Part shown: positions 1-64,000 of the stretch, piece by piece
Layout of the letters: every line of letters starts with the position of its first letter
Position numbering within the stretch: position 1 is the first letter of the stretch
Assembly (NCBI RefSeq): GCF_035917275.1
Contig: NZ_CP108508.1
Location: 2,604,001-2,668,000 of the forward strand
DNA from: Streptomyces sp. NBC_01237
GTDB taxonomy: Bacteria; Actinomycetota; Actinomycetes; Streptomycetales; Streptomycetaceae
Length of the DNA: 64,000 nt
Direction of reading: 5' to 3'
Notes under the pieces: model-generated
Databases searched by the model: none
Told to the model about the DNA's origin: nothing
What the model saw: only the letters and a program-made list of their open reading frames with translations
Translations under genes and position numbers: made by a program

Positions 1-38
1 CAGAGGCATAAACCAGTGAATGACCGGAAGGATCAGGG

Positions 39-965
39 ATGTCGGAGCGTGCGGGACGCCCTCGTTCGCGTACCGCTGTCGCCGTGCTGACAGCGGTTTC
101 GTTTCTCGGCGCCGCCGTCGCGCTGGCGGGTTGCACCAATGGGCCGAATGAGACCTCCCGCAGCGCGTCGGGTTCGTCGCACGGCGCCTCGCCGTCCCCC
201 TCCCCCACCCCCGACTGGGACCGCAGTCCGTCCTCGGTCGCGGCCGTGGGGGATTCCATCACCCGGGGGTTCGACGCCTGTTCGGTGCTGACCGACTGCC
301 CCGAGGTGTCCTGGGCGACCGGTACGGACGGCGAGGTGCGCAGCCTCGCGGTGCGGCTGCTCGGCACGACGGCCGTGGCCGCGCGCAGCTGGAACCACGC
401 CGTGTCGGGGGCCCGGATAGCCCAGTTGCCGGAACAGATGGCGCTGGCGGCGAAGGAGAAGCCGGAGCTGGTGACGGTGATGATCGGCGCCAATGACGCC
501 TGCCGGGACTCGGTCGCGATCATGACGCCGGTGGCGGACTTCCGGGCCTCGTTCGAGGCGTCGATGCGTCAGCTGCGCGGGACGGCCCCGAAGGCGCAGG
601 TCTATGTGTCGAGCGTGCCGGATCTGAAGCGGCTCTGGTCCACGGGGCGCGAGAACGAGCTGGGCAAGCAGATCTGGAAGCTCGGGATCTGCAAGTCGAT
701 GCTGGGCGACGCGGACGACATGGGCCCGGCGGCCGTGGCCCGGCGGGACGCGGTGCAGGACCGGGTGGTCGCGTACAACGAGGTGCTGCGCGAGGTGTGC
801 GCGAAGGACCGGCGCTGCCGGTACGACGGCGGGGCGGTCTTCGACTACCGGTTCACCGGAACGCAGCTCAGCCGGTGGGACTGGTTCCATCCGGGGCGCG
901 ACGGACAGGCCAGGCTGGCGGAGATCGCGTACCGCAACGTCACGGCGGAGCGGCCCCCGGCGTAG
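39..965 (+). CDS. SGNH/GDSL-family hydrolase, predicted lipoprotein
   Basis: A 308-residue protein of the SGNH esterase/lipase superfamily. The N-terminus has basic residues, a hydrophobic stretch and a lipobox LAGC that puts the lipidated Cys at residue 32, followed by a Ser/Pro-rich linker, so it should be anchored outside the membrane. Block I is GDSITRG with the nucleophilic Ser at residue 73, block III is the GAND motif near residue 150, and block V is DWFHPG near residue 283, giving the catalytic Asp/His pair. The ATG follows GGAAGGATCAGGG. The aldose epimerase gene starts 11 bases after the stop, so the two may be cotranscribed. The substrate, possibly an acyl or acetyl ester on a carbohydrate, cannot be read from the sequence. 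Confidence 0.88.
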   Translation: MSERAGRPRSRTAVAVLTAVSFLGAAVALAGCTNGPNETSRSASGSSHGASPSPSPTPDWDRSPSSVAAVGDSITRGFDACSVLTDCPEVSWATGTDGEVRSLAVRLLGTTAVAARSWNHAVSGARIAQLPEQMALAAKEKPELVTVMIGANDACRDSVAIMTPVADFRASFEASMRQLRGTAPKAQVYVSSVPDLKRLWSTGRENELGKQIWKLGICKSMLGDADDMGPAAVARRDAVQDRVVAYNEVLREVCAKDRRCRYDGGAVFDYRFTGTQLSRWDWFHPGRDGQARLAEIAYRNVTAERPPA

Positions 966-976
966 GGTCCGGAATC

Positions 977-1978
977 ATGACGACGGGCGGGCCCACGGCC
1001 ATACGTACGGAAGACTTCGGCACTCTCGCGGACGGCACCGGTGTCCGGCGCTGGACCCTGGAGCGGGACGGGACGCTGGTGCGGGTGCTGACCTACGGCG
1101 CGATCGTGCAGTCGGTCGAGGTGCCGGCACGGGACGGCACGCGGACCGGGGTGGCGCTGGGGCTGCCGGACGTCGCGGGCTACGAGAAGTACCCGGGTCC
1201 GTATTTCGGGGCGGTGGTCGGGCGGTACGCGAACCGGATCGCGGGCGCCGGGTTCGTCCTGGACGGCACCGCGCACCGGGTGACGCGCAACGAGGGCCGC
1301 AACCATGTGCACGGCGGGACACGCGGCTTCGACAAGCGGGTGTGGGAGGCGCGGGAGGTCCCGGACGGGGTCCGCCTCTCGCTGGTCGCGCAGGACGGCG
1401 AGGAGGGCTTTCCCGGGCGGCTCGCGTTCTCGGTGACGTACAGCCTGGACGCGGGCGGGGCGCTGCGGATCGTGTACCGGGCGACGACGGACGCGCCGAC
1501 GGTGCTGAATCCGACGAACCACACGTACTGGAACCTGGCGGGCGCCGACAGCGGCAGCGCGCTCGGGCAGCAGTTGCGGATCGCGGCCGGGCGGATCACC
1601 CCGGTGGACGGCGAGGCGGTGCCGACGGGTGGGCCGGTGCCGGTGGCGGGGACCCGGTTCGACTTCCGCGGGACGAGGGTGGTGGGTGCGGGGTACGACC
1701 ACAACTTCGTGCTGGACGCTCCCGCCGGGGACACCGTCGCCGCGGAGCTGTACGACGCCTGGTCGGGACGGGTGCTGACGGTGCGCACGACGGAGCCGGG
1801 ACTTCAGCTGTACACCGCGGACCACTTCGACGGGTCGCCGTACGGGCCGTGTGCCGGGATCGCGCTGGAGACCCAGCACTTCCCGGACTCCCCGAACCGG
1901 CCGGAGTTCCCGAGCACGGTGCTCCGGCCGGGCGAGGAGTTCCTGTCGAGCACCGTGTACGGATTCTCGGTACGTTGA
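977..1978 (+). CDS. Aldose 1-epimerase (galactose mutarotase family)
   Basis: A 333-residue cytoplasmic protein covering the whole GalM fold. It interconverts alpha and beta anomers of aldoses, feeding sugar catabolism. Visible active-site blocks are NHVHGG (His), NPTNHTYWN (catalytic acid His), the sugar-binding Asp in YDHNF, and ETQHFPDSPN carrying the catalytic base Glu. The reading frame stays open upstream into the preceding gene, but the family start matches the ATG just after the SGNH stop. There is no signal peptide. It lies next to the GH3 glycosidase but on the opposite strand, so a shared role in sugar use is inference. Confidence 0.9.
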   Translation: MTTGGPTAIRTEDFGTLADGTGVRRWTLERDGTLVRVLTYGAIVQSVEVPARDGTRTGVALGLPDVAGYEKYPGPYFGAVVGRYANRIAGAGFVLDGTAHRVTRNEGRNHVHGGTRGFDKRVWEAREVPDGVRLSLVAQDGEEGFPGRLAFSVTYSLDAGGALRIVYRATTDAPTVLNPTNHTYWNLAGADSGSALGQQLRIAAGRITPVDGEAVPTGGPVPVAGTRFDFRGTRVVGAGYDHNFVLDAPAGDTVAAELYDAWSGRVLTVRTTEPGLQLYTADHFDGSPYGPCAGIALETQHFPDSPNRPEFPSTVLRPGEEFLSSTVYGFSVR

Positions 1979-2017
1979 CGGCTTCCGGGTGCGCCTTCGG
2001 TTTCCCGGCGCGGGCGG

Positions 2018-4492
2018 CTACTCCTTGATCTCCACCGTGGCGGTCGCCCGGACGTCGCCCAGCGCGTGGGCGGCCTGCACCTCGTAGGTGCCGGGAACCG
2101 CCTTCCAGCCGTCCGCGCTCTCGTCCCAGATCTCGTACGAGCGCCGCTCCAGCGGGACGGTGACCTCGACGCTCTCGCCGGGTGCCGCCTCCACCCGGGC
2201 GAAGCCGGCCAGCCAGCGGACCGGACGCGGGGCCCCGGCGCCCGGCGTCCGCGGGGCCAGGTAGATCTGGACGGTCTCGCCGCCGGGGCGCGGGCCGGTG
2301 TTGCGGAGGCGGACCGTGACCGATTCGGCGGTGGCCTCGGCGCTGTCGTACGCCCAGGTGGTGTAGCCGAGCCCGTGGCCGAAGGGGTACGCGGGCGTCG
2401 TGCCGGTCCGCTCCCAGGCGCGGTAGCCGATGAAGACGCCCTCGTCGTAGTGGAGTTTCCCGTCGGTGGGGGTGGTGCTGGAGACCGGGACGTCGGCCAG
2501 GGTCGCCGGCCACGTGGTGGGGAGCCGGCCGCCCGGTTCGGCGGCGCCGAGCAGGACGTCGGCCAGCGCGTGGCCCGCCTCCTGTCCGGGGAACCAGCTG
2601 AGCAGGACGGCGGCCACCTCGTCGCGCCACGGAAGCTCCACCGGGGAGCCGGAGTTGACGACGACGACGGTGCGCGGGTTGGCGGCGGCGACCGCCCGGA
2701 CCAGGTCGTCCTGGCGGCCGGGGAGCCGCAGGTCCGTGCGGTCGAAGCCCTCGGACTCGACGCGTTCGGTGGTGCCGACGACCACGATCGCGGTGTCCGC
2801 CGCGCGGGCCGCCCCGACGGCCTCGGCGATCATGTCGTCCGCGTCGCGCTGCGGGCCGAGGTGGGCGAGTGAGAAGGACACCGCCTGGATCGGGGCGGCC
2901 GTGACCGGCTCGACGACGTGGTGCAGCGAGACCTCGACGGGTTCGCCCGCGGTGAGGGGGACCCGTCCGCGCTCGACCGGTGCGCCGAAGAACGACTCGA
3001 TCGGGTCGGCGCCCGGGGCCGGGTGGTGGGTGCCGTGGTACAGGGTGCGGCCCGCGACCGTGAGGGTGAAGGCGCCCGTGCCGCGGGTGCCGAAGGTGTG
3101 CTCGCCGCTCTCGCGCGGGGTGAACGTCCCGGTGATCTCGATGCTGTGCAGCGTGTCGTGGGTGACGCCCTCGGGAAGGTCGGCGCCGATCCACTGGATC
3201 TGTCCGTTGTGCAGAGCGGCGGTGCCCAGCGTCGCGCCGGACGCGTCGCGGCACTCGGCCGAGAGGTCGAATCCCCCTTCGGCGGTGGCGAGTTCGTCGC
3301 TGGGGTCGGCGCCGACGACGTAACGGAGGGTGCCTTCGGGGAGCGCGGCGGTGAGGCCGTCGAGCGGCGGGACGATGTGGTCGGGGAAGACCTGCGCCGA
3401 GCCGCCGCCCAGCACCCGGGCGTCCCGGGCCAGGGCGCCGATGAGGGCGACGGTGCGGTCCGGGGCCGGGGAGAGCGGCAGGGTGTCGCGCTCGTTGCGG
3501 ACGAGGACGAAGGAGCGCCGGGCCACCTCGCGGGCCAGCGCCGCGCCGTCGATCCCGGCGGGGACGTCGGCGGGGGCGACGGCGGGCGGGGCGCCTTCGA
3601 GGGCACCGGTCCGGGCGGCGAGCAGCAGGATGTTGCGTACGGCGGTGTCGACGGCCGCCTCCTCGACCTCACCGGCCCGGACGGCGGCGGCGAGCGCTTC
3701 GCCGTACACGGTCCGGGGACCGGGCATCGCGGCGTCGAGTCCCCCGGCGAGCGCGCCGGTGGTGGAGCGGGCGGCCAGCCAGTCGGAGACGATGAAGCCG
3801 TCGAAGCCCCATTCGCCGCGCAGCACCTCGTTCTGGAGGTAGCGGTGCTCGGTCATCGTGGAGCCGTTGACCTGGTTGTACGCGGACATGATGCCCCACG
3901 GGTGGGCGTTCTTGACGATCCGCTCGAACGGGGCGAGGTAGAGCTCGCGCAGTGGCCGCGGGGCGACGATGTTGTCGACGGTGAAGCGGTCGGTCTCGGC
4001 GTCGTTGGCGACGAAGTGCTTGACGGTGGTGCCGACTCCGCCGTCCTGCACCCCGCGCACATAGCCGGTGCCGATCTCGCCGGTGAGGTACGGGTCCTCG
4101 CTGTACGCCTCGAAGTGGCGGCCGCCCAGCGGGGAGCGGTGCAGATTGACGGTCGGGGCCAGCAGGACGTGCACGCCCTTGCGGCGGGCCTCCTGGGCGA
4201 GCAGCCGGCCGGCCCGGCGGGCGAGGGCGGGGTCCCAGGTCGCGGCGAGCGCGGTGGGCGAGGGCAGCGCGACGGACGGGTCGGCGGCGGTCCAGCGGAC
4301 GCCCCGGACGCCGACGGGGCCGTCCGACATGACGAGCGGACGGAGCCCGGCGGCGGGCATGGCGGGCAGGGACCACATGTCCTGGCCGGCCAGCAGACGC
4401 GCCTTGTCGTCGAGGCCGAGCACGGCGAGCGCCGCTTCGACCGCGGCCCTGCGGACCGCCTCGGGGTTGCTGGGTGTGGACGCGGCTGCCAC
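2018..4492 (-). CDS. Glycoside hydrolase family 3 beta-glycosidase with PA14 domain
   Basis: An 824-residue GH3 enzyme of the beta-glucosidase type. Order: GH3 N-terminal barrel (about 20-310) with nucleophile Asp in GFIVSDW, start of the GH3 C-terminal domain, an inserted PA14 domain (about 390-530), rest of the GH3 C domain, then a C-terminal FnIII-like domain (about 740-824). The layout matches KlBgl1-like enzymes, where PA14 shapes the substrate pocket. No signal peptide is seen, so it probably cleaves imported oligosaccharides. I chose the GTG at 4492 because GAGGAGGT lies 6 bases upstream. An in-frame ATG at 4531 would add 13 residues but has no good ribosome site. It is divergent from a TetR gene that is its likely regulator. 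Confidence 0.9.
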   Translation of the reverse strand: MAAASTPSNPEAVRRAAVEAALAVLGLDDKARLLAGQDMWSLPAMPAAGLRPLVMSDGPVGVRGVRWTAADPSVALPSPTALAATWDPALARRAGRLLAQEARRKGVHVLLAPTVNLHRSPLGGRHFEAYSEDPYLTGEIGTGYVRGVQDGGVGTTVKHFVANDAETDRFTVDNIVAPRPLRELYLAPFERIVKNAHPWGIMSAYNQVNGSTMTEHRYLQNEVLRGEWGFDGFIVSDWLAARSTTGALAGGLDAAMPGPRTVYGEALAAAVRAGEVEEAAVDTAVRNILLLAARTGALEGAPPAVAPADVPAGIDGAALAREVARRSFVLVRNERDTLPLSPAPDRTVALIGALARDARVLGGGSAQVFPDHIVPPLDGLTAALPEGTLRYVVGADPSDELATAEGGFDLSAECRDASGATLGTAALHNGQIQWIGADLPEGVTHDTLHSIEITGTFTPRESGEHTFGTRGTGAFTLTVAGRTLYHGTHHPAPGADPIESFFGAPVERGRVPLTAGEPVEVSLHHVVEPVTAAPIQAVSFSLAHLGPQRDADDMIAEAVGAARAADTAIVVVGTTERVESEGFDRTDLRLPGRQDDLVRAVAAANPRTVVVVNSGSPVELPWRDEVAAVLLSWFPGQEAGHALADVLLGAAEPGGRLPTTWPATLADVPVSSTTPTDGKLHYDEGVFIGYRAWERTGTTPAYPFGHGLGYTTWAYDSAEATAESVTVRLRNTGPRPGGETVQIYLAPRTPGAGAPRPVRWLAGFARVEAAPGESVEVTVPLERRSYEIWDESADGWKAVPGTYEVQAAHALGDVRATATVEIKE

Positions 4493-4653
4493 GGCCGTAC
4501 CTCCTCGTCGAGTTCCTGCGAAGGTCTCCATGGTGACTCGGAACCAGTAGATCGGTAGGGTTCGTTATTCTTTTGTTATGATCGGGTCGGATGGATTCCT
4601 TCATGACGTACGGTCCTGCTGACAGCGCCGGGCAGCACGGAGAGGGGCCGACG
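4493..4653. promoter_or_regulatory. Divergent promoter region between GH3 gene and tetR
   Basis: An AT-rich pocket around 4561-4584 interrupts very GC-rich DNA and contains TATGAT at 4577-4582, a good -10 hexamer for the rightward gene. It lies in the spacer between divergent start codons, the usual place for a TetR operator. I see no clear long palindrome, so the operator itself is not defined. Confidence 0.5.
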
Positions 4654-5253
4654 ATGGCACGGGCCAGGAGCGAGGAGCGACGGGCCGAGATCCTGGGCGC
4701 CGCCCTCGAAGTGATCGCCGAGCGCGGCTACCGGGGCGCCTCGCTGAGCGCGGTGGCCGAACGGGTGGGTCTGACCCAGCAGGGGCTTCTGCACTACTTC
4801 CCGACGAAGGAGGCGCTGCTCCTCGCGGTGCTGGAGGACCGGGACCGCTGGGACACCGGCGGCGCACCGGGCGACGGCTCCTGGCGGCCGGAGCTGCTCG
4901 GCTCGCTGGTGGAGTACAACGCGATGCGCCCCGGCATCGTCCAGACCTTCTCGGCGCTGCTCGGCGAGAGCGTCACGGAGGACCACCCGGCGCGGGAGTT
5001 CTTCACCCGGCGCTACACACAGGTGCGCGCCCGGATGGCGGCGATGCTCCGGACCGAGTACGGCGACCGGCTGCCGGGCGGACAGAGCCCGGAGCAGGCG
5101 GCGGTGCTACTGGTGGCGGTACTGGACGGCTTGCAGTACCAGTGGCTGCTGGACCCGGAGTCGGTGGACATGCCGGGTGCGTTCCAGGATTTCCTGCGCC
5201 TGCTGCGACAGGACCCTTCACCGGCCCCCGACACGCGGGTTGACCAGGAATGA
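4654..5253 (+). CDS. TetR/AcrR-family transcriptional regulator
   Basis: A 199-residue repressor. The N-terminal HTH spans about residues 8-55, with the typical TetR segments RRAEILGAALEVIAERGYRG and LLHYFPTKEALL. The rest is the helical ligand-binding and dimer domain. ATG 4654 is preferred because GGAGAGGGG precedes it. In-frame ATGs at 4591 and 4606 lack such a site, though 4591 lies so close to the TATGAT hexamer that a leaderless start is possible. It is transcribed away from the GH3 glycosidase gene and probably controls it and itself. The inducer is unknown, and a sugar would be unusual for TetR. Confidence 0.88.
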   Translation: MARARSEERRAEILGAALEVIAERGYRGASLSAVAERVGLTQQGLLHYFPTKEALLLAVLEDRDRWDTGGAPGDGSWRPELLGSLVEYNAMRPGIVQTFSALLGESVTEDHPAREFFTRRYTQVRARMAAMLRTEYGDRLPGGQSPEQAAVLLVAVLDGLQYQWLLDPESVDMPGAFQDFLRLLRQDPSPAPDTRVDQE

Positions 5254-5356
5254 CGCCATAGCAAGAAAGATCGACAACGGTCCCCTGCGGGTGATTTACG
5301 GCGGCTGAGGCGCATTTTGTCCATGGGCGCTCCGCACGGGCCTCAGGGTGATCGTT

Positions 5357-7315
5357 ATGCCTAACTCCTCTACGGATTACTCCACTTCCGGCTCTTCTTC
5401 CGCCAACTCCTCGCCGCAGCAGCCCTCTCGGCGTCAGGTGGTCGCCGGAGCGGCCGCCGGTACCGCCGCGCTGGCCGCGACCGCCGCGGGCGCCCCGCCC
5501 GCCGGTGCGGCCCCGGCCGGTGCCGTCACCGCCGCGGTGTCCGGGTCCGACTGGAGCACCTGCCTCACCGTGGCCCGCGCCATCCTGGTGCGGGACGAGA
5601 ACGACAAGCCGCTGGTGCCCCGCTACCGGGAGGTGCTGCTGGGTGCGGGCCTGCCCCGGTCCGGCGGCACCCCCAAGAAGGTGCTGATCATCGGTGCCGG
5701 TCCGGCCGGGCTGACCGCGGCCCATCTGCTGCGCTCCGCCGGGCACACCGTCACCGTCATCGAGGCCAACGGCAACCGGGTCGGCGGCCGGATCAAGACC
5801 TTCCGGTCCGGCGGCCACGAGAAGTCCGAGGCGCCCTTCGCGGACCCGAAGCAGTACGCCGAGGCCGGCGCGATGCGCATCCCGGACAGCCACCCGCTGG
5901 TCACCGGGCTGATCGACAGTTTCGACCTGAAGCGCCGCCGCTTCCACCTCGTCGATGTGGACGGCGGCGGCCGGGTGGCCAACCGCACCTGGATCCATGT
6001 CAACGGCGTCCGGGTCCGGCGCGCCGACTACGCGAAGAAGCCCCGGGCGGTCAACCGCTCCTTCGGCGTGCCCGCGAAGTTCGAGAACACGCCCGCGTCC
6101 CAGATCGTGCGGGACGCCTTCGCCCCCGTACGGAAGAAGATCGACGGCAAGGAGGGGGCGGACCTCGTCAAGGGCTGGGCGGAGGTGATCCACGAGTACG
6201 GGCACTGGTCGATGTACCGCTTCCTGACCGAGGCCGCCAAGCTCGACGTGCGTACCGTCGACCTCATCGGCACGGTCGAGAACATGACCTCGCGGCTCCA
6301 TCTCGCCTTCGTGCACAGCTTCATCGGGGCCTCGCTGATCAGCCCGGGCACCGCGTTCTTCGAACTCCCCGCCGGTACGGCCACGTTGGTCGACGCCATG
6401 TACGGACGGGTCAAGGACCTGGTGCGGCTGGACCGCCGGGTCACCCGGATCAGCCACGGGGCTGACGGGGTCAGTGTCGAGACGGTCTCCGAGGGGCGCG
6501 GCGGGACGGTCGAGCGGGAGACGTTCACCGGTGACCGGGCGATCGTCACCGTGCCGTTCTCCGGGCTGCGCCACATCCCGGTCCAGCCCGCGATGTCGTA
6601 CGGAAAGCGCCGCGCGGTCACCGAGATCCACTACGACGCGGCGACCAAGGTCCTCCTCGAATTCAACCTGCGCTGGTGGGAGTTCGAGGAGAAGGACTGG
6701 AAGGAACAGCTCGACCGGGTCCGCCCGGGACTGTACGACGCCTACCGGCTCGGCCGGGCGCCCGCCGACGGTTCGCTGCTCGGTGCCCACCCCGCCGTAC
6801 CGCCGGGCCATGTCCCGGACGGCCAGCGGGTGCACTACGCCGCCTGCCGGGCCACCGCCCGCAACCAGCCCGAGGCGGCCCATGTCTTCGGCGGCGGCTC
6901 GGTGACGGACAACGCCAACCGCTTCATGTTCCAGCCCTCCTACCCGGTGGGCGGCAGCCCCGGCGGCGTCGTCCTCGCCTCCTACAGCTGGGCCGACGAC
7001 GCCCTGAAGTGGGACTCGCTGGAGGACGACGAGCGCTACCCGCGCGCCCTGGCCGGGATGCAGGAGGTCTACGGGCAGCGCATCGAGGTCTTCTACACGG
7101 GCGTCGGCCGCACCCAGTCATGGATGCGTGACCCGTACGCGTACGGCGAGGCGTCCGTCCTGCTGCCCGGCCAGCACACCGAGCTGTTCCCCGACGTCCG
7201 CACGCCCGAGGGTCCGTTGCACTTCGCGGGCTGCCACACGTCGATCAAGCCCGCCTGGATCGAGGGGGCGCTGGAGTCGGCGGTCCGCACGGCGCTGGAG
7301 GTCCACAGCGCCTGA
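5357..7315 (+). CDS. TAT-exported flavin amine oxidase, L-glutamate/L-amino-acid oxidase-like
   Basis: About 652 residues. The N-terminus has a twin-Arg motif SRRQVV followed by an Ala/Gly hydrophobic stretch, so the folded flavoprotein should leave by the Tat route. The FAD Rossmann motif [16 protein letters not shown] is near residue 115, followed by [10 protein letters not shown]. From memory the body closely tracks Streptomyces L-glutamate oxidase, with [21 protein letters not shown] and [10 protein letters not shown]. The expected reaction is oxidative deamination of an L-amino acid to a 2-oxo acid, NH3 and H2O2. Near the C-terminus FAGCHTS replaces the usual GE-H-T/S flavin-binding motif. 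AGGGTG precedes the ATG at 5357, and a GTG at 5348 is the alternative start. The exact amino-acid substrate is uncertain. Confidence 0.85.
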
Positions 7316-7344
7316 CCGGCTCCCGGACCGGGCGCGATCCGCGC

Positions 7345-8190
7345 TCAGGCGCCGTCGACCGGGTACGGGTGGGGCGCCGGGGCCGTCGCCGGGGCAGCGT
7401 TCGCCGCACGGCTCCCGGCGGCCCCGTCGCTCCCGGCAGCCCCGCCGACCCCTTCGGGCGCGACCAGGTCACGGGCCATCAGGGTGGCTCCGGCGACGGC
7501 ACCCGGCATCAGGAACACGGCGACGAACGGGACCAGGAACGCGAGCGTCAGCGGAACGCCGAAGCCGAGCACCAGCATCCGGCGTCCGCGCAGCAGGGTC
7601 AGCCGGTCCTTCAGCACCATGCCGCGGCGCTGGAGTGCCACAGCGGTGAGTTCCTCGGACAGGAAGTAGCCGGAGACGCAGAAGCCGATGGCGGGGACGA
7701 CGGTCTGTCCGAGGACCGGGATGAACCCGAGGGCGAAGAGGATGATTCCGTACAGGGCGACGCGCAGCAGGATGCGGAGGGAGTCGCGGGCGGAGATCCA
7801 CAGTTCGCGCCAGAGCGGCAGACCCGACTCGGGGACCTCGCCGCCCTCGCTGCGGTCGACCTCCTCGGAGAGCGACTCGTAGAACGGCTGGCCGACCAGC
7901 AGGGTCACGGCGGTGAAGGTGATGACCGCCAGGAACAGGCCGAAGACGAAGACGAGGACGACGAGGGTGTTGCGCAGCAGGCCCAGCCAGGGTGAGGACC
8001 AGTCGTCGGCGAACGGGGTGGCCCAGGCGGCGAAGTCGTCGGCTCCGTAACCGAGTCCGATCAGCGCGCCCGCGTACACGATCAGGGTGACGAGTCCGGG
8101 CAGCAGCCCGAACCCGAACCATCGTCCGTGCCGGACAGCCCAGCGCTGCCCCTTCATCAAGTAGCCGAAACCCGCCCCGAGATCACTCAT
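7345..8190 (-). CDS. EI24/CysZ-like integral membrane protein
   Basis: A 281-residue membrane protein of the EI24 domain family (Etoposide-induced 2.4 / CysZ-like). Hydrophobic segments lie around residues 20-45, 70-100, 140-175 and 200-235. The N-terminal block LGAGFGYLMKGQRW and the central VTLLVGQPFYESLSE and LGFIPVLGQTV are typical of actinobacterial members. The C-terminal tail is Ala/Gly/Pro-rich and probably disordered. The start is ATG 8190; the longer open frame upstream has no membrane character. Function is unproven. CysZ proteins move sulfate, but actinobacterial EI24 proteins have no established substrate. It is followed by the convergent oxidase gene. Confidence 0.8.
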   Translation of the reverse strand: MSDLGAGFGYLMKGQRWAVRHGRWFGFGLLPGLVTLIVYAGALIGLGYGADDFAAWATPFADDWSSPWLGLLRNTLVVLVFVFGLFLAVITFTAVTLLVGQPFYESLSEEVDRSEGGEVPESGLPLWRELWISARDSLRILLRVALYGIILFALGFIPVLGQTVVPAIGFCVSGYFLSEELTAVALQRRGMVLKDRLTLLRGRRMLVLGFGVPLTLAFLVPFVAVFLMPGAVAGATLMARDLVAPEGVGGAAGSDGAAGSRAANAAPATAPAPHPYPVDGA

Positions 8191-8219
8191 GGGCGTCAGG
8201 GTACTTGCGCCCCGGCACG

Positions 8220-8267
8220 GACGAGGGCCGCACCCCCGGTGACGACGAGGGCCGCACCCCCGGTGAC
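8220..8267. repeat. Exact 24-bp tandem duplication
   Basis: Two perfect head-to-tail copies (8220-8243 and 8244-8267) beginning GACGAGGGCCGCACCCCC. Each copy can act as the left arm of the hairpin that ends ohr, so one side of the terminator stem has been duplicated. Confidence 0.9.
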
Positions 8268-8284
8268 GGGGATGCGGCCCTCGT
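8245..8284 (-). terminator. Intrinsic hairpin downstream of ohr
   Basis: A perfect 12-bp stem (ACGAGGGCCGCA at 8245-8256, TGCGGCCCTCGT at 8273-8284) is extended by C4/G4 pairing with a one-base bulge. It lies just past the ohr stop codon. There is no U-tract, which is common in Streptomyces. Confidence 0.7.
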
Positions 8285-8302
8285 GCGGGCGATCGGGCCG
8301 GG

Positions 8303-8731
8303 TCAGGCGACCGACAGCTCGACCTTGATGTTGCCGCGGGTCGCGTTCGAGTACGGGCAGACCTGGTGGGCCTTCTCGATGAGCGACTGGGCGGTGGCCT
8401 GGTCGACGTTCGGGATGGAGGCGCTGATCGCGACCTCCAGGCCGAAGCCACCGGCCTCGTTCTTGCCGATGCCGACCGACGCGGTCACGGTCGAGCCGGA
8501 GATGTCGGCCTTCTCCTGGCGGGCGACGACGCCCAGCGCGCCCTGGAAGCAGGCGCTGTATCCGGCCGCGAACAGCTGCTCCGGGTTGGTGCCGCTGCCG
8601 CTGCCGCCCATGGCCTTCGGCGGGTTGACGACGACGTCGAGGTTGCCGTCGTCGGAGGAGACGCGGCCGTCACGGCCGTTCTCCGCGGTGGCGACGGCGG
8701 TGTAGACGACGGCGATGTTCTGGATGGTCAT
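8303..8731 (-). CDS. ohr: Organic hydroperoxide resistance protein (Ohr/OsmC family)
   Basis: A 142-residue thiol peroxidase that reduces organic hydroperoxides, normally recycled by lipoylated proteins. The two redox cysteines are present at Cys61 (GYSACFQGAL) and Cys125 (VCPYSNATRGN), and the family motif NPEQLFAAGYSACF is intact. AGGAGGA lies 9 bases before the ATG, which rules out the longer upstream frame. Its usual regulator OhrR is MarR-type. A MarR gene sits about 1.2 kb away but is paired with the MDR gene instead. Confidence 0.93.
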   Translation of the reverse strand: MTIQNIAVVYTAVATAENGRDGRVSSDDGNLDVVVNPPKAMGGSGSGTNPEQLFAAGYSACFQGALGVVARQEKADISGSTVTASVGIGKNEAGGFGLEVAISASIPNVDQATAQSLIEKAHQVCPYSNATRGNIKVELSVA

Positions 8732-8828
8732 GCTGAGGATTCCTCCTGCTGATGCGCCGCGACTCGCGCCCACGATCGCGACGGCCTGGGATGAGACTAA
8801 CGGGTGCGCCGAGCGGACCGGATGCCGG

Positions 8829-9848
8829 TCAGGCGAGGGAAACGATCATCTTGCCGGTGTTCTCGCCGCGCAGCAGGCCGAGGAAGGCGTCGAAGCCGTG
8901 CTCGATGCCCGCGACGACGGTCTCGTCGTACTTCAGCTCGCCCGAGGCCAGCCAGCCGGCGACCTCCTTGACGAACTGGGGCTGGAGCGCGGCGTGATCG
9001 TTGACGAGCATGCCCTGGAGGCGCAGCCGCTTGCCGATGATCAGCGCCATGTTGCGCGGGCCGGGGACCGGCTCGGTCTCGTTGTACTGGGCGATCATTC
9101 CGCAGATGGTGGCGCGGCCGTGCACGTTGAACGAGGCGAGCGCGGCTTCCAGGTGCTCGCCGCCGACGTTGTCGAAGTAGACGTCGATGCCGTCGGGGGC
9201 GGCGGCCTGGAGCTGGTCCCGGACCGGGCCGCTCTTGTAGTTGAACGCGGCGTCGAAGCCGTACTCCTCGACCAGGAGCCTGACCTTCTCGTCGGAGCCC
9301 GCCGAGCCGATGACGCGCGAGGCGCCCTTGAGCCGTGCCAGCTGGCCGACCTGGCTGCCCACCGCACCCGCGGCGCCGGAGACGAAGACGGCGTCGCCCT
9401 CCTTGAAGGAGGCGACCTCGAACAGGCCGGCGTAGGCGGTCATACCGGTCATGCCGAGCACGCCGAGGTAGGCGGAGAGCGGGGCCAGGTCCGGGTCGAC
9501 CTTCACGGCGTGCTCGGCGGGCACGTCGGCGTACTCGCGCCAGCCGAGGCCGTGCAGGACGTGGTCGCCGACGGCGATGCCCTCGGCGTTCGAGGCGATG
9601 ACCTCGCCGACCGCGCCGCCGTCCATGGGGTGGTCGAGCTTGAAGGGCGGGGTGTACGACTTCACGTCGTTCATCCGGCCGCGCATGTACGGGTCGACCG
9701 AGAAGTACTTGTTGCGGACGAGTACGCGGCCCTCGGCCGGGGCGACGACCGAGACCTCACGCAGCGCGAAGTCCTCGGCCTTGGGCCAGCCGTGCGGGCG
9801 CGCGACCAGGTGCCATTCACGGCTGGACGTGGGAAGAGCTGCAGACAT
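8829..9848 (-). CDS. NADP-dependent medium-chain oxidoreductase (CurA / leukotriene-B4-dehydrogenase type)
   Basis: A 339-residue zinc-free MDR enzyme expected to reduce activated double bonds (enones) with NADPH. It has the N-terminal catalytic GroES-like domain with YFSVDPYMRGRM, then a Rossmann domain with the nucleotide-binding glycine motif FVSGAAGAVGSQVGQLA, and the family motif VDVYFDNVGGEHLE (here IDVYFDNVGG). No zinc-ligand cysteines are seen. It is transcribed divergently from a MarR gene that probably responds to the same electrophile or quinone-like ligand. Confidence 0.9.
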   Translation of the reverse strand: MSAALPTSSREWHLVARPHGWPKAEDFALREVSVVAPAEGRVLVRNKYFSVDPYMRGRMNDVKSYTPPFKLDHPMDGGAVGEVIASNAEGIAVGDHVLHGLGWREYADVPAEHAVKVDPDLAPLSAYLGVLGMTGMTAYAGLFEVASFKEGDAVFVSGAAGAVGSQVGQLARLKGASRVIGSAGSDEKVRLLVEEYGFDAAFNYKSGPVRDQLQAAAPDGIDVYFDNVGGEHLEAALASFNVHGRATICGMIAQYNETEPVPGPRNMALIIGKRLRLQGMLVNDHAALQPQFVKEVAGWLASGELKYDETVVAGIEHGFDAFLGLLRGENTGKMIVSLA

Positions 9849-9934
9849 GGGCTCGGGGTCTCCTCTATGTCGTACGGAAGTGCCTCACGGACGGGAAGCT
9901 CCCGCCGGGCAAAAAAGCTTCATGACGTGAAACA

Positions 9935-9964
9935 ACCATGCTCCTGAATATTTCATATTGTCAA
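9935..9964 (-). promoter_or_regulatory. Promoter of MDR oxidoreductase with candidate MarR site
   Basis: Reading leftward, TTGACA (9964-9959) is followed after 18 bases by CATGGT (9940-9935). The spacer holds an AT-rich imperfect palindrome, TGAATATTTCATATTGTCA at 9945-9963, placed to be bound by the divergent MarR protein. Confidence 0.5.
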
Positions 9965-9968
9965 GTAA

Positions 9969-10415
9969 ATGGGTACGCTGGACATCATGGCCACCCGTAC
10001 AGACCCCTTGACCCTTGAGGTCGTCGAGCTCATCGGCACCGTCGTGGCGCGCTACTACGAGGAGTACGACCGCGCCGCGGCAGCGCACTCGCTCACCGGG
10101 GCGCAGGCACGGGTGCTCGGGCTGCTCTCCCTGGAGCCGATGCCCATGCGGAAGATCGCCCAGAAGCTGAAGTGCGAGCCGTCGAACGTGACGGGGATCG
10201 TCGACCGGCTGGAGTCCCGTGAGCTGGTGGAGCGCAGGCCCGACCCGGCCGACCGTCGGGTGAAGCTGGCGGCTCCGACGGAGAAGGGCGCCCGCACGGC
10301 CCGGGAACTGCGTGATTCGCTGCACTTCGCCCGGGAGCCGCTGGCCGGCCTCTCGGACGCGGAGCGCACGGTGCTGCGGGACCTCCTGCGCCGGATGCTG
10401 GGCGAGGACCTGTAG
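9969..10415 (+). CDS. MarR-family transcriptional regulator
   Basis: A winged-helix regulator of 148 residues, or 142 if ATG 9987 is used. The wHTH covers about residues 40-110, with MRKIAQKLKCEPSNVTGIVD as the recognition region and the wing RRPDPADRRVKLAAPTEKG containing the conserved DxRxxxxxLT-like pattern. Neither ATG has a strong ribosome site, so translation may be leaderless or weak. It is divergent from the NADP-dependent oxidoreductase, and control of that enzyme is the simplest reading. The two Cys-containing patterns of OhrR-type sensors are not evident: only one Cys (KLKCEP) is present. Confidence 0.88.
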   Translation: MGTLDIMATRTDPLTLEVVELIGTVVARYYEEYDRAAAAHSLTGAQARVLGLLSLEPMPMRKIAQKLKCEPSNVTGIVDRLESRELVERRPDPADRRVKLAAPTEKGARTARELRDSLHFAREPLAGLSDAERTVLRDLLRRMLGEDL

Positions 10416-10430
10416 GACGATCCCGCGATC

Positions 10431-10468
10431 CGGCCATCGCCCGGCGGTACGGCCATCGCCCGGCGGTA
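10431..10468. repeat. Exact 19-bp tandem duplication
   Basis: Two perfect adjacent copies (10431-10449 and 10450-10468) of CGGCCATCGCCCGGCGGTA in the spacer after marR. Confidence 0.9.
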
Positions 10469-10538
10469 CGGCCCGGAGCGCACGGCCCTCCGGGGTTCAC
10501 GGGGCAGCCCTCGTCCGGCGCACGGGAGGATGGGTGGC

Positions 10539-11123
10539 ATGACCGCTCCCGCCCCGTTCGGGCCCCTCCAGTTCCAGCTCGTCCTGCTGCGCCGGATGGC
10601 CGACCACCAGCCCGGTCTGGTCGAGGAGGCCCGACAGGAACTGAGCGCCTCCCTCGCCGATATGCGCGAGGCGAACCGCCACTGGCAGGCCATGGTGCGC
10701 GCTCCCCGGGGCGGCGCGTCCAGGGGGTCCCTGCGCCGCTACCGCTCCGTGCTCGGCGAGCCCGAGCTGACCCTGCCCCGGAGGATCGGCGACCTGGAGT
10801 GCGAGGCGCTGCTGTGGCCGGTGCCGCTCTGGCCCGGTCTGCGGTTCGAGGTGACGGCCGCGCCGGGCGGAGCCGTATGGAACGAGTGGCTGGTGCGCGC
10901 CCCCGGGACGGCGGGCCCCGAACCGCGTACCACCGCGGACCTGCTCCCGTGGTCGTGCACCGTGGAGGAGGTCGCGCGGGCGTTCGCCCCGGCCCGGCCG
11001 ATGGAGGGCAGCGCGCCGACCCGGTGGGCGCTCGCGATCACCGACCCGGAGAGCGGACGGCCCTTCGTCGCCGAGTTCACCTGGGGGCTGTTCCAGCGGC
11101 TGCTCCCCGGCCGGCCCGGCTGA
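10539..11123 (+). CDS. Hypothetical protein
   Basis: A 194-residue protein that I do not recognise. It has no signal peptide or membrane segment. The first third is helical (FGPLQFQLVLLRRMADHQPG, then a Glu/Ala-rich helix). The second half is richer in Trp and beta-prone sequence and ends FTWGLFQRLLPGRPG. The GGAGG at 10525-10529 fits the ATG at 10539 with 9-base spacing; the ATG at 10530 abuts it and is unlikely. Codon use is typical of the window. A hairpin follows about 100 bases after the stop. Confidence 0.75.
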   Translation: MTAPAPFGPLQFQLVLLRRMADHQPGLVEEARQELSASLADMREANRHWQAMVRAPRGGASRGSLRRYRSVLGEPELTLPRRIGDLECEALLWPVPLWPGLRFEVTAAPGGAVWNEWLVRAPGTAGPEPRTTADLLPWSCTVEEVARAFAPARPMEGSAPTRWALAITDPESGRPFVAEFTWGLFQRLLPGRPG

Positions 11124-11224
11124 CCCGGCCGAACCGCCGCTCCGGCCCGGAGCCCGCCCGGCGCGCACCCGGCGCCCACCTGGCGATCCGTCAGCTCCGT
11201 TCCCTCTTACGGCTCATCCCAGCG

Positions 11225-11245
11225 CGCGCCGGGACTCCCGGCGCG
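11225..11245 (+). terminator. Short GC hairpin before mbl-like gene
   Basis: A perfect 9-bp stem, CGCGCCGGG (11225-11233) and CCCGGCGCG (11237-11245), with a 3-base loop. It could end the preceding gene or attenuate the next one. Confidence 0.5.
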
Positions 11246-11309
11246 TCACGATGCGAAGAGAACCGGCTGCCGCCGGTGCCCCACATCAGCGCTCTCGGGA
11301 GAACCTGCC

Positions 11310-12347
11310 GTGACCGTCAGTCTTGAGCAGTTGCGCCGTTGCCATGTCGCCGTCGATCTCGGGGCCGCGAGGACCCGTGTGTACGTCAAAGGGCTCGGCC
11401 TCGTCGTGGACGAGCCGAGCGTCGCCGCCGTGAACACCCGTACCGGATCGCTGATCGCCGTCGGCGCGCTCGCCGAGCAGATGACCGGCCGCACACCCGC
11501 ATACATCCGGGTGGTCCGCCCCGTCTCCGGCGGCACCGTCGTCGACATCGAGATGGCCCAGCGCATGCTGCGCCATCTGCTCGGCGAGAAGCTCCGCCGC
11601 CAGCTGCGCCGCAAGCCCCGGCTGCGCGCCGCCGCCTGCACCCCGCACGACAGCGATCCGCTGGCCCAGCGCGCCGCCGTGGAGACCCTGGTCGGGCTCG
11701 GCGCCCGGCGGGTGGAACTGGTCGACACCCTGATCGCGGCGGCCGTCGGCTGCGGACTGCCGGTCGAGCAGCCGACCGCCACCATGATCATGGTGTGCGG
11801 GGCCGCCACCACGCAGATCGCGGTGCTCTCGCTCGGCTCGATCGTGACCGCCGTCCGGATTCCGATCGGCGGCGACGCCATCGACCACGCGGTGATCCAG
11901 CATCTGCGCCAGCACCACGAGTTGATGCTGCCGAGCCAGTCCGTGCGCCCCTTGCAGCTGGCGCTCAGCGGCAACGGCCTCACCCCCGGGGGCCCCGCCC
12001 TGACCGAGATCCACGGCCGTGACGTGGCCACCGGCCTGGCCCGCTCCGTGCAGGTGGACACCGCCGCCGTGCGGCAGGCCATCCACACCCCGCTCACCGC
12101 GGTGCTCGACGGCCTGGGCAAGGTGCTCCGCGACTGCCCGCCCGACCTGGTGGCCGACCTCGCGGACCGGGGGATCATGATGGTGGGCGGCAGCGCACTG
12201 CTGCCCGGCCTGGACCAGATGCTGCGCGACGCGACCGGAATGCCGGTGCACATCGCCGAACGGCCGGACGTCTGCTCCGTGCTCGGTCTGGGAGCCATGC
12301 TGGACGGAAAGATCCAGCCGCTGGTCCTCAACCCGCTGGCGGGCTGA
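11310..12347 (+). CDS. mbl: MreB-like actin homologue (Mbl type)
   Basis: A 345-residue bacterial actin-family protein with a GTG start behind GGGAGAACCTGCC. Conserved landmarks are VDLGAARTRVYVKGLG (phosphate-1), VDEPSVAAV, AACTPHDSDP, the helix VELVDTLIAAAVGCGLPV, a phosphate-2 region MVCGAATTQIAVLSLGSIV, and the C-terminal GGSALLPGLDQMLRDATGMPV. The phosphate-2 Asp of ordinary MreB (DIGGGT) is not present here. Streptomyces carries MreB in a cell-wall operon and a separate Mbl that acts in spore-wall formation. This stand-alone gene, without mreCD, fits Mbl. The symbol rests on similarity from memory. The next gene, a sensor kinase, starts 21 bases downstream. Confidence 0.75.
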   Translation: MTVSLEQLRRCHVAVDLGAARTRVYVKGLGLVVDEPSVAAVNTRTGSLIAVGALAEQMTGRTPAYIRVVRPVSGGTVVDIEMAQRMLRHLLGEKLRRQLRRKPRLRAAACTPHDSDPLAQRAAVETLVGLGARRVELVDTLIAAAVGCGLPVEQPTATMIMVCGAATTQIAVLSLGSIVTAVRIPIGGDAIDHAVIQHLRQHHELMLPSQSVRPLQLALSGNGLTPGGPALTEIHGRDVATGLARSVQVDTAAVRQAIHTPLTAVLDGLGKVLRDCPPDLVADLADRGIMMVGGSALLPGLDQMLRDATGMPVHIAERPDVCSVLGLGAMLDGKIQPLVLNPLAG

Positions 12348-12368
12348 ACGGCCCAGGGGGCGATGCGC

Positions 12369-14000
12369 ATGACCGAAGAGCACGGACCGGCCGGAGCGGC
12401 GGACACGGCCGAGGAGCACGGGGAGGGCGGGGCGGGCGGCGGAACAGCCACCCGGCGGTCGGCGAAGCCCCGGCTCCCGATGCTGCTGGAGGCGGTCCTG
12501 AGCGTCGGCAGCGATCTCGAACTGCGCACCACGCTCCAGCAGATCGCCGAGACCGCCACCGCGCTGACCGAGGCGCGCTACGGGGCACTCGGCATCCTGG
12601 ACCCCGAAGAGGGCCGGATCACCGAGCTGTACACGGCCGGTATGAGCGACGAGGAGCGGGAGCACATCGAGGGCTTCCCCGACGGCCGGTCGGGCATCCT
12701 CGGCGTTCTGATCGAGGACCCGCAGCCCCTGCGTTCCGACGACCTGACCACGGACCCGCGGGCGGCGGGACTGCCGCCGGGACACCCCCCGATGCGCTCC
12801 TTCCTCGGCGCGCCGATCCGGGTGCACACCCAGGTGTTCGGCAACCTCTATCTCGCCGAGAAGCGCTCCGGGCACTTCACCGACACGGACATGGCGCTGC
12901 TGCGGGTCCTCGCCTCCCAGGCCGGGATCGCGATCGGCAACGCCCGGCTCTACGAGACCGCCCGGCAGCGGGAGCGCTGGATCGAGGGGGCCGCCGCCGT
13001 CACCACGGCCCTGCTGACCGGCACGAACGCCTCCGACGCCCTGATGACCGTCGCCGAACGGGCCAGGGTGCTCGCCGGCGCGTCGGCCGGGGTGGTCCTC
13101 CAGCCGACCGACGAGGGCGGGATGGAGATCGTGGCCGCCTCCACGCTGGACGACCCGGCGGGCATCGTGGGGACGACCATCGAGCCCGGCTCCCCCGTCC
13201 TGGTGCAGCTGCTGGGCGGCGAGCCGGTCTTCATCGCCGACTCGGCGACCGACCCCCGGATGACCACCGAGGTACGGTCCCGGTTCGGGCCCAGCATGAT
13301 GCTGCCGTTGCAGAGCGGCGGCCGGCTCATCGGCACACTGGCGCTGCCCCGGCGGCGCGGCGAGCACCCGTACACGGCCGTGGACCGGCTGCTGGCCTCG
13401 CAGTTCGCCTCGCAGGCGGCGCTGGCGCTGGTGATGGCGGACGCCCAGCACAACCGGGAGCAGCTCGCGGTGTACGAGGACCGCGACCGGATCGCCCGGG
13501 ATCTGCACGATCTGGTCGTCCAGCGGCTCTTCGCGACCGAGATGATGCTGGAGTCGACCCGCCGCCGGGCCGCCACCGGGGAGACCGACGAGCTCCTCGG
13601 CAAGGCGGTGGACGAGCTGGACTCCACCATCCAGGAGGTCCGGACGACGATCTTCGCCCTCCAGCAGCCGCCCGCGGAGGTCCCCGCCACCTTCCGCGGC
13701 CGGGTGCTGCGGGAGACCGGTGGGGCGGCGGCCGTGCTCGGCTTCCAGCCCTCGGTGCACTTCACGGGGGCGGTGGACGCGCTCGTGCGCGAACCGGCGG
13801 ACCAGGAACTGCTGACCGCCCTGCGCGGTGCGCTGGCCGCCGCGCACCGCAGGGCCGGGGTGTCGGCCATCGAGGTGGAGGTGGACGCGACGGCCCGGCT
13901 GCCCGACGGGCGGAGCGCGGTACGGCTGGTCGTCGCGGACGACGGGCGCGACGAGGACGGCAACCGGTCGACGACGGTGACCTGGCAGGCGCCGCTCTGA
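12369..14000 (+). CDS. GAF-domain sensor histidine kinase, DevS-like, with degenerate ATPase domain
   Basis: A 543-residue soluble protein. A disordered N-terminus is followed by two GAF domains (about 40-190 and 205-355) and a HisKA_3 dimerisation helix with the phospho-acceptor motif ARDLHDLVVQRLFA, His at about residue 380. The C-terminal HATPase region is abnormal. The N-box position reads AHRRAG instead of an Asn-containing motif, a DDG (G1 box) remains, and the protein stops soon after with no G2 box or ATP lid. It may therefore be a binding or phosphatase module rather than an active kinase. No response regulator is adjacent. A GGGGGCG site fits ATG 12369 better than the ATG at 12363. 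Confidence 0.82.
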   Translation: MTEEHGPAGAADTAEEHGEGGAGGGTATRRSAKPRLPMLLEAVLSVGSDLELRTTLQQIAETATALTEARYGALGILDPEEGRITELYTAGMSDEEREHIEGFPDGRSGILGVLIEDPQPLRSDDLTTDPRAAGLPPGHPPMRSFLGAPIRVHTQVFGNLYLAEKRSGHFTDTDMALLRVLASQAGIAIGNARLYETARQRERWIEGAAAVTTALLTGTNASDALMTVAERARVLAGASAGVVLQPTDEGGMEIVAASTLDDPAGIVGTTIEPGSPVLVQLLGGEPVFIADSATDPRMTTEVRSRFGPSMMLPLQSGGRLIGTLALPRRRGEHPYTAVDRLLASQFASQAALALVMADAQHNREQLAVYEDRDRIARDLHDLVVQRLFATEMMLESTRRRAATGETDELLGKAVDELDSTIQEVRTTIFALQQPPAEVPATFRGRVLRETGGAAAVLGFQPSVHFTGAVDALVREPADQELLTALRGALAAAHRRAGVSAIEVEVDATARLPDGRSAVRLVVADDGRDEDGNRSTTVTWQAPL

Positions 14001-14133
14001 GACCCGGCGGTGCGGGGGCGGGCGCTGGTGCGGCTGTGCGGGCCGGGTGCCGGGACCGCTGCCGAGCCGGGGCCGCTCCCGCACCTCCCGGACGACCGGG
14101 GGCCGGGACGACGGACACGGACAGCGGGGCCGG

Positions 14134-14565
14134 CTAGTGGGACGGTGCCGCTCTCAGCGCGATCCTGGTGTTGGAGTGCGCCACACCCGCGTCCCGTTTG
14201 AGCCGTCGCAGCAGTGTGTCCAGGGAGCCGGGGTCGGCGGCCGTGGCGCGTACGAGGTAGTCGTGCCCGCCCGTCACATGCACCACCTCGGTGATGCCGG
14301 GCAGCATCAGCACGGAGCGCTCGAACTCCTCGTTCGTCGTGTCGAGGCGCAGGCTCACGTCGATGAAGACGACCAGGCCGGAGCGGGTGTCGGCGGCCGG
14401 GTCGACGATGACGGTGAAGCCGCGGATGACTCCGTCGCGGCGCATACGGCGCACCCGGTCGCCCGCGGCGTTGGCGCTGAGCCCGACGCGTACGCCCAGA
14501 TCCCGGTACGAGATCCGCGCGTCTTCCTGGAGAATGCCGAGGATTTCCCTGTCCAGCCGGTCCAT
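14134..14565 (-). CDS. Lrp/AsnC-family transcriptional regulator
   Basis: A 143-residue feast/famine regulator. The N-terminal HTH (MDRLDREILGILQEDARISY through DRVRRMRRDGVIRGFTVIVD) is followed by the RAM/ACT-like effector domain with the GGHDYLVRATA motif near residue 98. These proteins bind amino acids and form octamers. The open frame continues far upstream, but the family start is the ATG at 14565. It is divergent from the NarK-like carrier, 198 bases apart, and is the natural candidate to control it. The effector cannot be told from sequence. Confidence 0.9.
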   Translation of the reverse strand: MDRLDREILGILQEDARISYRDLGVRVGLSANAAGDRVRRMRRDGVIRGFTVIVDPAADTRSGLVVFIDVSLRLDTTNEEFERSVLMLPGITEVVHVTGGHDYLVRATAADPGSLDTLLRRLKRDAGVAHSNTRIALRAAPSH

Positions 14566-14763
14566 GCCGCGATTCTCGCAGCCCGCGCCGATCGGCGACG
14601 GGGCTCGTGGAGCCCGCGGGGCCCTCGGTGCCGGTGGGAGCGGGGGCGGGCACGGGTCCGGAGCGGCGGCGGTCGTGGGGCCATTGGGGTGTCCGGTGCG
14701 GGGTGCGCCCCGCATGGAGCAACCCAGCGGGCCCGACGCTCCCCCACGTCCTTGACTTGACCC

Positions 14764-15975
14764 GTGGATACAGCCGTCAAGCAGTCCCCCGCACCGGCCG
14801 GCCGGCAGTCCTCGGCCGCGTACCGCAATCTGGCCGTGGCCACGATCGGTTTCGCGCTGACCTTCTGGGCGTGGAACCTGATCGCCCCGATGTCCGGCGA
14901 CTACAAGGAACGGCTCGGGCTCAGCTCGTTCCAGCAGTCGTTCCTGGTGGCCGTGCCCGTGATCGTCGGTTCGCTCGGGCGTATCCCGGTGGGTGCGCTC
15001 ACCGACAAGTACGGCGCCAAGCTGATGTTCCCGGTCGTCTCGGCGCTCACGATCGTGCCCGTGCTGCTGCTGATCCCGGCGAAGAACTCGTACGGGGCGA
15101 TGCTCGCCGTCGGCTTTCTGCTGGGACTCGGCGGCACCACGTTCGCGATCGGCATTCCGCTGGTCAACTCGTGGTTCCCACCCGCCGACCGGGGCCTGGC
15201 GCTCGGTGTGTTCGGGATGGGAATGGGCGGCGTGGCGCTGTCGGGCTACTTCACCCCGCGCATCGCCGACCACGGGGACAACCTGCCGTTCCTGGTCGTC
15301 GCGGCGGCGCTGGCGGTGTACGCGGTTCTCGCCGCCGTCCTGGTCAGCGACCGGCCCGACCGGCAGATCCCGACCGACACACTGGCCCACCGGCTCGGCG
15401 AGGCCGGGCGGCTGCGGGTCACCTGGGAGCTGTCGGCGCTGTACGCGATCGGCTTCGGCGGCATCGTGGCCTTCGGGGTGTATCTGCCGACGTATCTGAA
15501 GACCTGGTACGACATGTCGCCGACCGAGGCCGGCACCAAAGCGGCCGGGTTCGCTCTCGTCACGGTCGTCTTCCGGCCGATCGGCGGCTGGCTCTCGGAC
15601 CGGATCCACCCGGCACTGGTCACCTCGGTGGCGCTGCTGGTCGCCGCACTGATGGCGATCGTCCAGGCGTTCGACCCGGATCTGATGCCGGTCGGCACGA
15701 TCGCGCTGCTCGTCATGGCGGCCGGGCTCGGCACGTCGAGCGGCAGTATCTTCGCCCTGGTCTCGCAGGTGACGCCCCAGCCGAAGGTGGGCAGCGTGAC
15801 CGGCATCGTCGGCGCGATGGGCGGACTCGGCGGCTTCGTGCCGCCGCTGGTCATGGGCGCGATCTTCACCGCCAAGGACTCGTACTCGATCGGATTCATG
15901 CTGCTGTCCGATCTGGCGCTGGCGGGCAGTGTGTACGCGTACGGCCGGATGCGGAACATCGAGCGCGACGGCTGA
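14764..15975 (+). CDS. MFS transporter, nitrate/nitrite porter (NarK/NasA) type
   Basis: A 403-residue carrier with 12 predicted membrane segments. The nitrate-signature-like stretch GLGGTTFAIGIPLVNSWFPP and GLALGVFGMGMGGVALSG mark the NNP family, as does the N-terminal RNLAVATIGFALTFWAWNLI. It would import nitrate or export nitrite. The GTG at 14764 lies directly after CTTGACTTGACCC with no ribosome site, so either leaderless translation or a different start is possible. The gene is followed by a strong hairpin. No nitrate reductase genes are nearby, so the substrate is inferred from family only. Confidence 0.85.
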   Translation: MDTAVKQSPAPAGRQSSAAYRNLAVATIGFALTFWAWNLIAPMSGDYKERLGLSSFQQSFLVAVPVIVGSLGRIPVGALTDKYGAKLMFPVVSALTIVPVLLLIPAKNSYGAMLAVGFLLGLGGTTFAIGIPLVNSWFPPADRGLALGVFGMGMGGVALSGYFTPRIADHGDNLPFLVVAAALAVYAVLAAVLVSDRPDRQIPTDTLAHRLGEAGRLRVTWELSALYAIGFGGIVAFGVYLPTYLKTWYDMSPTEAGTKAAGFALVTVVFRPIGGWLSDRIHPALVTSVALLVAALMAIVQAFDPDLMPVGTIALLVMAAGLGTSSGSIFALVSQVTPQPKVGSVTGIVGAMGGLGGFVPPLVMGAIFTAKDSYSIGFMLLSDLALAGSVYAYGRMRNIERDG

Positions 15976-15997
15976 GTCCGCGGCCCCCGCGGGCGGA

Positions 15998-16031
15998 GAA
16001 CGGCAGCGTCCCCGCCGGGACGCTGCCGTTC
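15998..16031. terminator. Bidirectional hairpin between convergent genes
   Basis: A perfect 15-bp inverted repeat, GAACGGCAGCGTCCC (15998-16012) and GGGACGCTGCCGTTC (16017-16031), with a 4-base loop, placed between the stops of the MFS gene and the GH99-like gene. It can serve both strands. Confidence 0.85.
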
Positions 16032-16044
16032 GTCGTGGGGGCGG

Positions 16045-18255
16045 TCAGCGTGCGGCGGGAGCCGCCGCGCGCCGCTGGGTGAACTGCTTCACCCAGTAGG
16101 CCGTCCGGTCCAGGTAGGCCGTCTCGGCGGCTGCCCCGGTCTTCCCGTACGCGCCGTCGAAGGTCTGGTAGCCGTGTCCGGCGGGCGGGGTGCTCGACGC
16201 CGGTTCGATCGAGCTGCCCTCGTGCCATTCGTTGAAGGAGGTGACGGAGACCCAGGTGGGCGATCCGCCGATGGCCGGGTCGAGCGCGTTGCTCCACTCC
16301 AGGTCGTAGGAGGCACCGTTCTTCCGGCCCAGGGTGGGTGTGGTGTTGCCGGGCACGGCACGGTCGTCGATGTATCCGGGTGCCACCGAGGGCGCCCAGA
16401 CCAGGCCGTTGGCCTTGGCGTAGTCCCCCGCCTGCTTCCAGCCGGGGGCGGTGGCTCCGGCGATGCCGTCGTAGGTGTAGATCCCCCCGAAGTGGGCGAC
16501 CTTGGTGGTGTCGGTGGTCTGGGCGAGGACGACGGCGCTGTCGCGGACGGCGTCCAGGGCCGACCAGTCCTGGATCTTCAGGCTCTCGAAGATGTAGAAC
16601 GCCGGGCGGTTCCCGTGCGCGGCGTCCCGGTAGTAGGCGGGATGACTGCCGTACTTCCCGTTCAGATAGGCGATGTCGTCGACCACGGAGGCCGCCGTCC
16701 GGCCGCTGTACGGCTCGATGTGCCAGGCGACCTCGATCCCGTGGCGGGCCGCGGCGTCCAGTACCCGCCCTGCGAGCGAGTCCTCGTAACCCCCCTGTCC
16801 CCACCAGCTGTAGACGAGGACACCGGCGCCCGACCGCTCGATCCACTTCATGTGCTGCTCGACGGCGCCTGCGACATCACCGGAGTCGTACGGGCCGAGC
16901 TTCGGGTAGAGGTCGGCGCCGATGCCCTCCGGCGGGGTCTGCCCGCCCTGCTGCCAGTGGCGCCAGCTGCCGTACGTGCCGGGGTTGCCGTACCAGGGGT
17001 AGTAGAAGAGGTGCACATCGGACGAGCCCTTCACCTTCGGCGCCTCGGTGCCCAGGGTGAAGCTGTCGATGTCGAAGAGGGCGCCCGTTCCCCCGGTGAA
17101 CCTGAGGAACAGGGGGCCCGAGCCGGTGGCGGTGAGGGAGGCGGTCACCTCCGTGAAGGTCTCCCAGCCGCCGGTCGGGGCGACGGCCACCGATCCGAGC
17201 AGCTGCCCGGTGGCCGAACCGGAGCGCACCTCGACGGTGCCGCCCGCCCCGGCCGAGGAGACCCTCGCGGTGAAGGAGGCGGCCCCGGCCGTGTCGACCG
17301 AGGCGTAGCCCGCCCAGTCGCCGTGGTCGATGTACCCGAGCGTGGCACCGCCGCCCGCCCCGGCGTGCCCGGCGCTCTGCACGCCGGACGCGGAGGTGTA
17401 CGCCTCCGCCTCCACGCTCCGGCCACCGGGGCCCGGGGTGCCGGGGCCGCAGTCGGCCGGCACCGCCCCGGCGGCGTACTGGATTCCGCCGAGGAGCAGT
17501 TTCCGGAAGGCCGGGTCGCTGTAGGACTCGACGGTGTGGCCGAGGCCGGTGTAGAAGGACCGGCCCCGCTGCTGCGGGTGGCACCAGGTGATGGGGTGGT
17601 CCCCGCCCATCTCGCCGCCGGTGTAGCTGCTTTCGTCCAGGCTCTGCAGCACATGGACGTCCTGGCGGGGATTGGTGCGGTAGTTGTACCACTCGTCGGT
17701 CCGGGTCCAGACGTCCTGGAGGTGCGAGGTCGCCGGGTGGGCGTGGTCCTCGGTGACGACTCTCGCCTGCTGGATCGCCGGGTGGCTCTTGAAGCGGGCG
17801 CCGACGAGGTTCTCGTACGCCGGCCAGTCGTACTCCGTGTCGGCCGCCGCGTGCACGCCGACGAATCCGCCGCCGCTGTCGACGTAGGCGGAGAGCGCGT
17901 CCTGCTGCGCGGTGTTCAGGACGTCGCCGGTGGTGCTGAGGAAGACCACCGCCTCGTACCCGGCGAGATTCTGCGGGGTGAAGGCGCCGGCGTCCTCGGT
18001 GGCCCGGACGGTGAAGCCGTCCGACGCGCCGAGCTGCTGGATCGCGGTGATGCCCGCCGGGATCGAGTCGTGCCGGAATCCGGCGGTCCTGGAGAAGACC
18101 AGCACGTCGTACGGGTCGGCGGCCCCGGCGGCTCCCGCCGGGGCGGAGGCGGCCCCGGCGGCAGCCGTCGGCGCGGGGGCCAGCAGGGCGGCGCCGAGGG
18201 TCAGGGTGGCGGCGCAGGCGATCCGGCGTGCGTGGCGGGCCAGTTGGCGTCTCAT
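16045..18255 (-). CDS. Secreted ThuA - CBM6 - GH99-like multidomain protein
   Basis: A 736-residue secreted protein. The signal peptide (RRQLARHARRIACAATL, then a hydrophobic Ala/Leu stretch) is followed by a ThuA-like domain (about 50-265) with VLVFSRTAGFRHDSIP and GGGFVGVHAAADTEYDWP. A CBM6 comes next (about 280-400; HGDWAGY, LRFTGG), then a C-terminal GH99-like (beta/alpha)8 domain (about 405-725). The last has FYYPWYGNPGTYGSWRHW, HIEPYSGR and SFNEWHEGSSIEPAS, the region that carries the acidic residues of endo-alpha-mannosidases. Start ATG 18255 lies 7 bases after the upstream stop with GGAAGGA inside that gene's end, so the two are translationally linked. It probably acts on an alpha-linked glycan, but the fusion with ThuA makes the exact reaction uncertain. 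Confidence 0.85.
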   Translation of the reverse strand: MRRQLARHARRIACAATLTLGAALLAPAPTAAAGAASAPAGAAGAADPYDVLVFSRTAGFRHDSIPAGITAIQQLGASDGFTVRATEDAGAFTPQNLAGYEAVVFLSTTGDVLNTAQQDALSAYVDSGGGFVGVHAAADTEYDWPAYENLVGARFKSHPAIQQARVVTEDHAHPATSHLQDVWTRTDEWYNYRTNPRQDVHVLQSLDESSYTGGEMGGDHPITWCHPQQRGRSFYTGLGHTVESYSDPAFRKLLLGGIQYAAGAVPADCGPGTPGPGGRSVEAEAYTSASGVQSAGHAGAGGGATLGYIDHGDWAGYASVDTAGAASFTARVSSAGAGGTVEVRSGSATGQLLGSVAVAPTGGWETFTEVTASLTATGSGPLFLRFTGGTGALFDIDSFTLGTEAPKVKGSSDVHLFYYPWYGNPGTYGSWRHWQQGGQTPPEGIGADLYPKLGPYDSGDVAGAVEQHMKWIERSGAGVLVYSWWGQGGYEDSLAGRVLDAAARHGIEVAWHIEPYSGRTAASVVDDIAYLNGKYGSHPAYYRDAAHGNRPAFYIFESLKIQDWSALDAVRDSAVVLAQTTDTTKVAHFGGIYTYDGIAGATAPGWKQAGDYAKANGLVWAPSVAPGYIDDRAVPGNTTPTLGRKNGASYDLEWSNALDPAIGGSPTWVSVTSFNEWHEGSSIEPASSTPPAGHGYQTFDGAYGKTGAAAETAYLDRTAYWVKQFTQRRAAAPAAR

Positions 18256-18262
18256 GAGCCGG

Positions 18263-20725
18263 TCATCCTTCCGTCTCGAAGGTGAAGGCATCGACATCGA
18301 ACAGATTCCCCTGGCCCGTCACGCCCTTGAAGACGAGGAAGAGTTTCGTGGATCCGGCGGGCGCGTTGTTCACGCCCGCCGAGACGTCCCTGAACGTCTC
18401 CCAGCCGCCGGTGGGTGTGACGGCGAGGGTGGCCAGCAGCGTGCCGGTGGCCGAGCCCGCGCGCAGTTCGATCGTGCCGCCGGGTCCCGCCGACGAGACC
18501 CTGGCCGAGACGCGGCTCGCGTTGCCCAGGGCGTACGGCTCGAAGGAGACCCAGTCACCGTTGTCGGTGAAGCCGACGGTGGCGCCGCCCTCGGCGGGTC
18601 CGTGCTGGGCGACCTCGATGCCGGACCGGGCCGCGAAGTGCTCGGCCTGCCGGTGGCGGGGCTGGAGGATGCTGTCGCTGTGGGTGGTCAGTCCGCCCGC
18701 GTCGGTGTACTCGGCGTCGAAGACCCCGTAGATGTTGGCGGCGCTGTCGTGCTCACCGTCGACGGGCACGTCGATGGTGCCGGAGCAGCCGTTCTTCGAG
18801 GTGATCTGGTGGCGGTGGCTGTCGTGGCCGAGGAGATAGGTGACCTTGACCTTCGCGCAGTCGACGGTGCCGTCCTCCGGGTCGGTGGCCGTGACGGTGA
18901 AGGGCACGGAGTCGCCGAAGGAGAAGAGCGCGCCGTCCGCGGGGATCTTCAGGGTGACGGTGGGGGCGGTGTTGCCCGCCGTCACGACGAGGCTGGCCGT
19001 CGCGGTGAGCCCTTCCGGGTCGGTGACGGTCAGGGTCGGGCGGTAGGTTCCGGCGGTGGTGTACGTGTGGTGCGGTGCGGCCTCGGTCGAGGTGGCTCCG
19101 TCACCGAAGTCCCAGGCGTGGCGCAGTGCTCCGCCCTCGGGGTCCGTGCTCCCGGCCGACGAGAAGGCGACGGCGAGCGGGAGGGGGCCGGAGGTGCGGT
19201 CCGCGGCGGCTCGGGCGACCGGTGAGCGGTTGCTGCCGGCCAGGTACTCGACGCGGTACAGCGCCTGGTTGCCGGATCCGGTGCCGTAGTCCAGGACGTA
19301 CAGCGCACCGTCCGGGCCGAACGCGGAGTCGATGACCTGGGTCCCGGTCCAGGGGAAGGTCTCGATCACCCCGGGCGATCCGTCGGACTTCACCTCGATC
19401 GGCTTGATCCATTTGCGGCCGTACTCGGCGGCGAAGAAGCGGCCGTCGAGCGAGGAGGGGAACTTCACGGACGAGTCGAGGTTCGCGTCGTAGCGGTAGA
19501 CGGGACCCGCCATCGGCGATTCGGAGCCGCCGCCGAACTCCGGCGGGGAGCCCGCGTCACCGCCGTACTTGATCCAGGCGGGCTTCACCGCGGGGAGCTT
19601 CGGCAGTCCGGTGTTGCGGAAGGAGTTGTTCGCCGGGCCGCCCGCGCAGTCGTACTTCGCACCGGCCGGGCCGCTGGGGAATGTGTACTCGCCGTACGTC
19701 TCCGAGGCCGTGTTCGAACCCGTGCAGTAGGGCCAGCCGAAGTTTCCGGGACCGGTGACACGGTCGAACTCCACCTGGCCGCTGGGGCCGCGGGCGGCGT
19801 CGGTGGTGCCCGCGTCAGGTCCGTAGTCCCCGATGTACACGGTGCCGGTCGGCTTGTCGACGGACATCCGGAAGGGGTTGCGGAAGCCCATGGCGTAGAT
19901 CTCCGGCCGGGTCCGCGCGGTGCCGGGGGCGAAGAGGTTGCCCGCCGGGACGGTGTAGCCGCCGGCCGCGGTGGGCTTGATCCGCAGGAGCTTCCCGCGC
20001 AGGTCGTTGGTGTTGCCGGAGGAGCGCTGGGCGTCGAACTGCGGGTTGCGCTGGGTGCGTTCGTCGATCGGCGCGTATCCGGCGGACTCGAACGGGTTGG
20101 TGTCGTCGCCGGTGGTCAGATAGAGGTTCCCGGTGGCGTCGAAGTCGATGTCGCCGCCGACGTGGCAGCACTGGCCGCGGTCGTTGGGGACTTCGAGGAC
20201 GACCTTCTCGCTGGCCTTGTCCAGCGTGCCGTCGGTCTTCAGCGTGAACCGGGAGAGGTTGAGGTGACCCTTCCACGGTTCGAAGTCGGCGGCGGTCCCG
20301 GTGACGGGGGCGTCGCCCGCCGGTGTGCTCAGTTTGGGTGAGTAGTACAGGTACAGATAGCGGTTGTTCGCGAAGTCCGGGTCGGCCGCGACTCCTTGCA
20401 GCCCTTCCTCGTCGTGCGTGTAGACATCGAGCTTGGCGGCGGTCCTCGTGGCTCCGGAGGCGTCGGTCAGCCGGACCGTGCCGTCCCGGGCGGTGTGCAC
20501 GACGGACTTGTCCGGGAGGACGGCGAGGGACATGGCCTCACCCAGTTCGTCCGGTCCCAGGGCGAGTTGGACCTGCTGGTAGTCGGCGGCGGGGATGTCG
20601 GCCGGGGCCTGGATCGCGGCGGGGGCGGCGGGCTCGGCCATCGCGGTACCGGCGGCGAGGCCGCCGGTGGCCACCAGGGTGAGGGCGATGACCGCTCTGG
20701 ACCACAGCGAGGGGGACAAAGGCAT
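18263..20725 (-). CDS. Secreted glucose/sorbosone dehydrogenase-like protein with PKD and CBM6
   Basis: An 820-residue secreted protein. A Sec signal peptide ends near AMAEPAAP. It is followed by a GSDH-type six-bladed propeller (about 50-495) of the soluble PQQ sugar dehydrogenase family, with GLQGVAADPDFANNRYLYLYYSPK, HVGGDIDFDATGNLYLTTGD, RNPFRMSVD and GDYGPDA. A PKD domain (about 505-590; HAWDFGDGATSTEAAPHHTY), an Ig-like domain (about 590-690) and a C-terminal CBM6 (about 695-820) complete it. It would oxidise a sugar at the cell surface while bound to polysaccharide. Its CBM6 resembles that of the next gene (PTGGWETF in both), which supports a common substrate. GGAAGGAAAGCGTTC precedes the ATG. 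Confidence 0.85.
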   Translation of the reverse strand: MPLSPSLWSRAVIALTLVATGGLAAGTAMAEPAAPAAIQAPADIPAADYQQVQLALGPDELGEAMSLAVLPDKSVVHTARDGTVRLTDASGATRTAAKLDVYTHDEEGLQGVAADPDFANNRYLYLYYSPKLSTPAGDAPVTGTAADFEPWKGHLNLSRFTLKTDGTLDKASEKVVLEVPNDRGQCCHVGGDIDFDATGNLYLTTGDDTNPFESAGYAPIDERTQRNPQFDAQRSSGNTNDLRGKLLRIKPTAAGGYTVPAGNLFAPGTARTRPEIYAMGFRNPFRMSVDKPTGTVYIGDYGPDAGTTDAARGPSGQVEFDRVTGPGNFGWPYCTGSNTASETYGEYTFPSGPAGAKYDCAGGPANNSFRNTGLPKLPAVKPAWIKYGGDAGSPPEFGGGSESPMAGPVYRYDANLDSSVKFPSSLDGRFFAAEYGRKWIKPIEVKSDGSPGVIETFPWTGTQVIDSAFGPDGALYVLDYGTGSGNQALYRVEYLAGSNRSPVARAAADRTSGPLPLAVAFSSAGSTDPEGGALRHAWDFGDGATSTEAAPHHTYTTAGTYRPTLTVTDPEGLTATASLVVTAGNTAPTVTLKIPADGALFSFGDSVPFTVTATDPEDGTVDCAKVKVTYLLGHDSHRHQITSKNGCSGTIDVPVDGEHDSAANIYGVFDAEYTDAGGLTTHSDSILQPRHRQAEHFAARSGIEVAQHGPAEGGATVGFTDNGDWVSFEPYALGNASRVSARVSSAGPGGTIELRAGSATGTLLATLAVTPTGGWETFRDVSAGVNNAPAGSTKLFLVFKGVTGQGNLFDVDAFTFETEG

Positions 20726-21204
20726 GAACGCTTTCCTTCCTGACGGTGCGTGGGGTTGTCAGGCAAGGCGCTGTCGCGCTTTGCGACGTGCGGGTGCGGC
20801 CGGGCGGCGGGGGAGCAACAGCCAGGTTTTTTCCGCCTGTCCGCAACGAGATGCTCGACCGGAGTGAACTTTTTGCATGCTGGCAACGCGGAATTAATTT
20901 GTCAATGCTGTATCCAAATCTCCGCCGGATGCCCCGTGCAGCCATTCGCGCCCTGCTTCGGAGCCCTTCGGGGACGGCCCGGGACCGGTTCGGGGGCGGT
21001 CCATGATCGGTTCGGGGGCGGTCCGGGACCGGCGGCCGAGGGGCGGCCCGGCGGACGCAAGCGCTTCGACGATCCGGGGCCCTCCCGCCGCCCTCGGCCC
21101 GCCCGCCGAACGCAGTCGGGCGCTTCGGCCACGCGGCGCGGCACCGTGGTTGTCCACGCGCGCCCGCCGGGGACGACGGGACAGCCCTTAGGGTTCGCAG
21201 GGTG
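20726..21204. other. 479-bp divergent intergenic region with 17-bp repeated core
   Basis: No convincing gene. A relatively AT-rich block (about 20860-20925) probably holds the leftward promoter of the dehydrogenase gene. Two exact copies of CGGTTCGGGGGCGGTCC (20986-21002 and 21008-21024) lie 22 bases apart, with further degenerate GGGACCGG copies around them. Nothing else recognisable is seen before matB. Confidence 0.5.
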
Positions 21205-22659
21205 ATGTCACTTCTTCCCGCACTCCAGGACGTGTCCGGCCCGCACGCCGCACGCGAAGCCGTCCGGTTCGACGAAGACTCCCTGTCCTACGCACAGTTG
21301 AGTGCCGCCGCCGACGCGCTCGCGGGCCGGATCACCGGCGCGGGCCGGGTCGCGGTATGGGCCACGCCCACCGCGCGGACCGTGGTCGCGGTGGTGGCCG
21401 CACTGCGGGCGGGGGTGCCCGCGGTACCGCTGAACCCGAAGACGGGCGAACGGGAGCTGGCGCACATCGTCGCCGACAGCGCGCCCTCGATGGTGCTGGC
21501 CTCGGCCGCCGACGTACTGCCGCCCGCGCTGGCCGCACTGGAGCGGCTGGATGTGAGCACGGAGGCGGGCCCGGCCGGCTCCGCGTTCCCCGAGCCCTCC
21601 CCCGAGTCCCCCGCGCTGATCGTCTACACCTCCGGCACCACGGGTCCGCCCAAGGGCGCGGTCCTCCCCCGGCGGGCGATCGCCGCCTCGCTGGACGCGC
21701 TGGAGGACGCCTGGCAGTGGACCGCCGACGACGTTCTCGTACACGCCCTGCCCCTGTTCCATGTGCACGGTCTGATCCTGGGCGTCCTCGGCCCGCTGCG
21801 CCGGGGCGGTTCGGTACGCCATCTCGGCAGGTTCTCCACCGAGGGCGTGGCCCGGGAGCTGGCGGCGGGAGGCACGATGTTGTTCGGTGTGCCGACGATG
21901 TACCACCGGCTGGCGGAAGCGCTTGCCGACCCGTCCGCGTCCGGCGGCCTCGCGCAGGCGCTCGCCGGCGCCCGGCTGCTGGTGTCCGGTTCGGCCGCGC
22001 TGCCGGTCCATGACCACGAGCGGATCGCGGCCGCGACCGGCCGCCGGGTGATCGAGCGGTACGGCATGACGGAGACCCTGATGAACACGGGCGTCCGGGC
22101 GGACGGCGAACCGCGCCCCGGCACGGTCGGCCCGCCGCTGCCAGGCGTCGAACTCCGGCTGACCGAGGAGGACGGCACCGTGCTCGACGACCCCGCGGCC
22201 ATCGGCGAGATCCAGGTCCGCGGCCCGAACCTCTTCACCGGCTACCTCAACCGCCCCGACGCCACGGCCGCGGCGCACACGGAGGACGGCTGGTTCCGTA
22301 CGGGCGACATGGCCACCCTGGACCCGGACGGCTATGTCCGGATCGTCGGACGCAAGGGCACCGACCTGATCAAGAGCGGCGGCTACAAGATCGGCGCGGG
22401 GGAGATCGAGAACGCCCTGCTGGAGCACCCGGGCGTCCGAGAGGCCGCCGTCACCGGCGAACCGGACCCGGACCTCGGCGAGCGGATCGTCGCCTGGGTG
22501 GTGCCGTCCGACCCCGGATCACCCCCGTCGGAAAGGGAGTTGGCGGACCATGTGGCCGCCCAGCTGGCCCCGCACAAGCGCCCGCGCACGGTGCGCTACC
22601 TGGACGCCCTGCCCCGCAACGACCTGGGCAAGATCATGAAGAGGTCGCTCCATGTCTAG
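21205..22659 (+). CDS. matB: Malonyl-CoA synthetase MatB
   Basis: A 484-residue ANL-superfamily ligase that activates malonate (and in Streptomyces also methylmalonate) with ATP and CoA. From memory it follows Streptomyces MatB nearly block by block: VAVWATPTARTVVAVVAALR, VPLNPKTGERELAHI, P-loop VYTSGTTGPPKGAVLP, LFHVHGLILG, ERYGMTETLMNT, the hinge RIVGRKGTDLIKSGGYKIG and the catalytic Lys in RNDLGKIMKRSL. ATG 21205 matches the family start; a GTG three bases earlier is the alternative. Its stop overlaps the start of the carboxyltransferase gene by 8 bases, so the two are coupled. The product would supply malonyl-CoA for polyketide or fatty-acid synthesis. Confidence 0.92.
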   Translation: MSLLPALQDVSGPHAAREAVRFDEDSLSYAQLSAAADALAGRITGAGRVAVWATPTARTVVAVVAALRAGVPAVPLNPKTGERELAHIVADSAPSMVLASAADVLPPALAALERLDVSTEAGPAGSAFPEPSPESPALIVYTSGTTGPPKGAVLPRRAIAASLDALEDAWQWTADDVLVHALPLFHVHGLILGVLGPLRRGGSVRHLGRFSTEGVARELAAGGTMLFGVPTMYHRLAEALADPSASGGLAQALAGARLLVSGSAALPVHDHERIAAATGRRVIERYGMTETLMNTGVRADGEPRPGTVGPPLPGVELRLTEEDGTVLDDPAAIGEIQVRGPNLFTGYLNRPDATAAAHTEDGWFRTGDMATLDPDGYVRIVGRKGTDLIKSGGYKIGAGEIENALLEHPGVREAAVTGEPDPDLGERIVAWVVPSDPGSPPSERELADHVAAQLAPHKRPRTVRYLDALPRNDLGKIMKRSLHV

Positions 22660-23995
22660 CCGCATGACGGCCCGCGAGGCCCTCGCCGCCGTCACCGCCG
22701 ACTTCGACGAGCACCGCCCGCCCGAGCGCCCCGCCCCGGCCGACGGACCGCTCGCCTGGTCCGGGTACGGGCAGGCACGGGCCCGCGCCGCCGCGCGCAC
22801 CGGCGAGGAGGAGTCCGTCGTCCACGGCACCGGCACGGTCGGCGGACGGCCGTGCGCGCTGGTCTCCTTCGAGTTCGGCTTCCTGGGCGGCTCGTTGGGG
22901 CAGTCCACCGGGGACCGGCTGGAGGCCGCGTACGCGCTGGCGCTGGAGCGGCGCGTTCCGCTGGTCGCCCTCGTCGCGACGGGCGGCAGCCGGATGCAGG
23001 AGGGCATGGTCGCGCTGACCCAGCTCCAGCGGGTGGCCCGCGCCTCGGCCCGGCTGCGCGCCGCCGGACTGCCGCAGATCGCGGTGGTGCGCGATCCCAC
23101 GACCGGCGGCGGCTGGGCCACGGTGGGCGCGGGCGCCGATGTGGTGCTGGCGCTGCCGGGCGCGCAGGTCGGATTCGCCGGGTCCCGGGTGCGGCCCGCC
23201 GACGCGGACCCGTACGCGTACACCGCCGAGGGTCAGCTGGCCGCGGGTCAGATCGACGCGGTCGTCGCGCCGGGCGAGCTGGCCGGGACGGTGGCCCGCT
23301 GGCTGCTCGCGCTCGGGCCGCACGACGCCCTGCCCGCAGCGCCGGTGCCGCGCGCGCTCGCGGCCACCGGTCTCCCGGAGACCGGGCGGGACGCCGTGGA
23401 GCAGGCCCGCGCGGCGGGGCGGCCGCACGCCGGGGCGTATCTGGAGGACTACTTCGACCATCTGCTGCCGCTCGTCGGCGACCGGTGCGGCGGCACGGAC
23501 GCGGGGCTGCTGTGCGGCTTCGGGCTGCGCGCGGACCGGCCGGTCGCGTACGTCGCCCAGTGCGGCACCCCGACCCGCCCGGCCGGGTACCGCACGGCGG
23601 CCCGGGTGATCCGGCTCGCGGACCGGCTCGGCGTCCCCGTCCTCACCCTGATCGACACCCCGGGAGCGGCGAACGATGCCGAGGCGGAACGGGCGGGCGC
23701 GGGCGCGGCCATCGCCGACACCTTCGCGGCGATCGCGGCGGCCCGGGTACCGGTGACCACCCTGGTGATCGGCGAGGGCGGCTCGGGCGGCGCGCTGGCC
23801 CTCGCGGCTCCGGACAACACCCATGTCACACCGGACAGTTACTTCTCCGTCATCGCCCCCGAACTGGCGGCGGCCATCCTGAAGCGCCCGGCGGCCGAGA
23901 CCGGCGCGACGGCCGACCAGCTGCGGCTGCGCCCGCAGGACCTGGTCGAACTGGGCATCGCACGCTCGATCGTGGGCACGGAGGAGACGGCGTGA
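22652..23995 (+). CDS. Carboxyl transferase with fused beta and alpha halves (acyl-CoA carboxylase/decarboxylase type)
   Basis: A 447-residue crotonase-fold carboxyltransferase with two halves. The N half (about 50-230; ALVSFEFGFLGGSLGQSTGD, VATGGSRMQEGM, PTTGGGWATVGAGADVVLA) is AccD-like. The C half (about 260-445; GYRTAARVIRLADRLGVPVLTL, DTPGAANDAEAE, IGEGGSGGALALAAPDNT) is AccA-like. No biotin carrier or carboxylase gene is adjacent. Coupled to matB by an 8-base overlap, with GAAGAGG before the ATG, it probably works on malonyl-CoA, either as a transcarboxylase or as a decarboxylase balancing MatB. That role is inference. The last 41 bases of the gene are duplicated downstream. Confidence 0.85.
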   Translation: MSSRMTAREALAAVTADFDEHRPPERPAPADGPLAWSGYGQARARAAARTGEEESVVHGTGTVGGRPCALVSFEFGFLGGSLGQSTGDRLEAAYALALERRVPLVALVATGGSRMQEGMVALTQLQRVARASARLRAAGLPQIAVVRDPTTGGGWATVGAGADVVLALPGAQVGFAGSRVRPADADPYAYTAEGQLAAGQIDAVVAPGELAGTVARWLLALGPHDALPAAPVPRALAATGLPETGRDAVEQARAAGRPHAGAYLEDYFDHLLPLVGDRCGGTDAGLLCGFGLRADRPVAYVAQCGTPTRPAGYRTAARVIRLADRLGVPVLTLIDTPGAANDAEAERAGAGAAIADTFAAIAAARVPVTTLVIGEGGSGGALALAAPDNTHVTPDSYFSVIAPELAAAILKRPAAETGATADQLRLRPQDLVELGIARSIVGTEETA

Positions 23996-24086
23996 CCACG
24001 GCGTGACGGCCGCACCCTCCGCATCGCACGCTCGATCGTGGGCACGGAGGAGACGGCGTGACCACGGCGTGATGGCCGCGCCCTTC
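23955..24086. repeat. 66-bp tandem duplication covering the carboxyltransferase 3' end
   Basis: Copy 1 (23955-24020) contains the final codons and TGA of the gene. Copy 2 (24021-24086) is identical over its first 51 bases, beginning GCATCGCACGCTCGATCGTG, then diverges slightly. The period, 66, is a multiple of three. Copy 2 is non-coding, lying after the stop codon. Confidence 0.9.
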
Positions 24087-24277
24087 GCGCCTCACCGCCC
24101 ACCCGGCCCCTCCCCCGCCTCCTGCCGACGGCATGGCCCGGGGGCGTCACCGGGCCCGCCGGATGCCGTCGGAGACGATGCAGGGAGGCCCGGCCACTGC
24201 CCGGCCCCGGTGCGTTCCCGTGCCGTCCACCCACACCGAGATCTCCGCGGCGGCCCGGCGGACGGCGGCTTCCGGGT

Positions 24278-25552
24278 CTAGGGCCGCGGGTCCCGCGCGT
24301 CGTAGCGGAGGAAGCCGCGCCACCGCAGCGCCAGCAGGGAGACCGCGACCACGCAGGCGGCACCGCCGCCGGTGACGGCCACGGCCGGGGAGGTCAGATC
24401 CGCGACCGATCCGGCCAGGAAGTCCCCGAGCCGCGGCCCGCCCGCCACGACGACGATGAAGACGCCCTGGAGGCGTCCGCGCATCTCGTCCGGCACCGCC
24501 GCCTGGAGCATGGTGCTGCGGAAGACCATGGAGATCGTGTCGGCGCACCCGGCGAGCGCGAGGAGGACCAGCCCGAGCCAGAGCTGCCGGGTCAGCCCGA
24601 AGACTGCGATGGCGGAGCCCCAGCAGGCGACGGCCGCCACGACCGCGAGCCCGTGCCGCCTGATCCGCCCGAGCCAGCCGGAGAACACGCCGCCCAGCAG
24701 CGCCCCGAGCGCCGGAGCGGCGACCAGCAGCCCGGTGGTCTTCGCGTCACCGCCGTACCAGACCACGGCGACCACCGGGAACAGCGCCCGCGGGTGGGCG
24801 AGCACCATGGCGCACAGGTCGGTGAAGAACGTCATCCGCAGATTGGGCCGGGTCCCGAGGAAGCGCAGCCCGTCCAGCACGGAAGCCCGCTTCTTCACCG
24901 CCCCTTCGCCCTCCTCGCCCCGGTCCGGGAGCATCGAGGGCAGCCGCCACATCGCGTACAGGGAGGCGGTGAAGGTGATGGCGTCGACGGTGTACGCGGC
25001 CCGGTAGCCCCACCAGCCGACGATCAGCCCGCCCAGCATCGGGCCGACGAGCGCCCCGGTCGTGCTGGTCATGGAGCTGAGCGCGTTGGCGGCGGGAAGC
25101 TGCTCGGCCGGGAGCAGCCGGGCGATCATCGAAGTGCGGGCCGGTGAGTTGAGCGCGAAGCAGACGGCCTGGAGGGCGACGACCGCGTACAGCAGTCCCA
25201 CCCGCTCCACCCCGGCGACCGTCACGGCCATCAGCCCCACGGACAGCAGGAACGACCCGGAGGCGCTGAAGAGCCCGAGCCTGCGCCGGTCGACGGTGTC
25301 GGCGACGGCCCCGCCGTACAGCCCGAACACGACGAGCGGCACGAGTGAACAGAACCCGATGAGTCCGACCGAGAAGGCGGACCCGGTGATGTCGTAGACC
25401 TGGAGCGACACGGCGAGCGCCGTCATGCCCTGCCCGATCCAGGACACCGTGTTCCCGAACCACAGCCGCCGGTAGTCGGGCGACGTACGCAGCGGCGTCA
25501 GGTCGGCGAATATGCGCGTGCGGTGTACAGGTTCTTCGGTCGATTCGGTCAC
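24278..25552 (-). CDS. MFS transporter, enterobactin-exporter-like (EntS/DHA3 type)
   Basis: A 424-residue multidrug/siderophore-type exporter with about 12 membrane segments. Typical DHA3 family sequences are visible: SPDYRRLWFGNTVSWIGQGM, VDRRRLGLFSASGSFLLSVG, LNSPARTSMIARLLPAEQLP, ANALSSMTSTTGALVGPMLG, and the C-half FRSTMLQAAVPDEMRGRLQG. I chose the GTG at 25552. The frame remains open for about 90 more codons, but that stretch is Arg/Gly-rich shadow sequence that includes a 15-bp repeat. The cargo is unknown, and no siderophore genes adjoin it. Confidence 0.85.
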   Translation of the reverse strand: MTESTEEPVHRTRIFADLTPLRTSPDYRRLWFGNTVSWIGQGMTALAVSLQVYDITGSAFSVGLIGFCSLVPLVVFGLYGGAVADTVDRRRLGLFSASGSFLLSVGLMAVTVAGVERVGLLYAVVALQAVCFALNSPARTSMIARLLPAEQLPAANALSSMTSTTGALVGPMLGGLIVGWWGYRAAYTVDAITFTASLYAMWRLPSMLPDRGEEGEGAVKKRASVLDGLRFLGTRPNLRMTFFTDLCAMVLAHPRALFPVVAVVWYGGDAKTTGLLVAAPALGALLGGVFSGWLGRIRRHGLAVVAAVACWGSAIAVFGLTRQLWLGLVLLALAGCADTISMVFRSTMLQAAVPDEMRGRLQGVFIVVVAGGPRLGDFLAGSVADLTSPAVAVTGGGAACVVAVSLLALRWRGFLRYDARDPRP

Positions 25553-25621
25553 AGGCGATGGTAGCGACCACCCCACCGGGGACCACCCCGCCCCAAAGCC
25601 ATCCCTTCGCAGGCCCCCACG

Positions 25622-25666
25622 GCGAAGGGCCGTACCGCGAAGGGCCGTACCGCGACGGGCCGTTCC
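25622..25666. repeat. 15-bp repeat, three tandem copies
   Basis: GCGAAGGGCCGTACC occurs at 25622-25636 and 25637-25651, with a third copy carrying two changes at 25652-25666. It lies in the 301-base spacer between the MFS gene and the GH35 gene. That spacer otherwise holds only the operator at 25767. Confidence 0.85.
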
Positions 25667-25766
25667 ACGAAGACCCCTCGGCGAAGGCCGGGGCAGCGGT
25701 CCGCCGAGCCGAGCGGCGGTCGGTGTTCCGGCGGCCCCTCTCGGCAAGGGCTTGCCACCATGAGCG

Positions 25767-25780
25767 TGTTTACGCAAACA
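25767..25780. promoter_or_regulatory. LacI-family operator upstream of GH35 gene
   Basis: TGTTTACGCAAACA is a near-perfect palindrome with a central CG, the classic LacI/GalR half-site pattern. It lies 74 bases before the GH35 start, and closely related 14-mers occur at 31809, 31908 and 34526. Confidence 0.75.
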
Positions 25781-25853
25781 TACGGTGGCAGCCTTTTCCG
25801 CCGAAGCGCGCCGCACCACCCGCGCGTCCTCTTCAGCACAGGAGCACCAGCAG

Positions 25854-27605
25854 ATGTCCGTTCTTCAGATCGACGACGGCGGATTCCGACTCGACGGCGA
25901 ACCCTTCCGGCTGCTGTCCGGCGGAGTGCACTACTTCCGGGTCCACCCCGCGCAGTGGGCCGACCGGCTGCACAAGGCCCGTCTGATGGGCCTCAACACC
26001 GTCGAGACATACGTCCCCTGGAACCTCCACCAGCCACGGCCGGACCACTTCCGCATGGACGGCGAACTCGATCTGCCCGCCTTCCTCGACCTCGCGGCGG
26101 CCGAGGGCCTCCACGTCCTGCTCCGCCCCGGTCCCTACATCTGCGCCGAGTGGGAGGGCGGCGGCCTTCCCTCCTGGCTGCTGGCCGACCCCGACATCCG
26201 GCTGCGCACCCGCGACCCCCGCTTCCTCTCCGCGGCCGACGACTACTTCACCCGGCTGCTCACCCCGCTCGGGCCCTATCTCTCCACGCGGGGCGGACCG
26301 GTGCTCGCGGTGCAGGTGGAGAACGAGTACGGGGCGTACGGCGACGACACCGCCTATCTGGAGCACCTCGCCGGCTCGCTCCGCCGGTGCGGCGTCGACG
26401 TACCGCTGTTCACCTGCGACCAGCCCTCCGACCTGGAGCGCGGCGCGCTGCCCGGGGTCCTCGCGACGGCCAACTTCGGCAGTCGCTCCGCCCAGAACCT
26501 CGCTTCCCTGCGCGCGCACCGGAAGACCGGTCCGCTGTTGTCCACGGAGTTCTGGATCGGCTGGTTCGACCGCTGGGGCGGTCACCACGTGGTCCGTGAC
26601 CCGGACCGGGCGGCGCAGGAGCTGGACGAGGTACTGGCCTCGGGCGCCTCGGTCAACTTCTACATGTTCCACGGTGGTACGAACTTCGGTTTCACCAACG
26701 GCGCCAACGACAAGGGCACCTACCGGCCCACCGTCACCTCCTACGACTACGACGCGCCGCTCGACGAAGCGGGCGACCCCACCGCGAAGTTCACCGCCTT
26801 CCGCGAGGTCATCGCCAAGTACGCGACGGTCCCCGCGGAGCCCGTCCCCGCCCGCGCGGACAAACTCCCGCCGGCCACCGTGGCCCTGCACGAGAGCGCC
26901 GGTCTGTTCGCGTGCGCCGCGGTACTCGGCGATGCAGTCGGGTCCCGGACTCCGCTGACCATGGAGCAGCTCGGCCAGGACTTCGGGTTCGTCCTGTACG
27001 AAACGGTCCTGCCCGCCGCCGGACCGGTGCTGCTCGAAGTGGAGCAGGTCCGCGACCGTGCCCAGGTCTGCCTCGACGGCGGGCCGGTCGGCGTCCTGGA
27101 GCGGGAGAACCACGAACACGCCCTCGCCTTCACGGTGCCCCGCGCGGGCTCCGTCCTCAGCCTGCTCGTCGAGAATCAGGGCCGCGTCAACTACGGCACC
27201 GGCATCCACGACCGCAAGGGCCTGCCCGGCGGGGTCACCCTGGACGGCGAGGAACTCACCGGCTGGACCAACCGGCCGCTGCCGCTGACCTCGCTCGACG
27301 CGCTGCGGTTCGCTCCCACCACGACCGCGCCGACAGGTCCGGCCTTCCACCGCGGCACCTTCGAACTGACGGAGACCGCGGACACCTTCCTCCACCTCGA
27401 CGGCTGGACCAAGGGCAACGTGTGGATCAACGGATTCGCGCTGGGCCGGTACTGGTCGCGCGGTCCCCAGCGGTCCTTGTACGTCCCGGCCCCCGTGCTG
27501 CGCCGGGGCACCAACGACATCGTCGTACTCGAACTCCACGCCTCGCACCGAGCCCGTACCGTCGACTTCCGGGAGACGCACGACCTCGGCCCCACCGAGG
27601 AGTAG
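25854..27605 (+). CDS. GH35 beta-galactosidase
   Basis: A 583-residue retaining beta-galactosidase without a signal peptide, so it probably acts on galacto-oligosaccharides after import. The GH35 barrel fills residues 1-320. RLLSGGVHYFRVHPAQWADR and NTVETYVPWNLHQP are classic, the acid/base is Glu158 (VENEYGAYG) and the nucleophile Glu232 (LLSTEFWIGWFDRWGG). Two C-terminal jelly-roll domains follow, ending with GRYWSRGPQRSLYVPAPVLR. AGGAG lies 9 bases before ATG 25854. The operator 74 bases upstream and the arabinogalactan hydrolases next door place it in galactan breakdown. Confidence 0.93.
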   Translation: MSVLQIDDGGFRLDGEPFRLLSGGVHYFRVHPAQWADRLHKARLMGLNTVETYVPWNLHQPRPDHFRMDGELDLPAFLDLAAAEGLHVLLRPGPYICAEWEGGGLPSWLLADPDIRLRTRDPRFLSAADDYFTRLLTPLGPYLSTRGGPVLAVQVENEYGAYGDDTAYLEHLAGSLRRCGVDVPLFTCDQPSDLERGALPGVLATANFGSRSAQNLASLRAHRKTGPLLSTEFWIGWFDRWGGHHVVRDPDRAAQELDEVLASGASVNFYMFHGGTNFGFTNGANDKGTYRPTVTSYDYDAPLDEAGDPTAKFTAFREVIAKYATVPAEPVPARADKLPPATVALHESAGLFACAAVLGDAVGSRTPLTMEQLGQDFGFVLYETVLPAAGPVLLEVEQVRDRAQVCLDGGPVGVLERENHEHALAFTVPRAGSVLSLLVENQGRVNYGTGIHDRKGLPGGVTLDGEELTGWTNRPLPLTSLDALRFAPTTTAPTGPAFHRGTFELTETADTFLHLDGWTKGNVWINGFALGRYWSRGPQRSLYVPAPVLRRGTNDIVVLELHASHRARTVDFRETHDLGPTEE

Positions 27606-27694
27606 GTGGAGCACCGTTCTCCGGCACGAGGACCGGAGAACGGCCGCACGGAAGACACCCGAGCGGCGGACGGCCGGGCTCCGGAGAGCGGCGG

Positions 27695-27784
27695 AGCACG
27701 GAACACGGCCGGGCACGGGCAGGACGGCGAAGCACGGAACACGGCCGGGCACGGGCAGGACGGCGAAGCACGGAACACGGCCGG
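27695..27784. repeat. 36-bp tandem repeat, two and a half copies
   Basis: Two perfect 36-base copies (27695-27730 and 27731-27766), beginning AGCACGGAACACGGCCGGGC, plus an 18-base partial third copy, lie in the 265-base spacer between the convergent GH35 and GH30 genes. Flanking sequence has further degenerate GGAGCACGG and ACGGCCGG copies. No spacers, so not CRISPR. Confidence 0.9.
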
Positions 27785-27870
27785 AGACCGGAAACGGTGG
27801 AGCACGCGCAACGGCCGGGCACGGAACACGGCCGGGCGCCGACCTCGATGCGATGCCCGGCCGTTCGGTG

Positions 27871-30027
27871 TCATCCCCGCTTGAGCTGCTGGTTCGTACC
27901 GCCGTCGCAGCCGTACTGGAGCACGGCCGCACCATCGGCGGTCGAGGTGCCGTCCACGTCCCCGCACTTCGCGCTGTGCCGGAGGGCAGGCGGCTTCCAG
28001 GTGTCGGCGGCGCCGCGGAAGGTCCAGGACTGGTTGCCGGCCGTCGTGGGCCGGTACACGCCGACGGGGGCTCCGTCATGCGTGGCGGCTCCGGTGACAT
28101 CGAGGAGTTCGCCGGTGGCCCTGTTGATCAGGGTGGCGTGGCCGTCACCCGTGGTGGAGCGGATCCACTGCTGCTGGGGTGAGGATCCGGGTGCCGCGAA
28201 GGTGAGCGCGCCCCCCGCCACCGAGAGCGCCTTGCCGGTCCCGACGTTGGTGACACGGTACGCGGCGGTGTTGCCCCAGTCGCCCGGTACGGACTTGGTG
28301 AAGGTCCACCGCTGCGTGGCGTCGGCGGGGTCGGAGGTCTTCTGCACCGGCCTGCTCGTCCCGTCGACCGTGGCGGCCGTGAGCGCCATCCCGCTGTTGT
28401 CGTTGACCAGTTGGCGCGGTGCGCCGGTGGGGGCCGTGGCTGCGGCGGTGTTCACGCCGGTGGCTCCCGGCAGGACGAACGTCGTGACGGAACCGGCCCC
28501 TACGGTCGCCCTCAAGGTCGTGCCCGTGGTGGTGAGGTCGCTCCCGCGCTGGAGGTTCCTGGTGGCGTCGGTGGTGTAGCGCTCGACGGGGGCCCCGCCG
28601 ACGGTCCGGAATCCGCTCAGGTCCAGGGTGAGTTCCTGGTCGGCGCCGGTGGTGTTGGTGTGGACGACGACGGTGCCTTGTCCCGACGGGCGCAGTGCGG
28701 CCAGGGTGCGGGTGTCGTCGGTGTTGATGACGCGGGCACCCGGACGGACGAAGCGGCTGTAGTTGGCCATCGCCCAGTACTTCTTGTTCTTGCGCAGCGG
28801 CTCGGTCGCCGCGTCGGCCGGAGTGAAGTCGGTCTGGATCAGGCCCCAGTTGGAGTTCTCATGGGCCGGAGTCATGTTCTCGTAGTCCTCGACGGCCTGC
28901 CAGAGCACCCAGGCCCGGGGCTCCAGCTCCCTGATGTCGTCGCTGATGCGGCCGGCCAGGTCCAGGGCGGGGCTCATGTCGGTGAAGCTCTGCGGGACGC
29001 TGCCGCCGAGGTCCACCTCGGACATCCACAGCGGGGTGGCCTCGCCCTTGGCGATGTCCCGCACCCCGGTGCGGCCGTTCGTCCCGTACGTGTGCGTGTT
29101 GAGCCGGCCGACGGAGTCCCGGACTTCGGGGGCGTACGCCTCCCAGTTCGTACGGAAGAGATCCGGGTTCGTCTCGTCCATGGCCGCGATCCGGGTGGTC
29201 GCCCCCTTCGCGTCGAGGGCCGTACGGAGTGCGGAGATCATGCGGGCCTGCGAGTCCGGGCTCCAGTGCGAGCCCTCCTGACCACCACCGGCGTGCCAGT
29301 AGCCGGTGTTCGGCTCGTTGACCGGTGAGAGGGAGTCGAACTTCACGCCCGTGGCGTCCTGGGCGCGCTGGAGTGCGCCCGACAGATAGGCGGCGAACCT
29401 GTCGTACTGGTCCGAGCGGAGATTGTCCTGCGAGCCGTCCGCGGCGCCGGAGACGAGCCCGCTGTTGGTCATGAAGTACGGCGCGGAGTTGGAGAACGCC
29501 TCGAAGGTCCGGGCGCCGCGCGCCTTGGCCGCGGTGAGCCACCAGCGCTGGTTGGCGTCGGCCTTCGGGTTCCAGTGACCGGCGTCGGCCGGATCCCACC
29601 AGTCGGGGGTCTCCGGTCCCGGCCGGTTCCAGTACCCGGGTATCGCCGCTCCGGCGCGCATGTAGGGAGTGGTCCCGGGACTGTCGCCGCCGCCGATGTT
29701 GTAGCGGGCGACGGTGAAGCCGAGCCCGTTCGCACCGTAGAGGTCGTCCGCCAGCCGGTTCCGCCGGGCTTCGGGCCAGCCGCCGGTGACGTTGGCGAAC
29801 CAGGCGAGGGCGGTGCCCCATCCCTCGAAGGCGGGCTGCTGGTAACTGGGGTCGAGGCGGATCGTCAGCGACGCGGCCGGGGCGTCGGCCGCCGCCGCCT
29901 GCGGTGCGGTGAGGCCGGCCGCGGCGAGGACGGCCACGGCACCGGTACCGGCGAGGAGCACGGCGGGGCGGCGGGAGCCGGAGCGGTGGCGAGGACGGGG
30001 CGCAAAGGGCGTACGAGTGGAACTCAC
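27871..30027 (-). CDS. Secreted GH30 glycosidase (endo-beta-1,6-galactanase type) with CBM13
   Basis: A 718-residue exported enzyme. A long Arg-rich signal region leads to AAGLTAPQAAAADAP. The GH30 barrel and beta domain span about 50-560, with FEGWGTALAWFANVTGGWPE, ARYNIGGGDSPG, acid/base Glu in LSPVNEPNTGYWHAGGGQEG and nucleophile Glu in PLWMSEVDLGG. This pattern fits the Streptomyces endo-beta-1,6-galactanases rather than xylanases. A C-terminal ricin-type CBM13 (about 575-715) ends in Cys-containing QW-like repeats. GTG 30027 is chosen because GGGAG lies 6 bases upstream. It is likely cotranscribed with the GH43 gene 155 bases upstream. It would cut the beta-1,6-galactan side chains of type II arabinogalactan. 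Confidence 0.87.
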   Translation of the reverse strand: MSSTRTPFAPRPRHRSGSRRPAVLLAGTGAVAVLAAAGLTAPQAAAADAPAASLTIRLDPSYQQPAFEGWGTALAWFANVTGGWPEARRNRLADDLYGANGLGFTVARYNIGGGDSPGTTPYMRAGAAIPGYWNRPGPETPDWWDPADAGHWNPKADANQRWWLTAAKARGARTFEAFSNSAPYFMTNSGLVSGAADGSQDNLRSDQYDRFAAYLSGALQRAQDATGVKFDSLSPVNEPNTGYWHAGGGQEGSHWSPDSQARMISALRTALDAKGATTRIAAMDETNPDLFRTNWEAYAPEVRDSVGRLNTHTYGTNGRTGVRDIAKGEATPLWMSEVDLGGSVPQSFTDMSPALDLAGRISDDIRELEPRAWVLWQAVEDYENMTPAHENSNWGLIQTDFTPADAATEPLRKNKKYWAMANYSRFVRPGARVINTDDTRTLAALRPSGQGTVVVHTNTTGADQELTLDLSGFRTVGGAPVERYTTDATRNLQRGSDLTTTGTTLRATVGAGSVTTFVLPGATGVNTAAATAPTGAPRQLVNDNSGMALTAATVDGTSRPVQKTSDPADATQRWTFTKSVPGDWGNTAAYRVTNVGTGKALSVAGGALTFAAPGSSPQQQWIRSTTGDGHATLINRATGELLDVTGAATHDGAPVGVYRPTTAGNQSWTFRGAADTWKPPALRHSAKCGDVDGTSTADGAAVLQYGCDGGTNQQLKRG

Positions 30028-30182
30028 GTGGTGCTCCCTGGTGATGGGGGGCGTGAAGTGCGGTGGTCCGACCGATCGCGGGGTACGGGACGCCGTGCTG
30101 CCGGGATGGACGACGGCGGCCCCGCGCACGGCCGGGCTGCGTGGCACGCCGATGACGTGCCACGCGGGGGTCCGGCTCCGGG

Positions 30183-31628
30183 TCAGACGGCCGAGCGGCT
30201 CCACTTCTGGTTGTCGCCGTTGTTGCAGGTCCACTGCTCCAGGGCGGTGCCGTCGGCGGTCGACTGGTTCACCACGTCCAGGCACTTGCCGCTGTGGCGG
30301 GCGACGATCCGGACGTGGCCCGTGGTGTCCGTCGACTGGACCGTCCACTGCTGGGACGTCCGGCCGTCACAGGGGTTCTGTACGGCGAGCGCGCCGTCCG
30401 CGGCCGAAGCGTCCTTGATGTCCAGGCACTTGCCGCTGTGCCTGGCCATGATCTGGACATGGCCGGTGCCGAGCTTCTTGAACCAGAAGTTCTGGTTGAC
30501 GCCCCAGCCGCAGCCCCACTGGACCAGCTGGGCCGCGTCACCCATGCCGAAGTCGGCCACATCGGCGCACTTGCCGCTGTTGCGGGCCGTCAGCGTCTCC
30601 CAGGCCACGTTCATGCCGTCGACGGTCCCGGCCGCGGTGTCCACGGTGATGGTCGGGGAGTAGTCCATGGTCATGGTGGTGCTGGTGGGGAACTTCAGCG
30701 GCAGCCAGACGTACTGGGAATCGTTGACCGTACCGCCCATGGAGTTGCCCCAGCGGTCACCCATGTAGAGGTAGCTCGTGCCCTTGGTTCCCTGGACCGG
30801 GAGTACGAAGGCGGTCTGGGTGCGGTAGGTGGAGGAGTCCCCGATGTCCGTCAGACCGCTCCACGTACCCGTGACGCTGGTGGCGGTCCCGTACTTCTGC
30901 TGGTTCGGCGACCATCCCGTGGCGCCGGACGTCAGCAGGAAGTAGACGCCGTCGCGCTTGAACATGGCCGGTGCCTCGCGCCACTGGCCCGCCCACAGCT
31001 TCTGGACCTGGGACTCCACGGCCGTGTAGTCCGACGTCAGCCTGTACACGTGCAGGTCCGCGTTCTCGTTCGCCGCCGAGATCATGTATCCCGAGCCGTC
31101 GGTGTCCACGAAGGTGGTGATGTCGCGGGACATGTGGCCGAGCGGGCGGAAACTGCCGCGCCACGTGTAGTCGCCGTCCACCGTGGAGGAGACGGCGACC
31201 GCGGCACGGGCCTCGGAGTAGTCGGTGGCGCTTTCCTTGTGCATCCACATCACGAACTGGCCGGTGGCGCTGTTGTACATGACCTTGGGGCGCTCGATGT
31301 TGGCGGTCCGGAGCTCCGGGTCGGTGGCCTGGGTCAGGACGTGGTTGCGGAACTCCCAGGTCCTGAGGTCGGTGGAGCGGTAGGCGGAGACGTACCGGAA
31401 GGTGTTGTCGGCGTTCCGGTCCTCACCGAACCAGTAGTAGTACTGGCCCACCTTGACGACCCCGCCGCCGTGGGCGTGCACGGGGTTGCCGTTCGGATCG
31501 CTGAACTGGGTGGCGTTGGTGACGGCGACCGGGGCCGCTTGCGCGGTACCGATCCCGCTGAGGAGGGCCAGCAGGAGGGCGGACAGGACGGTGAGAATTC
31601 TCGCCGTACCAGGGAATTGGCGTCGCAT
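30183..31628 (-). CDS. Secreted GH43 exo-beta-1,3-galactanase-like enzyme with CBM13
   Basis: A 481-residue secreted protein. A Sec signal ends at GTAQAAPVAV. A five-bladed GH43 propeller (about 30-325) contains NPVHAHGGGVVKVGQYYYWF, YRSTDLRTWEFR, NIERPKVMYN and the acid Glu in QWREAPAMFKRDGVYFLLTS. This is the GH43 subfamily of exo-beta-1,3-galactanases, which act on the main chain of type II arabinogalactan. A C-terminal ricin-type CBM13 (about 340-480) shows three repeats of the ARHSGKCLD pattern. AGAGGT precedes ATG 31628. A LacI-type operator lies about 180 bases upstream. Confidence 0.88.
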   Translation of the reverse strand: MRRQFPGTARILTVLSALLLALLSGIGTAQAAPVAVTNATQFSDPNGNPVHAHGGGVVKVGQYYYWFGEDRNADNTFRYVSAYRSTDLRTWEFRNHVLTQATDPELRTANIERPKVMYNSATGQFVMWMHKESATDYSEARAAVAVSSTVDGDYTWRGSFRPLGHMSRDITTFVDTDGSGYMISAANENADLHVYRLTSDYTAVESQVQKLWAGQWREAPAMFKRDGVYFLLTSGATGWSPNQQKYGTATSVTGTWSGLTDIGDSSTYRTQTAFVLPVQGTKGTSYLYMGDRWGNSMGGTVNDSQYVWLPLKFPTSTTMTMDYSPTITVDTAAGTVDGMNVAWETLTARNSGKCADVADFGMGDAAQLVQWGCGWGVNQNFWFKKLGTGHVQIMARHSGKCLDIKDASAADGALAVQNPCDGRTSQQWTVQSTDTTGHVRIVARHSGKCLDVVNQSTADGTALEQWTCNNGDNQKWSRSAV

Positions 31629-31808
31629 GGTGACTACCTCTTGACTGTCTGCGGACAGGGGGGAGTTCGCGCACGGGGCGCGGACATGGCCAATCGGTGG
31701 TGAGGCGCACAGTCGCGCCGTGGCCCGCGCCGGGAGCGGCCCGGGTGGGGCGGGACCGGTACACGTCGGGGATGCACGGCGTGTCAAGGCAGCGGATCAC
31801 CCCCGTTA

Positions 31809-31822
31809 TGTTTGCGTTAACA
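31809..31822. promoter_or_regulatory. LacI-family operator facing the GH43/GH30 unit
   Basis: TGTTTGCGTTAACA, one of four related palindromes. On the leftward strand it is followed by CATAAC, a possible -10 for the GH43 and GH30 genes. It lies in the 358-base divergent spacer 31629-31986, which holds no gene. Confidence 0.7.
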
Positions 31823-31893
31823 CGTGTGCTTCGGTGAGAGTGTGGAAGCACCCCGAGGGCCTGTCAAGGATTCGGACAGGAACTCCCACCGGT

Positions 31894-31922
31894 TTGACCG
31901 CCCGTCGTGTTTGCGCCAACAT
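31894..31922 (+). promoter_or_regulatory. Promoter of lacI gene with overlapping operator
   Basis: TTGACC (31894-31899), 17-base spacer, then CAACAT (31917-31922). The operator TGTTTGCGCCAACA (31908-31921) covers the spacer end and the -10 region, so bound repressor would block RNA polymerase: simple autorepression. Confidence 0.7.
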
Positions 31923-31986
31923 GCACATGCGGCCATACGCCGCTGCGCGCGCCCTTCCAGGGCTTCCGGGGTTCGAGGACGGCTGC

Positions 31987-33042
31987 ATGACGACGGAGAA
32001 GAAGACCCGGTCGCCACGGTCGCGACCGCCCAGGCAATGGCCTTCCATGGCGGATGTCGCAGCCCTGGCCGGAGTGTCCTCGCAGACCGTCTCGCGCGTG
32101 GCCAACCACCGGGAGAACGTCGACGCGACCACCCGCGAGAAGGTGCTGGCCGCGATGCGGACCCTCGGGTACCGCCCCAACACCGCGGCCCGCGCACTGG
32201 TGACGGGCAGATTCGGTGCCCTGGGTGTCGTCAGTTTCGACATGGGCGCGCACGGCAACGCCCGGACGCTCGGTGCCATCGCCGACGCCGCGCGCGAGGC
32301 CGACTTCTCCGTCAACTTCATGGGCGTACGGGCCCAGACCGAGGCCGCGGTGCAGCAGGCGTTCCAGCATCTGATGCTTCAGTCCGTCGACGGCATCGTG
32401 CTGGTCGAGTCGCAGATGCTCGACACCCCCTCGCTGCATCTGCCGCCCACGATGCCGGTCGTCGTCGCCGACGGCGACGCCGGACACCGTTACCCGAACG
32501 TCGACTTCGACCAGGCGCTCGGCGCCCGCAGCGCGGTCACCCACCTGCTGGAACTCGGTCACCGCACGGTCTGGCACCTGGCCGGGCCCGGCGACTCCTT
32601 CGCCGCGCGCCGCCGGGCCGAGTCCTGGCGGTCCACGCTCCGGGCCGCCGGCGCACCGGTACCGCCGGTGCGGCACGGGGACTGGACCGCGGAGTCGGGG
32701 TACCGGACCGGCCGCGAGCTGGCCGGACGCCCGGACGTGACCGCGGTCTTCGCGGCCAACGACCAGATGGCGCTCGGGCTCATGCGCGCACTGCACGAGG
32801 CCGGCCGTGACGTGCCGGGGGAGGTCAGCGTGGTCGGTTTCGACGACATCGCCGAGTCGGCGTTCTTCGAGCCGCCCCTGACCACGGTGCGCCAGGACTT
32901 CGACCTGGTGGGCCGGCACTGCGTCACCCTGCTGCTGGACCAGATCGACGGCAGGTCCGAGGGTCCGCGCAAGCTCGCCGTGGAACCCGCTCTCACCGTG
33001 CGCTCCAGTACGGCGCCACCCGGATCGGGTCGCCCGGCCTGA
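31987..33042 (+). CDS. LacI-family transcriptional regulator (divergent from GH43/GH30)
   Basis: A 351-residue repressor. The N-terminal HTH and hinge helix read MADVAALAGVSSQTVSRVAN and LGYRPNTAARALVTG, then a periplasmic-binding-protein-like sugar domain (about 75-340) with FAANDQMALGLMRALHEAGR and VPGEVSVVGFDDIAESAFF. GAGGAC lies before ATG 31987. It is divergent from the two galactanase genes, with an operator on each side of the spacer and one over its own promoter. It probably represses these genes until galactose, galactobiose or a similar sugar appears. It is clearly paralogous to the LacI encoded at 33353-34468. Confidence 0.9.
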   Translation: MTTEKKTRSPRSRPPRQWPSMADVAALAGVSSQTVSRVANHRENVDATTREKVLAAMRTLGYRPNTAARALVTGRFGALGVVSFDMGAHGNARTLGAIADAAREADFSVNFMGVRAQTEAAVQQAFQHLMLQSVDGIVLVESQMLDTPSLHLPPTMPVVVADGDAGHRYPNVDFDQALGARSAVTHLLELGHRTVWHLAGPGDSFAARRRAESWRSTLRAAGAPVPPVRHGDWTAESGYRTGRELAGRPDVTAVFAANDQMALGLMRALHEAGRDVPGEVSVVGFDDIAESAFFEPPLTTVRQDFDLVGRHCVTLLLDQIDGRSEGPRKLAVEPALTVRSSTAPPGSGRPA

Positions 33043-33210
33043 GCGGGGACGCCCCACGGCCCCCGGCGACCGGACCCGATGCCACTCGCGGTGACCGGAC
33101 CCGATGCCGGGCGCGGGACCGGGCGCGCCCGGCGACGGCGTCCGGCTCGGAGGCCCGCCCGGGAGAGCCGGTGCAACGGCCGCGCCTCCCCCGCCCCTGG
33201 ACGCTTCCAG

Positions 33211-33360
33211 CCCTCAACGCCTCCGGGCCCTCTCACCCCTGCCGATCCCCAACGCCTCCGGTCCCCCTCACCCCTGCCGATCCCCAACGCCTCCGGTCCC
33301 CCTCACCCCTGCCGATCCCCAACGCCTCCGGTCCCTCAACGCCTCCGGCCCCTCACCCCT
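33211..33360. repeat. 35-bp tandem repeat array between the two lacI genes
   Basis: Two perfect copies (33241-33275 and 33276-33310) beginning GCCGATCCCCAACGCCTCCG, with a 26-base partial copy from 33311 and degenerate copies on both sides (33211-33240, 33337-33360). The last copy runs over the stop codon of the leftward lacI. The rest of the 310-base spacer is GC-rich with no recognisable gene. Confidence 0.88.
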
Positions 33361-34468
33361 GCCGGGCCGCTTCCGACGGAACCGACGGGACCGGCCCGGT
33401 GCTCGCGCGGACGACGAGTCGGGTCGGCACGAGCTGCGCACCGCCCTCGACACTCTCGCCGCGCAGCTCCCTCAGGATGGCGTCGACGCACAGCTCCCCC
33501 ACCCTGGCGAAGTCCTGATGCACCGTGGTCAGAGGCGGGATGAACGCGGCGCTCTCGGCGATGTCGTCGAAGCCGACCACGCTCACGTCCTCGGGCACCC
33601 GGCGTCCGCGCTCGTGGAGCGCCCGCAGCACGCCGAGAGCCATCTGATCGTTCGCCACGAAGACCGCGGTGCAACCGGGCTCGTCCGCCAGCCGGAGACC
33701 CGCCCGATATCCCGATTCGGGGGCCCAGTCGCCCCGTAGCGGGGGTGGCACCTCCCGCCCCTCCTCGCGCAGCGCCGCCTCCCACGCGACCGCGCGGCGG
33801 CCCGCGGCGAACGACTCCTCGGGGCCCGCCACATGCCACACCGTGCGGTGGCCGAGTTCCAGGAGGTGCCGCACGGCCGTACGGGCGCCCTGGTGCTGAT
33901 CCGTATCCACCACATGGAATCGGTCACCGGCGTCCGAGTCCACGACGACGACCTTCACATGGGGCGGCAGTGTCAGTGATGCCGCGTCCAGCAGGTGCAC
34001 CTCCATGATCAGGACGACCGCGTCGACCGCGAGCTCGTCGAGCCGTGTGAAGGCTCCCCTGACGTTGTCCTGCGTCGGGGCGTCGAGCGGGATCAGCGTG
34101 ACCGCGTACCCCGCGCCCGAGGCGTACTTCGCGATGGCCTCCAGGGTCCGCACGTTGCCCGTACTGGAGAGGCTCATGGTGATGACACCGATGGTCCGGA
34201 AGTCTCCGCGCTTGAGCGCACGGGCAGCGCTGTTGGGCCGGTAGCCCAGTTCCCGCATGGCGTCCAGCACCTTCTGCCGGGTCTTCTCGATGACGGCCGG
34301 GTCCCCGTTGGACACCCGGGAGACCGTCTGCGACGAGACGCCCGCGGCGCTCGCGACGTCGGCCATCGATACGCGGGCCCGCCTGCCTCCGGCGGCCTGC
34401 CGACCCTTGCTGCCGGCCGTCCGCGCGCGACCTGCGGTGTCCTTCTCCGTCACCGGATTCCCTTCCAT
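33353..34468 (-). CDS. LacI-family transcriptional regulator (divergent from CUT1 operon)
   Basis: A 371-residue repressor with a basic N-terminal extension before the HTH (SMADVASAAGVSSQTVSRVS; LGYRPNSAARALKRG). The sugar-binding domain contains VFVANDQMALGVLRALHERG and VPEDVSVVGFDDIAESAAF. Its recognition helix and hinge are almost the same as in the neighbouring LacI (SSQTVSRV, YRPNxAARAL), which explains why the operators in the locus look alike. GAGAGG lies 6 bases before ATG 34468. An operator sits in the spacer shared with the CUT1 sugar transporter, so it likely controls itself and the transporter. Confidence 0.9.
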   Translation of the reverse strand: MEGNPVTEKDTAGRARTAGSKGRQAAGGRRARVSMADVASAAGVSSQTVSRVSNGDPAVIEKTRQKVLDAMRELGYRPNSAARALKRGDFRTIGVITMSLSSTGNVRTLEAIAKYASGAGYAVTLIPLDAPTQDNVRGAFTRLDELAVDAVVLIMEVHLLDAASLTLPPHVKVVVVDSDAGDRFHVVDTDQHQGARTAVRHLLELGHRTVWHVAGPEESFAAGRRAVAWEAALREEGREVPPPLRGDWAPESGYRAGLRLADEPGCTAVFVANDQMALGVLRALHERGRRVPEDVSVVGFDDIAESAAFIPPLTTVHQDFARVGELCVDAILRELRGESVEGGAQLVPTRLVVRASTGPVPSVPSEAARQG

Positions 34469-34525
34469 TGACTGCCTCTCCGTGCTTGACGACCCCCAGC
34501 GAGAGTGTCACCATCACGCTACCGA

Positions 34526-34539
34526 TGATTACGTAAACA
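34526..34539. promoter_or_regulatory. LacI-family operator between lacI and CUT1 transporter
   Basis: TGATTACGTAAACA, a fourth member of the palindrome set, lies 58 bases from the lacI start and 100 bases from the permease start. TTGACG at 34486-34491 may be the -35 of the rightward operon. Confidence 0.7.
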
Positions 34540-34638
34540 TTTCTTGTCGGCCCCGCCCCGACCCAGCCGCCTCCGGCCTTCGGGCGCCCTCTCCTCGTCA
34601 CACAGACCGGCCGGTCACCGACCCAAGGAACCCCCATC

Positions 34639-35565
34639 ATGACGCTCCTGCAGACGCCGGCGAAGGCAGTTGCACCACCCCGACCACGCGCCTCCCTCCG
34701 CCTTCGCAGGGAGGCGCTCATGGGGTGGGGATTCGCCGGTCCGTTCGTCGCGGTCTTCGGGCTCGTCTTCCTCGCGCCGATCGGGTACGCGCTCTACCTC
34801 AGCCTCTTCCGCGACCGGCTCATCGGCGGGAACTCCTTCGTCGGTCTGGCCAACTACCGCCAGGCGCTGACCGATCCGCAGTTCTGGGAGGGGCTGGCCC
34901 GGGTCGGTCTCTTCCTGGCCGTCCAGGTGCCGGTCATGCTGGGCATCGCCCTCCTCGTGGCACTCGCCATCGACAGCGGCCGGCTCTACGGCACGTCCTT
35001 CTTCCGGGTCGCGATCTTCCTGCCGTACGCCGTCCCCGCCGTGGTCGCCAGCCTGATGTGGGGCTTCATCTACGGCACCCGGTTCGGCCTGGTCGGCAAC
35101 ATCAACGACGCCCTGGGCCTCACCCTTCCCGACCCGCTCTCGCCGTCCCTCGTGCTGGCCTCCATCGGCAACATCGTCACCTGGGAATTCGTCGGGTACA
35201 ACATGCTGATCTTCTACTCGGCGCTGAAGGTCGTACCCCGCTCGCTCTACGAAGCGGCCTCGATCGACGGCGCCGGGGAGTGGCGGATCATCACCGCGGT
35301 CAAACTGCCCGCCATCCGGGGCGCCCTGGTCATCGCGACGATCTTCTCGATCATCGGCAGCTTCCAGCTCTTCAACGAGCCGAGCATCCTCCAGAAGCTC
35401 GCCCCGAACGCGATCACGAGCGACTTCACCCCCAACCTGTACACCTACTCGCTGTCCTTCGCCGGCCAGCAGCACAACTACGCGGCGACCGTGGCGATCG
35501 TGATGGGCGTCATCACCGCGGTCATCGCCTACACCGTCCAACTGCGCGGCATGCGGAAGGCCTGA
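34639..35565 (+). CDS. Sugar ABC transporter permease (CUT1, MalF type)
   Basis: A 308-residue inner-membrane permease with six predicted helices. The EAA loop that contacts the ATPase reads EAASIDGAGEWRIITAVKLP near residue 210. It begins with the MalF-type GPFVAVFGLVFLAPIGYALYLSLF block. AAGGAA precedes the ATG. The second permease starts 3 bases after its stop, followed by the binding protein. No CUT1 ATPase is in this unit; Streptomyces commonly uses a shared MsiK ATPase encoded elsewhere. Its position suggests import of galactan-derived oligosaccharides. Confidence 0.9.
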   Translation: MTLLQTPAKAVAPPRPRASLRLRREALMGWGFAGPFVAVFGLVFLAPIGYALYLSLFRDRLIGGNSFVGLANYRQALTDPQFWEGLARVGLFLAVQVPVMLGIALLVALAIDSGRLYGTSFFRVAIFLPYAVPAVVASLMWGFIYGTRFGLVGNINDALGLTLPDPLSPSLVLASIGNIVTWEFVGYNMLIFYSALKVVPRSLYEAASIDGAGEWRIITAVKLPAIRGALVIATIFSIIGSFQLFNEPSILQKLAPNAITSDFTPNLYTYSLSFAGQQHNYAATVAIVMGVITAVIAYTVQLRGMRKA

Positions 35566-35568
35566 GCC

Positions 35569-36543
35569 ATGACCACGAACCTCGCCGACATCCCCTCGAA
35601 CGCCGCTGACCCCGCTCACCGGACCCCCTCCGCGCGCGCCTCCCGCACCACCCGCACCACCGGTCTGCGAACGCCCCGCCGCCGCCCCCACACCCCGCTC
35701 AGCCCCCGCCGCAGCGTCCCGCTGACGCTTCTGACCGGGCTGGCCCTCGTCTACGCACTGCTTCCGCTGATCTGGCTCGTCATCAACGCGACCAAGGACG
35801 AGAAGGGCCTGCTCGACTCCTTCGGCCTGTGGTTCGGCGAGGACTTCACCCTCTGGGGCAACATCACCCGCACCCTGACCTACGACGACGGCGTCTTCGT
35901 CCGCTGGCTGCTCAACACCCTGCTGTACGTCGCCGCGGGCGCGGGCGGCGCCACACTCCTCGCCGTCCTGGGCGGATACGCGCTCGCCAAGTTCAGCTTC
36001 CCCGGCCGCCGCGCCGTGTTCGCGGTCGTCATCGGGGCCGCGGCCGTGCCCGGTACGGCCCTCGCGGTGCCGACGTTCCTCATGTTCAGCAACCTGGGAC
36101 TGACCAACACCCCGTGGGCCGTGATCATCCCGTCCCTCATCTCACCGTTCGGGCTCTATCTGATGTGGGTGTTCGCCTCCGAGGCGGTGCCCGCCGAACT
36201 CCTCGAAGCGGCCCGCATCGACGGCTCCGGCGAACTGCGCACCTTCTTCCGCATCGCGCTGCCACTCCTCATGCCGGGAATCGTCACCGTACTGATCTTC
36301 TCCATGGTCGCGACCTGGAACAACTACTTCCTGCCCCTGATCATGATCAAGGACCCGGACTGGTACCCGCTCACCCTCGGGCTGAACGCGTGGAACTCCC
36401 AGGCGCAGACCGCCGGCGGCGACGCGGTCTTCGACCTCATCATCACCGGCTCCCTGCTCACGATCGTGCCGATCGTGGTGATCTTCCTCCTGCTCCAGCG
36501 GTACTGGCAGTCCGGCCTGGCCGCGGGCAGCGTCAAGGAATGA
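35569..36543 (+). CDS. Sugar ABC transporter permease (CUT1, MalG type)
   Basis: A 324-residue partner permease. A long Pro/Arg/Thr-rich cytoplasmic N-terminus (about 45 residues) precedes six membrane helices. The EAA loop is EAARIDGSGELRTFFRIALP near residue 215, and the C-terminus ends LLQRYWQSGLAAGSVKE, typical of MalG-like subunits. It starts 3 bases after the first permease stop, so translation is coupled. A membrane heterodimer with the preceding product is expected. Confidence 0.9.
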   Translation: MTTNLADIPSNAADPAHRTPSARASRTTRTTGLRTPRRRPHTPLSPRRSVPLTLLTGLALVYALLPLIWLVINATKDEKGLLDSFGLWFGEDFTLWGNITRTLTYDDGVFVRWLLNTLLYVAAGAGGATLLAVLGGYALAKFSFPGRRAVFAVVIGAAAVPGTALAVPTFLMFSNLGLTNTPWAVIIPSLISPFGLYLMWVFASEAVPAELLEAARIDGSGELRTFFRIALPLLMPGIVTVLIFSMVATWNNYFLPLIMIKDPDWYPLTLGLNAWNSQAQTAGGDAVFDLIITGSLLTIVPIVVIFLLLQRYWQSGLAAGSVKE

Positions 36544-36635
36544 CCCCGCGCCTCCCCACATCTCTCCCCTCCCCCTCCCCCTCACCCCCACTCCTGCCCT
36601 CCTCTTCCTCGAACACCGAACCAGGAGCACCACGC

Positions 36636-37973
36636 ATGAGGACGAACAGCACCCTGCGGCTTCTCGCCGCCGCGGCCATGGCCTGTGCCATCACGGTCGG
36701 CGCGACCGCCTGCGGCTCTTCCGACCCGGCCGCCGACGGCGGCGGAGGGAAGAAGGACGTCAAGTCCGCGCTGGAGAAGGGCGGCAAAGTGACGGTGTGG
36801 GCCTGGGAGCCCACGCTGAAGAAGGTGGCCGCCGACTTCGAGAAGAAGTACCCCCAGGTCGACATCGAGATCGTCAACGCCGGCACCGGCGACAAGCAGT
36901 ACACCGCTCTCCAGAACGCCATCGCCGCCGGCTCCGGGGCCCCCGACGTGGCCCAGATCGAGTACTACGCCGTCGGCCAGTTCGCCATCGGCGAGTCCAT
37001 CGAGGACCTGGCCCCCTACGGCGCCGCCGCCCACGACAAGAGCTTCACCACCGGCCCCTGGAGCGCGGTGAAGTACGACAAGGCCGTCTACGCCCTCCCC
37101 ATGGACTCCGGCCCCATGGCGCTGTTCTACAACAAGAAGGTCTTCGACAAGCACGGCGTCGCGGTCCCCACCACGTGGGACGAGTACGTCGAGGCGGCGC
37201 GCACCCTGCACAAGGCCGATCCCAAGATCTTCATCGGCAACGACACCGGCGACGCGGGAGCCACCACCAGCCTCATCTGGCAAGCCGGAGGCCGCCCGTA
37301 CAGGACCGAGGGCACCGACGTCACGATCGACTTCTCGGACGCCGGTACCAAGACCTACACCGACACCTGGCAGAAGCTGCTCGACGAGGACCTCCTCTCA
37401 CCGGTCAGCTCCTGGAGCGACGAGTGGTACAAGGGTCTGGCGGACGGCTCCATCGCCACCCTGGCCATCGGCGCGTGGATGCCCGCCAACTTCACCTCGG
37501 GGGTGGCCTCCGCGTCCGGTGACTGGCGGGCGGCCCCGCTGCCGCAGTGGACCAAGGGCAAGACGGCGAGTGCCGAGAACGGCGGCAGCTCCCTCGCCGT
37601 ACCGAAGGCTGCCAGGAACAAGGAACTGGCCTACGCCTTCACGGAGTACGCGACCACGGGCGCGGGCGCCACGTCCCGGATCGCCGAGGGCGCCTTCCCC
37701 GCGACCCGCGCCGACCTGGAGTCGAAGGCGTTCCTGGACACCCCGTTCCCGTACTTCGGCGGTCAGCAGGCCAACAAGATCTTCGCCGGCTCGGCCCGTG
37801 ACGTCGGCACCGACTGGTCGTACCTGCCCTACCAGGTGTACGCGAACTCCGTCTTCAACGACACCGTCGGCAAGGCGTACGTCTCCTCGACCACCCTGTC
37901 CCAGGGCCTGGACGCCTGGCAGAAGTCGAGCATCAAGTACGGCACCGACCAGGGCTTCGGCGTCAACAAGTAG
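36636..37973 (+). CDS. Sugar-binding lipoprotein of the CUT1 transporter
   Basis: A 445-residue extracytoplasmic solute-binding protein (family 1). The signal peptide ends in a lipobox-like TACGSS, so the mature protein is lipidated at the Cys near residue 26. The mature part starts VTVWAWEPTLKKVAADFEKK, with MALFYNKKVFDKHGV and VPTTWDEYVEAA typical of oligosaccharide binders. Aromatic-rich segments (SSWSDEWYKG, FPYFGGQ, TDWSYLPYQVYAN) probably stack on sugar rings. AGGAG precedes ATG 36636. A hairpin downstream ends the unit. Confidence 0.92.
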   Translation: MRTNSTLRLLAAAAMACAITVGATACGSSDPAADGGGGKKDVKSALEKGGKVTVWAWEPTLKKVAADFEKKYPQVDIEIVNAGTGDKQYTALQNAIAAGSGAPDVAQIEYYAVGQFAIGESIEDLAPYGAAAHDKSFTTGPWSAVKYDKAVYALPMDSGPMALFYNKKVFDKHGVAVPTTWDEYVEAARTLHKADPKIFIGNDTGDAGATTSLIWQAGGRPYRTEGTDVTIDFSDAGTKTYTDTWQKLLDEDLLSPVSSWSDEWYKGLADGSIATLAIGAWMPANFTSGVASASGDWRAAPLPQWTKGKTASAENGGSSLAVPKAARNKELAYAFTEYATTGAGATSRIAEGAFPATRADLESKAFLDTPFPYFGGQQANKIFAGSARDVGTDWSYLPYQVYANSVFNDTVGKAYVSSTTLSQGLDAWQKSSIKYGTDQGFGVNK

Positions 37974-38003
37974 TTCCCGGTCCTCGGACCCGCACGCAGG
38001 GCA

Positions 38004-38032
38004 CGCTTCCGCCGCCGCGGGTGGCGGAAGCG
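38004..38032 (+). terminator. Hairpin after the CUT1 operon
   Basis: A perfect 10-bp stem, CGCTTCCGCC (38004-38013) and GGCGGAAGCG (38023-38032), with a 9-base loop, 30 bases after the binding-protein stop. Confidence 0.8.
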
Positions 38033-38070
38033 GCCACGTGAACGGGACGGCACCGCCATGCCTTCCCGGC

Positions 38071-38160
38071 GACGAAATATGCGGACTTCACTTCGCTATG
38101 CGCAATATTCCCGATCTCATCAGACAGCACCCGCTCTGATACGTAACGCCCCTGATGGTC
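38071..38160 (+). promoter_or_regulatory. Candidate promoter/operator region of the AraFGH-like operon
   Basis: A less GC-rich block between the hairpin and the CUT2 operon. AATATGCG (about 38076-38083) and CGCAATATT (38101-38109) form an imperfect inverted repeat, and ATACGTAACG follows. None matches the TGTTTRCGYAAACA palindrome well, so this operon may answer to a different regulator. Confidence 0.35.
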
Positions 38161-38220
38161 CCCACACTGACCGGGCGCTCCCCTCCATCGGCGGTCGCCC
38201 TCCGTACAAAGGAGATCCAG

Positions 38221-39261
38221 ATGTCCCGCACGTCCCGTCGGCGCACAGCCGCCGCCACCGGTCTGCTGCTCACGCTCGGCCTGGGCACCGCGTGTTCCTC
38301 GGGCCAGGAGGCGGCCGGGGACGACCCGGTCACCGAGGTGGACGGCAAGATCTCCCTCACCTACCTGCAGAAGCAGGGGGATCAGGAGTACTTCGTGGGC
38401 GAGGCCGCCGGTGCCAAGGCCAGGGCCGACGAGCTCGGCATCGATCTCAAGGTGGTCAACCTGGGCAACGACGCCAACAAGACGGTCGGCGAAGTGCAGT
38501 CCGCCATCGCCCAGAAGACCAACGGCATCATCATCGTCGTCCCCGACCCGGCCGTCGGCCCCCAGGTCGTCCGGACCGCCAAGGACGGCAAGGTCGCACT
38601 GCTCACGTCCGACGACCAGATCTGCACCACCGGTCCTGACGTGGACGACTGCGCCAAGGGCGACCTCGTGCCCCGGATCGGCTTCAGCGGGGAGCAGATG
38701 GGCACGGAGGTCGGCAAGCGCGCGGCCGAGGAGTTCGTGACGGCGGGCTGGAAGGCGGCGGACACCCGGATCATCTCCGCCTGGAAGCAGGACGTCACCG
38801 TCTGCGGCGACCGGGTCGAGGCCGCCGGGAAGTCCTTCGCCGCCGAAGCCCCCGGCGTCGAGCTGATCGACGTGCCCACCGACAACACACCGACGGGCGC
38901 CCAGGACAAGGTGGCCGCGACGATCACCGCCCACCCGAAGGTGAAGAACTGGGTGGTGTGGGGCTGCAACGACGAGAACGTCATGGGCGGCGTGACCGCG
39001 CTGGAGAACGCCGGAGTGAAGCCGCGGAACGTCATCGGTGTCGGACTCGGCGCCTATCTGGCGTGCAAGGAGTGGAGCACGGACGAGCCCACCGGCATGC
39101 GGGCCGCCCTGTTCATCAACGGCAAGGACGTCGGCGCACTGGCCGTGCAGACCATGTACGACAAGCTCAGGAAGGGCAAGGACTTCCCCGCCGAGGGATT
39201 CGCCCCGACCACCATGGTCGACCGCGCCACCTGGAAGTCGTCCGGCGTCACCTGCGGCTGA
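38221..39261 (+). CDS. AraF-like sugar-binding lipoprotein (CUT2)
   Basis: A 346-residue periplasmic-binding-like lipoprotein (family 4; lipobox GTACSS, Cys near residue 25). The body resembles E. coli AraF, the L-arabinose binding protein, in several places: PDPAVGPQVV, LVPRIGFSGEQMGTEVGKRA, VPTDNTPTGAQDK and HPKVKNWVVWGCNDENVMGG. Arabinose or galactose is therefore the likely ligand. Extra cysteines (ICTT, DDCAKG, TVCGD, WGCND, YLACKEW) could form disulfides outside the cell. AAAGGAG lies before the ATG. It is the first gene of a three-gene importer. Confidence 0.88.
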   Translation: MSRTSRRRTAAATGLLLTLGLGTACSSGQEAAGDDPVTEVDGKISLTYLQKQGDQEYFVGEAAGAKARADELGIDLKVVNLGNDANKTVGEVQSAIAQKTNGIIIVVPDPAVGPQVVRTAKDGKVALLTSDDQICTTGPDVDDCAKGDLVPRIGFSGEQMGTEVGKRAAEEFVTAGWKAADTRIISAWKQDVTVCGDRVEAAGKSFAAEAPGVELIDVPTDNTPTGAQDKVAATITAHPKVKNWVVWGCNDENVMGGVTALENAGVKPRNVIGVGLGAYLACKEWSTDEPTGMRAALFINGKDVGALAVQTMYDKLRKGKDFPAEGFAPTTMVDRATWKSSGVTCG

Positions 39262-39353
39262 CGCGCTCCGGCCGGTGGGCGCCGCGCAGTCGGCGCCCAC
39301 CCGCCTCGCGAACCGCCGGCCCCCTACCCCACGCCTTCGAGGTGAAGCGACCC

Positions 39354-40946
39354 ATGCCCCACGTGCCCAGCCCCGCCGCCGAGCCAGCACCCTCGGGCGA
39401 GCACCACGAACCCACGGCCCCGACCGGCTCCGTCGGCGTACACGGAATCACCAAGCGATTCGGCGCGGTACGGGCTCTCGGTGGAGTCACCCTCGACTTC
39501 CCCGCGGGCCGGGTAACCGCCCTGATGGGCGAGAACGGCGCGGGAAAGTCCACGCTGCTGAAGATCCTCACCGGCGACCATCCGCCGACCGAGGGGTACA
39601 TATCCATCGACGGCGAACGCACCGGGTTCGGTTCACCCGCCGCCGCGCGCTCGGCGGGCATCCGGATCATCCCGCAGGAGCCGGAGGTCATTCCGCATGT
39701 CTCCGTCGCCGAGAACGTCTACGCGGGAGCCCTCCCGCGCAAGCGCGGCCGGGTGCTGGACCGGGCGGAGCTGGAGCGCCGGATCGAGGCGGACCTGGAG
39801 CGGCTCGGCTTCGCCGACATCCTCGACCCCCGCCTCCTCGGCTCCCAGCTCACCCCCGCGCAGCGCCAACTGGTGGAGATCATGCGGGCCCTGACCGGTG
39901 AGGTACGGGCGAAGGTGATCGCGTTCGACGAACCCACCTCGTCCCTCGCCGAGCACGAGACGGAAGCGCTCTTCGCCCTCATCCGGCGCCTTCGCGCCGA
40001 GGGCATCGCCATCGTCTACGTCTCCCACCGCATGCGGGAGATCTTCCAACTGGCCGACCGGATCGCCGTGTTGCGCGACGGTGTACTGGTCGGGGTCCAG
40101 GCGGCGCACGCGACGAGCGAGGGCGAACTCGTCCGTCTCATGGTCGGCCGGGACCTGTCCAGCATGTTCGTCCGCGAACGGGTGGCCACCGACCGGCTGG
40201 TGCTGGACATCAGGGACGTCACGACCGACGACGTGCGGGACATCTCGCTGAAGGTCCACGCCGGGGAGATCGTCGGGCTCGCAGGGCTCATCGGGGCCGG
40301 GCGCTCCGAACTCGCCCTCGCCCTCGCCGGTGACCGTCCGGTCCGCAGCGGCAGCATCACACTGGACGGCACGCTCCTGCGCGGTGGACGTCCCGGCGAG
40401 GTGATCCGGGCCGGTCTCGGACTCGCGCCCGAGGAGCGCAAGGCCCAGGCGCTCTTCCTCCAGCGGTCCGTCAGGGACAACATCTCCCTCGTGGTGCTGA
40501 ACCGGTTGCGTCGCTTCCGTTTCGTTCGGCGGTCCGCCGAGCGTGAGCTGGCCCAGCGGTACACGGACCGGCTCCGGGTGCGCACGCCGTCGACCGGCCA
40601 CGCCGTGGGCACGCTGTCGGGCGGCAACCAGCAGAAGGTCGTACTGGCACGGTGGCTGGCCCGTCGACCGAAGGTGCTGATCCTGGACGAACCGACGCGC
40701 GGTGTCGATGTCGGTGCCAAGTCGGAGATCTACCGGATCATCGCCGAACTGGCCGAGGACGGCGTCGCCCTGCTGGTGATCTCCTCCGAACTCCCCGAAC
40801 TGCTCGGCCTCGCGGACCGAGTCGTCGTCATGCAGGGCGGCCGGATCACCGGCGAACTCAGCCACGACGACGCCGACGAAGAGTCCGTCCTCACCCTCGC
40901 CATGGCCGACGACATCGTCGGCGCCGCCCCGGGAGCCACGTCATGA
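39354..40946 (+). CDS. CUT2 sugar ABC transporter ATP-binding protein (AraG-like)
   Basis: A 530-residue protein with two fused ATPase domains. The first (about 25-260) has Walker A GENGAGKST and Walker B VIAFDEPTSSL. The second (about 275-515) has LIGAGRSE in place of a full Walker A, as is normal for CUT2, plus LSGGNQQK and VLILDEPTRGVD. The first signature motif is altered (QLTPAQRQLVEI), as often in this family. ATG 39354 follows GAGGTGA. The stop overlaps the next gene as ATGA. It powers uptake by the AraF/AraH-like partners. Confidence 0.92.
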   Translation: MPHVPSPAAEPAPSGEHHEPTAPTGSVGVHGITKRFGAVRALGGVTLDFPAGRVTALMGENGAGKSTLLKILTGDHPPTEGYISIDGERTGFGSPAAARSAGIRIIPQEPEVIPHVSVAENVYAGALPRKRGRVLDRAELERRIEADLERLGFADILDPRLLGSQLTPAQRQLVEIMRALTGEVRAKVIAFDEPTSSLAEHETEALFALIRRLRAEGIAIVYVSHRMREIFQLADRIAVLRDGVLVGVQAAHATSEGELVRLMVGRDLSSMFVRERVATDRLVLDIRDVTTDDVRDISLKVHAGEIVGLAGLIGAGRSELALALAGDRPVRSGSITLDGTLLRGGRPGEVIRAGLGLAPEERKAQALFLQRSVRDNISLVVLNRLRRFRFVRRSAERELAQRYTDRLRVRTPSTGHAVGTLSGGNQQKVVLARWLARRPKVLILDEPTRGVDVGAKSEIYRIIAELAEDGVALLVISSELPELLGLADRVVVMQGGRITGELSHDDADEESVLTLAMADDIVGAAPGATS

Positions 40947-41980
40947 CCGTCACCAGCACTCCGTCCCCCGCCGTACAGGAACCCGCCGGGGACGGCCGCA
41001 AGTCCGCCGGGCCACGGCTCCTCGCGGGCCTCGGTGGCCAGAACATCAGCCTCATCGGCGCCCTCGTCGCCGTGCTGGCCCTGTTCGGTGCCCTGAACGA
41101 GAACTATCTGAGCCTGTCCAACATGCAGGTGATCGCCGAGGCGGCGACCATCACCGGGCTGCTCGCGATCGTCCAGACCGTGGTCATCATCTGCGGCGGA
41201 CTGGACATATCCGTGGGCTCGCAGGTCGGTGTCGCCTCCGTGGTGAGCGCGATGGCCTTCACCGGTCTCGGGTCCAACGCGTACCTCGGCATGGCCGCCG
41301 CGGTGGGCGTCGGCGTCCTGGTCGGGCTGCTCAACGGTCTGATCATCGTCTACGGCCGGGTCAACCCCACCATCGCCACCCTGGCGGGACTCGCCGCCTA
41401 CAAGGGCCTCGCCCAACTGCTGTCCAACGGCCGGGCCCAGGGCTACGTCCTCAACAACGAGGTGTTCGTCTTCCTGGGCCGCGGCAAGATCGCCGGCCTG
41501 CCGGTCATGGTCTGGATCCTGATCGTCGTCGCCCTCACCGTGCACGTGCTCCTCACGTACACGGACATCGGCCGCAACATCTACGCCATCGGCGGCAACG
41601 ACACCGCGGCCCGCCTCGCGGGCATCAACATCAACAAGTACCTCGTCTCCGTCTACGTCCTCATCGGCGTGGTCGCCGCCGTCGCCGGCATCCTGCTCAC
41701 CGCCCGCACCGGCTCCGGTCAGCCCACCTCCGGCAGCGAGGGCCTGGAACTCAAGGCCATCACCGCCGCAGCACTGGGCGGCTGCGCCCTGAAGGGCGGC
41801 AAGGGCGGCATCGGCGGCACCCTGCTGGCGGTGGCCCTGCTCGGCGCCCTGGAGAACGGCCTCACCGTCGAGGGCATCAACACGTTCTGGCAGAACGTCG
41901 CCCAGGGCGCCCTGCTCGTGGTGGCCGTCGTCATCCAACAGCGCCGCAGCGGCGCCCGGGCCGTCGGACTGCCCCACTGA
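40943..41980 (+). CDS. CUT2 sugar ABC transporter permease (AraH-like)
   Basis: A 345-residue permease with about ten hydrophobic segments and the CUT2 motifs GLDISVGSQVGVASVVSAM, VNPTIATLAGLAAYKGLAQL and YAIGGNDTAARLAGININ. It overlaps the ATPase stop by four bases (ATGA), so the two are translationally coupled. It completes an AraFGH-like importer expected to bring in arabinose or galactose released from arabinogalactan. The pathway region ends here; a convergent MFS gene follows. Confidence 0.92.
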   Translation: MTVTSTPSPAVQEPAGDGRKSAGPRLLAGLGGQNISLIGALVAVLALFGALNENYLSLSNMQVIAEAATITGLLAIVQTVVIICGGLDISVGSQVGVASVVSAMAFTGLGSNAYLGMAAAVGVGVLVGLLNGLIIVYGRVNPTIATLAGLAAYKGLAQLLSNGRAQGYVLNNEVFVFLGRGKIAGLPVMVWILIVVALTVHVLLTYTDIGRNIYAIGGNDTAARLAGININKYLVSVYVLIGVVAAVAGILLTARTGSGQPTSGSEGLELKAITAAALGGCALKGGKGGIGGTLLAVALLGALENGLTVEGINTFWQNVAQGALLVVAVVIQQRRSGARAVGLPH

Positions 41981-42096
41981 CCGGCTCCGCCCGCGCCACC
42001 GGGGACGGCGTCCGCCGCGGCACGTCCTCGTGCGTGGTCCGCCTCCGGTGACCCTCTGTCAGCAGGGCGGTCCCAGCGGTCCTGGGGGCTGTCCCG

Positions 42097-43305
42097 TCAT
42101 CCCTGGCGGGGCAGCTCTTGGACGATCGAGCTGCGCGCCATGAAGGGCCGGCAGGTCAGGCCGGTGGCAAGGAGGAGGGCGGCGAGGAGCAGCCAGCCGG
42201 GGAGGCCCAGGGCCAGCGGGAGCGCGCTCATGACGGCTGGTGACGCTCCCTCGGCCAGTCCGTGGCCCAGGCCGAAGACTCCGGCGTACTGGCCTTGCGC
42301 GGCGGCGGGGGCGAGGCCGAAGGAGTACTCGGCCGAGGCGGCGCTGTGCCAGATCTCACCGAGGGTGTAGGCGATCGTTCCTGCCGCGAGGAGGAGGACG
42401 GCCGGCCCGCTCGGGGGCTTCTCGGCCAGCGCCATCAGGACGAGGCCCGCGGCGAGCGCCATGCCCGCCCAGCGCATCGCGGTTCCCGCGGACCGTACGT
42501 CGCCGACGCTCCGGCTGAAACGGACCTGGAGGACGACCACCAGGATCGTGTTGAGGACGAGCATCGCGGAGATCGTCCACCGGGGGGCCGAGGTGTGGTC
42601 CGCGATCCACAGTGGAAGCAGGAAGGTGGGCACCGTGAAGTGCAGGGACATCACCGCGTTGATCGCCGTCGCGGTCAGGTAGGTGCGATCGCGCAGAGCG
42701 GCCCAGCCACGGCTCGGGCTGCCGCCGTCGTCGACGGTGAAGGGCGGCAGCCAGAAGAGGATCAGACCGGAGACCAGGTACGTCAGGGACCGGCCGATCA
42801 TGACGGTGAGGAAGGCCTCCCTGGTGTCCAGTTGGATGGCGAAGCCCGCTGCCACGGCGCCGAGTGCGATCGCGAGGTTGCCCACCGACCGCAGATAGCC
42901 GCGGAAGACGGCGGGCGTGGGCCCGCCGAAGCCGCGGACGAGCGGGGCCAGGGTGGCCCAGCTCGCCGCGATCACCGCGCCGGACAGCAGGGAGACCAGG
43001 AAGTAGGCCCAGAAGGTGTGCACCAGCAACAGCCCGGTGTTCACCACGGTCCCGCAGGCCGCGACCGCCATCTGGACCCGCTTCGCCCCCCAGCGGTCCG
43101 CCGAGCGGCCGACGTACACCCCCGCGCCGAGACCCGCCAGGGCCCCGGCGAACAGACCGGCGGCGACCTGGGAGGCGGGCAGACCGACGATCCGCGTGAA
43201 GAAGAGCGCACCTGCCGCCAAGGACAGCCCCGTACCGAAGCTGTGCACGAAGGACGTCAGGGCGACCACGCGCTGGCCCCTGCCGACCGGCAGCAGGGCG
43301 GTCAT
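42097..43305 (-). CDS. MFS exporter, last gene of the NRPS-like operon
   Basis: A 402-residue transporter with 12 predicted helices; LAGLGAGVYVGRSADRWGAK is the loop 2-3 motif. The start ATG overlaps the TGA of the ATP-grasp gene as TGATG, with GTG 43314 as an alternative. Position at the end of the biosynthetic operon suggests product export or self-resistance. Similar carriers occur in small peptide clusters, but the cargo cannot be read from sequence. Confidence 0.83.
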   Translation of the reverse strand: MTALLPVGRGQRVVALTSFVHSFGTGLSLAAGALFFTRIVGLPASQVAAGLFAGALAGLGAGVYVGRSADRWGAKRVQMAVAACGTVVNTGLLLVHTFWAYFLVSLLSGAVIAASWATLAPLVRGFGGPTPAVFRGYLRSVGNLAIALGAVAAGFAIQLDTREAFLTVMIGRSLTYLVSGLILFWLPPFTVDDGGSPSRGWAALRDRTYLTATAINAVMSLHFTVPTFLLPLWIADHTSAPRWTISAMLVLNTILVVVLQVRFSRSVGDVRSAGTAMRWAGMALAAGLVLMALAEKPPSGPAVLLLAAGTIAYTLGEIWHSAASAEYSFGLAPAAAQGQYAGVFGLGHGLAEGASPAVMSALPLALGLPGWLLLAALLLATGLTCRPFMARSSIVQELPRQG

Positions 43306-44630
43306 CACCGCCACAAGGTGTCTCCGAAATCGGCGTCGGGACGCCAGTCCCGCTGGAATTCACGCCTTCCCCGGGTGGTCAGGCCGTCGGGGAGCACCCA
43401 CAGGCGCTCGTCGAACCACCGCCTGACCTCCTCGAAGCGCCCGGTGAGCTGCTCGACCGACGCCGCCACGACCATGACCTGTCCGATCCGCTGGCTGGTG
43501 TGGACCGCACCGGCCGCGAAGTGCGTGCCGACGGGGTGCTCGATCCGGGCGAACCGCACCTGCTCCAGTGCCACCAGTTCCTCCGGCGTCGGGCAGCCGA
43601 GCAGCGTCCCCGCACGCCCCGGCAGGTAGCAGCCCCCGAAGACGTCCGGGCTGACCTTGGCATCGATCTCGGGGCGGCGCCCGAGCGCGATCTGGACGGC
43701 GCACTCGGCGATGTTCACCCCGAACTTCGCCTGGACCTGCTCATGGACCAGGGCGCCCCCGCGACGGGCGGCGCACTCGCCGAACGTCAGCGTGCCCGAG
43801 GGGCCGTCGTGGAAGAGCTCCATGTGGAACGCCCCGTCCCGCAGGCCGAGCGCGTCGAGCGCGGGCCCCACCAGGCCCCGCGCCTTCTCGTAGACCCGGC
43901 TCTCCTCGCTCGGGTCGAAGTGCCGCAGCCACAGGGGCCGCCCGCTCTCGATGGCGGTGAGGCAGGGATCGCCGTAGGCGCCCACGGCGAGGAAGAGCAA
44001 CTCACCCTCGAAGACCAGGCCGTCGACGAACCACTCGTCCCCCACGACGTGTTCCTCCAGGACGAAGGTGCGCTGTCCTGTCCTGTTCCTGCGGTACTCC
44101 TCGCTCCTCGCCCGGAGCTCCCCGATGCTCCTGACCGACGTGGTGAGGGCCGTGGCGGCACCGGCCACCGGCTTCAGCACGGCGGGCGCGAAGGGCAGTT
44201 CCGGAAGGCCGGAGACCGAGTAGACGTCCTCGATCACCACGCACCGGGCGGCCGGCAGCCCGGCCCCGTGCACCGCGGCCTTCTGAAGGGACTTGTCCCG
44301 GAAACGTACCGCCGTCTCCGGATCGAGCCCCGGCACACCCAGCTGACGGGCCACCATGCCCGCGGTGACCACGGAGTACTCGTCGGAGGTGTGTACGGCG
44401 TCGAAGTCGCCGGCGCCGAGACCGGCCCGGCGCAGCCCCATCAGCACGGCCTCGGCACTGGACTGGTCGTCGACCCTGAGAACGGTGAGCTCGGGCGGGA
44501 CGTTCATGAGCCCGTCGTCCCAACCGCTCGCGCCACAGACGACCACGGCGTCCACGCCCAGCCGGACGCACGCGTCCAGGGTGTACCGGTCCAGACCCAC
44601 GATCAGCAGGCGCGGTCGGGTCTCAGCCAT
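43305..44630 (-). CDS. ATP-grasp ligase
   Basis: A 441-residue ATP-grasp enzyme. The N-terminal pre-ATP-grasp domain (about 1-100) begins RLLIVGLDRYTLDACVRLG. RFRDKSLQKAAVHGAGLPAA and APAVLKPVAGAAT form the ATP-binding core, EEHVVGDEWFVDG the adenine-contacting strand, and FHMELFHDG with FGECAARRGGALVHE the Mg2+ site. This is the carbamoyl-phosphate-synthase-like group that includes amino-acid and dipeptide ligases such as BacD and DdaF. It probably joins a carboxylate, activated as acyl phosphate, to an amine. GGAGG precedes ATG 44630, and the start overlaps the A-domain gene by 8 bases. It may do the bond-forming step that a condensation domain would normally do. Confidence 0.85.
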   Translation of the reverse strand: MAETRPRLLIVGLDRYTLDACVRLGVDAVVVCGASGWDDGLMNVPPELTVLRVDDQSSAEAVLMGLRRAGLGAGDFDAVHTSDEYSVVTAGMVARQLGVPGLDPETAVRFRDKSLQKAAVHGAGLPAARCVVIEDVYSVSGLPELPFAPAVLKPVAGAATALTTSVRSIGELRARSEEYRRNRTGQRTFVLEEHVVGDEWFVDGLVFEGELLFLAVGAYGDPCLTAIESGRPLWLRHFDPSEESRVYEKARGLVGPALDALGLRDGAFHMELFHDGPSGTLTFGECAARRGGALVHEQVQAKFGVNIAECAVQIALGRRPEIDAKVSPDVFGGCYLPGRAGTLLGCPTPEELVALEQVRFARIEHPVGTHFAAGAVHTSQRIGQVMVVAASVEQLTGRFEEVRRWFDERLWVLPDGLTTRGRREFQRDWRPDADFGDTLWR

Positions 44631-46155
44631 GGTTGTTCCTCCTGTCGTGCGTGCGTCCCCAGTCCTCCAGGGCGGCACGGTCCAACTTTCCGTTCGGCGT
44701 CAGCGGCAGGGCGTCGACCACCACCGCGCGGGCGGGCACCAGGTACTCGGGGAGCGCCGCGGCCAGCGCCTGGCGCACGGCGAGCGGATCCCCGGACGCG
44801 ACCGCGGCCGCACTGTCCGGCCGCGTCGTGTAGGCGAGCACCATCGACTGGCAGCCGCCGTCCGCCTCGCGGACCGGGACCGCGGCGCAGTTGAGGACAC
44901 CCGGCACCGAGCGGCCCGCGTGCTCCACCTCGGCGGGTTCGACGCGGTACCCCCGGACCTTCAACTGCCGGTCCCTGCGGCCGAGGTAGCGCAGCAGCCC
45001 TTCGCCGTCCACGCGCCCCTGGTCCCCGGTCCCGTACACCCGGGAGGGGACGCCGTCGATCGTGACGGTACGGAACCTCTCCCCGGTCAGCTCGTCCTGC
45101 CCCAGGTAGCCTGCGGCCAGCGCCTCGCCCGCCACGCAGATCTCGCCCTCCTGGCCGGGGAGGCACACCTTGTCGTCGGCCATCACGTGGATCCGTGTTC
45201 CCGGCGCGGCCGTGCCGAGCGGAACGCCCTCGGGCTCGTCGCAGTCCTGCGGGCGGACCCGGTGGGCGGAGACGAACATGCAGCACTCGACGGGTCCGTA
45301 GCAGTTCACCAGTGGGGTCTGCGGATGGGCCAGGACGAACCTGGCCGCGTGGGCCCGGGACATCGCCTCGCCGCTGACGAAGACCGACCGCAGGCCGGCG
45401 AAGCAGCCCGGATCCACATCGACGAACAGGTTGAACAGGGCGGTGGGCAGATGCACCGCGTTCGCGCCGTCCTCGTCGACGGCCCTGCGCAGGGACTCCG
45501 GGAGGAACATCCGGTCGCCCTGGAGGAGGCAGGTCCCGCCCGCCACCAGGGTTCCCCACACCTCCAGGGCGTACATGTCCCAGGCCGCGTTCGACACCTG
45601 CGGCATGACGTGGTCGGCACCGAAGGACACCGGCCCCTCCCCGCGGAACAGACGGAGCGCCGCCCGGTGCGGCAGGACCACCGCCTTGGGCACACCGGTG
45701 GTTCCCGAGGTGAAGATGACCATCGCGGGCGAGGCGCCGTCGGCGCCCCGCTCCACGGGCGCGGCCGCCCGGTCGGCGGACTCCCGCAGCGGCTCATCGG
45801 GCGGGGTCAGGACGGGGAATCCGTACGCCGGCGAATCCGCGACGGCCAGCGGCGCCCGCAGCCGCCCGACCAGCGATTCCAGCCGCTGGTCGGGCCAGTC
45901 CGGATCGAGTACGGAGTACGCCGCCCCGCACTTGAGCAGTGCGAGCTGGGTGACGGCCAGGCGCGCCGACCGGGGGAGGACGACGGGAACCAGGCTCCCG
46001 GGGCCGATGCCGTGGCCGGAGAGGACCGAGGCGAAGTGGTCGGCCGCCCGGTCGAGGGTGCGGTAGCTGATGGCCACGCCGTCCTCGACGAGCGCCGGAT
46101 GGTCGGGCCTCTCCCGTGCGCGACGGGTCACCGCCGCATGCAGGGTGCTGTCCAC
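44623..46155 (-). CDS. Stand-alone amino-acid adenylation domain
   Basis: A 510-residue ANL enzyme with all NRPS A-domain cores: FTSGTTGVPKAVVLPH (A3), CYGPVECC (A5), YGTGDQGR (A7), GRRDRQLKVRGYRVEPAEVE (A8) and LTPNGKLDR with the catalytic Lys (A10). Aligned by eye to GrsA, the specificity positions read D-M-L-H-F-S-C-M-F-K. The leading Asp fits an alpha-amino acid, but I do not recognise the code. No condensation, carrier or thioesterase part is fused; the carrier is the separate 87-residue protein two genes upstream. GTG 46155 directly follows the previous TGA, with GAGGGGG as ribosome site. Confidence 0.9.
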   Translation of the reverse strand: MDSTLHAAVTRRARERPDHPALVEDGVAISYRTLDRAADHFASVLSGHGIGPGSLVPVVLPRSARLAVTQLALLKCGAAYSVLDPDWPDQRLESLVGRLRAPLAVADSPAYGFPVLTPPDEPLRESADRAAAPVERGADGASPAMVIFTSGTTGVPKAVVLPHRAALRLFRGEGPVSFGADHVMPQVSNAAWDMYALEVWGTLVAGGTCLLQGDRMFLPESLRRAVDEDGANAVHLPTALFNLFVDVDPGCFAGLRSVFVSGEAMSRAHAARFVLAHPQTPLVNCYGPVECCMFVSAHRVRPQDCDEPEGVPLGTAAPGTRIHVMADDKVCLPGQEGEICVAGEALAAGYLGQDELTGERFRTVTIDGVPSRVYGTGDQGRVDGEGLLRYLGRRDRQLKVRGYRVEPAEVEHAGRSVPGVLNCAAVPVREADGGCQSMVLAYTTRPDSAAAVASGDPLAVRQALAAALPEYLVPARAVVVDALPLTPNGKLDRAALEDWGRTHDRRNNHG

Positions 46156-47967
46156 TCAGGCCCCCTCGGGCGGCAGGACGGCGAATGGACAACGCAGCAG
46201 GGACAGCGCGAGGTCCTGGACGCCGAAGACGGTGAAGTGGTGTTCCTGCGGTGCGGCCGTCCCATCGAGCCGCACCTCGAAGACGACGCTCCGGCCGGGC
46301 TCGACCCGGTGCACCGGTGGGGACACGGTGGCGGCGAGCCCCCAGGGGACGAACACGCCCACCTGCACGGGCTCCGGCCGCGACGACGCGACCGTGACCT
46401 CGATCCGGAGCACCGCTCCGGCGCACACCGTCGCCTCCGCGTGCGCGCCGAGCCGTGCCCCGCCCTCCATCGCGTAGCCGACCGGTCCGCAGCTCAGACA
46501 CACGTGCGCGGTCGTGAGGGGGACCCGGGCGGTGAACCCCCGGCGCGGGTATTCCCAAGCGGTCCGCCCGCACAGCACGCAGGGGGTGGCCGTCGCGTCC
46601 GACGGCGAGACCGTGCTCCGGTCACCGAAGAAGCGGGGGAACTCCGCGAGCCCGTCGTCGGGGCGCTCGGCTATCCGTACGGCCATCGCCCGATCCAGTG
46701 AACGAGCCTCGTCGATGAGCGAGTCGAGGAACTTCGCCCGCTCCTCCCCCAGCCCCATGACCGGCCGGACGGCCGTCGTCTCGATCCGTTCCGCCAGCCG
46801 CTCCAGCGGTGCCCGCAAGGGGTGCGCTGCGGGCAGCATGCCGGTCATGAGGAAGCCGCGGGCCCGCGAGCCGAGATCACGCACGAGCCCCGCCGATATG
46901 TCCCGGTCCGGCGCCGGCCGTCGCGCATCGCGATAGGCCGAACTCCCCAACCCCACCTGGATGAACGAGGGGTAGGGGTGCATGCTCCCCAGGCTCGCGT
47001 TCAGCACCCGGGCGGTGCTCCCCCCGCTCCCCGCCGAGTCCAGCCAGACGAGGTTCTCCACCCGGGCCGACTGGTGCATGGACAGCCCGGCGACCACCGC
47101 CTGGGCCGGGCCGTCGACGCCGTTCAGGAGCAGTTGGTAGCGGGGGGCGTAGGAGGCGAGATCCGCCAGGGCGCCGCTGTCACAGCCGCTGAGTACGAGC
47201 TCCGCGGTGCGGACCCGGTGGGCGGGGATCAGCTTGTCCTCGGGCTTGTAGCAGCCCCGCCCGTACGAGCAGGTGGGGCCGGGCCGTTCGGGGCCGGCGG
47301 CCGGGCTGAGCCCGCACACGGTGTGGGCGCCGAGGTTGATGCTGTCCTCGGTGCCGTGACCGCTGACCATCACGCGCTGCCAGACCCGCTCCTCCGCGAT
47401 GCGGCCGAGCTGCACGCCGCCCAGCGACCGCGAGTCGTAGTACGTCGCCGAAGTGGCCACCGGCTCGATGTCGAGATCGGTGAAAAGACCCGTCCCGCCC
47501 TCGCCGGCCACGTCCCCGTACTGCTTGGCGATCATCCAGGTGATCGAGTGGAGGTCGCGGCCGGTCAACAGGAAGACATCCCTGCCCCGCCGGTAGGCGT
47601 CCACCAGGACCGGTCCGATGACCTCCATACGCAGGTCCTCGTAGCGGCCGAGGACGATCAACGAGCCATCGCCCAGGGGCGGTTCCCCGTCCGTCCACTC
47701 CCCGGCCAGCGGGCGGGCGAACGCCCGGACCGCCTCCGGAAGGTCCCCCAGGACCACGCCCGCCGCACACACGGGCGGCTCCCGCAGAGCGGCGTAGAGC
47801 CCCTCCGCGAGGGCGAGCGAAGCCTTGAGGTCGACGCGCTCGCCGATCCACACCGGCACGGCGGTCCCCCGCTCGCCCCGCCCCCGGGCCGCCTGGAACT
47901 CGGTGACCGAGACCTCGAAGTCCGCGGCGCCGACCACCGCACGGAACACACCGCGCACGCCCGTCAC
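46156..47967 (-). CDS. Caspase-like (CHAT/gingipain-type) protein with zinc ribbon
   Basis: A 603-residue protein not assigned to a known biosynthetic family. A caspase-like dyad is visible: His204 in VMVSGHGTEDSINLG and Cys262 in AELVLSGCDSGALADL, each after a predicted core strand as in clan CD peptidases. The N-terminal 130 residues are unassigned. A pair of CxxC motifs (Cys463/466 and Cys490/493) forms a probable zinc ribbon, and the C-terminal 100 residues look like a beta-sandwich. There is no signal peptide. GTG 47967 overlaps the carrier-protein stop as GTGA. Its place between carrier and A domain suggests that it acts on the assembled intermediate, for example in cleavage, release or acyl transfer. 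That role is inference. Confidence 0.75.
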   Translation of the reverse strand: MTGVRGVFRAVVGAADFEVSVTEFQAARGRGERGTAVPVWIGERVDLKASLALAEGLYAALREPPVCAAGVVLGDLPEAVRAFARPLAGEWTDGEPPLGDGSLIVLGRYEDLRMEVIGPVLVDAYRRGRDVFLLTGRDLHSITWMIAKQYGDVAGEGGTGLFTDLDIEPVATSATYYDSRSLGGVQLGRIAEERVWQRVMVSGHGTEDSINLGAHTVCGLSPAAGPERPGPTCSYGRGCYKPEDKLIPAHRVRTAELVLSGCDSGALADLASYAPRYQLLLNGVDGPAQAVVAGLSMHQSARVENLVWLDSAGSGGSTARVLNASLGSMHPYPSFIQVGLGSSAYRDARRPAPDRDISAGLVRDLGSRARGFLMTGMLPAAHPLRAPLERLAERIETTAVRPVMGLGEERAKFLDSLIDEARSLDRAMAVRIAERPDDGLAEFPRFFGDRSTVSPSDATATPCVLCGRTAWEYPRRGFTARVPLTTAHVCLSCGPVGYAMEGGARLGAHAEATVCAGAVLRIEVTVASSRPEPVQVGVFVPWGLAATVSPPVHRVEPGRSVVFEVRLDGTAAPQEHHFTVFGVQDLALSLLRCPFAVLPPEGA

Positions 47968-48227
47968 CCCGCCGCCCCGATCTTCAGCATCGCGGCGGCA
48001 AGGGCGTCGACCGTACGGTGCTCGAAGATCGCCCGGAGGGGCAGGTCGCACCCGGCCTCGTCCCCGATCCTCGACGCGGCGCGCACCGCCCCCAGCGAAT
48101 GGCCGCCGAGTTCGAAGAAGTCCTGATCGGACTCGACCCGATCAAGCCCCAGAACGTCCTCCCAGACCCCCGTGATGTGCTCGATCAACTCCGGACGCGA
48201 GAACCGGTCCTTCTCGATGACGCTCAC
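47964..48227 (-). CDS. Peptidyl/acyl carrier protein
   Basis: An 87-residue phosphopantetheine carrier. DFFELGGHSLGAVRA carries the attachment Ser44, and a four-helix pattern spans the rest; LGGHSL is the NRPS-type sequence. It overlaps both neighbours by four bases (GTGA). It probably holds the aminoacyl group loaded by the stand-alone adenylation enzyme. No phosphopantetheinyl transferase is in the window, so one must come from elsewhere. Confidence 0.93.
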   Translation of the reverse strand: MSVIEKDRFSRPELIEHITGVWEDVLGLDRVESDQDFFELGGHSLGAVRAASRIGDEAGCDLPLRAIFEHRTVDALAAAMLKIGAAG

Positions 48228-49093
48228 CCCGGCAGGAAGGTGAAGTCCTCGCCGACTTCACGGGAGAGGACGAAGAACTTCTTGGCACGCTCGGCGATGT
48301 CGAGCAGTTCCGGATCGCCGGACTCCCGGGTGATGTCGATGAGCCAGTCCCAGGAAGCCCCGATCGGCACTTCCTCGGTGAAGTGGATCCGGCCCAGCAG
48401 GAAGGCGATGTCCTTGATGTTGTGCCGGGAGACCACGGTGCTCAGGGCGCGCAGCCGCTCCGGCAACTCCGGGGAGGACGGCTTGCGCTCCACCGGCGTG
48501 GCCCGCAGGCCGGGCTCGTACGACTCGGGGCGGGCGAAGATGTCGGACGGCTTGAAGCCGGGCCCCGCCGCGAAGTCGAGACAGAGCGACCAACGGCTGC
48601 GCGAGGACATGTTCATGCCCGCATGGATCTGGGCGGCGTCCAGGAACCACACCTCGCCCTTGCGCATGTGGAAGACCATGTCCTCGTCGGAGTTGACCGC
48701 GTGCTCGTTGTCCTCCAGGAAGAGGATCACCCGGAAGAACTCCTGCACGTCACCGGCCTCGATGAAGTCCCGGTGCGGAATGATCGAGAACTCGACGACG
48801 TTGCGCCCTCGCACCATCGTCATGCGCTCCGGATTGAACCGGCTGGTCAGCACCTCACGCAGATACGGAACCTCGTCGAGGAGCGCGGTGGCCTGCCCGG
48901 GGCGCTGCTCGTGCCCGTACCAGAAACCGTCGTGCTGGTCCCCGGAGGCGTTCCACAGGTTGAGGTTCAGCCAGGTGCCCGTGGTGAAGGCCTGGTACGG
49001 CTCCTGCAGAGCCGACATGGCCGAGAGCCGGGCGATGTCCTTGGCGAGGCGCTCGTCGTCGAACGGGATGCGGCCGAGTATCACTGAGGCCAT
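48224..49093 (-). CDS. Fe(II)/2-oxoglutarate proline-hydroxylase-type oxygenase
   Basis: A 289-residue enzyme that, from memory, aligns over its full length with Streptomyces proline 3-hydroxylase. Shared blocks are VPYLREVLTSRF, IIPHRDFIE, HMRKGEVWFLDAA, SLCLDFA, and a C-terminal DWLIDI. Iron ligands are His107, Asp109 and His157. Arg167 is the likely 2-oxoglutarate contact, close to the numbers in the known enzyme. It should hydroxylate L-proline or a related amino acid, but the position (3 or 4) cannot be fixed by eye. The ATG has a distant GGAAGGA. Its stop overlaps the carrier-protein start as GTGA. Confidence 0.85.
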   Translation of the reverse strand: MASVILGRIPFDDERLAKDIARLSAMSALQEPYQAFTTGTWLNLNLWNASGDQHDGFWYGHEQRPGQATALLDEVPYLREVLTSRFNPERMTMVRGRNVVEFSIIPHRDFIEAGDVQEFFRVILFLEDNEHAVNSDEDMVFHMRKGEVWFLDAAQIHAGMNMSSRSRWSLCLDFAAGPGFKPSDIFARPESYEPGLRATPVERKPSSPELPERLRALSTVVSRHNIKDIAFLLGRIHFTEEVPIGASWDWLIDITRESGDPELLDIAERAKKFFVLSREVGEDFTFLPG

Positions 49094-49144
49094 GGGTGGG
49101 ACGTGTCCTTCCTGGCGAATGTCGTCCGAATGCCGGGCGGGGGT

Positions 49145-50146
49145 TCAGAGCTCGAAACCCGCGGGGAAGGGGTCGTCGGGAGACAGGAAGTACTGTGCGG
49201 TGCCGGTGATCCAGGCCCGTCCGGTGACCGTCGGCACGACGGCACTGCGGCCCGCGACGGTCGCCTCCTCGACGAGACGGCCGGTGAACTTCGATCCGAT
49301 GAAGGACTCGTTGACGAAATCCGCCCCGATCTCCAGCTCGCCGCGGGCGTGCAGCTGCGCCATCCTCGCGCTGGTGCCGGTGCCGCACGGTGAGCGGTCG
49401 AACCATCCGGGGTAGATGGACATGGCGTGGCGTGAGTGCTCCGCATCGGACCCCGGCGCGGCGAAGTACACGTGCCGAACGCCCCGGATCCGGGAGTCCT
49501 CGGGGTGCACCGGCTCATCGGCGTCGTTGATCGCCTGCATCGTGGCCAGCCCCGCGGCCGTGATCTGCTCCTTGGCCTTCCGGTCGAACGGCAGCCCGTA
49601 GTCGTCGAGTTGCACAATCGCGTAGAAGTTGCCGCCGTAGGCCAGGTCGTAGCGGACGGTACCGAACCCGGGGACCTCAAGCTCGGCGTCCAGTCTCTCG
49701 GAGAACGCCGGCACGTTCCTGAAGGTGACGTGCCGTGCGACCCCGTCCGATACCGCCACATCGACGACGACCAGACCGGCCGGGGTCTCCAGGCGCACGG
49801 TCGTGACCGGCTCGGTCACGGTGACCATGCCCGTCTCCACCAGAACGGTCGCGACCCCGATCGTGCCGTGCCCGCACATCGGGAGATAGCCGGACACCTC
49901 GATGAACAGCACACCCCAGTCCGCGTCGGGCCGGGTCGGCGGCTGGAGAATCGCTCCGCTCATCGACGCGTGGCCCCTGGGCTCGGTCACCAGCAGGGTC
50001 CTGATGTGGTCGAGGTTCTCACGGAAGTGGATCCGGCGTTCCGCCATCGTCGCTCCGGGGATCACCCCGATCCCCCCAGTGATCACACGGGTGGGCATGC
50101 CTTCGGTGTGGGAGTCCACCGCATGGAAGATTCGATTGGTACGCAC
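49145..50146 (-). CDS. Proline racemase / hydroxyproline 2-epimerase family protein
   Basis: A 333-residue two-base epimerase. Both catalytic cysteines are present at Cys91 (MCGHGTIG) and Cys254 (SPCGTGTSA), so it is an epimerase rather than a trans-3-hydroxyproline dehydratase, which has Thr at the second site. HAVDSHTEGMPTRVITGGIG is the family N-terminus. I chose GTG 50146 because GAGAGG lies 6 bases upstream and it starts one base after the PhzF stop; the longer start would be a TTG. Beside a proline hydroxylase it should invert C-alpha of proline or hydroxyproline, giving a D-configured or cis/trans-switched building block. Confidence 0.88.
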   Translation of the reverse strand: MRTNRIFHAVDSHTEGMPTRVITGGIGVIPGATMAERRIHFRENLDHIRTLLVTEPRGHASMSGAILQPPTRPDADWGVLFIEVSGYLPMCGHGTIGVATVLVETGMVTVTEPVTTVRLETPAGLVVVDVAVSDGVARHVTFRNVPAFSERLDAELEVPGFGTVRYDLAYGGNFYAIVQLDDYGLPFDRKAKEQITAAGLATMQAINDADEPVHPEDSRIRGVRHVYFAAPGSDAEHSRHAMSIYPGWFDRSPCGTGTSARMAQLHARGELEIGADFVNESFIGSKFTGRLVEEATVAGRSAVVPTVTGRAWITGTAQYFLSPDDPFPAGFEL

Positions 50147-50147
50147 G

Positions 50148-50987
50148 TCATCCCTCTCGGCTCTGGTCAAGGTCGTCGTCGGACAGGTGGATCGTCCCGT
50201 TCATGTACGGTCTGGCGGCGCCGGACAGGGCGACCCGGTCGCCGTCGAGGCCGCAGTCGAGGCTGATCGTGAGCGTCCGGCCCAGCCGCGGCGAGAACTG
50301 GTGGGCGCGCATCCGGGGCTTCCCCAGCCGCTGTGCCCAGTACGGGACGAGCGCGCAGTGCGCCGACCCGGTGATCGGGTCTTCCGGGATGGACAGCTTC
50401 GGCCCGAAGAACCGCGAGCAGAAGTCCGCCTCGGCGCCCGGCGCGGTGATGACCACGCCACGCAGGTCCAGCGCGGCGAGTGCGACGAGGTCCGGGACCA
50501 CCGAGCGGACCTGTGCCTCGCTGTCGTAGACCGCGACATAGTCCATGGACCGGTAGACCGCCGAGGGCGCGACCGCGCCCAGCCCCCGCAGCAGGTCCAC
50601 CGGCGGTTCCACCGGCGAGAGTTCGAGGGCGGGGAACGTCAGGCCGAACACGTCCCCGTGCCGGGCGACCACGAGCGGTCCACTGGCCGAGTGGAACGTC
50701 ACCTCGTCCCAGCCCGGCTCCAGATGCGTCAGTACGACGTACGCCGCGCCCAAGGTGGCGTGTCCGCACAGGTCCACCTCGGTGGCCGGGGTGAACCAGC
50801 GCAGGTCGTAGGCGTCCCCGTTCCTGACGATGAAGGCCGTTTCCGGAAGGTTGTTCTCCAGGGCGATGGCCTGCATGACGGGCTCGGGAAGCCACGCTTC
50901 GAGCGGGCAGACGGCCGCCGGGTTTCCCCACAGAACACGGTCGGTGAAGGCGTCGACCTGGAAGATCGGAATACTGATCGGGTTCAC
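50148..50987 (-). CDS. PhzF-family isomerase
   Basis: A 279-residue protein with the two-lobe diaminopimelate-epimerase fold. The general acid/base Glu49 is in NNLPETAFIV, and CGHATLGAAYVVL and DPITGSAHCALVPYWAQRLG are the family hallmark loops. PhzF proteins move protons or double bonds in small amino or hydroxy acids. The C-terminal lobe has the same overall fold as the next gene's epimerase, so two related isomerases stand side by side. GTG 50987 overlaps the upstream stop as GTGA. The substrate is unknown and may be a hydroxyproline-derived or cyclic enamine intermediate. Confidence 0.87.
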   Translation of the reverse strand: MNPISIPIFQVDAFTDRVLWGNPAAVCPLEAWLPEPVMQAIALENNLPETAFIVRNGDAYDLRWFTPATEVDLCGHATLGAAYVVLTHLEPGWDEVTFHSASGPLVVARHGDVFGLTFPALELSPVEPPVDLLRGLGAVAPSAVYRSMDYVAVYDSEAQVRSVVPDLVALAALDLRGVVITAPGAEADFCSRFFGPKLSIPEDPITGSAHCALVPYWAQRLGKPRMRAHQFSPRLGRTLTISLDCGLDGDRVALSGAARPYMNGTIHLSDDDLDQSREG

Positions 50988-52084
50988 ACGCCCAACTTCC
51001 GCTTGGCCTCGGCGAAGAAGAGGATGTGCTGGTAGTCCTTCGCCTTCTCGTCGTAGTCGGTGTACTGGTTGGTGAATCGCAGCAGCCGCTCCTGGACCTG
51101 TTCCGCGGGTTCGCTGTGGATGCGTCCTTCGATCGCCTGGATCTCGCCCAGGAATTCGGCGAGCACGGCCGGCAGACCCGGGCGGAGGTGGATCAGCCCG
51201 TTGTGCAGCCGGATGCCGTCCGCGGCGATCAGGTAGTTGAAGAGCAATTGGGACGCGACCGCGTCGTAGTTGGGCCTGGGTATCCCCTCGACCGCGTAGC
51301 GGAGCAGCCGTTCGGAGAGGACGTACTCATACGTGAGCCGCGCGCCACGCTCGGGCAGCGCGGAGTCATGGAGGCAGGCGAGCATCGCGGACACGTCGAC
51401 CCGCAGCTCCTCCAGTCCGGCCAGTGGCTTCAGCTTCTTCACCGGGAGGAAGTCGGGAATCGGCATGTCGCCCTGCCGGTGGTGGTACTCGTGCAGCCGT
51501 ACCCACCAGGACGACGCCTGCGCGATGTCTTCCGGCCCTGCGGCTTCGACCAGCGGGAACGATCCCTCCGCCATGACGTTGTGCACCAGGAGCCGGGTCA
51601 GGCGCAGATGCCGTTCGACGAACTTGTCGATGAAATAGAAGACCAGGTCCCCGCTCTCCTGGCGGCCGTCGATGTGGTTCTCGGGGAAGAGCGCCACGAC
51701 GGGCCTGGCCTCGAAGCCTTTCGACATCCGCTCGATCGTCACCGGCATGGTCGGGCTTGGGTATCCGGTGTCCAGATGCGTGTCGGTGGGCGACGTCCGG
51801 TAGGACAGGAAGTCCAGGGACAGCGTCGGGAAGTAGGACGCGTCGAACAGCGAGAAGATGTGGTTGTCCACCCGGGTGTTGATGTGTGCCTTGGTCCGCA
51901 GCAGCCGGGGATCCTCGGCGAACGTCAGGACGTCCTCCGCGAACACCTGGACGATGGGCACCTTCCGGAGCACGGGCGATGCGAGCAGTCCCCGGGCCAG
52001 TCGCTTGAGGGACGCTTCGTCCCGCCGTTCGTCGCGCCGGACCGAGCCGCGCAGTACGTTGACCGCGTCAATGACGTCGTTCAC
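50984..52084 (-). CDS. DUF6421-like protein of unknown function
   Basis: A 366-residue soluble protein. From memory it resembles Streptomyces DUF6421 proteins in the C-terminal two thirds: RLHEYHHRQGDMPIPDF, LAGLEELRVDVSAML, and NYDAVASQLLFNYLIAADGI. His/Glu-rich motifs (HEYHH, NHIDG, THLDTG) could bind a metal, but no known catalytic pattern is secure. There is no signal peptide or membrane segment. GTG 52084 has GGAAGGAGG upstream. It is 25 bases from the oxidase gene and overlaps phzF-like by four bases, so it belongs to the same operon. No function is claimed. Confidence 0.7.
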   Translation of the reverse strand: MNDVIDAVNVLRGSVRRDERRDEASLKRLARGLLASPVLRKVPIVQVFAEDVLTFAEDPRLLRTKAHINTRVDNHIFSLFDASYFPTLSLDFLSYRTSPTDTHLDTGYPSPTMPVTIERMSKGFEARPVVALFPENHIDGRQESGDLVFYFIDKFVERHLRLTRLLVHNVMAEGSFPLVEAAGPEDIAQASSWWVRLHEYHHRQGDMPIPDFLPVKKLKPLAGLEELRVDVSAMLACLHDSALPERGARLTYEYVLSERLLRYAVEGIPRPNYDAVASQLLFNYLIAADGIRLHNGLIHLRPGLPAVLAEFLGEIQAIEGRIHSEPAEQVQERLLRFTNQYTDYDEKAKDYQHILFFAEAKRKLGV

Positions 52085-52109
52085 TGGCTCTGTGCCTCCT
52101 TCCCCCGGA

Positions 52110-52895
52110 TCAGCCCGCGCATATCTGATCGGCGAAGTCGTCGAGCGCATGGGCCCAGTGGGCCGCGTAGTCCGTGGCGAGCAGCATCAACTCTTCGGCG
52201 TCCTCTTCGCTCTCGACCAGGGCGGTCATGCCCGTCTCCTCGTCGCTGACGGACTTGGCATGACTCGTCTCGGCCTTGATGTGCGCGTCGATCCACACCA
52301 GGGCGTCGGATGCCGCGAAGAGCTTCTGCCCGTCGACCCGCACCTTGCCGTACATGCGCCGGAACGCGACGGCGATGTCCAACGCCGTGGCCTCCACGAC
52401 CCGTAGCTGTACCGCCGCGCCCAGTCGGTGATCGGCCAGCGACTCCATCGCCCGCAGCAGCTTGGCGACGCCCGCGGGAAGTTCCCGCGTCACTCCCTCG
52501 CCGGCCGCTTCCGCCAGCGGCCCGACGATCGAGTCCGCCCACCACAGGTAGTGGACCCCTGCCGCTCCGGCGGGCGCCACCGCACTGAAGTCGTCGGCCA
52601 GGTTGTCCAGGTCGTCGCCGATGACGCGGTAGGCCGTCTGGAAGGCCGCCAGCGCCTCCCGCCCCGGAGCCTCCTGCGACGCGAAGTGCCGCGCCGCCGC
52701 GCCGAGCCCCGAGATCGTCGTGAACATGAAGGTCCTGGTCATCACCTCCCACTGCCGAGCCACGGCCAGCGCGTCCTCGACCGCGACCGCGTCAACAGCC
52801 CCCGCTGCCGCGAAGAACCGGTTCACCGGCCTTACCAGCCCCGCCGCTTGCACCACCGCGGTCACCCGCTCGTCAAGCTGTTCATCAATAGCCAC
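52110..52895 (-). CDS. Haem-oxygenase-like (TenA/HDO-type) putative di-iron oxidase
   Basis: A 261-residue all-helical protein, first gene of the operon. A run of acidic and His residues fits the haem-oxygenase-like di-iron oxidase superfamily: [13 protein letters not shown] and [21 protein letters not shown], giving E...H-x3-E-x2-H, with [13 protein letters not shown] near the end. Members oxidise amino acids or amines by desaturation, C-C cleavage or N-oxygenation, so the call is by pattern, not by a close homologue. GTG 52895 is chosen because GAGGGGG precedes it and the promoter's predicted start site lies inside the longer open frame. Confidence 0.65.
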
Positions 52896-52931
52896 GACAC
52901 GCCCCCTCAGTAGTGCAATTTCACATGTCAC

Positions 52932-52961
52932 AGGCTATGTATGACTCAGGCGGACCGTCAA
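52932..52961 (-). promoter_or_regulatory. Promoter of the NRPS-like operon
   Basis: TTGACG (52961-52956), an 18-base spacer and TAGCCT (52937-52932) match a vegetative Streptomyces promoter. The start site would be near 52925, about 30 bases before GTG 52895. It is the only clear promoter for the ten leftward genes. Confidence 0.65.
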
Positions 52962-53031
52962 CGGCTTTCGGGAAGCCGGGACACCCTCAATCCCCTTCGC
53001 CCCGACCGGACTTCGACGAAGCCGCCACCGG

Positions 53032-53319
53032 TCACCCCCAGCCGATCCGCACCGTATCCCCGCCCCCGCCGCCCGCCAGGACCTCGACGCGGGTACCCGT
53101 ATCGGGATCGATGAGGGTCCGCCCCTGCCTGTCGCAGCCCATTCCGACCGGTGCGGCCTCGCGGTTGCCCTCGGCGCGGCATGACGCGTCGGGGTACGCG
53201 GTCGTCCCACCGGTGCGCCTTACGGCGATCCCGGCGCCGTCCCGTCGTTCCACCGGAATCAGTTGGACCGTGCGCCGCCCCCGTGCGGGCAGACGGGCGA
53301 CCCGGGCGTCGCGGGTCAC
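53032..53319 (-). CDS. Possible small hypothetical protein, perhaps a gene remnant
   Basis: A 95-residue frame with GTG start and high GC at third positions. The sequence (IAVRRTGGTTAYPDASCRAE, then GVxxDRQGRTLIDPDTGTRV-like) is not low-complexity, but I recognise no family. The frame stays open upstream without a start that looks better, so it may be the 3' end of a decayed gene. The rest of 52962-53572 shows nothing I can name. Confidence 0.3.
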   Translation of the reverse strand: MTRDARVARLPARGRRTVQLIPVERRDGAGIAVRRTGGTTAYPDASCRAEGNREAAPVGMGCDRQGRTLIDPDTGTRVEVLAGGGGGDTVRIGWG

Positions 53320-53572
53320 GCGACGGGCTTCCAGGAGTGCCGGCCGAGGTGCTGCGGGGCGCGCCCGCGATGTCGCCCATGCCGTCCCGGTCGTTGACGT
53401 ACTGACGAGGGGGTGCCGACAAGGGCGCCGATATCCGGCCCGACGTGGGACGCGTCACACACAGGGGCCGCGGGATCATCGTCGTGGCCCCACACCCGGG
53501 TCCCACCTGAAATCGCAGGTCAAGAAGGCGAGGGCCGGGTGGTGCGGGCCAGGGGCGCCCGCCCCGCCTCGC

Positions 53573-53609
53573 AAAGGAGAGGCGCGCACCCCACGCGAAA
53601 CGCCTCTCC
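53573..53609 (-). terminator. Hairpin downstream of tRNA-Met
   Basis: GGAGAGGCG (53576-53584) pairs with CGCCTCTCC (53601-53609) across a 16-base loop. On the leftward strand the stem is followed by a short TTT. It lies 47 bases past the tRNA 3' end. Confidence 0.6.
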
Positions 53610-53655
53610 AGTCGCGTTTCCCCAGGTCAGAACGATTCTGCCTGGGGACGCTCGG

Positions 53656-53729
53656 TGGGGCGGGTGGGACTCGAACCCACGGCCGACGGATTATGAGTCC
53701 GCTGCTCTAACCGGCTGAGCTACCGCCCC
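53656..53729 (-). tRNA. tRNA-Met (CAU)
   Basis: A 74-nt cloverleaf: acceptor GGGGCGG/CCGCCCC, D-arm GCTC...GAGC, anticodon stem GCGGA/TCCGT (4 pairs plus end wobble) with loop CTCATAA, T-loop GTTCGAGTC and discriminator A. The anticodon is CAU. Elongator Met is the usual call; Ile2, with a lysidine-modified C34, cannot be excluded by eye. CCA is not encoded. It borders the biosynthetic operon region. Confidence 0.88.
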
Positions 53730-53916
53730 GTTTCGGCGTGGCGCGTACATGTGTGCGCACCGTCTGCCGCAGCATAGCCGGTCATACGATCTCTCGCTTC
53801 GGATGGTCGACTTCGCCTGATCATGAGGACCGCGCTTTGTGCTGCCCGGTTCCAGGTGACGCGAAGGAGACCCGAAAGTGTCACTTCCGGACCCCGCGGC
53901 ACCAGGTGCGGGCACA

Positions 53917-53940
53917 CGAAAAAGGACCCCGAGGGGTCCT
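53917..53940 (-). terminator. Intrinsic terminator after tRNA-Asn genes
   Basis: An 8-bp stem, AGGACCCC/GGGGTCCT (53923-53930 and 53933-53940), with a 2-base loop gap, followed on the leftward strand by TTTTT. This is a textbook terminator 12 bases past the tRNA-Asn. Confidence 0.85.
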
Positions 53941-53951
53941 CTTCCGTTCCG

Positions 53952-54024
53952 CTCCCCCGACTGGACTCGAACCAGTAACCCTCCGGTTAACAGCCGAATG
54001 CTCTGCCAATTGAGCTACAGGGGA
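53952..54024 (-). tRNA. tRNA-Asn (GUU), copy 1
   Basis: A 73-nt cloverleaf with acceptor TCCCCTG/CGGGGGA, discriminator G, anticodon loop CTGTTAA (GUU) and T-arm CTGGTTCGAGTCCAG. CCA is not encoded. It differs from the adjacent copy mainly in the anticodon stem (TTCGG/CCGGA here). Confidence 0.93.
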
Positions 54025-54029
54025 TCGCG

Positions 54030-54102
54030 CTCCCCCGACTGGACTCGAACCAGTAACCTGCCGGTTAACAGCCGGCTGCTCTGCCAATTGAGCTACAGGG
54101 GA
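54030..54102 (-). tRNA. tRNA-Asn (GUU), copy 2
   Basis: A 73-nt cloverleaf, five bases upstream of copy 1 in the same transcript direction. It has the same acceptor, D and T arms, with anticodon stem GCCGG/CCGGC around CTGTTAA (GUU). The two genes look like a tandem duplication with changes limited to the anticodon arm. Confidence 0.93.
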
Positions 54103-54283
54103 TTGCTGCGTTGCCTCGAATCGTACCTACCTGGCGGCTGCCGGGCGGCGCGCGTTCGCTGCGACACATACATTAGCGCAAGCAGGGGGGTGCTCCGCCA
54201 ATCGGTATCGCCCCGGGTGATCTCGGGTGCGCGCGGGTAGGCGGCCTGCACACGTCGCACGGAGCGAAGGAAGGGTGGCAGCC

Positions 54284-54589
54284 ATGCGGTACCGGCTCAC
54301 GTTCATCGCCGGACTGGCCCTCGGTTACGTGCTCGGCACGCGAGCCGGGCGCGAGCGTTATGAGCAGTTGAAGAAGTCAGCACGTCAGTTCGCCGAGAAC
54401 CCCGCGGTACGCAACGCCGCCGAGTCCGCGGCGAGCAGCGGCCGGGACTTCGCGGGCAAGGCGTACCACTCGGTGAGCGAGAAGGTCGGGGACAAGGTGC
54501 CCGCGTCGGTGGCCGAGCGGGTCAGGTCGCTGCGGGAGCGCAGCAGCCTGAACGGCGCGGAGGACGACTGGGGCACCACCAACACCTGA
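54284..54589 (+). CDS. YtxH-domain-like small membrane-anchored protein
   Basis: A 101-residue protein. One N-terminal hydrophobic segment with glycine-zipper character (LTFIAGLALGYVLGTRAGRE) leads into a charged helix ERYEQLKKSARQFAENPAVR and an amphipathic tail. This matches small actinobacterial YtxH-like proteins, probably inserted in the membrane with a cytoplasmic helix. GGAAGG lies before ATG 54284. The function is unknown. Confidence 0.82.
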   Translation: MRYRLTFIAGLALGYVLGTRAGRERYEQLKKSARQFAENPAVRNAAESAASSGRDFAGKAYHSVSEKVGDKVPASVAERVRSLRERSSLNGAEDDWGTTNT

Positions 54590-54662
54590 GGATCCGGGTC
54601 CGGGACCGGTGCCGGTCGGCGCCGGTTGCGGGAAAGGTCCCGGGGTGCGGCAGAATCTGTGT

Positions 54663-56180
54663 ATGGGCATAGTCGCCGGCTTGGACAGTTCTTCCGCCTT
54701 CACTCACATCGTCGTCTGCGACACGGACACGGGCGCCGTGCTGCGGCAGGGGTATGCCGCGCATCCGGTCGAGGCGAAAGCCTCCGAGGTCGACCCGCAG
54801 GCATGGCTGCTCTCACTCGGTGAGGCGGCCTCCGGCGGTCTGCTCGAAGGAGTGCAGGCCATCGGTGTGTCCGCGCAGCAGCACGGGCTCGTCCCCCTGG
54901 ACCACCAGGGCAATCTCGTCCGTCCGGCGCTGCTCGGCAACGACCGGCGGGCGCAGGTGGCCGCGGCCGACCTGATCGACGGGCTCGGCGGGCGGCAGGC
55001 CTGGGCCGAGGCGGTCGGGTCCGTACCGCAGGCCGCCCAGCCGGTGGCGAAGCTGCGCTGGCTGGCGCGGGCCGAGCCGGAGAACGCCCAGCGCGTCGCC
55101 GCCGTCGCACAGCCGCACGACTGGCTGGTGTGGCAGCTGTTGGGCCGGCCGGCCCGGCGGACCACCGACCGGGGCGCCGCGTCCGGGACCGGCTACTGGT
55201 CGGCGGGGACCGGTTCGTACCGGCCCGATCTGGTCGAGCTGGCGCTGGGACATCAGGCGGCGCTGCCCGAGGTGCTCGGCCCCGCCGACTGCGCCGGGAC
55301 GACGCCGGAGGGGCTGCTGATCTCGGCGGGGACCGGCGAGACGATGGCCGCGGCCTTCGGGCTCGGGGTCGCGGTGGGCGATGCGGTGGTGTCGCTGGGG
55401 GCCTCCGGGTCCGTGATGGCGGTGCACCACGAGGCGCTGGCCGACCCGACCGGGATGATCACCTCGTTCGCCGACGCCACCGGGATGCATCTGCCGGTGG
55501 TCCACACCTCGAACGCGGTACGCGCGCTGCGCGGGACCGCGGAGATGCTGGGCGTGGAGGGACTGGAGGAGTTGTCGGCGCTGGCGCTGAAGTCGACTCC
55601 GGGAGCCTCGGGGCTGGTGCTGCTGCCGTATCTGGAGGGCGAGCGCACCCCGCGGCTGCCGCACACCGCGGGGACGCTGTCCGGGCTGCGGCGCGAGGCG
55701 ATGAAGCCGGAGCATCTGGCGCGGGCGGCGTTCGAGGGGATGCTGTGCTCGCTGGCCGACGCGCTGGACGTACTGCGCGGGCGCGGTGTGGAGGTGCGGC
55801 GGGTGTTCCTGCTGGGAGCCGCCGCCGAGCTGCCCGCCGTGCGGGCACTGGCACCCGCGGTGTTCGGTACCCAGGTGGTCGTCCCGCAGCCCGCCGAGTA
55901 CGCGGCACTCGGTGCGGCACGGCAGGCGGCCTGGGCGCTCGGGGTCTCCCAGGGGACCCTCGATCCGCGCACTCCCCCGGCCTGGCAGGGTGCGGCGGCG
56001 CAGGTGCTGGAGCCGGGCGAGGAGCTGGCGGAGGGCCGGGCGGTACGTCAGCAGTACGCGGCGACGCGCGACCAGATTCATCCCGGAGCGTTCGGAACCG
56101 GAGCTTCCGGGACCGGGGCCTTCGGGGCCGGAGCATCCGGAGCCGGAGCGTCCGGAGTCGATGTGGGCGCGGGGGCCTGA
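54663..56180 (+). CDS. FGGY carbohydrate kinase (xylulokinase-like)
   Basis: A 505-residue sugar kinase. The N-terminal ATP-fold strand is IVAGLDSSSAFTHIVVCD. Substrate-side residues lie in SAQQHGLVPLD, QPHDWLVWQLLGRP and TDRGAASGTGYW. The second actin-like half holds AVVSLGASGSVMAVHHEA, SGLVLLPYLEGERTPRLP and FLLGAAAELPAVRALAPAVF. It should phosphorylate xylulose or a similar ketose. The C-terminus carries a five-copy Gly-rich pentapeptide tail that kinases of this family lack. No ribosome site precedes ATG 54663, and CAGAAT 8 bases upstream could be a -10, so it may be leaderless. Confidence 0.85.
   Translation: MGIVAGLDSSSAFTHIVVCDTDTGAVLRQGYAAHPVEAKASEVDPQAWLLSLGEAASGGLLEGVQAIGVSAQQHGLVPLDHQGNLVRPALLGNDRRAQVAAADLIDGLGGRQAWAEAVGSVPQAAQPVAKLRWLARAEPENAQRVAAVAQPHDWLVWQLLGRPARRTTDRGAASGTGYWSAGTGSYRPDLVELALGHQAALPEVLGPADCAGTTPEGLLISAGTGETMAAAFGLGVAVGDAVVSLGASGSVMAVHHEALADPTGMITSFADATGMHLPVVHTSNAVRALRGTAEMLGVEGLEELSALALKSTPGASGLVLLPYLEGERTPRLPHTAGTLSGLRREAMKPEHLARAAFEGMLCSLADALDVLRGRGVEVRRVFLLGAAAELPAVRALAPAVFGTQVVVPQPAEYAALGAARQAAWALGVSQGTLDPRTPPAWQGAAAQVLEPGEELAEGRAVRQQYAATRDQIHPGAFGTGASGTGAFGAGASGAGASGVDVGAGA
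56085..56159 (+). repeat. Five in-frame 15-bp repeats encoding GA(F/S)G(T/A/V)
   Basis: Five adjacent 15-base units encode GAFGT, GASGT, GAFGA, GASGA and GASGV in frame at the kinase C-terminus. First and second codon positions are nearly constant while third positions vary, so the copies have drifted under coding constraint. Confidence 0.9.
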
Positions 56181-56380
56181 GGCAGGGCGCGGGCAGAGCC
56201 CCTGCGTACGGGGTCGGGCCGCGTCCCAGCCGCCTGGTTCCGCCCGGTTCCGCGGCGAACCGGGCCCCGTCGGGCGCGGCAGGATTTTGACCCGGCCTTG
56301 AGGAAAAGCGTTCGCGGTCTGCGTACGGCGTACCGGAAAATGGGTCGACCCCTGCCGTTCGCCGACTCCGAGAGATACGC

Positions 56381-58114
56381 GTGCTCATAAAACTCCTGCG
56401 GGCCTATCTCGGCCCGTACAGAAAACCCATCGCGCTGCTGGTGTTCCTCCAGCTGTTGCAGACCTGCGCCACCCTCTATCTGCCCAGCCTCAACGCCGAC
56501 ATCATCGACAACGGTGTCGTGAAGGGGGACACGGGCTACATCCTGGAGTTCGGCGGCGTCATGATCGCCGTCAGCGTCCTGCAGGTGCTCTGCAACATCG
56601 GCGCCGTCTACTACGGCGCGCGCACCGCGTCCGCTCTCGGGCGCGACGTCCGGGCCTCGGTCTTCGACCGGGTGCAGGCTTTCTCGGCACGTGAGTTGGG
56701 GCGCTTCGGCGCGCCCTCGCTGATCACCCGGACGACCAATGACGTCCAGCAGATCCAGATGCTGGTGCTGATGGCGTTCACGCTGATGGTGTCGGCGCCG
56801 ATCATGTGTGTCGGCGGCATCATCATGGCGCTCGGCCAGGACGTGCCGCTGTCCGCGGTCCTGCTGGCGGTGGTGCCGATCCTCGGTATCGCGGTGAGCC
56901 TCATCGTGAAGAAGATGCGGCCGCTGTTCCGCACGATGCAGGAGCGGCTCGACACGGTGAACCGGGTGCTGCGCGAGCAGATCACCGGCAACCGCGTCAT
57001 CCGCGCCTTCGTGCGCGACGGGTACGAGGAGGAGCGGTTCCGGGGGGCGAACAACGACCTGACCGATGTGTCGCTTTCGACCGGCCGGCTCATGGCGTTC
57101 ATGTTCCCGACCGTGATGACGGTGGTGAACCTGTCGTCCATCGCGGTGGTCTGGTTCGGTGCGCACCGCATCGACAGCGGCGGGATGCAGATCGGCGCGC
57201 TGACCGCGTTCCTCGCCTATCTGATGCAGATCGTGATGTCGGTGATGATGGCCACCTTCATGTTCATGATGGTGCCGCGCGCCGAGGTCTGTGCCGAACG
57301 CGTCCAGGAGGTCCTGGAGACCGATTCGAGCGTCGTGCCGCCGCTCGCCCCGGTCACGGAGCTGACCAGGCACGGGCATCTGGAGGTGCGGGGCGCGGAG
57401 TTCCGGTACCCGGGTGCCGAGGAGCCGGTGCTGCGGACCGTGGATCTGGTGGCGCGCCCCGGTGAGACGACCGCGATCATCGGGTCGACGGGCAGCGGGA
57501 AGTCGACGCTGCTCGGCCTCGTACCGCGGCTGTTCGACGTGACGGACGGCGAGGTGCTGGTCGACGGTACGGACGTACGGACGCTGGACCCGGTCCTGCT
57601 GGCGAAGACCGTGAGCCTGGTGCCGCAGAAGCCGTATCTGTTCTCGGGGACGGTCGCGACGAATCTGCGGTACGGGAATCCGGACGCGAGCGACGAGGAG
57701 CTGTGGCACGCGCTGGAGGTCGCCCAGGCCAAGGAGTTCGTGGAGCGGCTGGAGCACGGGCTGAACGCGCCGATCGCGCAGGGCGGCACCAATGTCTCCG
57801 GTGGGCAGCGGCAGCGTCTGGCGATCGCCAGGACGCTCGTGCAGCAGCCGGAGATCTATCTCTTCGACGACTCGTTCTCGGCGCTGGACTACGCGACGGA
57901 CGCGGCACTGCGCGCGGCGCTGTCCCGGGAGACGGCCGAGGCGACCGTGGTGATCGTGGCGCAGCGGGTGTCCACCATCCGTGACGCCGACCGGATTCTG
58001 GTGCTGGACGAGGGGCGGGTCGTCGGGAGCGGCACCCATCGCGAACTGATGGACGGCAATGAAACGTACCGGGAGATCGTGCTCTCCCAGCTGACGGAAG
58101 CGGAGGCCGCGTAA
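56381..58114 (+). CDS. ABC exporter half-transporter, degenerate catalytic site
   Basis: A 577-residue membrane-fused ABC half (six-helix domain about 1-310, ATPase about 335-575). Walker A is GSTGSGKST, Q-loop VPQKPYLFSG, signature NVSGGQRQR. Walker B is IYLFDDSFSALD, with Asp where the catalytic Glu should be, and the switch His is replaced by Gln (VAQRVST). This is the degenerate partner pattern of heterodimeric exporters such as TM287/288 or BmrCD. GTG 56381 follows GAGAGA. The stop TAA shares a base with the next ATG. Confidence 0.9.
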   Translation: MLIKLLRAYLGPYRKPIALLVFLQLLQTCATLYLPSLNADIIDNGVVKGDTGYILEFGGVMIAVSVLQVLCNIGAVYYGARTASALGRDVRASVFDRVQAFSARELGRFGAPSLITRTTNDVQQIQMLVLMAFTLMVSAPIMCVGGIIMALGQDVPLSAVLLAVVPILGIAVSLIVKKMRPLFRTMQERLDTVNRVLREQITGNRVIRAFVRDGYEEERFRGANNDLTDVSLSTGRLMAFMFPTVMTVVNLSSIAVVWFGAHRIDSGGMQIGALTAFLAYLMQIVMSVMMATFMFMMVPRAEVCAERVQEVLETDSSVVPPLAPVTELTRHGHLEVRGAEFRYPGAEEPVLRTVDLVARPGETTAIIGSTGSGKSTLLGLVPRLFDVTDGEVLVDGTDVRTLDPVLLAKTVSLVPQKPYLFSGTVATNLRYGNPDASDEELWHALEVAQAKEFVERLEHGLNAPIAQGGTNVSGGQRQRLAIARTLVQQPEIYLFDDSFSALDYATDAALRAALSRETAEATVVIVAQRVSTIRDADRILVLDEGRVVGSGTHRELMDGNETYREIVLSQLTEAEAA

Positions 58115-60039
58115 TGGCCGGGCCGGGCGGACGGATGATGGCCGGAGGGCCCACCGAGCGGTCCATGGACTTCAAGGGGTCCGGGAAGCGGCTGCTGAAG
58201 AGGTTCAGCCGGGAGAAGTCCTCGCTGTATCTGATGCTGGCCGCCGGGGTGCTGAGTGTGGCCTTCTCGGTGGTCGGCCCGAAGATCCTCGGCCGGGCGA
58301 CCGACCTGATCTTCGCGGGTGTGATCGGCCGGGGGATGCCGGAGGGCACCACCAAGGCGCAGGCCATCGAGGGGCTGCGCGCGAAGGGCAGCGGCGGACT
58401 GGCCGACATGCTGTCGGGGGTGGACTTCACTCCGGGCGACGGCATCGACTTCGGTGCCGTGGGGAACGTCCTGCTGATGGCGCTGGTGGTCTACATCGGC
58501 GCCGGGCTGCTGATGTTCGTGTCGACCCGGATCTCGATCCGGGTGATCAACCGGATCGTGTTCCAGCTGCGCGAGGACATCCAGACGAAGATGGCGCGGC
58601 TGCCGCTGTCGTACTTCGACCGGGCCAAGCGCGGTGAGGTGCTCAGCCGGGCGACGAACGACATCGACAACATCTCGCAGACGATGCAGCAGACGATGGG
58701 CCAGCTCATCAACTCCCTGCTGACCATCGTCGGCGTCATGATCATGATGTTCTGGATCTCGCCGCTGCTGGCGCTGGTCGCGCTGGTGACGATCCCGCTG
58801 TCGGTGGTGGTGGCGGCCCGGGTGGGCAAGCGCTCGCAGCCGCAGTTCGTGCAGCAGTGGAAGGTGACGGGCAAGCTCAACGCCCACATCGAGGAGATGT
58901 ACACCGGGCACACCCTGGTGAAGGTCTTCGGGCGTCAGGAGGAGTCCGCGCGGGACTTCGCCGAGCAGAACGAGGCGCTGTACGAGGCGGGCTTCAAGGC
59001 CCAGTTCAACAGCGGGATCATGCAGCCGCTGATGATGTTCGTGTCGAACCTGAACTATGTGCTCGTCGCCGTCGTCGGCGGGCTGCGGGTCGCCTCCGGT
59101 GCGCTGTCGATCGGTGATGTGCAGGCGTTCATCCAGTACTCGCGGCAGTTCTCGATGCCGCTGACCCAGGTCGCCTCGATGGCGAACCTGGTGCAGTCGG
59201 GCGTCGCGTCGGCCGAGCGGATCTTCGAGCTGCTGGACGCGGAGGAGCAGGGCGCGGACCCGGAGAACGGGGAGCGTCCCGAGGAGCTGCTCGGCAGGGT
59301 CTCGCTGGAGAAGGTGTCGTTCCGCTACGACCCGGAGAAGCCGCTCATCGAGGATCTGTCGCTGAGCGTCGAGCCGGGCCAGACGGTCGCGATCGTCGGC
59401 CCGACGGGGGCCGGCAAGACGACGCTGGTCAATCTACTGATGCGGTTCTACGAGGTGACGGGCGGCCGGATCGCCCTGGACGGCGTCGATGTGGCGAAGA
59501 TGTCGCGCGACGACCTGCGGTCCGGGATCGGCATGGTCCTCCAGGACACCTGGCTGTTCGGCGGATCGATAGCGGACAACATCGCGTACGGCGCCTCGCG
59601 CGAGGTCGGCCGGGAGGAGATCGAGGAGGCGGCGAGGGCGGCCCACGCCGACCGCTTCATCCGTACCCTGCCGGACGGCTACGACACGGTGATCGACGAC
59701 GAGGGTTCCGGGGTCAGCGCGGGCGAGAAGCAGCTGATCACCATCGCGCGGGCGTTCCTGTCCGACCCGGTGATCCTGGTGCTCGACGAGGCGACCAGCT
59801 CGGTGGACACCCGTACCGAGGTCCTGATCCAGAAGGCGATGGCGCGCCTCGCGCACGGCCGGACCAGCTTCGTGATCGCGCACCGGCTCTCCACGATCCG
59901 GGACGCCGATGTCATCCTCGTGATGGAGAACGGGTCGATCGTCGAGCAGGGCTCGCACGACGGGCTGCTGGCGGCCAAGGGCGCCTACGCCCGGCTGTAC
60001 GCGGCGCAGTTCGCCGAGGCGCTCGCCGAGGTGGACTGA
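58114..60039 (+). CDS. ABC exporter half-transporter, canonical catalytic site
   Basis: A 641-residue partner subunit. After an N-terminal extension and six-helix domain (about 35-360) comes a complete ATPase domain: Walker A GPTGAGKTT, Q-loop VLQDTWLFGG, signature GVSAGEKQL (Ala for the usual second Gly), Walker B VILVLDEATSSVD with the catalytic Glu, and H-loop IAHRLST. It supplies the working ATP site. The start overlaps the previous stop by one base (TAATG), so the two subunits are made together as a heterodimer. The substrate, lipid or drug, is unknown. Confidence 0.92.
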   Translation: MAGPGGRMMAGGPTERSMDFKGSGKRLLKRFSREKSSLYLMLAAGVLSVAFSVVGPKILGRATDLIFAGVIGRGMPEGTTKAQAIEGLRAKGSGGLADMLSGVDFTPGDGIDFGAVGNVLLMALVVYIGAGLLMFVSTRISIRVINRIVFQLREDIQTKMARLPLSYFDRAKRGEVLSRATNDIDNISQTMQQTMGQLINSLLTIVGVMIMMFWISPLLALVALVTIPLSVVVAARVGKRSQPQFVQQWKVTGKLNAHIEEMYTGHTLVKVFGRQEESARDFAEQNEALYEAGFKAQFNSGIMQPLMMFVSNLNYVLVAVVGGLRVASGALSIGDVQAFIQYSRQFSMPLTQVASMANLVQSGVASAERIFELLDAEEQGADPENGERPEELLGRVSLEKVSFRYDPEKPLIEDLSLSVEPGQTVAIVGPTGAGKTTLVNLLMRFYEVTGGRIALDGVDVAKMSRDDLRSGIGMVLQDTWLFGGSIADNIAYGASREVGREEIEEAARAAHADRFIRTLPDGYDTVIDDEGSGVSAGEKQLITIARAFLSDPVILVLDEATSSVDTRTEVLIQKAMARLAHGRTSFVIAHRLSTIRDADVILVMENGSIVEQGSHDGLLAAKGAYARLYAAQFAEALAEVD

Positions 60040-60123
60040 GACCGGACCGGCGCTCGGGGGCGCGACGCCGCCCCCGGGTGCCGGTCGGTCCGCGACCGGC
60101 CGGCGCCGTGGCCGGACAGGTTG

Positions 60124-60154
60124 CCGGACGGGCCGGGGTCTCGGGCCCGTCCGG
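60124..60154. terminator. Hairpin between ABC operon and sigma gene
   Basis: A perfect 11-bp stem, CCGGACGGGCC (60124-60134) and GGCCCGTCCGG (60144-60154), between convergent stops. It probably ends transcription of the sigma gene and perhaps of both genes. Confidence 0.75.
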
Positions 60155-60163
60155 GTGGCTTCC

Positions 60164-61339
<1,176 letters not shown>

Positions 61340-61607
61340 CGCCACCCAGTGTGGGGCACGACACATGGCTCCCACGAGGGGCGTGCGACCACTTTCTGGG
61401 TCCGGTGCGTGACCGGGCGATTACGGGATGCTGGGGGCGGCCCGTTCCGGGACGCCGCTGCGGTCCCGGGGCCGGAGCGGGCGCGTGGGGCCGGGGGCGC
61501 GCGCGCGGGGGTGCGGGGCGCACGCGGGGGTGAGGGTCGTCGGGGGCTCGGGTGCGTGGGCCGGGGGGGGCTCCGGTGCGTGGGCCGTCGGCGCGTGGGG
61601 GCGCGGG
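61340..61607. other. Very GC-rich spacer between dnaG and the sigma gene
   Basis: About 270 bases with no gene I can support. The plus strand is strongly G-rich around 61470-61600, with several runs of four or more G and partial repeats of GGTGCGTGGGCCG. It must contain the leftward sigma-gene promoter or be read through from dnaG; no clear -35/-10 is visible. Confidence 0.5.
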
Positions 61608-63527
61608 TCAGAGCGCGTCGGCGCCGTTGGCGCGGAGGGACTGGGCGTACTGCTGGAGCACCCAGACCTCGTTCTGCGCGGCCGCCAGGTCCTCCGGCGC
61701 CACATTGCTCCCGAGGCGGGCGAGGCTGCCCTGGACGTCGTTGATCCGGCGGTCCACGGCGCGCAGCCGGACGTGGACGAGCTGCATGCCCGCGTAGGTC
61801 TCGTCGATGGACTTGCCGTGGAAGACCTCGACGGCGAGCTCGGTGACGAGGTTGCGCACGGTGTCGTTGGGCGCGGCGTCCAGGACGGCGACCAGATACT
61901 CGCGGGTCTCGGCCAGGCCCTGTTCGGCGCCGCCCGCGTCCGCGATGCACTGACGTACGGCGGCGTACGGCGGGGCCGTGAACTCGTCGATGCCGTAGGC
62001 GTCGAACGCCGGGGACACCAGGGCGGGCTTCTGGAGGGCGAGCTTGAGCAGCTCGCGCTCGGTGCGGTGGGCGGGGCTGCGGAGGTTGAGCGCGGGGCCC
62101 GCGGGCGCGGTGGGCGCCTGGACGGACTGCTGCGCGGCGGAGCCCCGTGAGGGACCGCCCGGCGCGGAGCCCCGGTCGCCCCGCTCGCCCCGGTCGTTGC
62201 GGGCCCAGCGGGCGAGCTGCGCGACCCGGTGCACGACGAATTCCTGGTCGAGGATGCCCACGAAACCGGCGAGCTGGACGGCCACCTCGCGCTGCACACT
62301 GCTCGTCTTGATCTTGGCGACGACGGCAGCGGCCTCGTCGAGCGCCGCGGCCCGGCCCGCGGGTGTCTCCAGGTCGTAGCGCCGGACGATCTGGCGCAGG
62401 GCGAACTCGAAGAGCGGGGTGCGGGGTTCGACCAGGTCGCGGACGGACTCGTCGCCCTTGGCCAGGCGCAGGTCGCAGGGGTCCATGTTGTCCGGGGCGA
62501 TCGCGATGTAGGTCTCCGCGGCGAACTTCTGGTCGTCCTCGAAGGCCCGCAGGGCGGCCTTCTGACCGGCCGCGTCGCCGTCGAAGGTGAAGATCACCCG
62601 GGCGCTGCCGTTGTCCATCAGGAGGCGGCGCAGGATCTTGATGTGGTCGTTGCCGAAGGCGGTGCCACAGGTGGCGATGGCGGTGGTGACCCCGGCCAGA
62701 TGGCAGGCCATGACGTCGGTGTAGCCCTCGACGACGACGGCGCGGCTGGCCTTGGCGATGTCCTTCTTTGCCAGGTCGATGCCGTACAGCACCTGCGACT
62801 TCTTGTAGATCGAGGTCTCGGGGGTGTTGAGGTACTTCGGCCCGTTGTCGTCGTCGCGCAGCTTGCGGGCACCGAAGCCGACGATCTCGCCCGAGGTGTC
62901 GCTGATCGGCCACATCAGGCGGCCGCGGAAGCGGTCGATGGGGCCGCGGCGGCCGTCCTGGGACAGACCGGAGGTGATCAGCTCCTTGTCGCTGAAGCCC
63001 TTGCCGCGCAGATAGCGGGTGAGGTGGTCCCAGCCCGCGGGGCTGTAGCCGACGCCGAAGTGGGCGGCGGCCGCCTGGTCGAAGCCGCGCCCGGCGAGGA
63101 ACTTGCGGCCGATCTCGGCTTCGGGGCCGTCCAGCTGCTCCACGTAGAACTGGGCGGCGGCCTTGTGCGCCTCGATCAGCCTGATGCGTTCGCCGCGCTG
63201 GTGGGAGGGGTTGTAGCCGCCCTCCTCGTACCGCAGGGTGATGCCCGCCTTGGCGGCGAGGCGCTCGACCGTCTCCGAGAACGTGAGGTGGTCGATCTTC
63301 ATCACGAAGGCGAGGGTGTCGCCGCCCTCCTGGCAGCCGAAGCAGTGGAAGAGCCCCTTGCTGGGGCTGACCTGGAAGGAGGGTGACTTCTCGTCGTGGA
63401 AGGGGCAGAGCCCCTTGAGGTTTCCGCCGCCCGCGTTACGGAGCTGGAGGTATTCGGACACGACGGAGTCGATCGGGACCGCGTCCCGTACCGCCTTCAC
63501 GTCGTCGTCATTGATCCTGCCAGCCAC
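61608..63527 (-). CDS. dnaG: DNA primase
   Basis: A 639-residue replication primase that makes RNA primers at the fork. The N-terminal CHC2 zinc finger has Cys41, His44, Cys62 and Cys65 (CPFHDEKSPSF, HCFGCQEGG). The catalytic core follows, with VIEPxx-type YEEGGYNPS, then TOPRIM segments VVVEGYTDVMACHLAGV and FTFDGDAAGQKAA. The C-terminal region (about 490-639) is the DnaB-helicase interaction domain, preceded by a low-complexity linker rich in Arg, Gly and Pro. GTG 63527 has no strong ribosome site. Confidence 0.95.
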   Translation of the reverse strand: MAGRINDDDVKAVRDAVPIDSVVSEYLQLRNAGGGNLKGLCPFHDEKSPSFQVSPSKGLFHCFGCQEGGDTLAFVMKIDHLTFSETVERLAAKAGITLRYEEGGYNPSHQRGERIRLIEAHKAAAQFYVEQLDGPEAEIGRKFLAGRGFDQAAAAHFGVGYSPAGWDHLTRYLRGKGFSDKELITSGLSQDGRRGPIDRFRGRLMWPISDTSGEIVGFGARKLRDDDNGPKYLNTPETSIYKKSQVLYGIDLAKKDIAKASRAVVVEGYTDVMACHLAGVTTAIATCGTAFGNDHIKILRRLLMDNGSARVIFTFDGDAAGQKAALRAFEDDQKFAAETYIAIAPDNMDPCDLRLAKGDESVRDLVEPRTPLFEFALRQIVRRYDLETPAGRAAALDEAAAVVAKIKTSSVQREVAVQLAGFVGILDQEFVVHRVAQLARWARNDRGERGDRGSAPGGPSRGSAAQQSVQAPTAPAGPALNLRSPAHRTERELLKLALQKPALVSPAFDAYGIDEFTAPPYAAVRQCIADAGGAEQGLAETREYLVAVLDAAPNDTVRNLVTELAVEVFHGKSIDETYAGMQLVHVRLRAVDRRINDVQGSLARLGSNVAPEDLAAAQNEVWVLQQYAQSLRANGADAL

Positions 63528-63624
63528 GGGTGAAGTCTACGGGTGGGCTCGGACAACCGGACGCGGGCCGGACCCGGCGGACCGGTCCGGGGGACGTCCC
63601 GGGGGGATGTCCCACGGGCAGGTA

Positions 63625-63700
63625 CCGGGGTGCCGGACGTCCGTGGTGGGTCCGGCACCCCGGATCGCGTCCGCCCGGAGCGGGGCTCCGGGCGGACGCG
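63625..63700 (-). terminator. Double hairpin downstream of the flavoprotein gene
   Basis: Two perfect stems lie in a row: CGCGTCCGCCCGGAG/CTCCGGGCGGACGCG (63666-63680, 63686-63700, 5-base loop) next to the stop, and CCGGGGTGCCGGA/TCCGGCACCCCGG (63625-63637, 63651-63663). Together they should insulate dnaG from the flavoprotein gene. Confidence 0.85.
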
Positions 63701-63706
63701 CGGCGC

Positions 63707-64000
63707 TCAGAGGAGGGATCCCAGCGGGACCGAGGGGTCGCCCAGCACCTCCGGGTCGATCTGCTGTCCGGCCCGGATCAGCTCCTGGACGGTGTCGGTG
63801 ACATCCCACACGTTGACGTTCATCCCGGCCAGCACCCGGCGGTCCTTCAGCCAGAAGGCGATGAACTCCCGCTTGCCCGCGTCCCCCCGGATGACGACCT
63901 GGTCGTAGCTGCCCGGCGGCGCCCAGCCCGAGTATTCGAGACCGAGGTCGTACTGGTCGGAGAAGAAGTACGGCACCCGGTCGTAGCTGACTTCCTGGCC
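63707..64000 (-). CDS. Ferredoxin-reductase-like NAD(P)/FAD oxidoreductase, C-terminal part
   Basis: The last 97 residues of a gene that continues past the window edge. VPYFFSDQYDLGLEYSGW and QVVIRGDAGKREFIAFWLKD are typical of the C-terminal reductase domain of putidaredoxin-reductase/BphA4-like flavoproteins, which pass electrons from NAD(P)H to a ferredoxin. The stop is followed by two hairpins. Cofactor-binding domains and the partner ferredoxin lie outside the window. Confidence 0.85.
   Translation of the reverse strand, partial: GQEVSYDRVPYFFSDQYDLGLEYSGWAPPGSYDQVVIRGDAGKREFIAFWLKDRRVLAGMNVNVWDVTDTVQELIRAGQQIDPEVLGDPSVPLGSLL

Follow-up and report, generated by a model that had tools for sequence, protein, structure and literature searches.

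In the polyoxin pathway, L-isoleucine is converted to the azetidine amino acid polyoximic acid by PolE and PolF, and PolF releases desaturated and hydroxylated amino acids as side products (PMC12614342). The motif HE/DXXHX(21-23)E has been published for PolE, and Thr62 of PolF contacts the substrate (PMC12614342). The operon described here shares with this pathway a pair of DUF6202 and DUF6421 proteins, whereas nucleoside genes are absent among its ten proteins (Pfam) and genes for a hydroxylase, an epimerase, a PhzF protein, an adenylation (A) domain, a peptidyl carrier protein (PCP) and a BlsK-like protein are added. With clusters of the blasticidin S and arginomycin type it has in common a BlsK-family protein, an ATP-grasp ligase and an MFS exporter; in contrast to them, its ten genes include no cytosylglucuronate synthase, BlsE radical SAM or arginine aminomutase gene by Pfam, while A and PCP are present. 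BlsK is reportedly a [3Fe-4S], tRNA-dependent aminoacyltransferase, as the title of the BlsK study has it, and apart from a single reference our literature search on BlsK and caspase-like aminoacyltransferases turned up no text on BlsK itself.

The A domain and PCP recall non-ribosomal peptide synthetases (NRPS), but no condensation (C) or thioesterase (TE) domain was detected among the ten proteins by Pfam. Bacilysin-type operons for dipeptides made by L-amino acid ligases combine an ATP-grasp ligase with an MFS exporter to give a small peptide; the present operon differs from them in its warhead chemistry and in its A, PCP and BlsK-like genes. By its description, Pur6 of the puromycin pathway can also be likened to the BlsK-like protein, although it belongs to a different cluster; the accessible text of PMC11641026 proposes a gingipain-like fold and an aminoacyl-tRNA donor for it. 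The ten-gene set as such had no description in the literature searched.

Organization and Conservation of the Operon

The window, a stretch of 64,000 nucleotides from Streptomyces sp. NBC_01237, carries ten minus-strand genes at positions 42097-52895 (all gene coordinates below refer to this strand), and the 11 flanking genes scanned are mostly genes for sugar use and transport. The ten leftward genes and their families, as listed in the initial annotation, were confirmed by Pfam. Third-position GC is 0.86-0.93 in each gene. Overlaps of 4-8 bases had been claimed for most junctions and exist at four of the nine, namely 4, 4, 4 and 8 bases at PolE/PhzF, hydroxylase/PCP, PCP/BlsK-like and A/ATP-grasp. 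At the other five, the BlsK-like and A genes abut, ATP-grasp and MFS overlap by 1 base (ATG start) or 10 bases (GTG start), and gaps of 1, about 25 and 51 bases lie at PhzF/epimerase, PolF/PolE and epimerase/hydroxylase, respectively, all these figures resting on the start codons that we chose.

All ten genes, with their order kept, recur in G937, a distantly related actinomycete genome from the family of a Streptosporangium. A single blastn HSP (83.7% over 10,796 columns) at 42137..52909 on the minus strand gives the limits of the conserved unit; the rest of the window between 36001 and 56000 had no blastn match in 33 kb of G937. The dN/dS ratio is 0.10-0.39 for all ten genes. Actinomadura oligospora (L060) keeps an eight-gene core in the same order and Streptosporangium violaceochromogenes (L059) six clear orthologues. 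The ten genes are genuine and form a discrete unit that is conserved as such. The promoter once assigned to it fared worse: the hexamers of TTGACG-N18-TAGCCT are present, but a sigma-70 scan of 41900-53700, which covers only this promoter type, gave 0 sites, and the sequence upstream of 52909 is unconserved in G937.

The last two genes, ATP-grasp and MFS, vary among relatives, which counts against our best model. No ATP-grasp match was found in L059 or in the next 20 kb (L089), and the L059 MFS protein is only distantly like that of the window. In L060, the downstream ATP-grasp protein is 26% identical; on the other strand, 6-8 kb upstream, ATP-grasp is matched weakly (32% over 206 residues) and MFS at 40% over 382.

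The tRNA genes at 53654-54102 were considered as a part of the cluster and rejected, this stretch being 98% identical in a same-species genome (G019) in which neither the BlsK-like protein nor DUF6202 was found. No tRNA genes were found in six fetched stretches of other related operons, and the tRNA-Met end, searched against the window for repeats, matched only the tRNA itself.

The PolF/PolE-Like Pair

The first gene (52110..52895) encodes a PolF-like HDO protein of family DUF6202 (PF19705, E 1.5e-96), a candidate azetidine synthase. In phmmer searches it matched PolF (9prr) with E 2.3e-80, in an alignment of 257 residues interrupted by a single short gap, as well as SaPolF (9j27) and SzPolF (9j28). 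Its identity to 10 other members of DUF6202 is 52-57%, and the equivalent of PolF Thr62, its position counted by hand, is invariant across the window protein and these 10. The second gene (50984..52084, alternative start ATG 52150) encodes a candidate PolE-like Fe/pterin desaturase of family DUF6421 (PF19985, E 1.1e-10), 61-64% identical to seven other DUF6421 proteins encoded next to PolF. Its residues H220, E221, Y222, H223 and H224, followed by E247/E248, fit the published PolE motif.

The pair had been read as an HDO-type oxidase and a DUF6421 protein on a proline-type route; Pfam and phmmer identify relatives of PolF and PolE instead. Because the first two genes are such relatives, an azetidine formed from Ile or Val, rather than hydroxyproline, is the most likely cyclic amino acid, and hydroxyproline as the sole residue was rejected on this homology. 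An E-value of 2e-80 to PolF and 52-57% identity within DUF6202 do not fix the product, as PolF also desaturates and hydroxylates.

Candidate Tailoring Enzymes

Three proteins may modify the ring. The PhzF-family isomerase (50148..50987; PF02567, E 3.9e-47) has 1s7j as its nearest solved structure (E 5.2e-64). The adjoining protein (49145..50146, alternative start TTG 50170) belongs to the two-Cys proline racemase/hydroxyproline epimerase family (PF05544, E 1.2e-130), and the cysteines of its MCGHG and SPCGTG motifs are kept in six of six aligned sequences (four operons and two paralogues). The two paralogues come from L059 and L060 and are 74% and 68% identical to it, respectively; by eye, their neighbours look catabolic. 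The third (48224..49093) is a proline-3-hydroxylase-type 2OG/Fe oxygenase (PF05373, E 1.8e-35), whose best solved match is 1e5r (E 4.6e-71), labelled 'proline oxidase', which we take to be proline 3-hydroxylase. Proline 3-hydroxylase, a 2OG/Fe enzyme, is characterized by HxD...H ligands; these ligands and the C-terminal domain are found in the window protein, and PHRD, a later His and an Arg are kept in seven of seven aligned sequences.

Of 27 distinct PolF loci (26 by PolF sequence from 32 stretches, all with PolF and six fetched twice, plus the window as the 27th; L110 duplicates L056/L074 by coordinates and is uncounted), 10 have a gene of this hydroxylase type within the stretch fetched; the loci are not independent because some, such as L051 and L058, are close relatives. 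Only seven of 121 Streptomyces genomes have such a gene anywhere. In five loci (L051, L057, L058, L065, L052), the hydroxylase-type gene stands near PolF with no epimerase or PhzF match, absences being weak in L052 and L065 as well as in L061, L063, L064, L067 and L079, whose stretches span 10.9-18.9 kb. This recurrence near PolF in several architectures, including the five loci without an epimerase or PhzF match, suggests the azetidine or its precursor as the hydroxylase substrate. As far as the accessible texts go, azetidine-2-carboxylate is hydroxylated by a cis-proline-3-hydroxylase (PMC6958525), and proline racemase, the two-Cys racemases/epimerases being of the Cys-Cys type, acts on it weakly, at 0.16% of the proline rate (PMC4364671).

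The BlsK-Like Protein and the Carrier System

The gene at 46156..47967 encodes a protein with no Pfam match whose family occupies the blsK slot of blasticidin clusters, a slot deduced from named neighbours and not from the BlsK sequence. Its order is PGAP-named blsE, blsF and blsG, then aminotransferase, carboxylate-amine ligase, MFS, the BlsK-like family and methyltransferase, and the BlsE motif is present in all nine radical SAM genes that make up a single orthologous group. The window protein is about 37-45% identical to the slot family over most of its length, and the assignment rests also on a family tree. Eight cysteines, which could hold a putative Fe-S cluster, are invariant in 14 of 14 family rows, and six of them are kept in 11 of 11 when the distant L092 is included; L037, short and at a contig end, lies outside this list, L026 was missed by the gene caller, L035 and L037 each contain just part of a member, L036 contains none and G252 was not taken in. 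By its membership of the BlsK family, the protein is probably an aminoacyl-transfer catalyst and a candidate Fe-S aminoacyltransferase.

The initial annotation had called it caspase-like. The GHG and SGC motifs behind that label are present, but the protease reading found no support, as Asn replaces the His in 3 of 14 members and sequence searches of Pfam and the PDB gave no match in favour of one. A role in anti-phage defence was rejected, PADLOC giving no match. The AlphaFold model, built from three sequences, has a pLDDT of 48, with residues 148-360 under 50, too low for the fold to be judged. In Foldseek with this model, none of the 50 matches listed exceeded a query TM-score of 0.16; many are to Ig-like or MSP-like domains, which we read as no more than a hint of a C-terminal beta-sandwich.

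A free-standing PCP (47964..48227; PF00550, E 2.2e-16), with its GGHS site kept in four of four operons, and a stand-alone A domain (44623..46155; PF00501, E 3.9e-63) flank the BlsK-like gene in the window, G937 and L060; in L059, which has a C-PCP protein, the gene sits between C-PCP and A. Ten blasticidin-type stretches contained no A or PCP match. In the arginomycin-like L108, an AMP-binding gene adjoins the BlsK-family gene. The A-domain pocket, read by hand from GrsA motif anchors and not from a structure alignment, is D-M-L-H-F-S-C-M-F-K, the fifth position being the one difference in the G937 and L060 orthologues; it is not clearly a code for proline or isoleucine and weakly resembles serine codes, and we draw no specificity from it. 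The ATP-grasp amino acid ligase (43305..44630) matches the L-amino acid ligase 4wd3 (phmmer, E 2e-21), its ATP-grasp_4 and LAL_C2 Pfam matches falling below cut-off, and the MFS exporter (42097..43305, alternative start GTG 43314) matches PF07690 (E 8.8e-11).

Proposed Pathway and Alternatives

From the observed gene content, homologies, conserved motifs and conservation as a unit, we infer all reactions, their order and the product: the operon probably makes and exports a small peptide with a modified azetidine amino acid. The PolE-like protein would produce 3,4-dehydro-Ile from L-Ile; closure of the four-membered ring by the PolF-like diiron enzyme would follow, giving 3-ethylidene-azetidine-2-carboxylate from Ile or the 3-methylene compound from Val. 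Families acting on cyclic imino acids would then tailor it, by proline-3-hydroxylase-type hydroxylation, two-Cys epimerization at C2 of the azetidine residue and PhzF-type isomerization, perhaps shifting the double bond. The lone A domain would activate another amino acid and load the free PCP, the BlsK-family protein would pass this aminoacyl group to an amine in place of a condensation domain, the ATP-grasp ligase would form a further amide bond and the MFS protein would export the product. The initial reading of a dedicated operon, conserved as one unit, with A and PCP without C or TE, an ATP-grasp ligase and an exporter stands, with the hydroxyproline residue and the caspase-like label corrected.

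The hydroxylase, epimerase and PhzF protein could instead act on L-proline beside a PolE/PolF azetidine, so that the peptide would contain an azetidine as well as a residue of the 3-hydroxyproline type. The match to 1e5r and the 74% and 68% identical paralogues with catabolic-looking neighbours speak for this arrangement; we regard it as unlikely, as hydroxylase-type genes recur near PolF even where epimerase and PhzF matches are lacking. Still less likely is that the PolF-like enzyme goes no further than desaturating or hydroxylating Ile or Val, leaving an acyclic residue in the peptide; the side products of PolF (PMC12614342) and the 52-57% identity to other DUF6202 proteins would allow it, but the nearly gapless alignment to PolF argues for ring closure, and a ring also suits the proline-racemase and proline-hydroxylase families, whose substrates are cyclic imino acids.

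How the aminoacyl group reaches the BlsK-like protein is the more evenly balanced matter. If the protein resembles BlsK, tRNA-dependent by title, then A and PCP may have another role; it may use aminoacyl-tRNA, perhaps for a temporary self-protecting mask, while A-PCP activates a different residue. Leucylation is proposed to be protective in the blasticidin pathway in the accessible text of PMC5572114, and we give this reading a chance not far below even, although PCP and A flank the BlsK-like gene in four window-type operons and the six related stretches carry no tRNA gene, chromosomal tRNAs being sufficient in any case. That the protein is a carrier-protein-dependent Fe-S aminoacyltransferase, fed by A and PCP, replacing the C domain and capping a hydroxylated, epimerized azetidine, is a tentative proposal that we rate as less likely than not. 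A peptidase trimming or releasing the product is improbable: GHG and SGC presumably resemble motifs of clan CD peptidases, but the His-to-Asn exchange and the lack of a peptidase family match oppose it, and the family fills the slot of a published aminoacyltransferase. Pur6, another aminoacyl-coupling enzyme, is for its part modelled as gingipain-like, by the accessible text of PMC11641026.

Implications

Azetidine amino acids are of value to drug chemists, and it was not until 2025 that the PolF route to them was published. The operon would be a second, self-contained azetidine pathway with three candidate azetidine-tailoring enzymes, and the ten-gene unit is small enough for whole transfer into a laboratory host. 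If the carrier-dependent reading is true, it would be a new way, in addition to C and TE domains, of turning carrier thioesters into peptide bonds; carrier use by BlsK-type enzymes would tie tRNA-dependent peptide chemistry to that of NRPS, with this operon as the test case.

Gene Content of the Operon

The ten minus-strand genes that the initial annotation had placed at 42097-52895 were borne out by Pfam matches and base composition. In transcription order, they encode a DUF6202 protein (PF19705), a DUF6421 protein (PF19985), PhzF, members of the proline racemase family (the epimerase) and the proline-3-hydroxylase family (the hydroxylase), a free peptidyl carrier protein (PCP), a protein of 603 residues that matched no Pfam family, a stand-alone adenylation (A) domain, an ATP-grasp ligase and an MFS transporter. 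Overlaps of 4-8 bases had been claimed at most junctions; read from the sequence, they occur at four of the nine, and the largest intergenic gap is at most 51 bases. The promoter proposed for the ten genes found no support in a sigma-70 scan and is not conserved in G937, a genome with a second ten-gene operon.

A Predicted Azetidine-Forming Pair

PolF, a DUF6202 enzyme, has been shown to convert L-Ile or L-Val to azetidine amino acids, and PolE, a DUF6421 enzyme, to desaturate L-Ile (PMC12614342); no other open PMC paper searched names DUF6202 or DUF6421. Searched against PolF structures, the window DUF6202 protein gives a match at E 2e-80; it shares 52-57% identity with ten other family members and keeps the substrate-contacting Thr, and the published PolE motif is present in the window DUF6421 protein. 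Because of these features and the enzymology of PolF and PolE, the two proteins, annotated at first as an HDO-type oxidase and a DUF6421-like protein, are best read as a predicted azetidine-forming pair.

The DUF6202 family is rare, being found in 8/392 and 5/297 genomes around the window (G000 and G391 are common to both sets) and in 3 of the 341 genomes searched in the family of G633 (Streptosporangium violaceochromogenes), one of the three being G937. Another set gave 2/374, namely G633 again and a genome with the same match coordinates as G494.

Relatives and Probable Transfer of the Operon

G937 carries all ten genes in unchanged order, and the encoded proteins are 67-94% identical to those of the window. 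When window 36001-56000 was compared with 33 kb of G937 by blastn, a single match ran from 52909 to 42137 (83.7% over 10,796 columns). The dN/dS between the two operons is 0.10-0.39 across all ten genes, values that would be expected under purifying selection. To the right of the operon (54600-63990), the match to G937 is 65-74% in pieces of more than 1 kb. Since the operon is closer to its counterpart than the genes beside it are, transfer between lineages is likely.

One scan of genome contigs, for which 11 aligned DUF6202 proteins served as the query, yielded 21 loci, two of which resemble the window operon. L060 (Actinomadura oligospora) keeps eight genes, from PolF to A, in order (51-88% identical), and L059 (Streptosporangium violaceochromogenes) keeps PolF, PolE, PhzF, epimerase, hydroxylase and the 603-residue protein, hereafter the BlsK-like protein (54-87% identical). 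In the variant operon of L059 (14893-20232), a fusion of the PCP with a condensation domain adjoins the BlsK-like gene, and the A domain differs, with only 30% identity to that of the window. The last two genes, ATP-grasp and MFS, are the variable part among the relatives. No ATP-grasp match was found in the L059 stretch or the next 20 kb, while L060 has a downstream ATP-grasp gene of 26% identity (in the stretch L087). On the other strand, 6-8 kb upstream, L060:2231-4377 holds a weak match to ATP-grasp (32% over 206 residues) and, after it, one to the window MFS transporter (40% over 382 residues, E 2e-71); these are possibly the displaced last two genes. Among 27 distinct PolF loci, window counted, the six-gene set kept in L059 occurs in four and the full ten-gene set in two.

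Searches of the same-species genome G019 gave no match to the BlsK-like protein or to DUF6202. One G019 contig is syntenic with window stretches as far as 25584 and resumes at 53579; where the window has 28.0 kb between these points (25584-53579), G019 has 16.9 kb of other DNA (C33 87797-104653). The variable region of the window ends beside tRNA-Met (53654-53729). Copies of the tRNA-Met end lie in G019 at C33 96995-97096 (85%) and 104520-104548 (29 bases, 100%), the latter right at the far border, which suggests that the region is an integration hotspot; no second copy was found in the window. The genes scanned to the left of the operon (16045-42000) include sugar-use genes (ThuA/GH99/CBM6, GSDH/PKD, GH35 beta-galactosidase, LacI regulator, ABC permeases and sugar-binding proteins), and an AMP-binding/carboxyltransferase pair lies at 21202-23995.

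Candidate Tailoring Enzymes

A proline-3-hydroxylase-type gene lies within the fetched stretch of 10 of the 27 PolF loci (window counted), and the gene surroundings are of four kinds: that of the window operon (4 loci), that of the mutually alike L051, L057, L058 and L065, and those of the single loci L052 and L069. As background, such a gene occurs anywhere in 7/121 Streptomyces genomes, three of which (G000, G005, G073) also have PolF, with the hydroxylase-type gene close to it. The loci L051, L057, L058 and L065 are NRPS clusters with the hydroxylase-type gene directly after PolF and no PolE match, and probably represent another azetidine peptide family. In L069 (Kutzneria sp. CA-103260), PhzF and a hydroxylase-type gene are on the strand opposite the PolF-PolE-NRPS cluster, some 7 kb from PolF.

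Azetidine-2-carboxylate is reported to be hydroxylated by a cis-3-proline hydroxylase (PMC6958525) and to be a weak substrate of an archaeal proline racemase, at 0.16% of the proline rate (PMC4364671); this weak rate also serves as a warning that the racemase is not made for a four-membered ring. The operon epimerase shares 74% and 68% identity with paralogues from the genomes of L059 and L060. The neighbours of these paralogues, judged by eye only, resemble hydroxyproline-catabolism genes, and the epimerase may therefore have been recruited with little change. The A-domain pocket, read by hand, is almost the same in three orthologues and matches no clear code. We infer the role of PhzF and likewise the product, step order, donor and acceptor of the pathway. 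No paper found in the search of open PMC papers describes this gene set.

The BlsK-Like Protein

The protein at 46156-47967 (minus strand), annotated at first as caspase-like, has relatives in 19/295 Streptomyces genomes, and 14 of 17 fetched stretches hold a near full-length member. Many of these stretches are blasticidin-type clusters: the BlsE motif CxxxCxMC with GGEP (PMC3715490) is shared by 9/9 radical SAM genes that make up one orthologous group. On a Kitasatospora plasmid, the series that begins with annotated blsE, blsF and blsG continues with an aminotransferase, a carboxylate-amine ligase, an MFS gene, the BlsK-like protein ("hypothetical"), a methyltransferase and a nucleoside deoxyribosyltransferase. 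From the letter order of these named neighbours, the family would occupy the blsK slot. The title of a paper cited in PMC10691278 describes BlsK as a [3Fe-4S], tRNA-dependent aminoacyltransferase. Eight cysteines are invariant in 14/14 rows of the alignment and the caspase-type His is variable; the predicted structure of the protein was of poor quality.

In the midpoint-rooted tree, the window, G937 and L060 proteins group with full support, L059 stands beside them with weak support (81/42), and this branch is apart from both the blasticidin/arginomycin group and the NRPS-associated group. Of the 22 family loci counted (window included), 20 also have an ATP-grasp gene, although the one in L034 has only weak similarity; L059 and L092 are the exceptions. 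In L022, L032/L109 and L092, the family genes are beside NRPS and TauD-type genes, not nucleoside genes; the L092 member is very distant and has a HAD-family gene and an NRPS gene next to it. Small hypothetical genes on a Bombilactobacillus plasmid (L094:6355-6744) include a weak BlsK-like match that covers 21% of the query at 29.5%.

Both A and PCP occur in the loci L033, L022, L026 and L032, and an A match occurs in L092. The arginomycin-like plasmid cluster L108 has beta-methylarginine genes, blsE, blsF and a BlsK-family gene that adjoins an AMP-binding gene. The BlsK-like gene of the window-type operons is located between the PCP and A genes, whereas no A or PCP match was found in ten blasticidin-type stretches (L021, L023, L025, L027-L031, L093, L107). 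Because of this difference, we propose that the window protein would be a carrier-dependent variant. A like enzyme logic has been proposed for Pur6 (PMC11641026).
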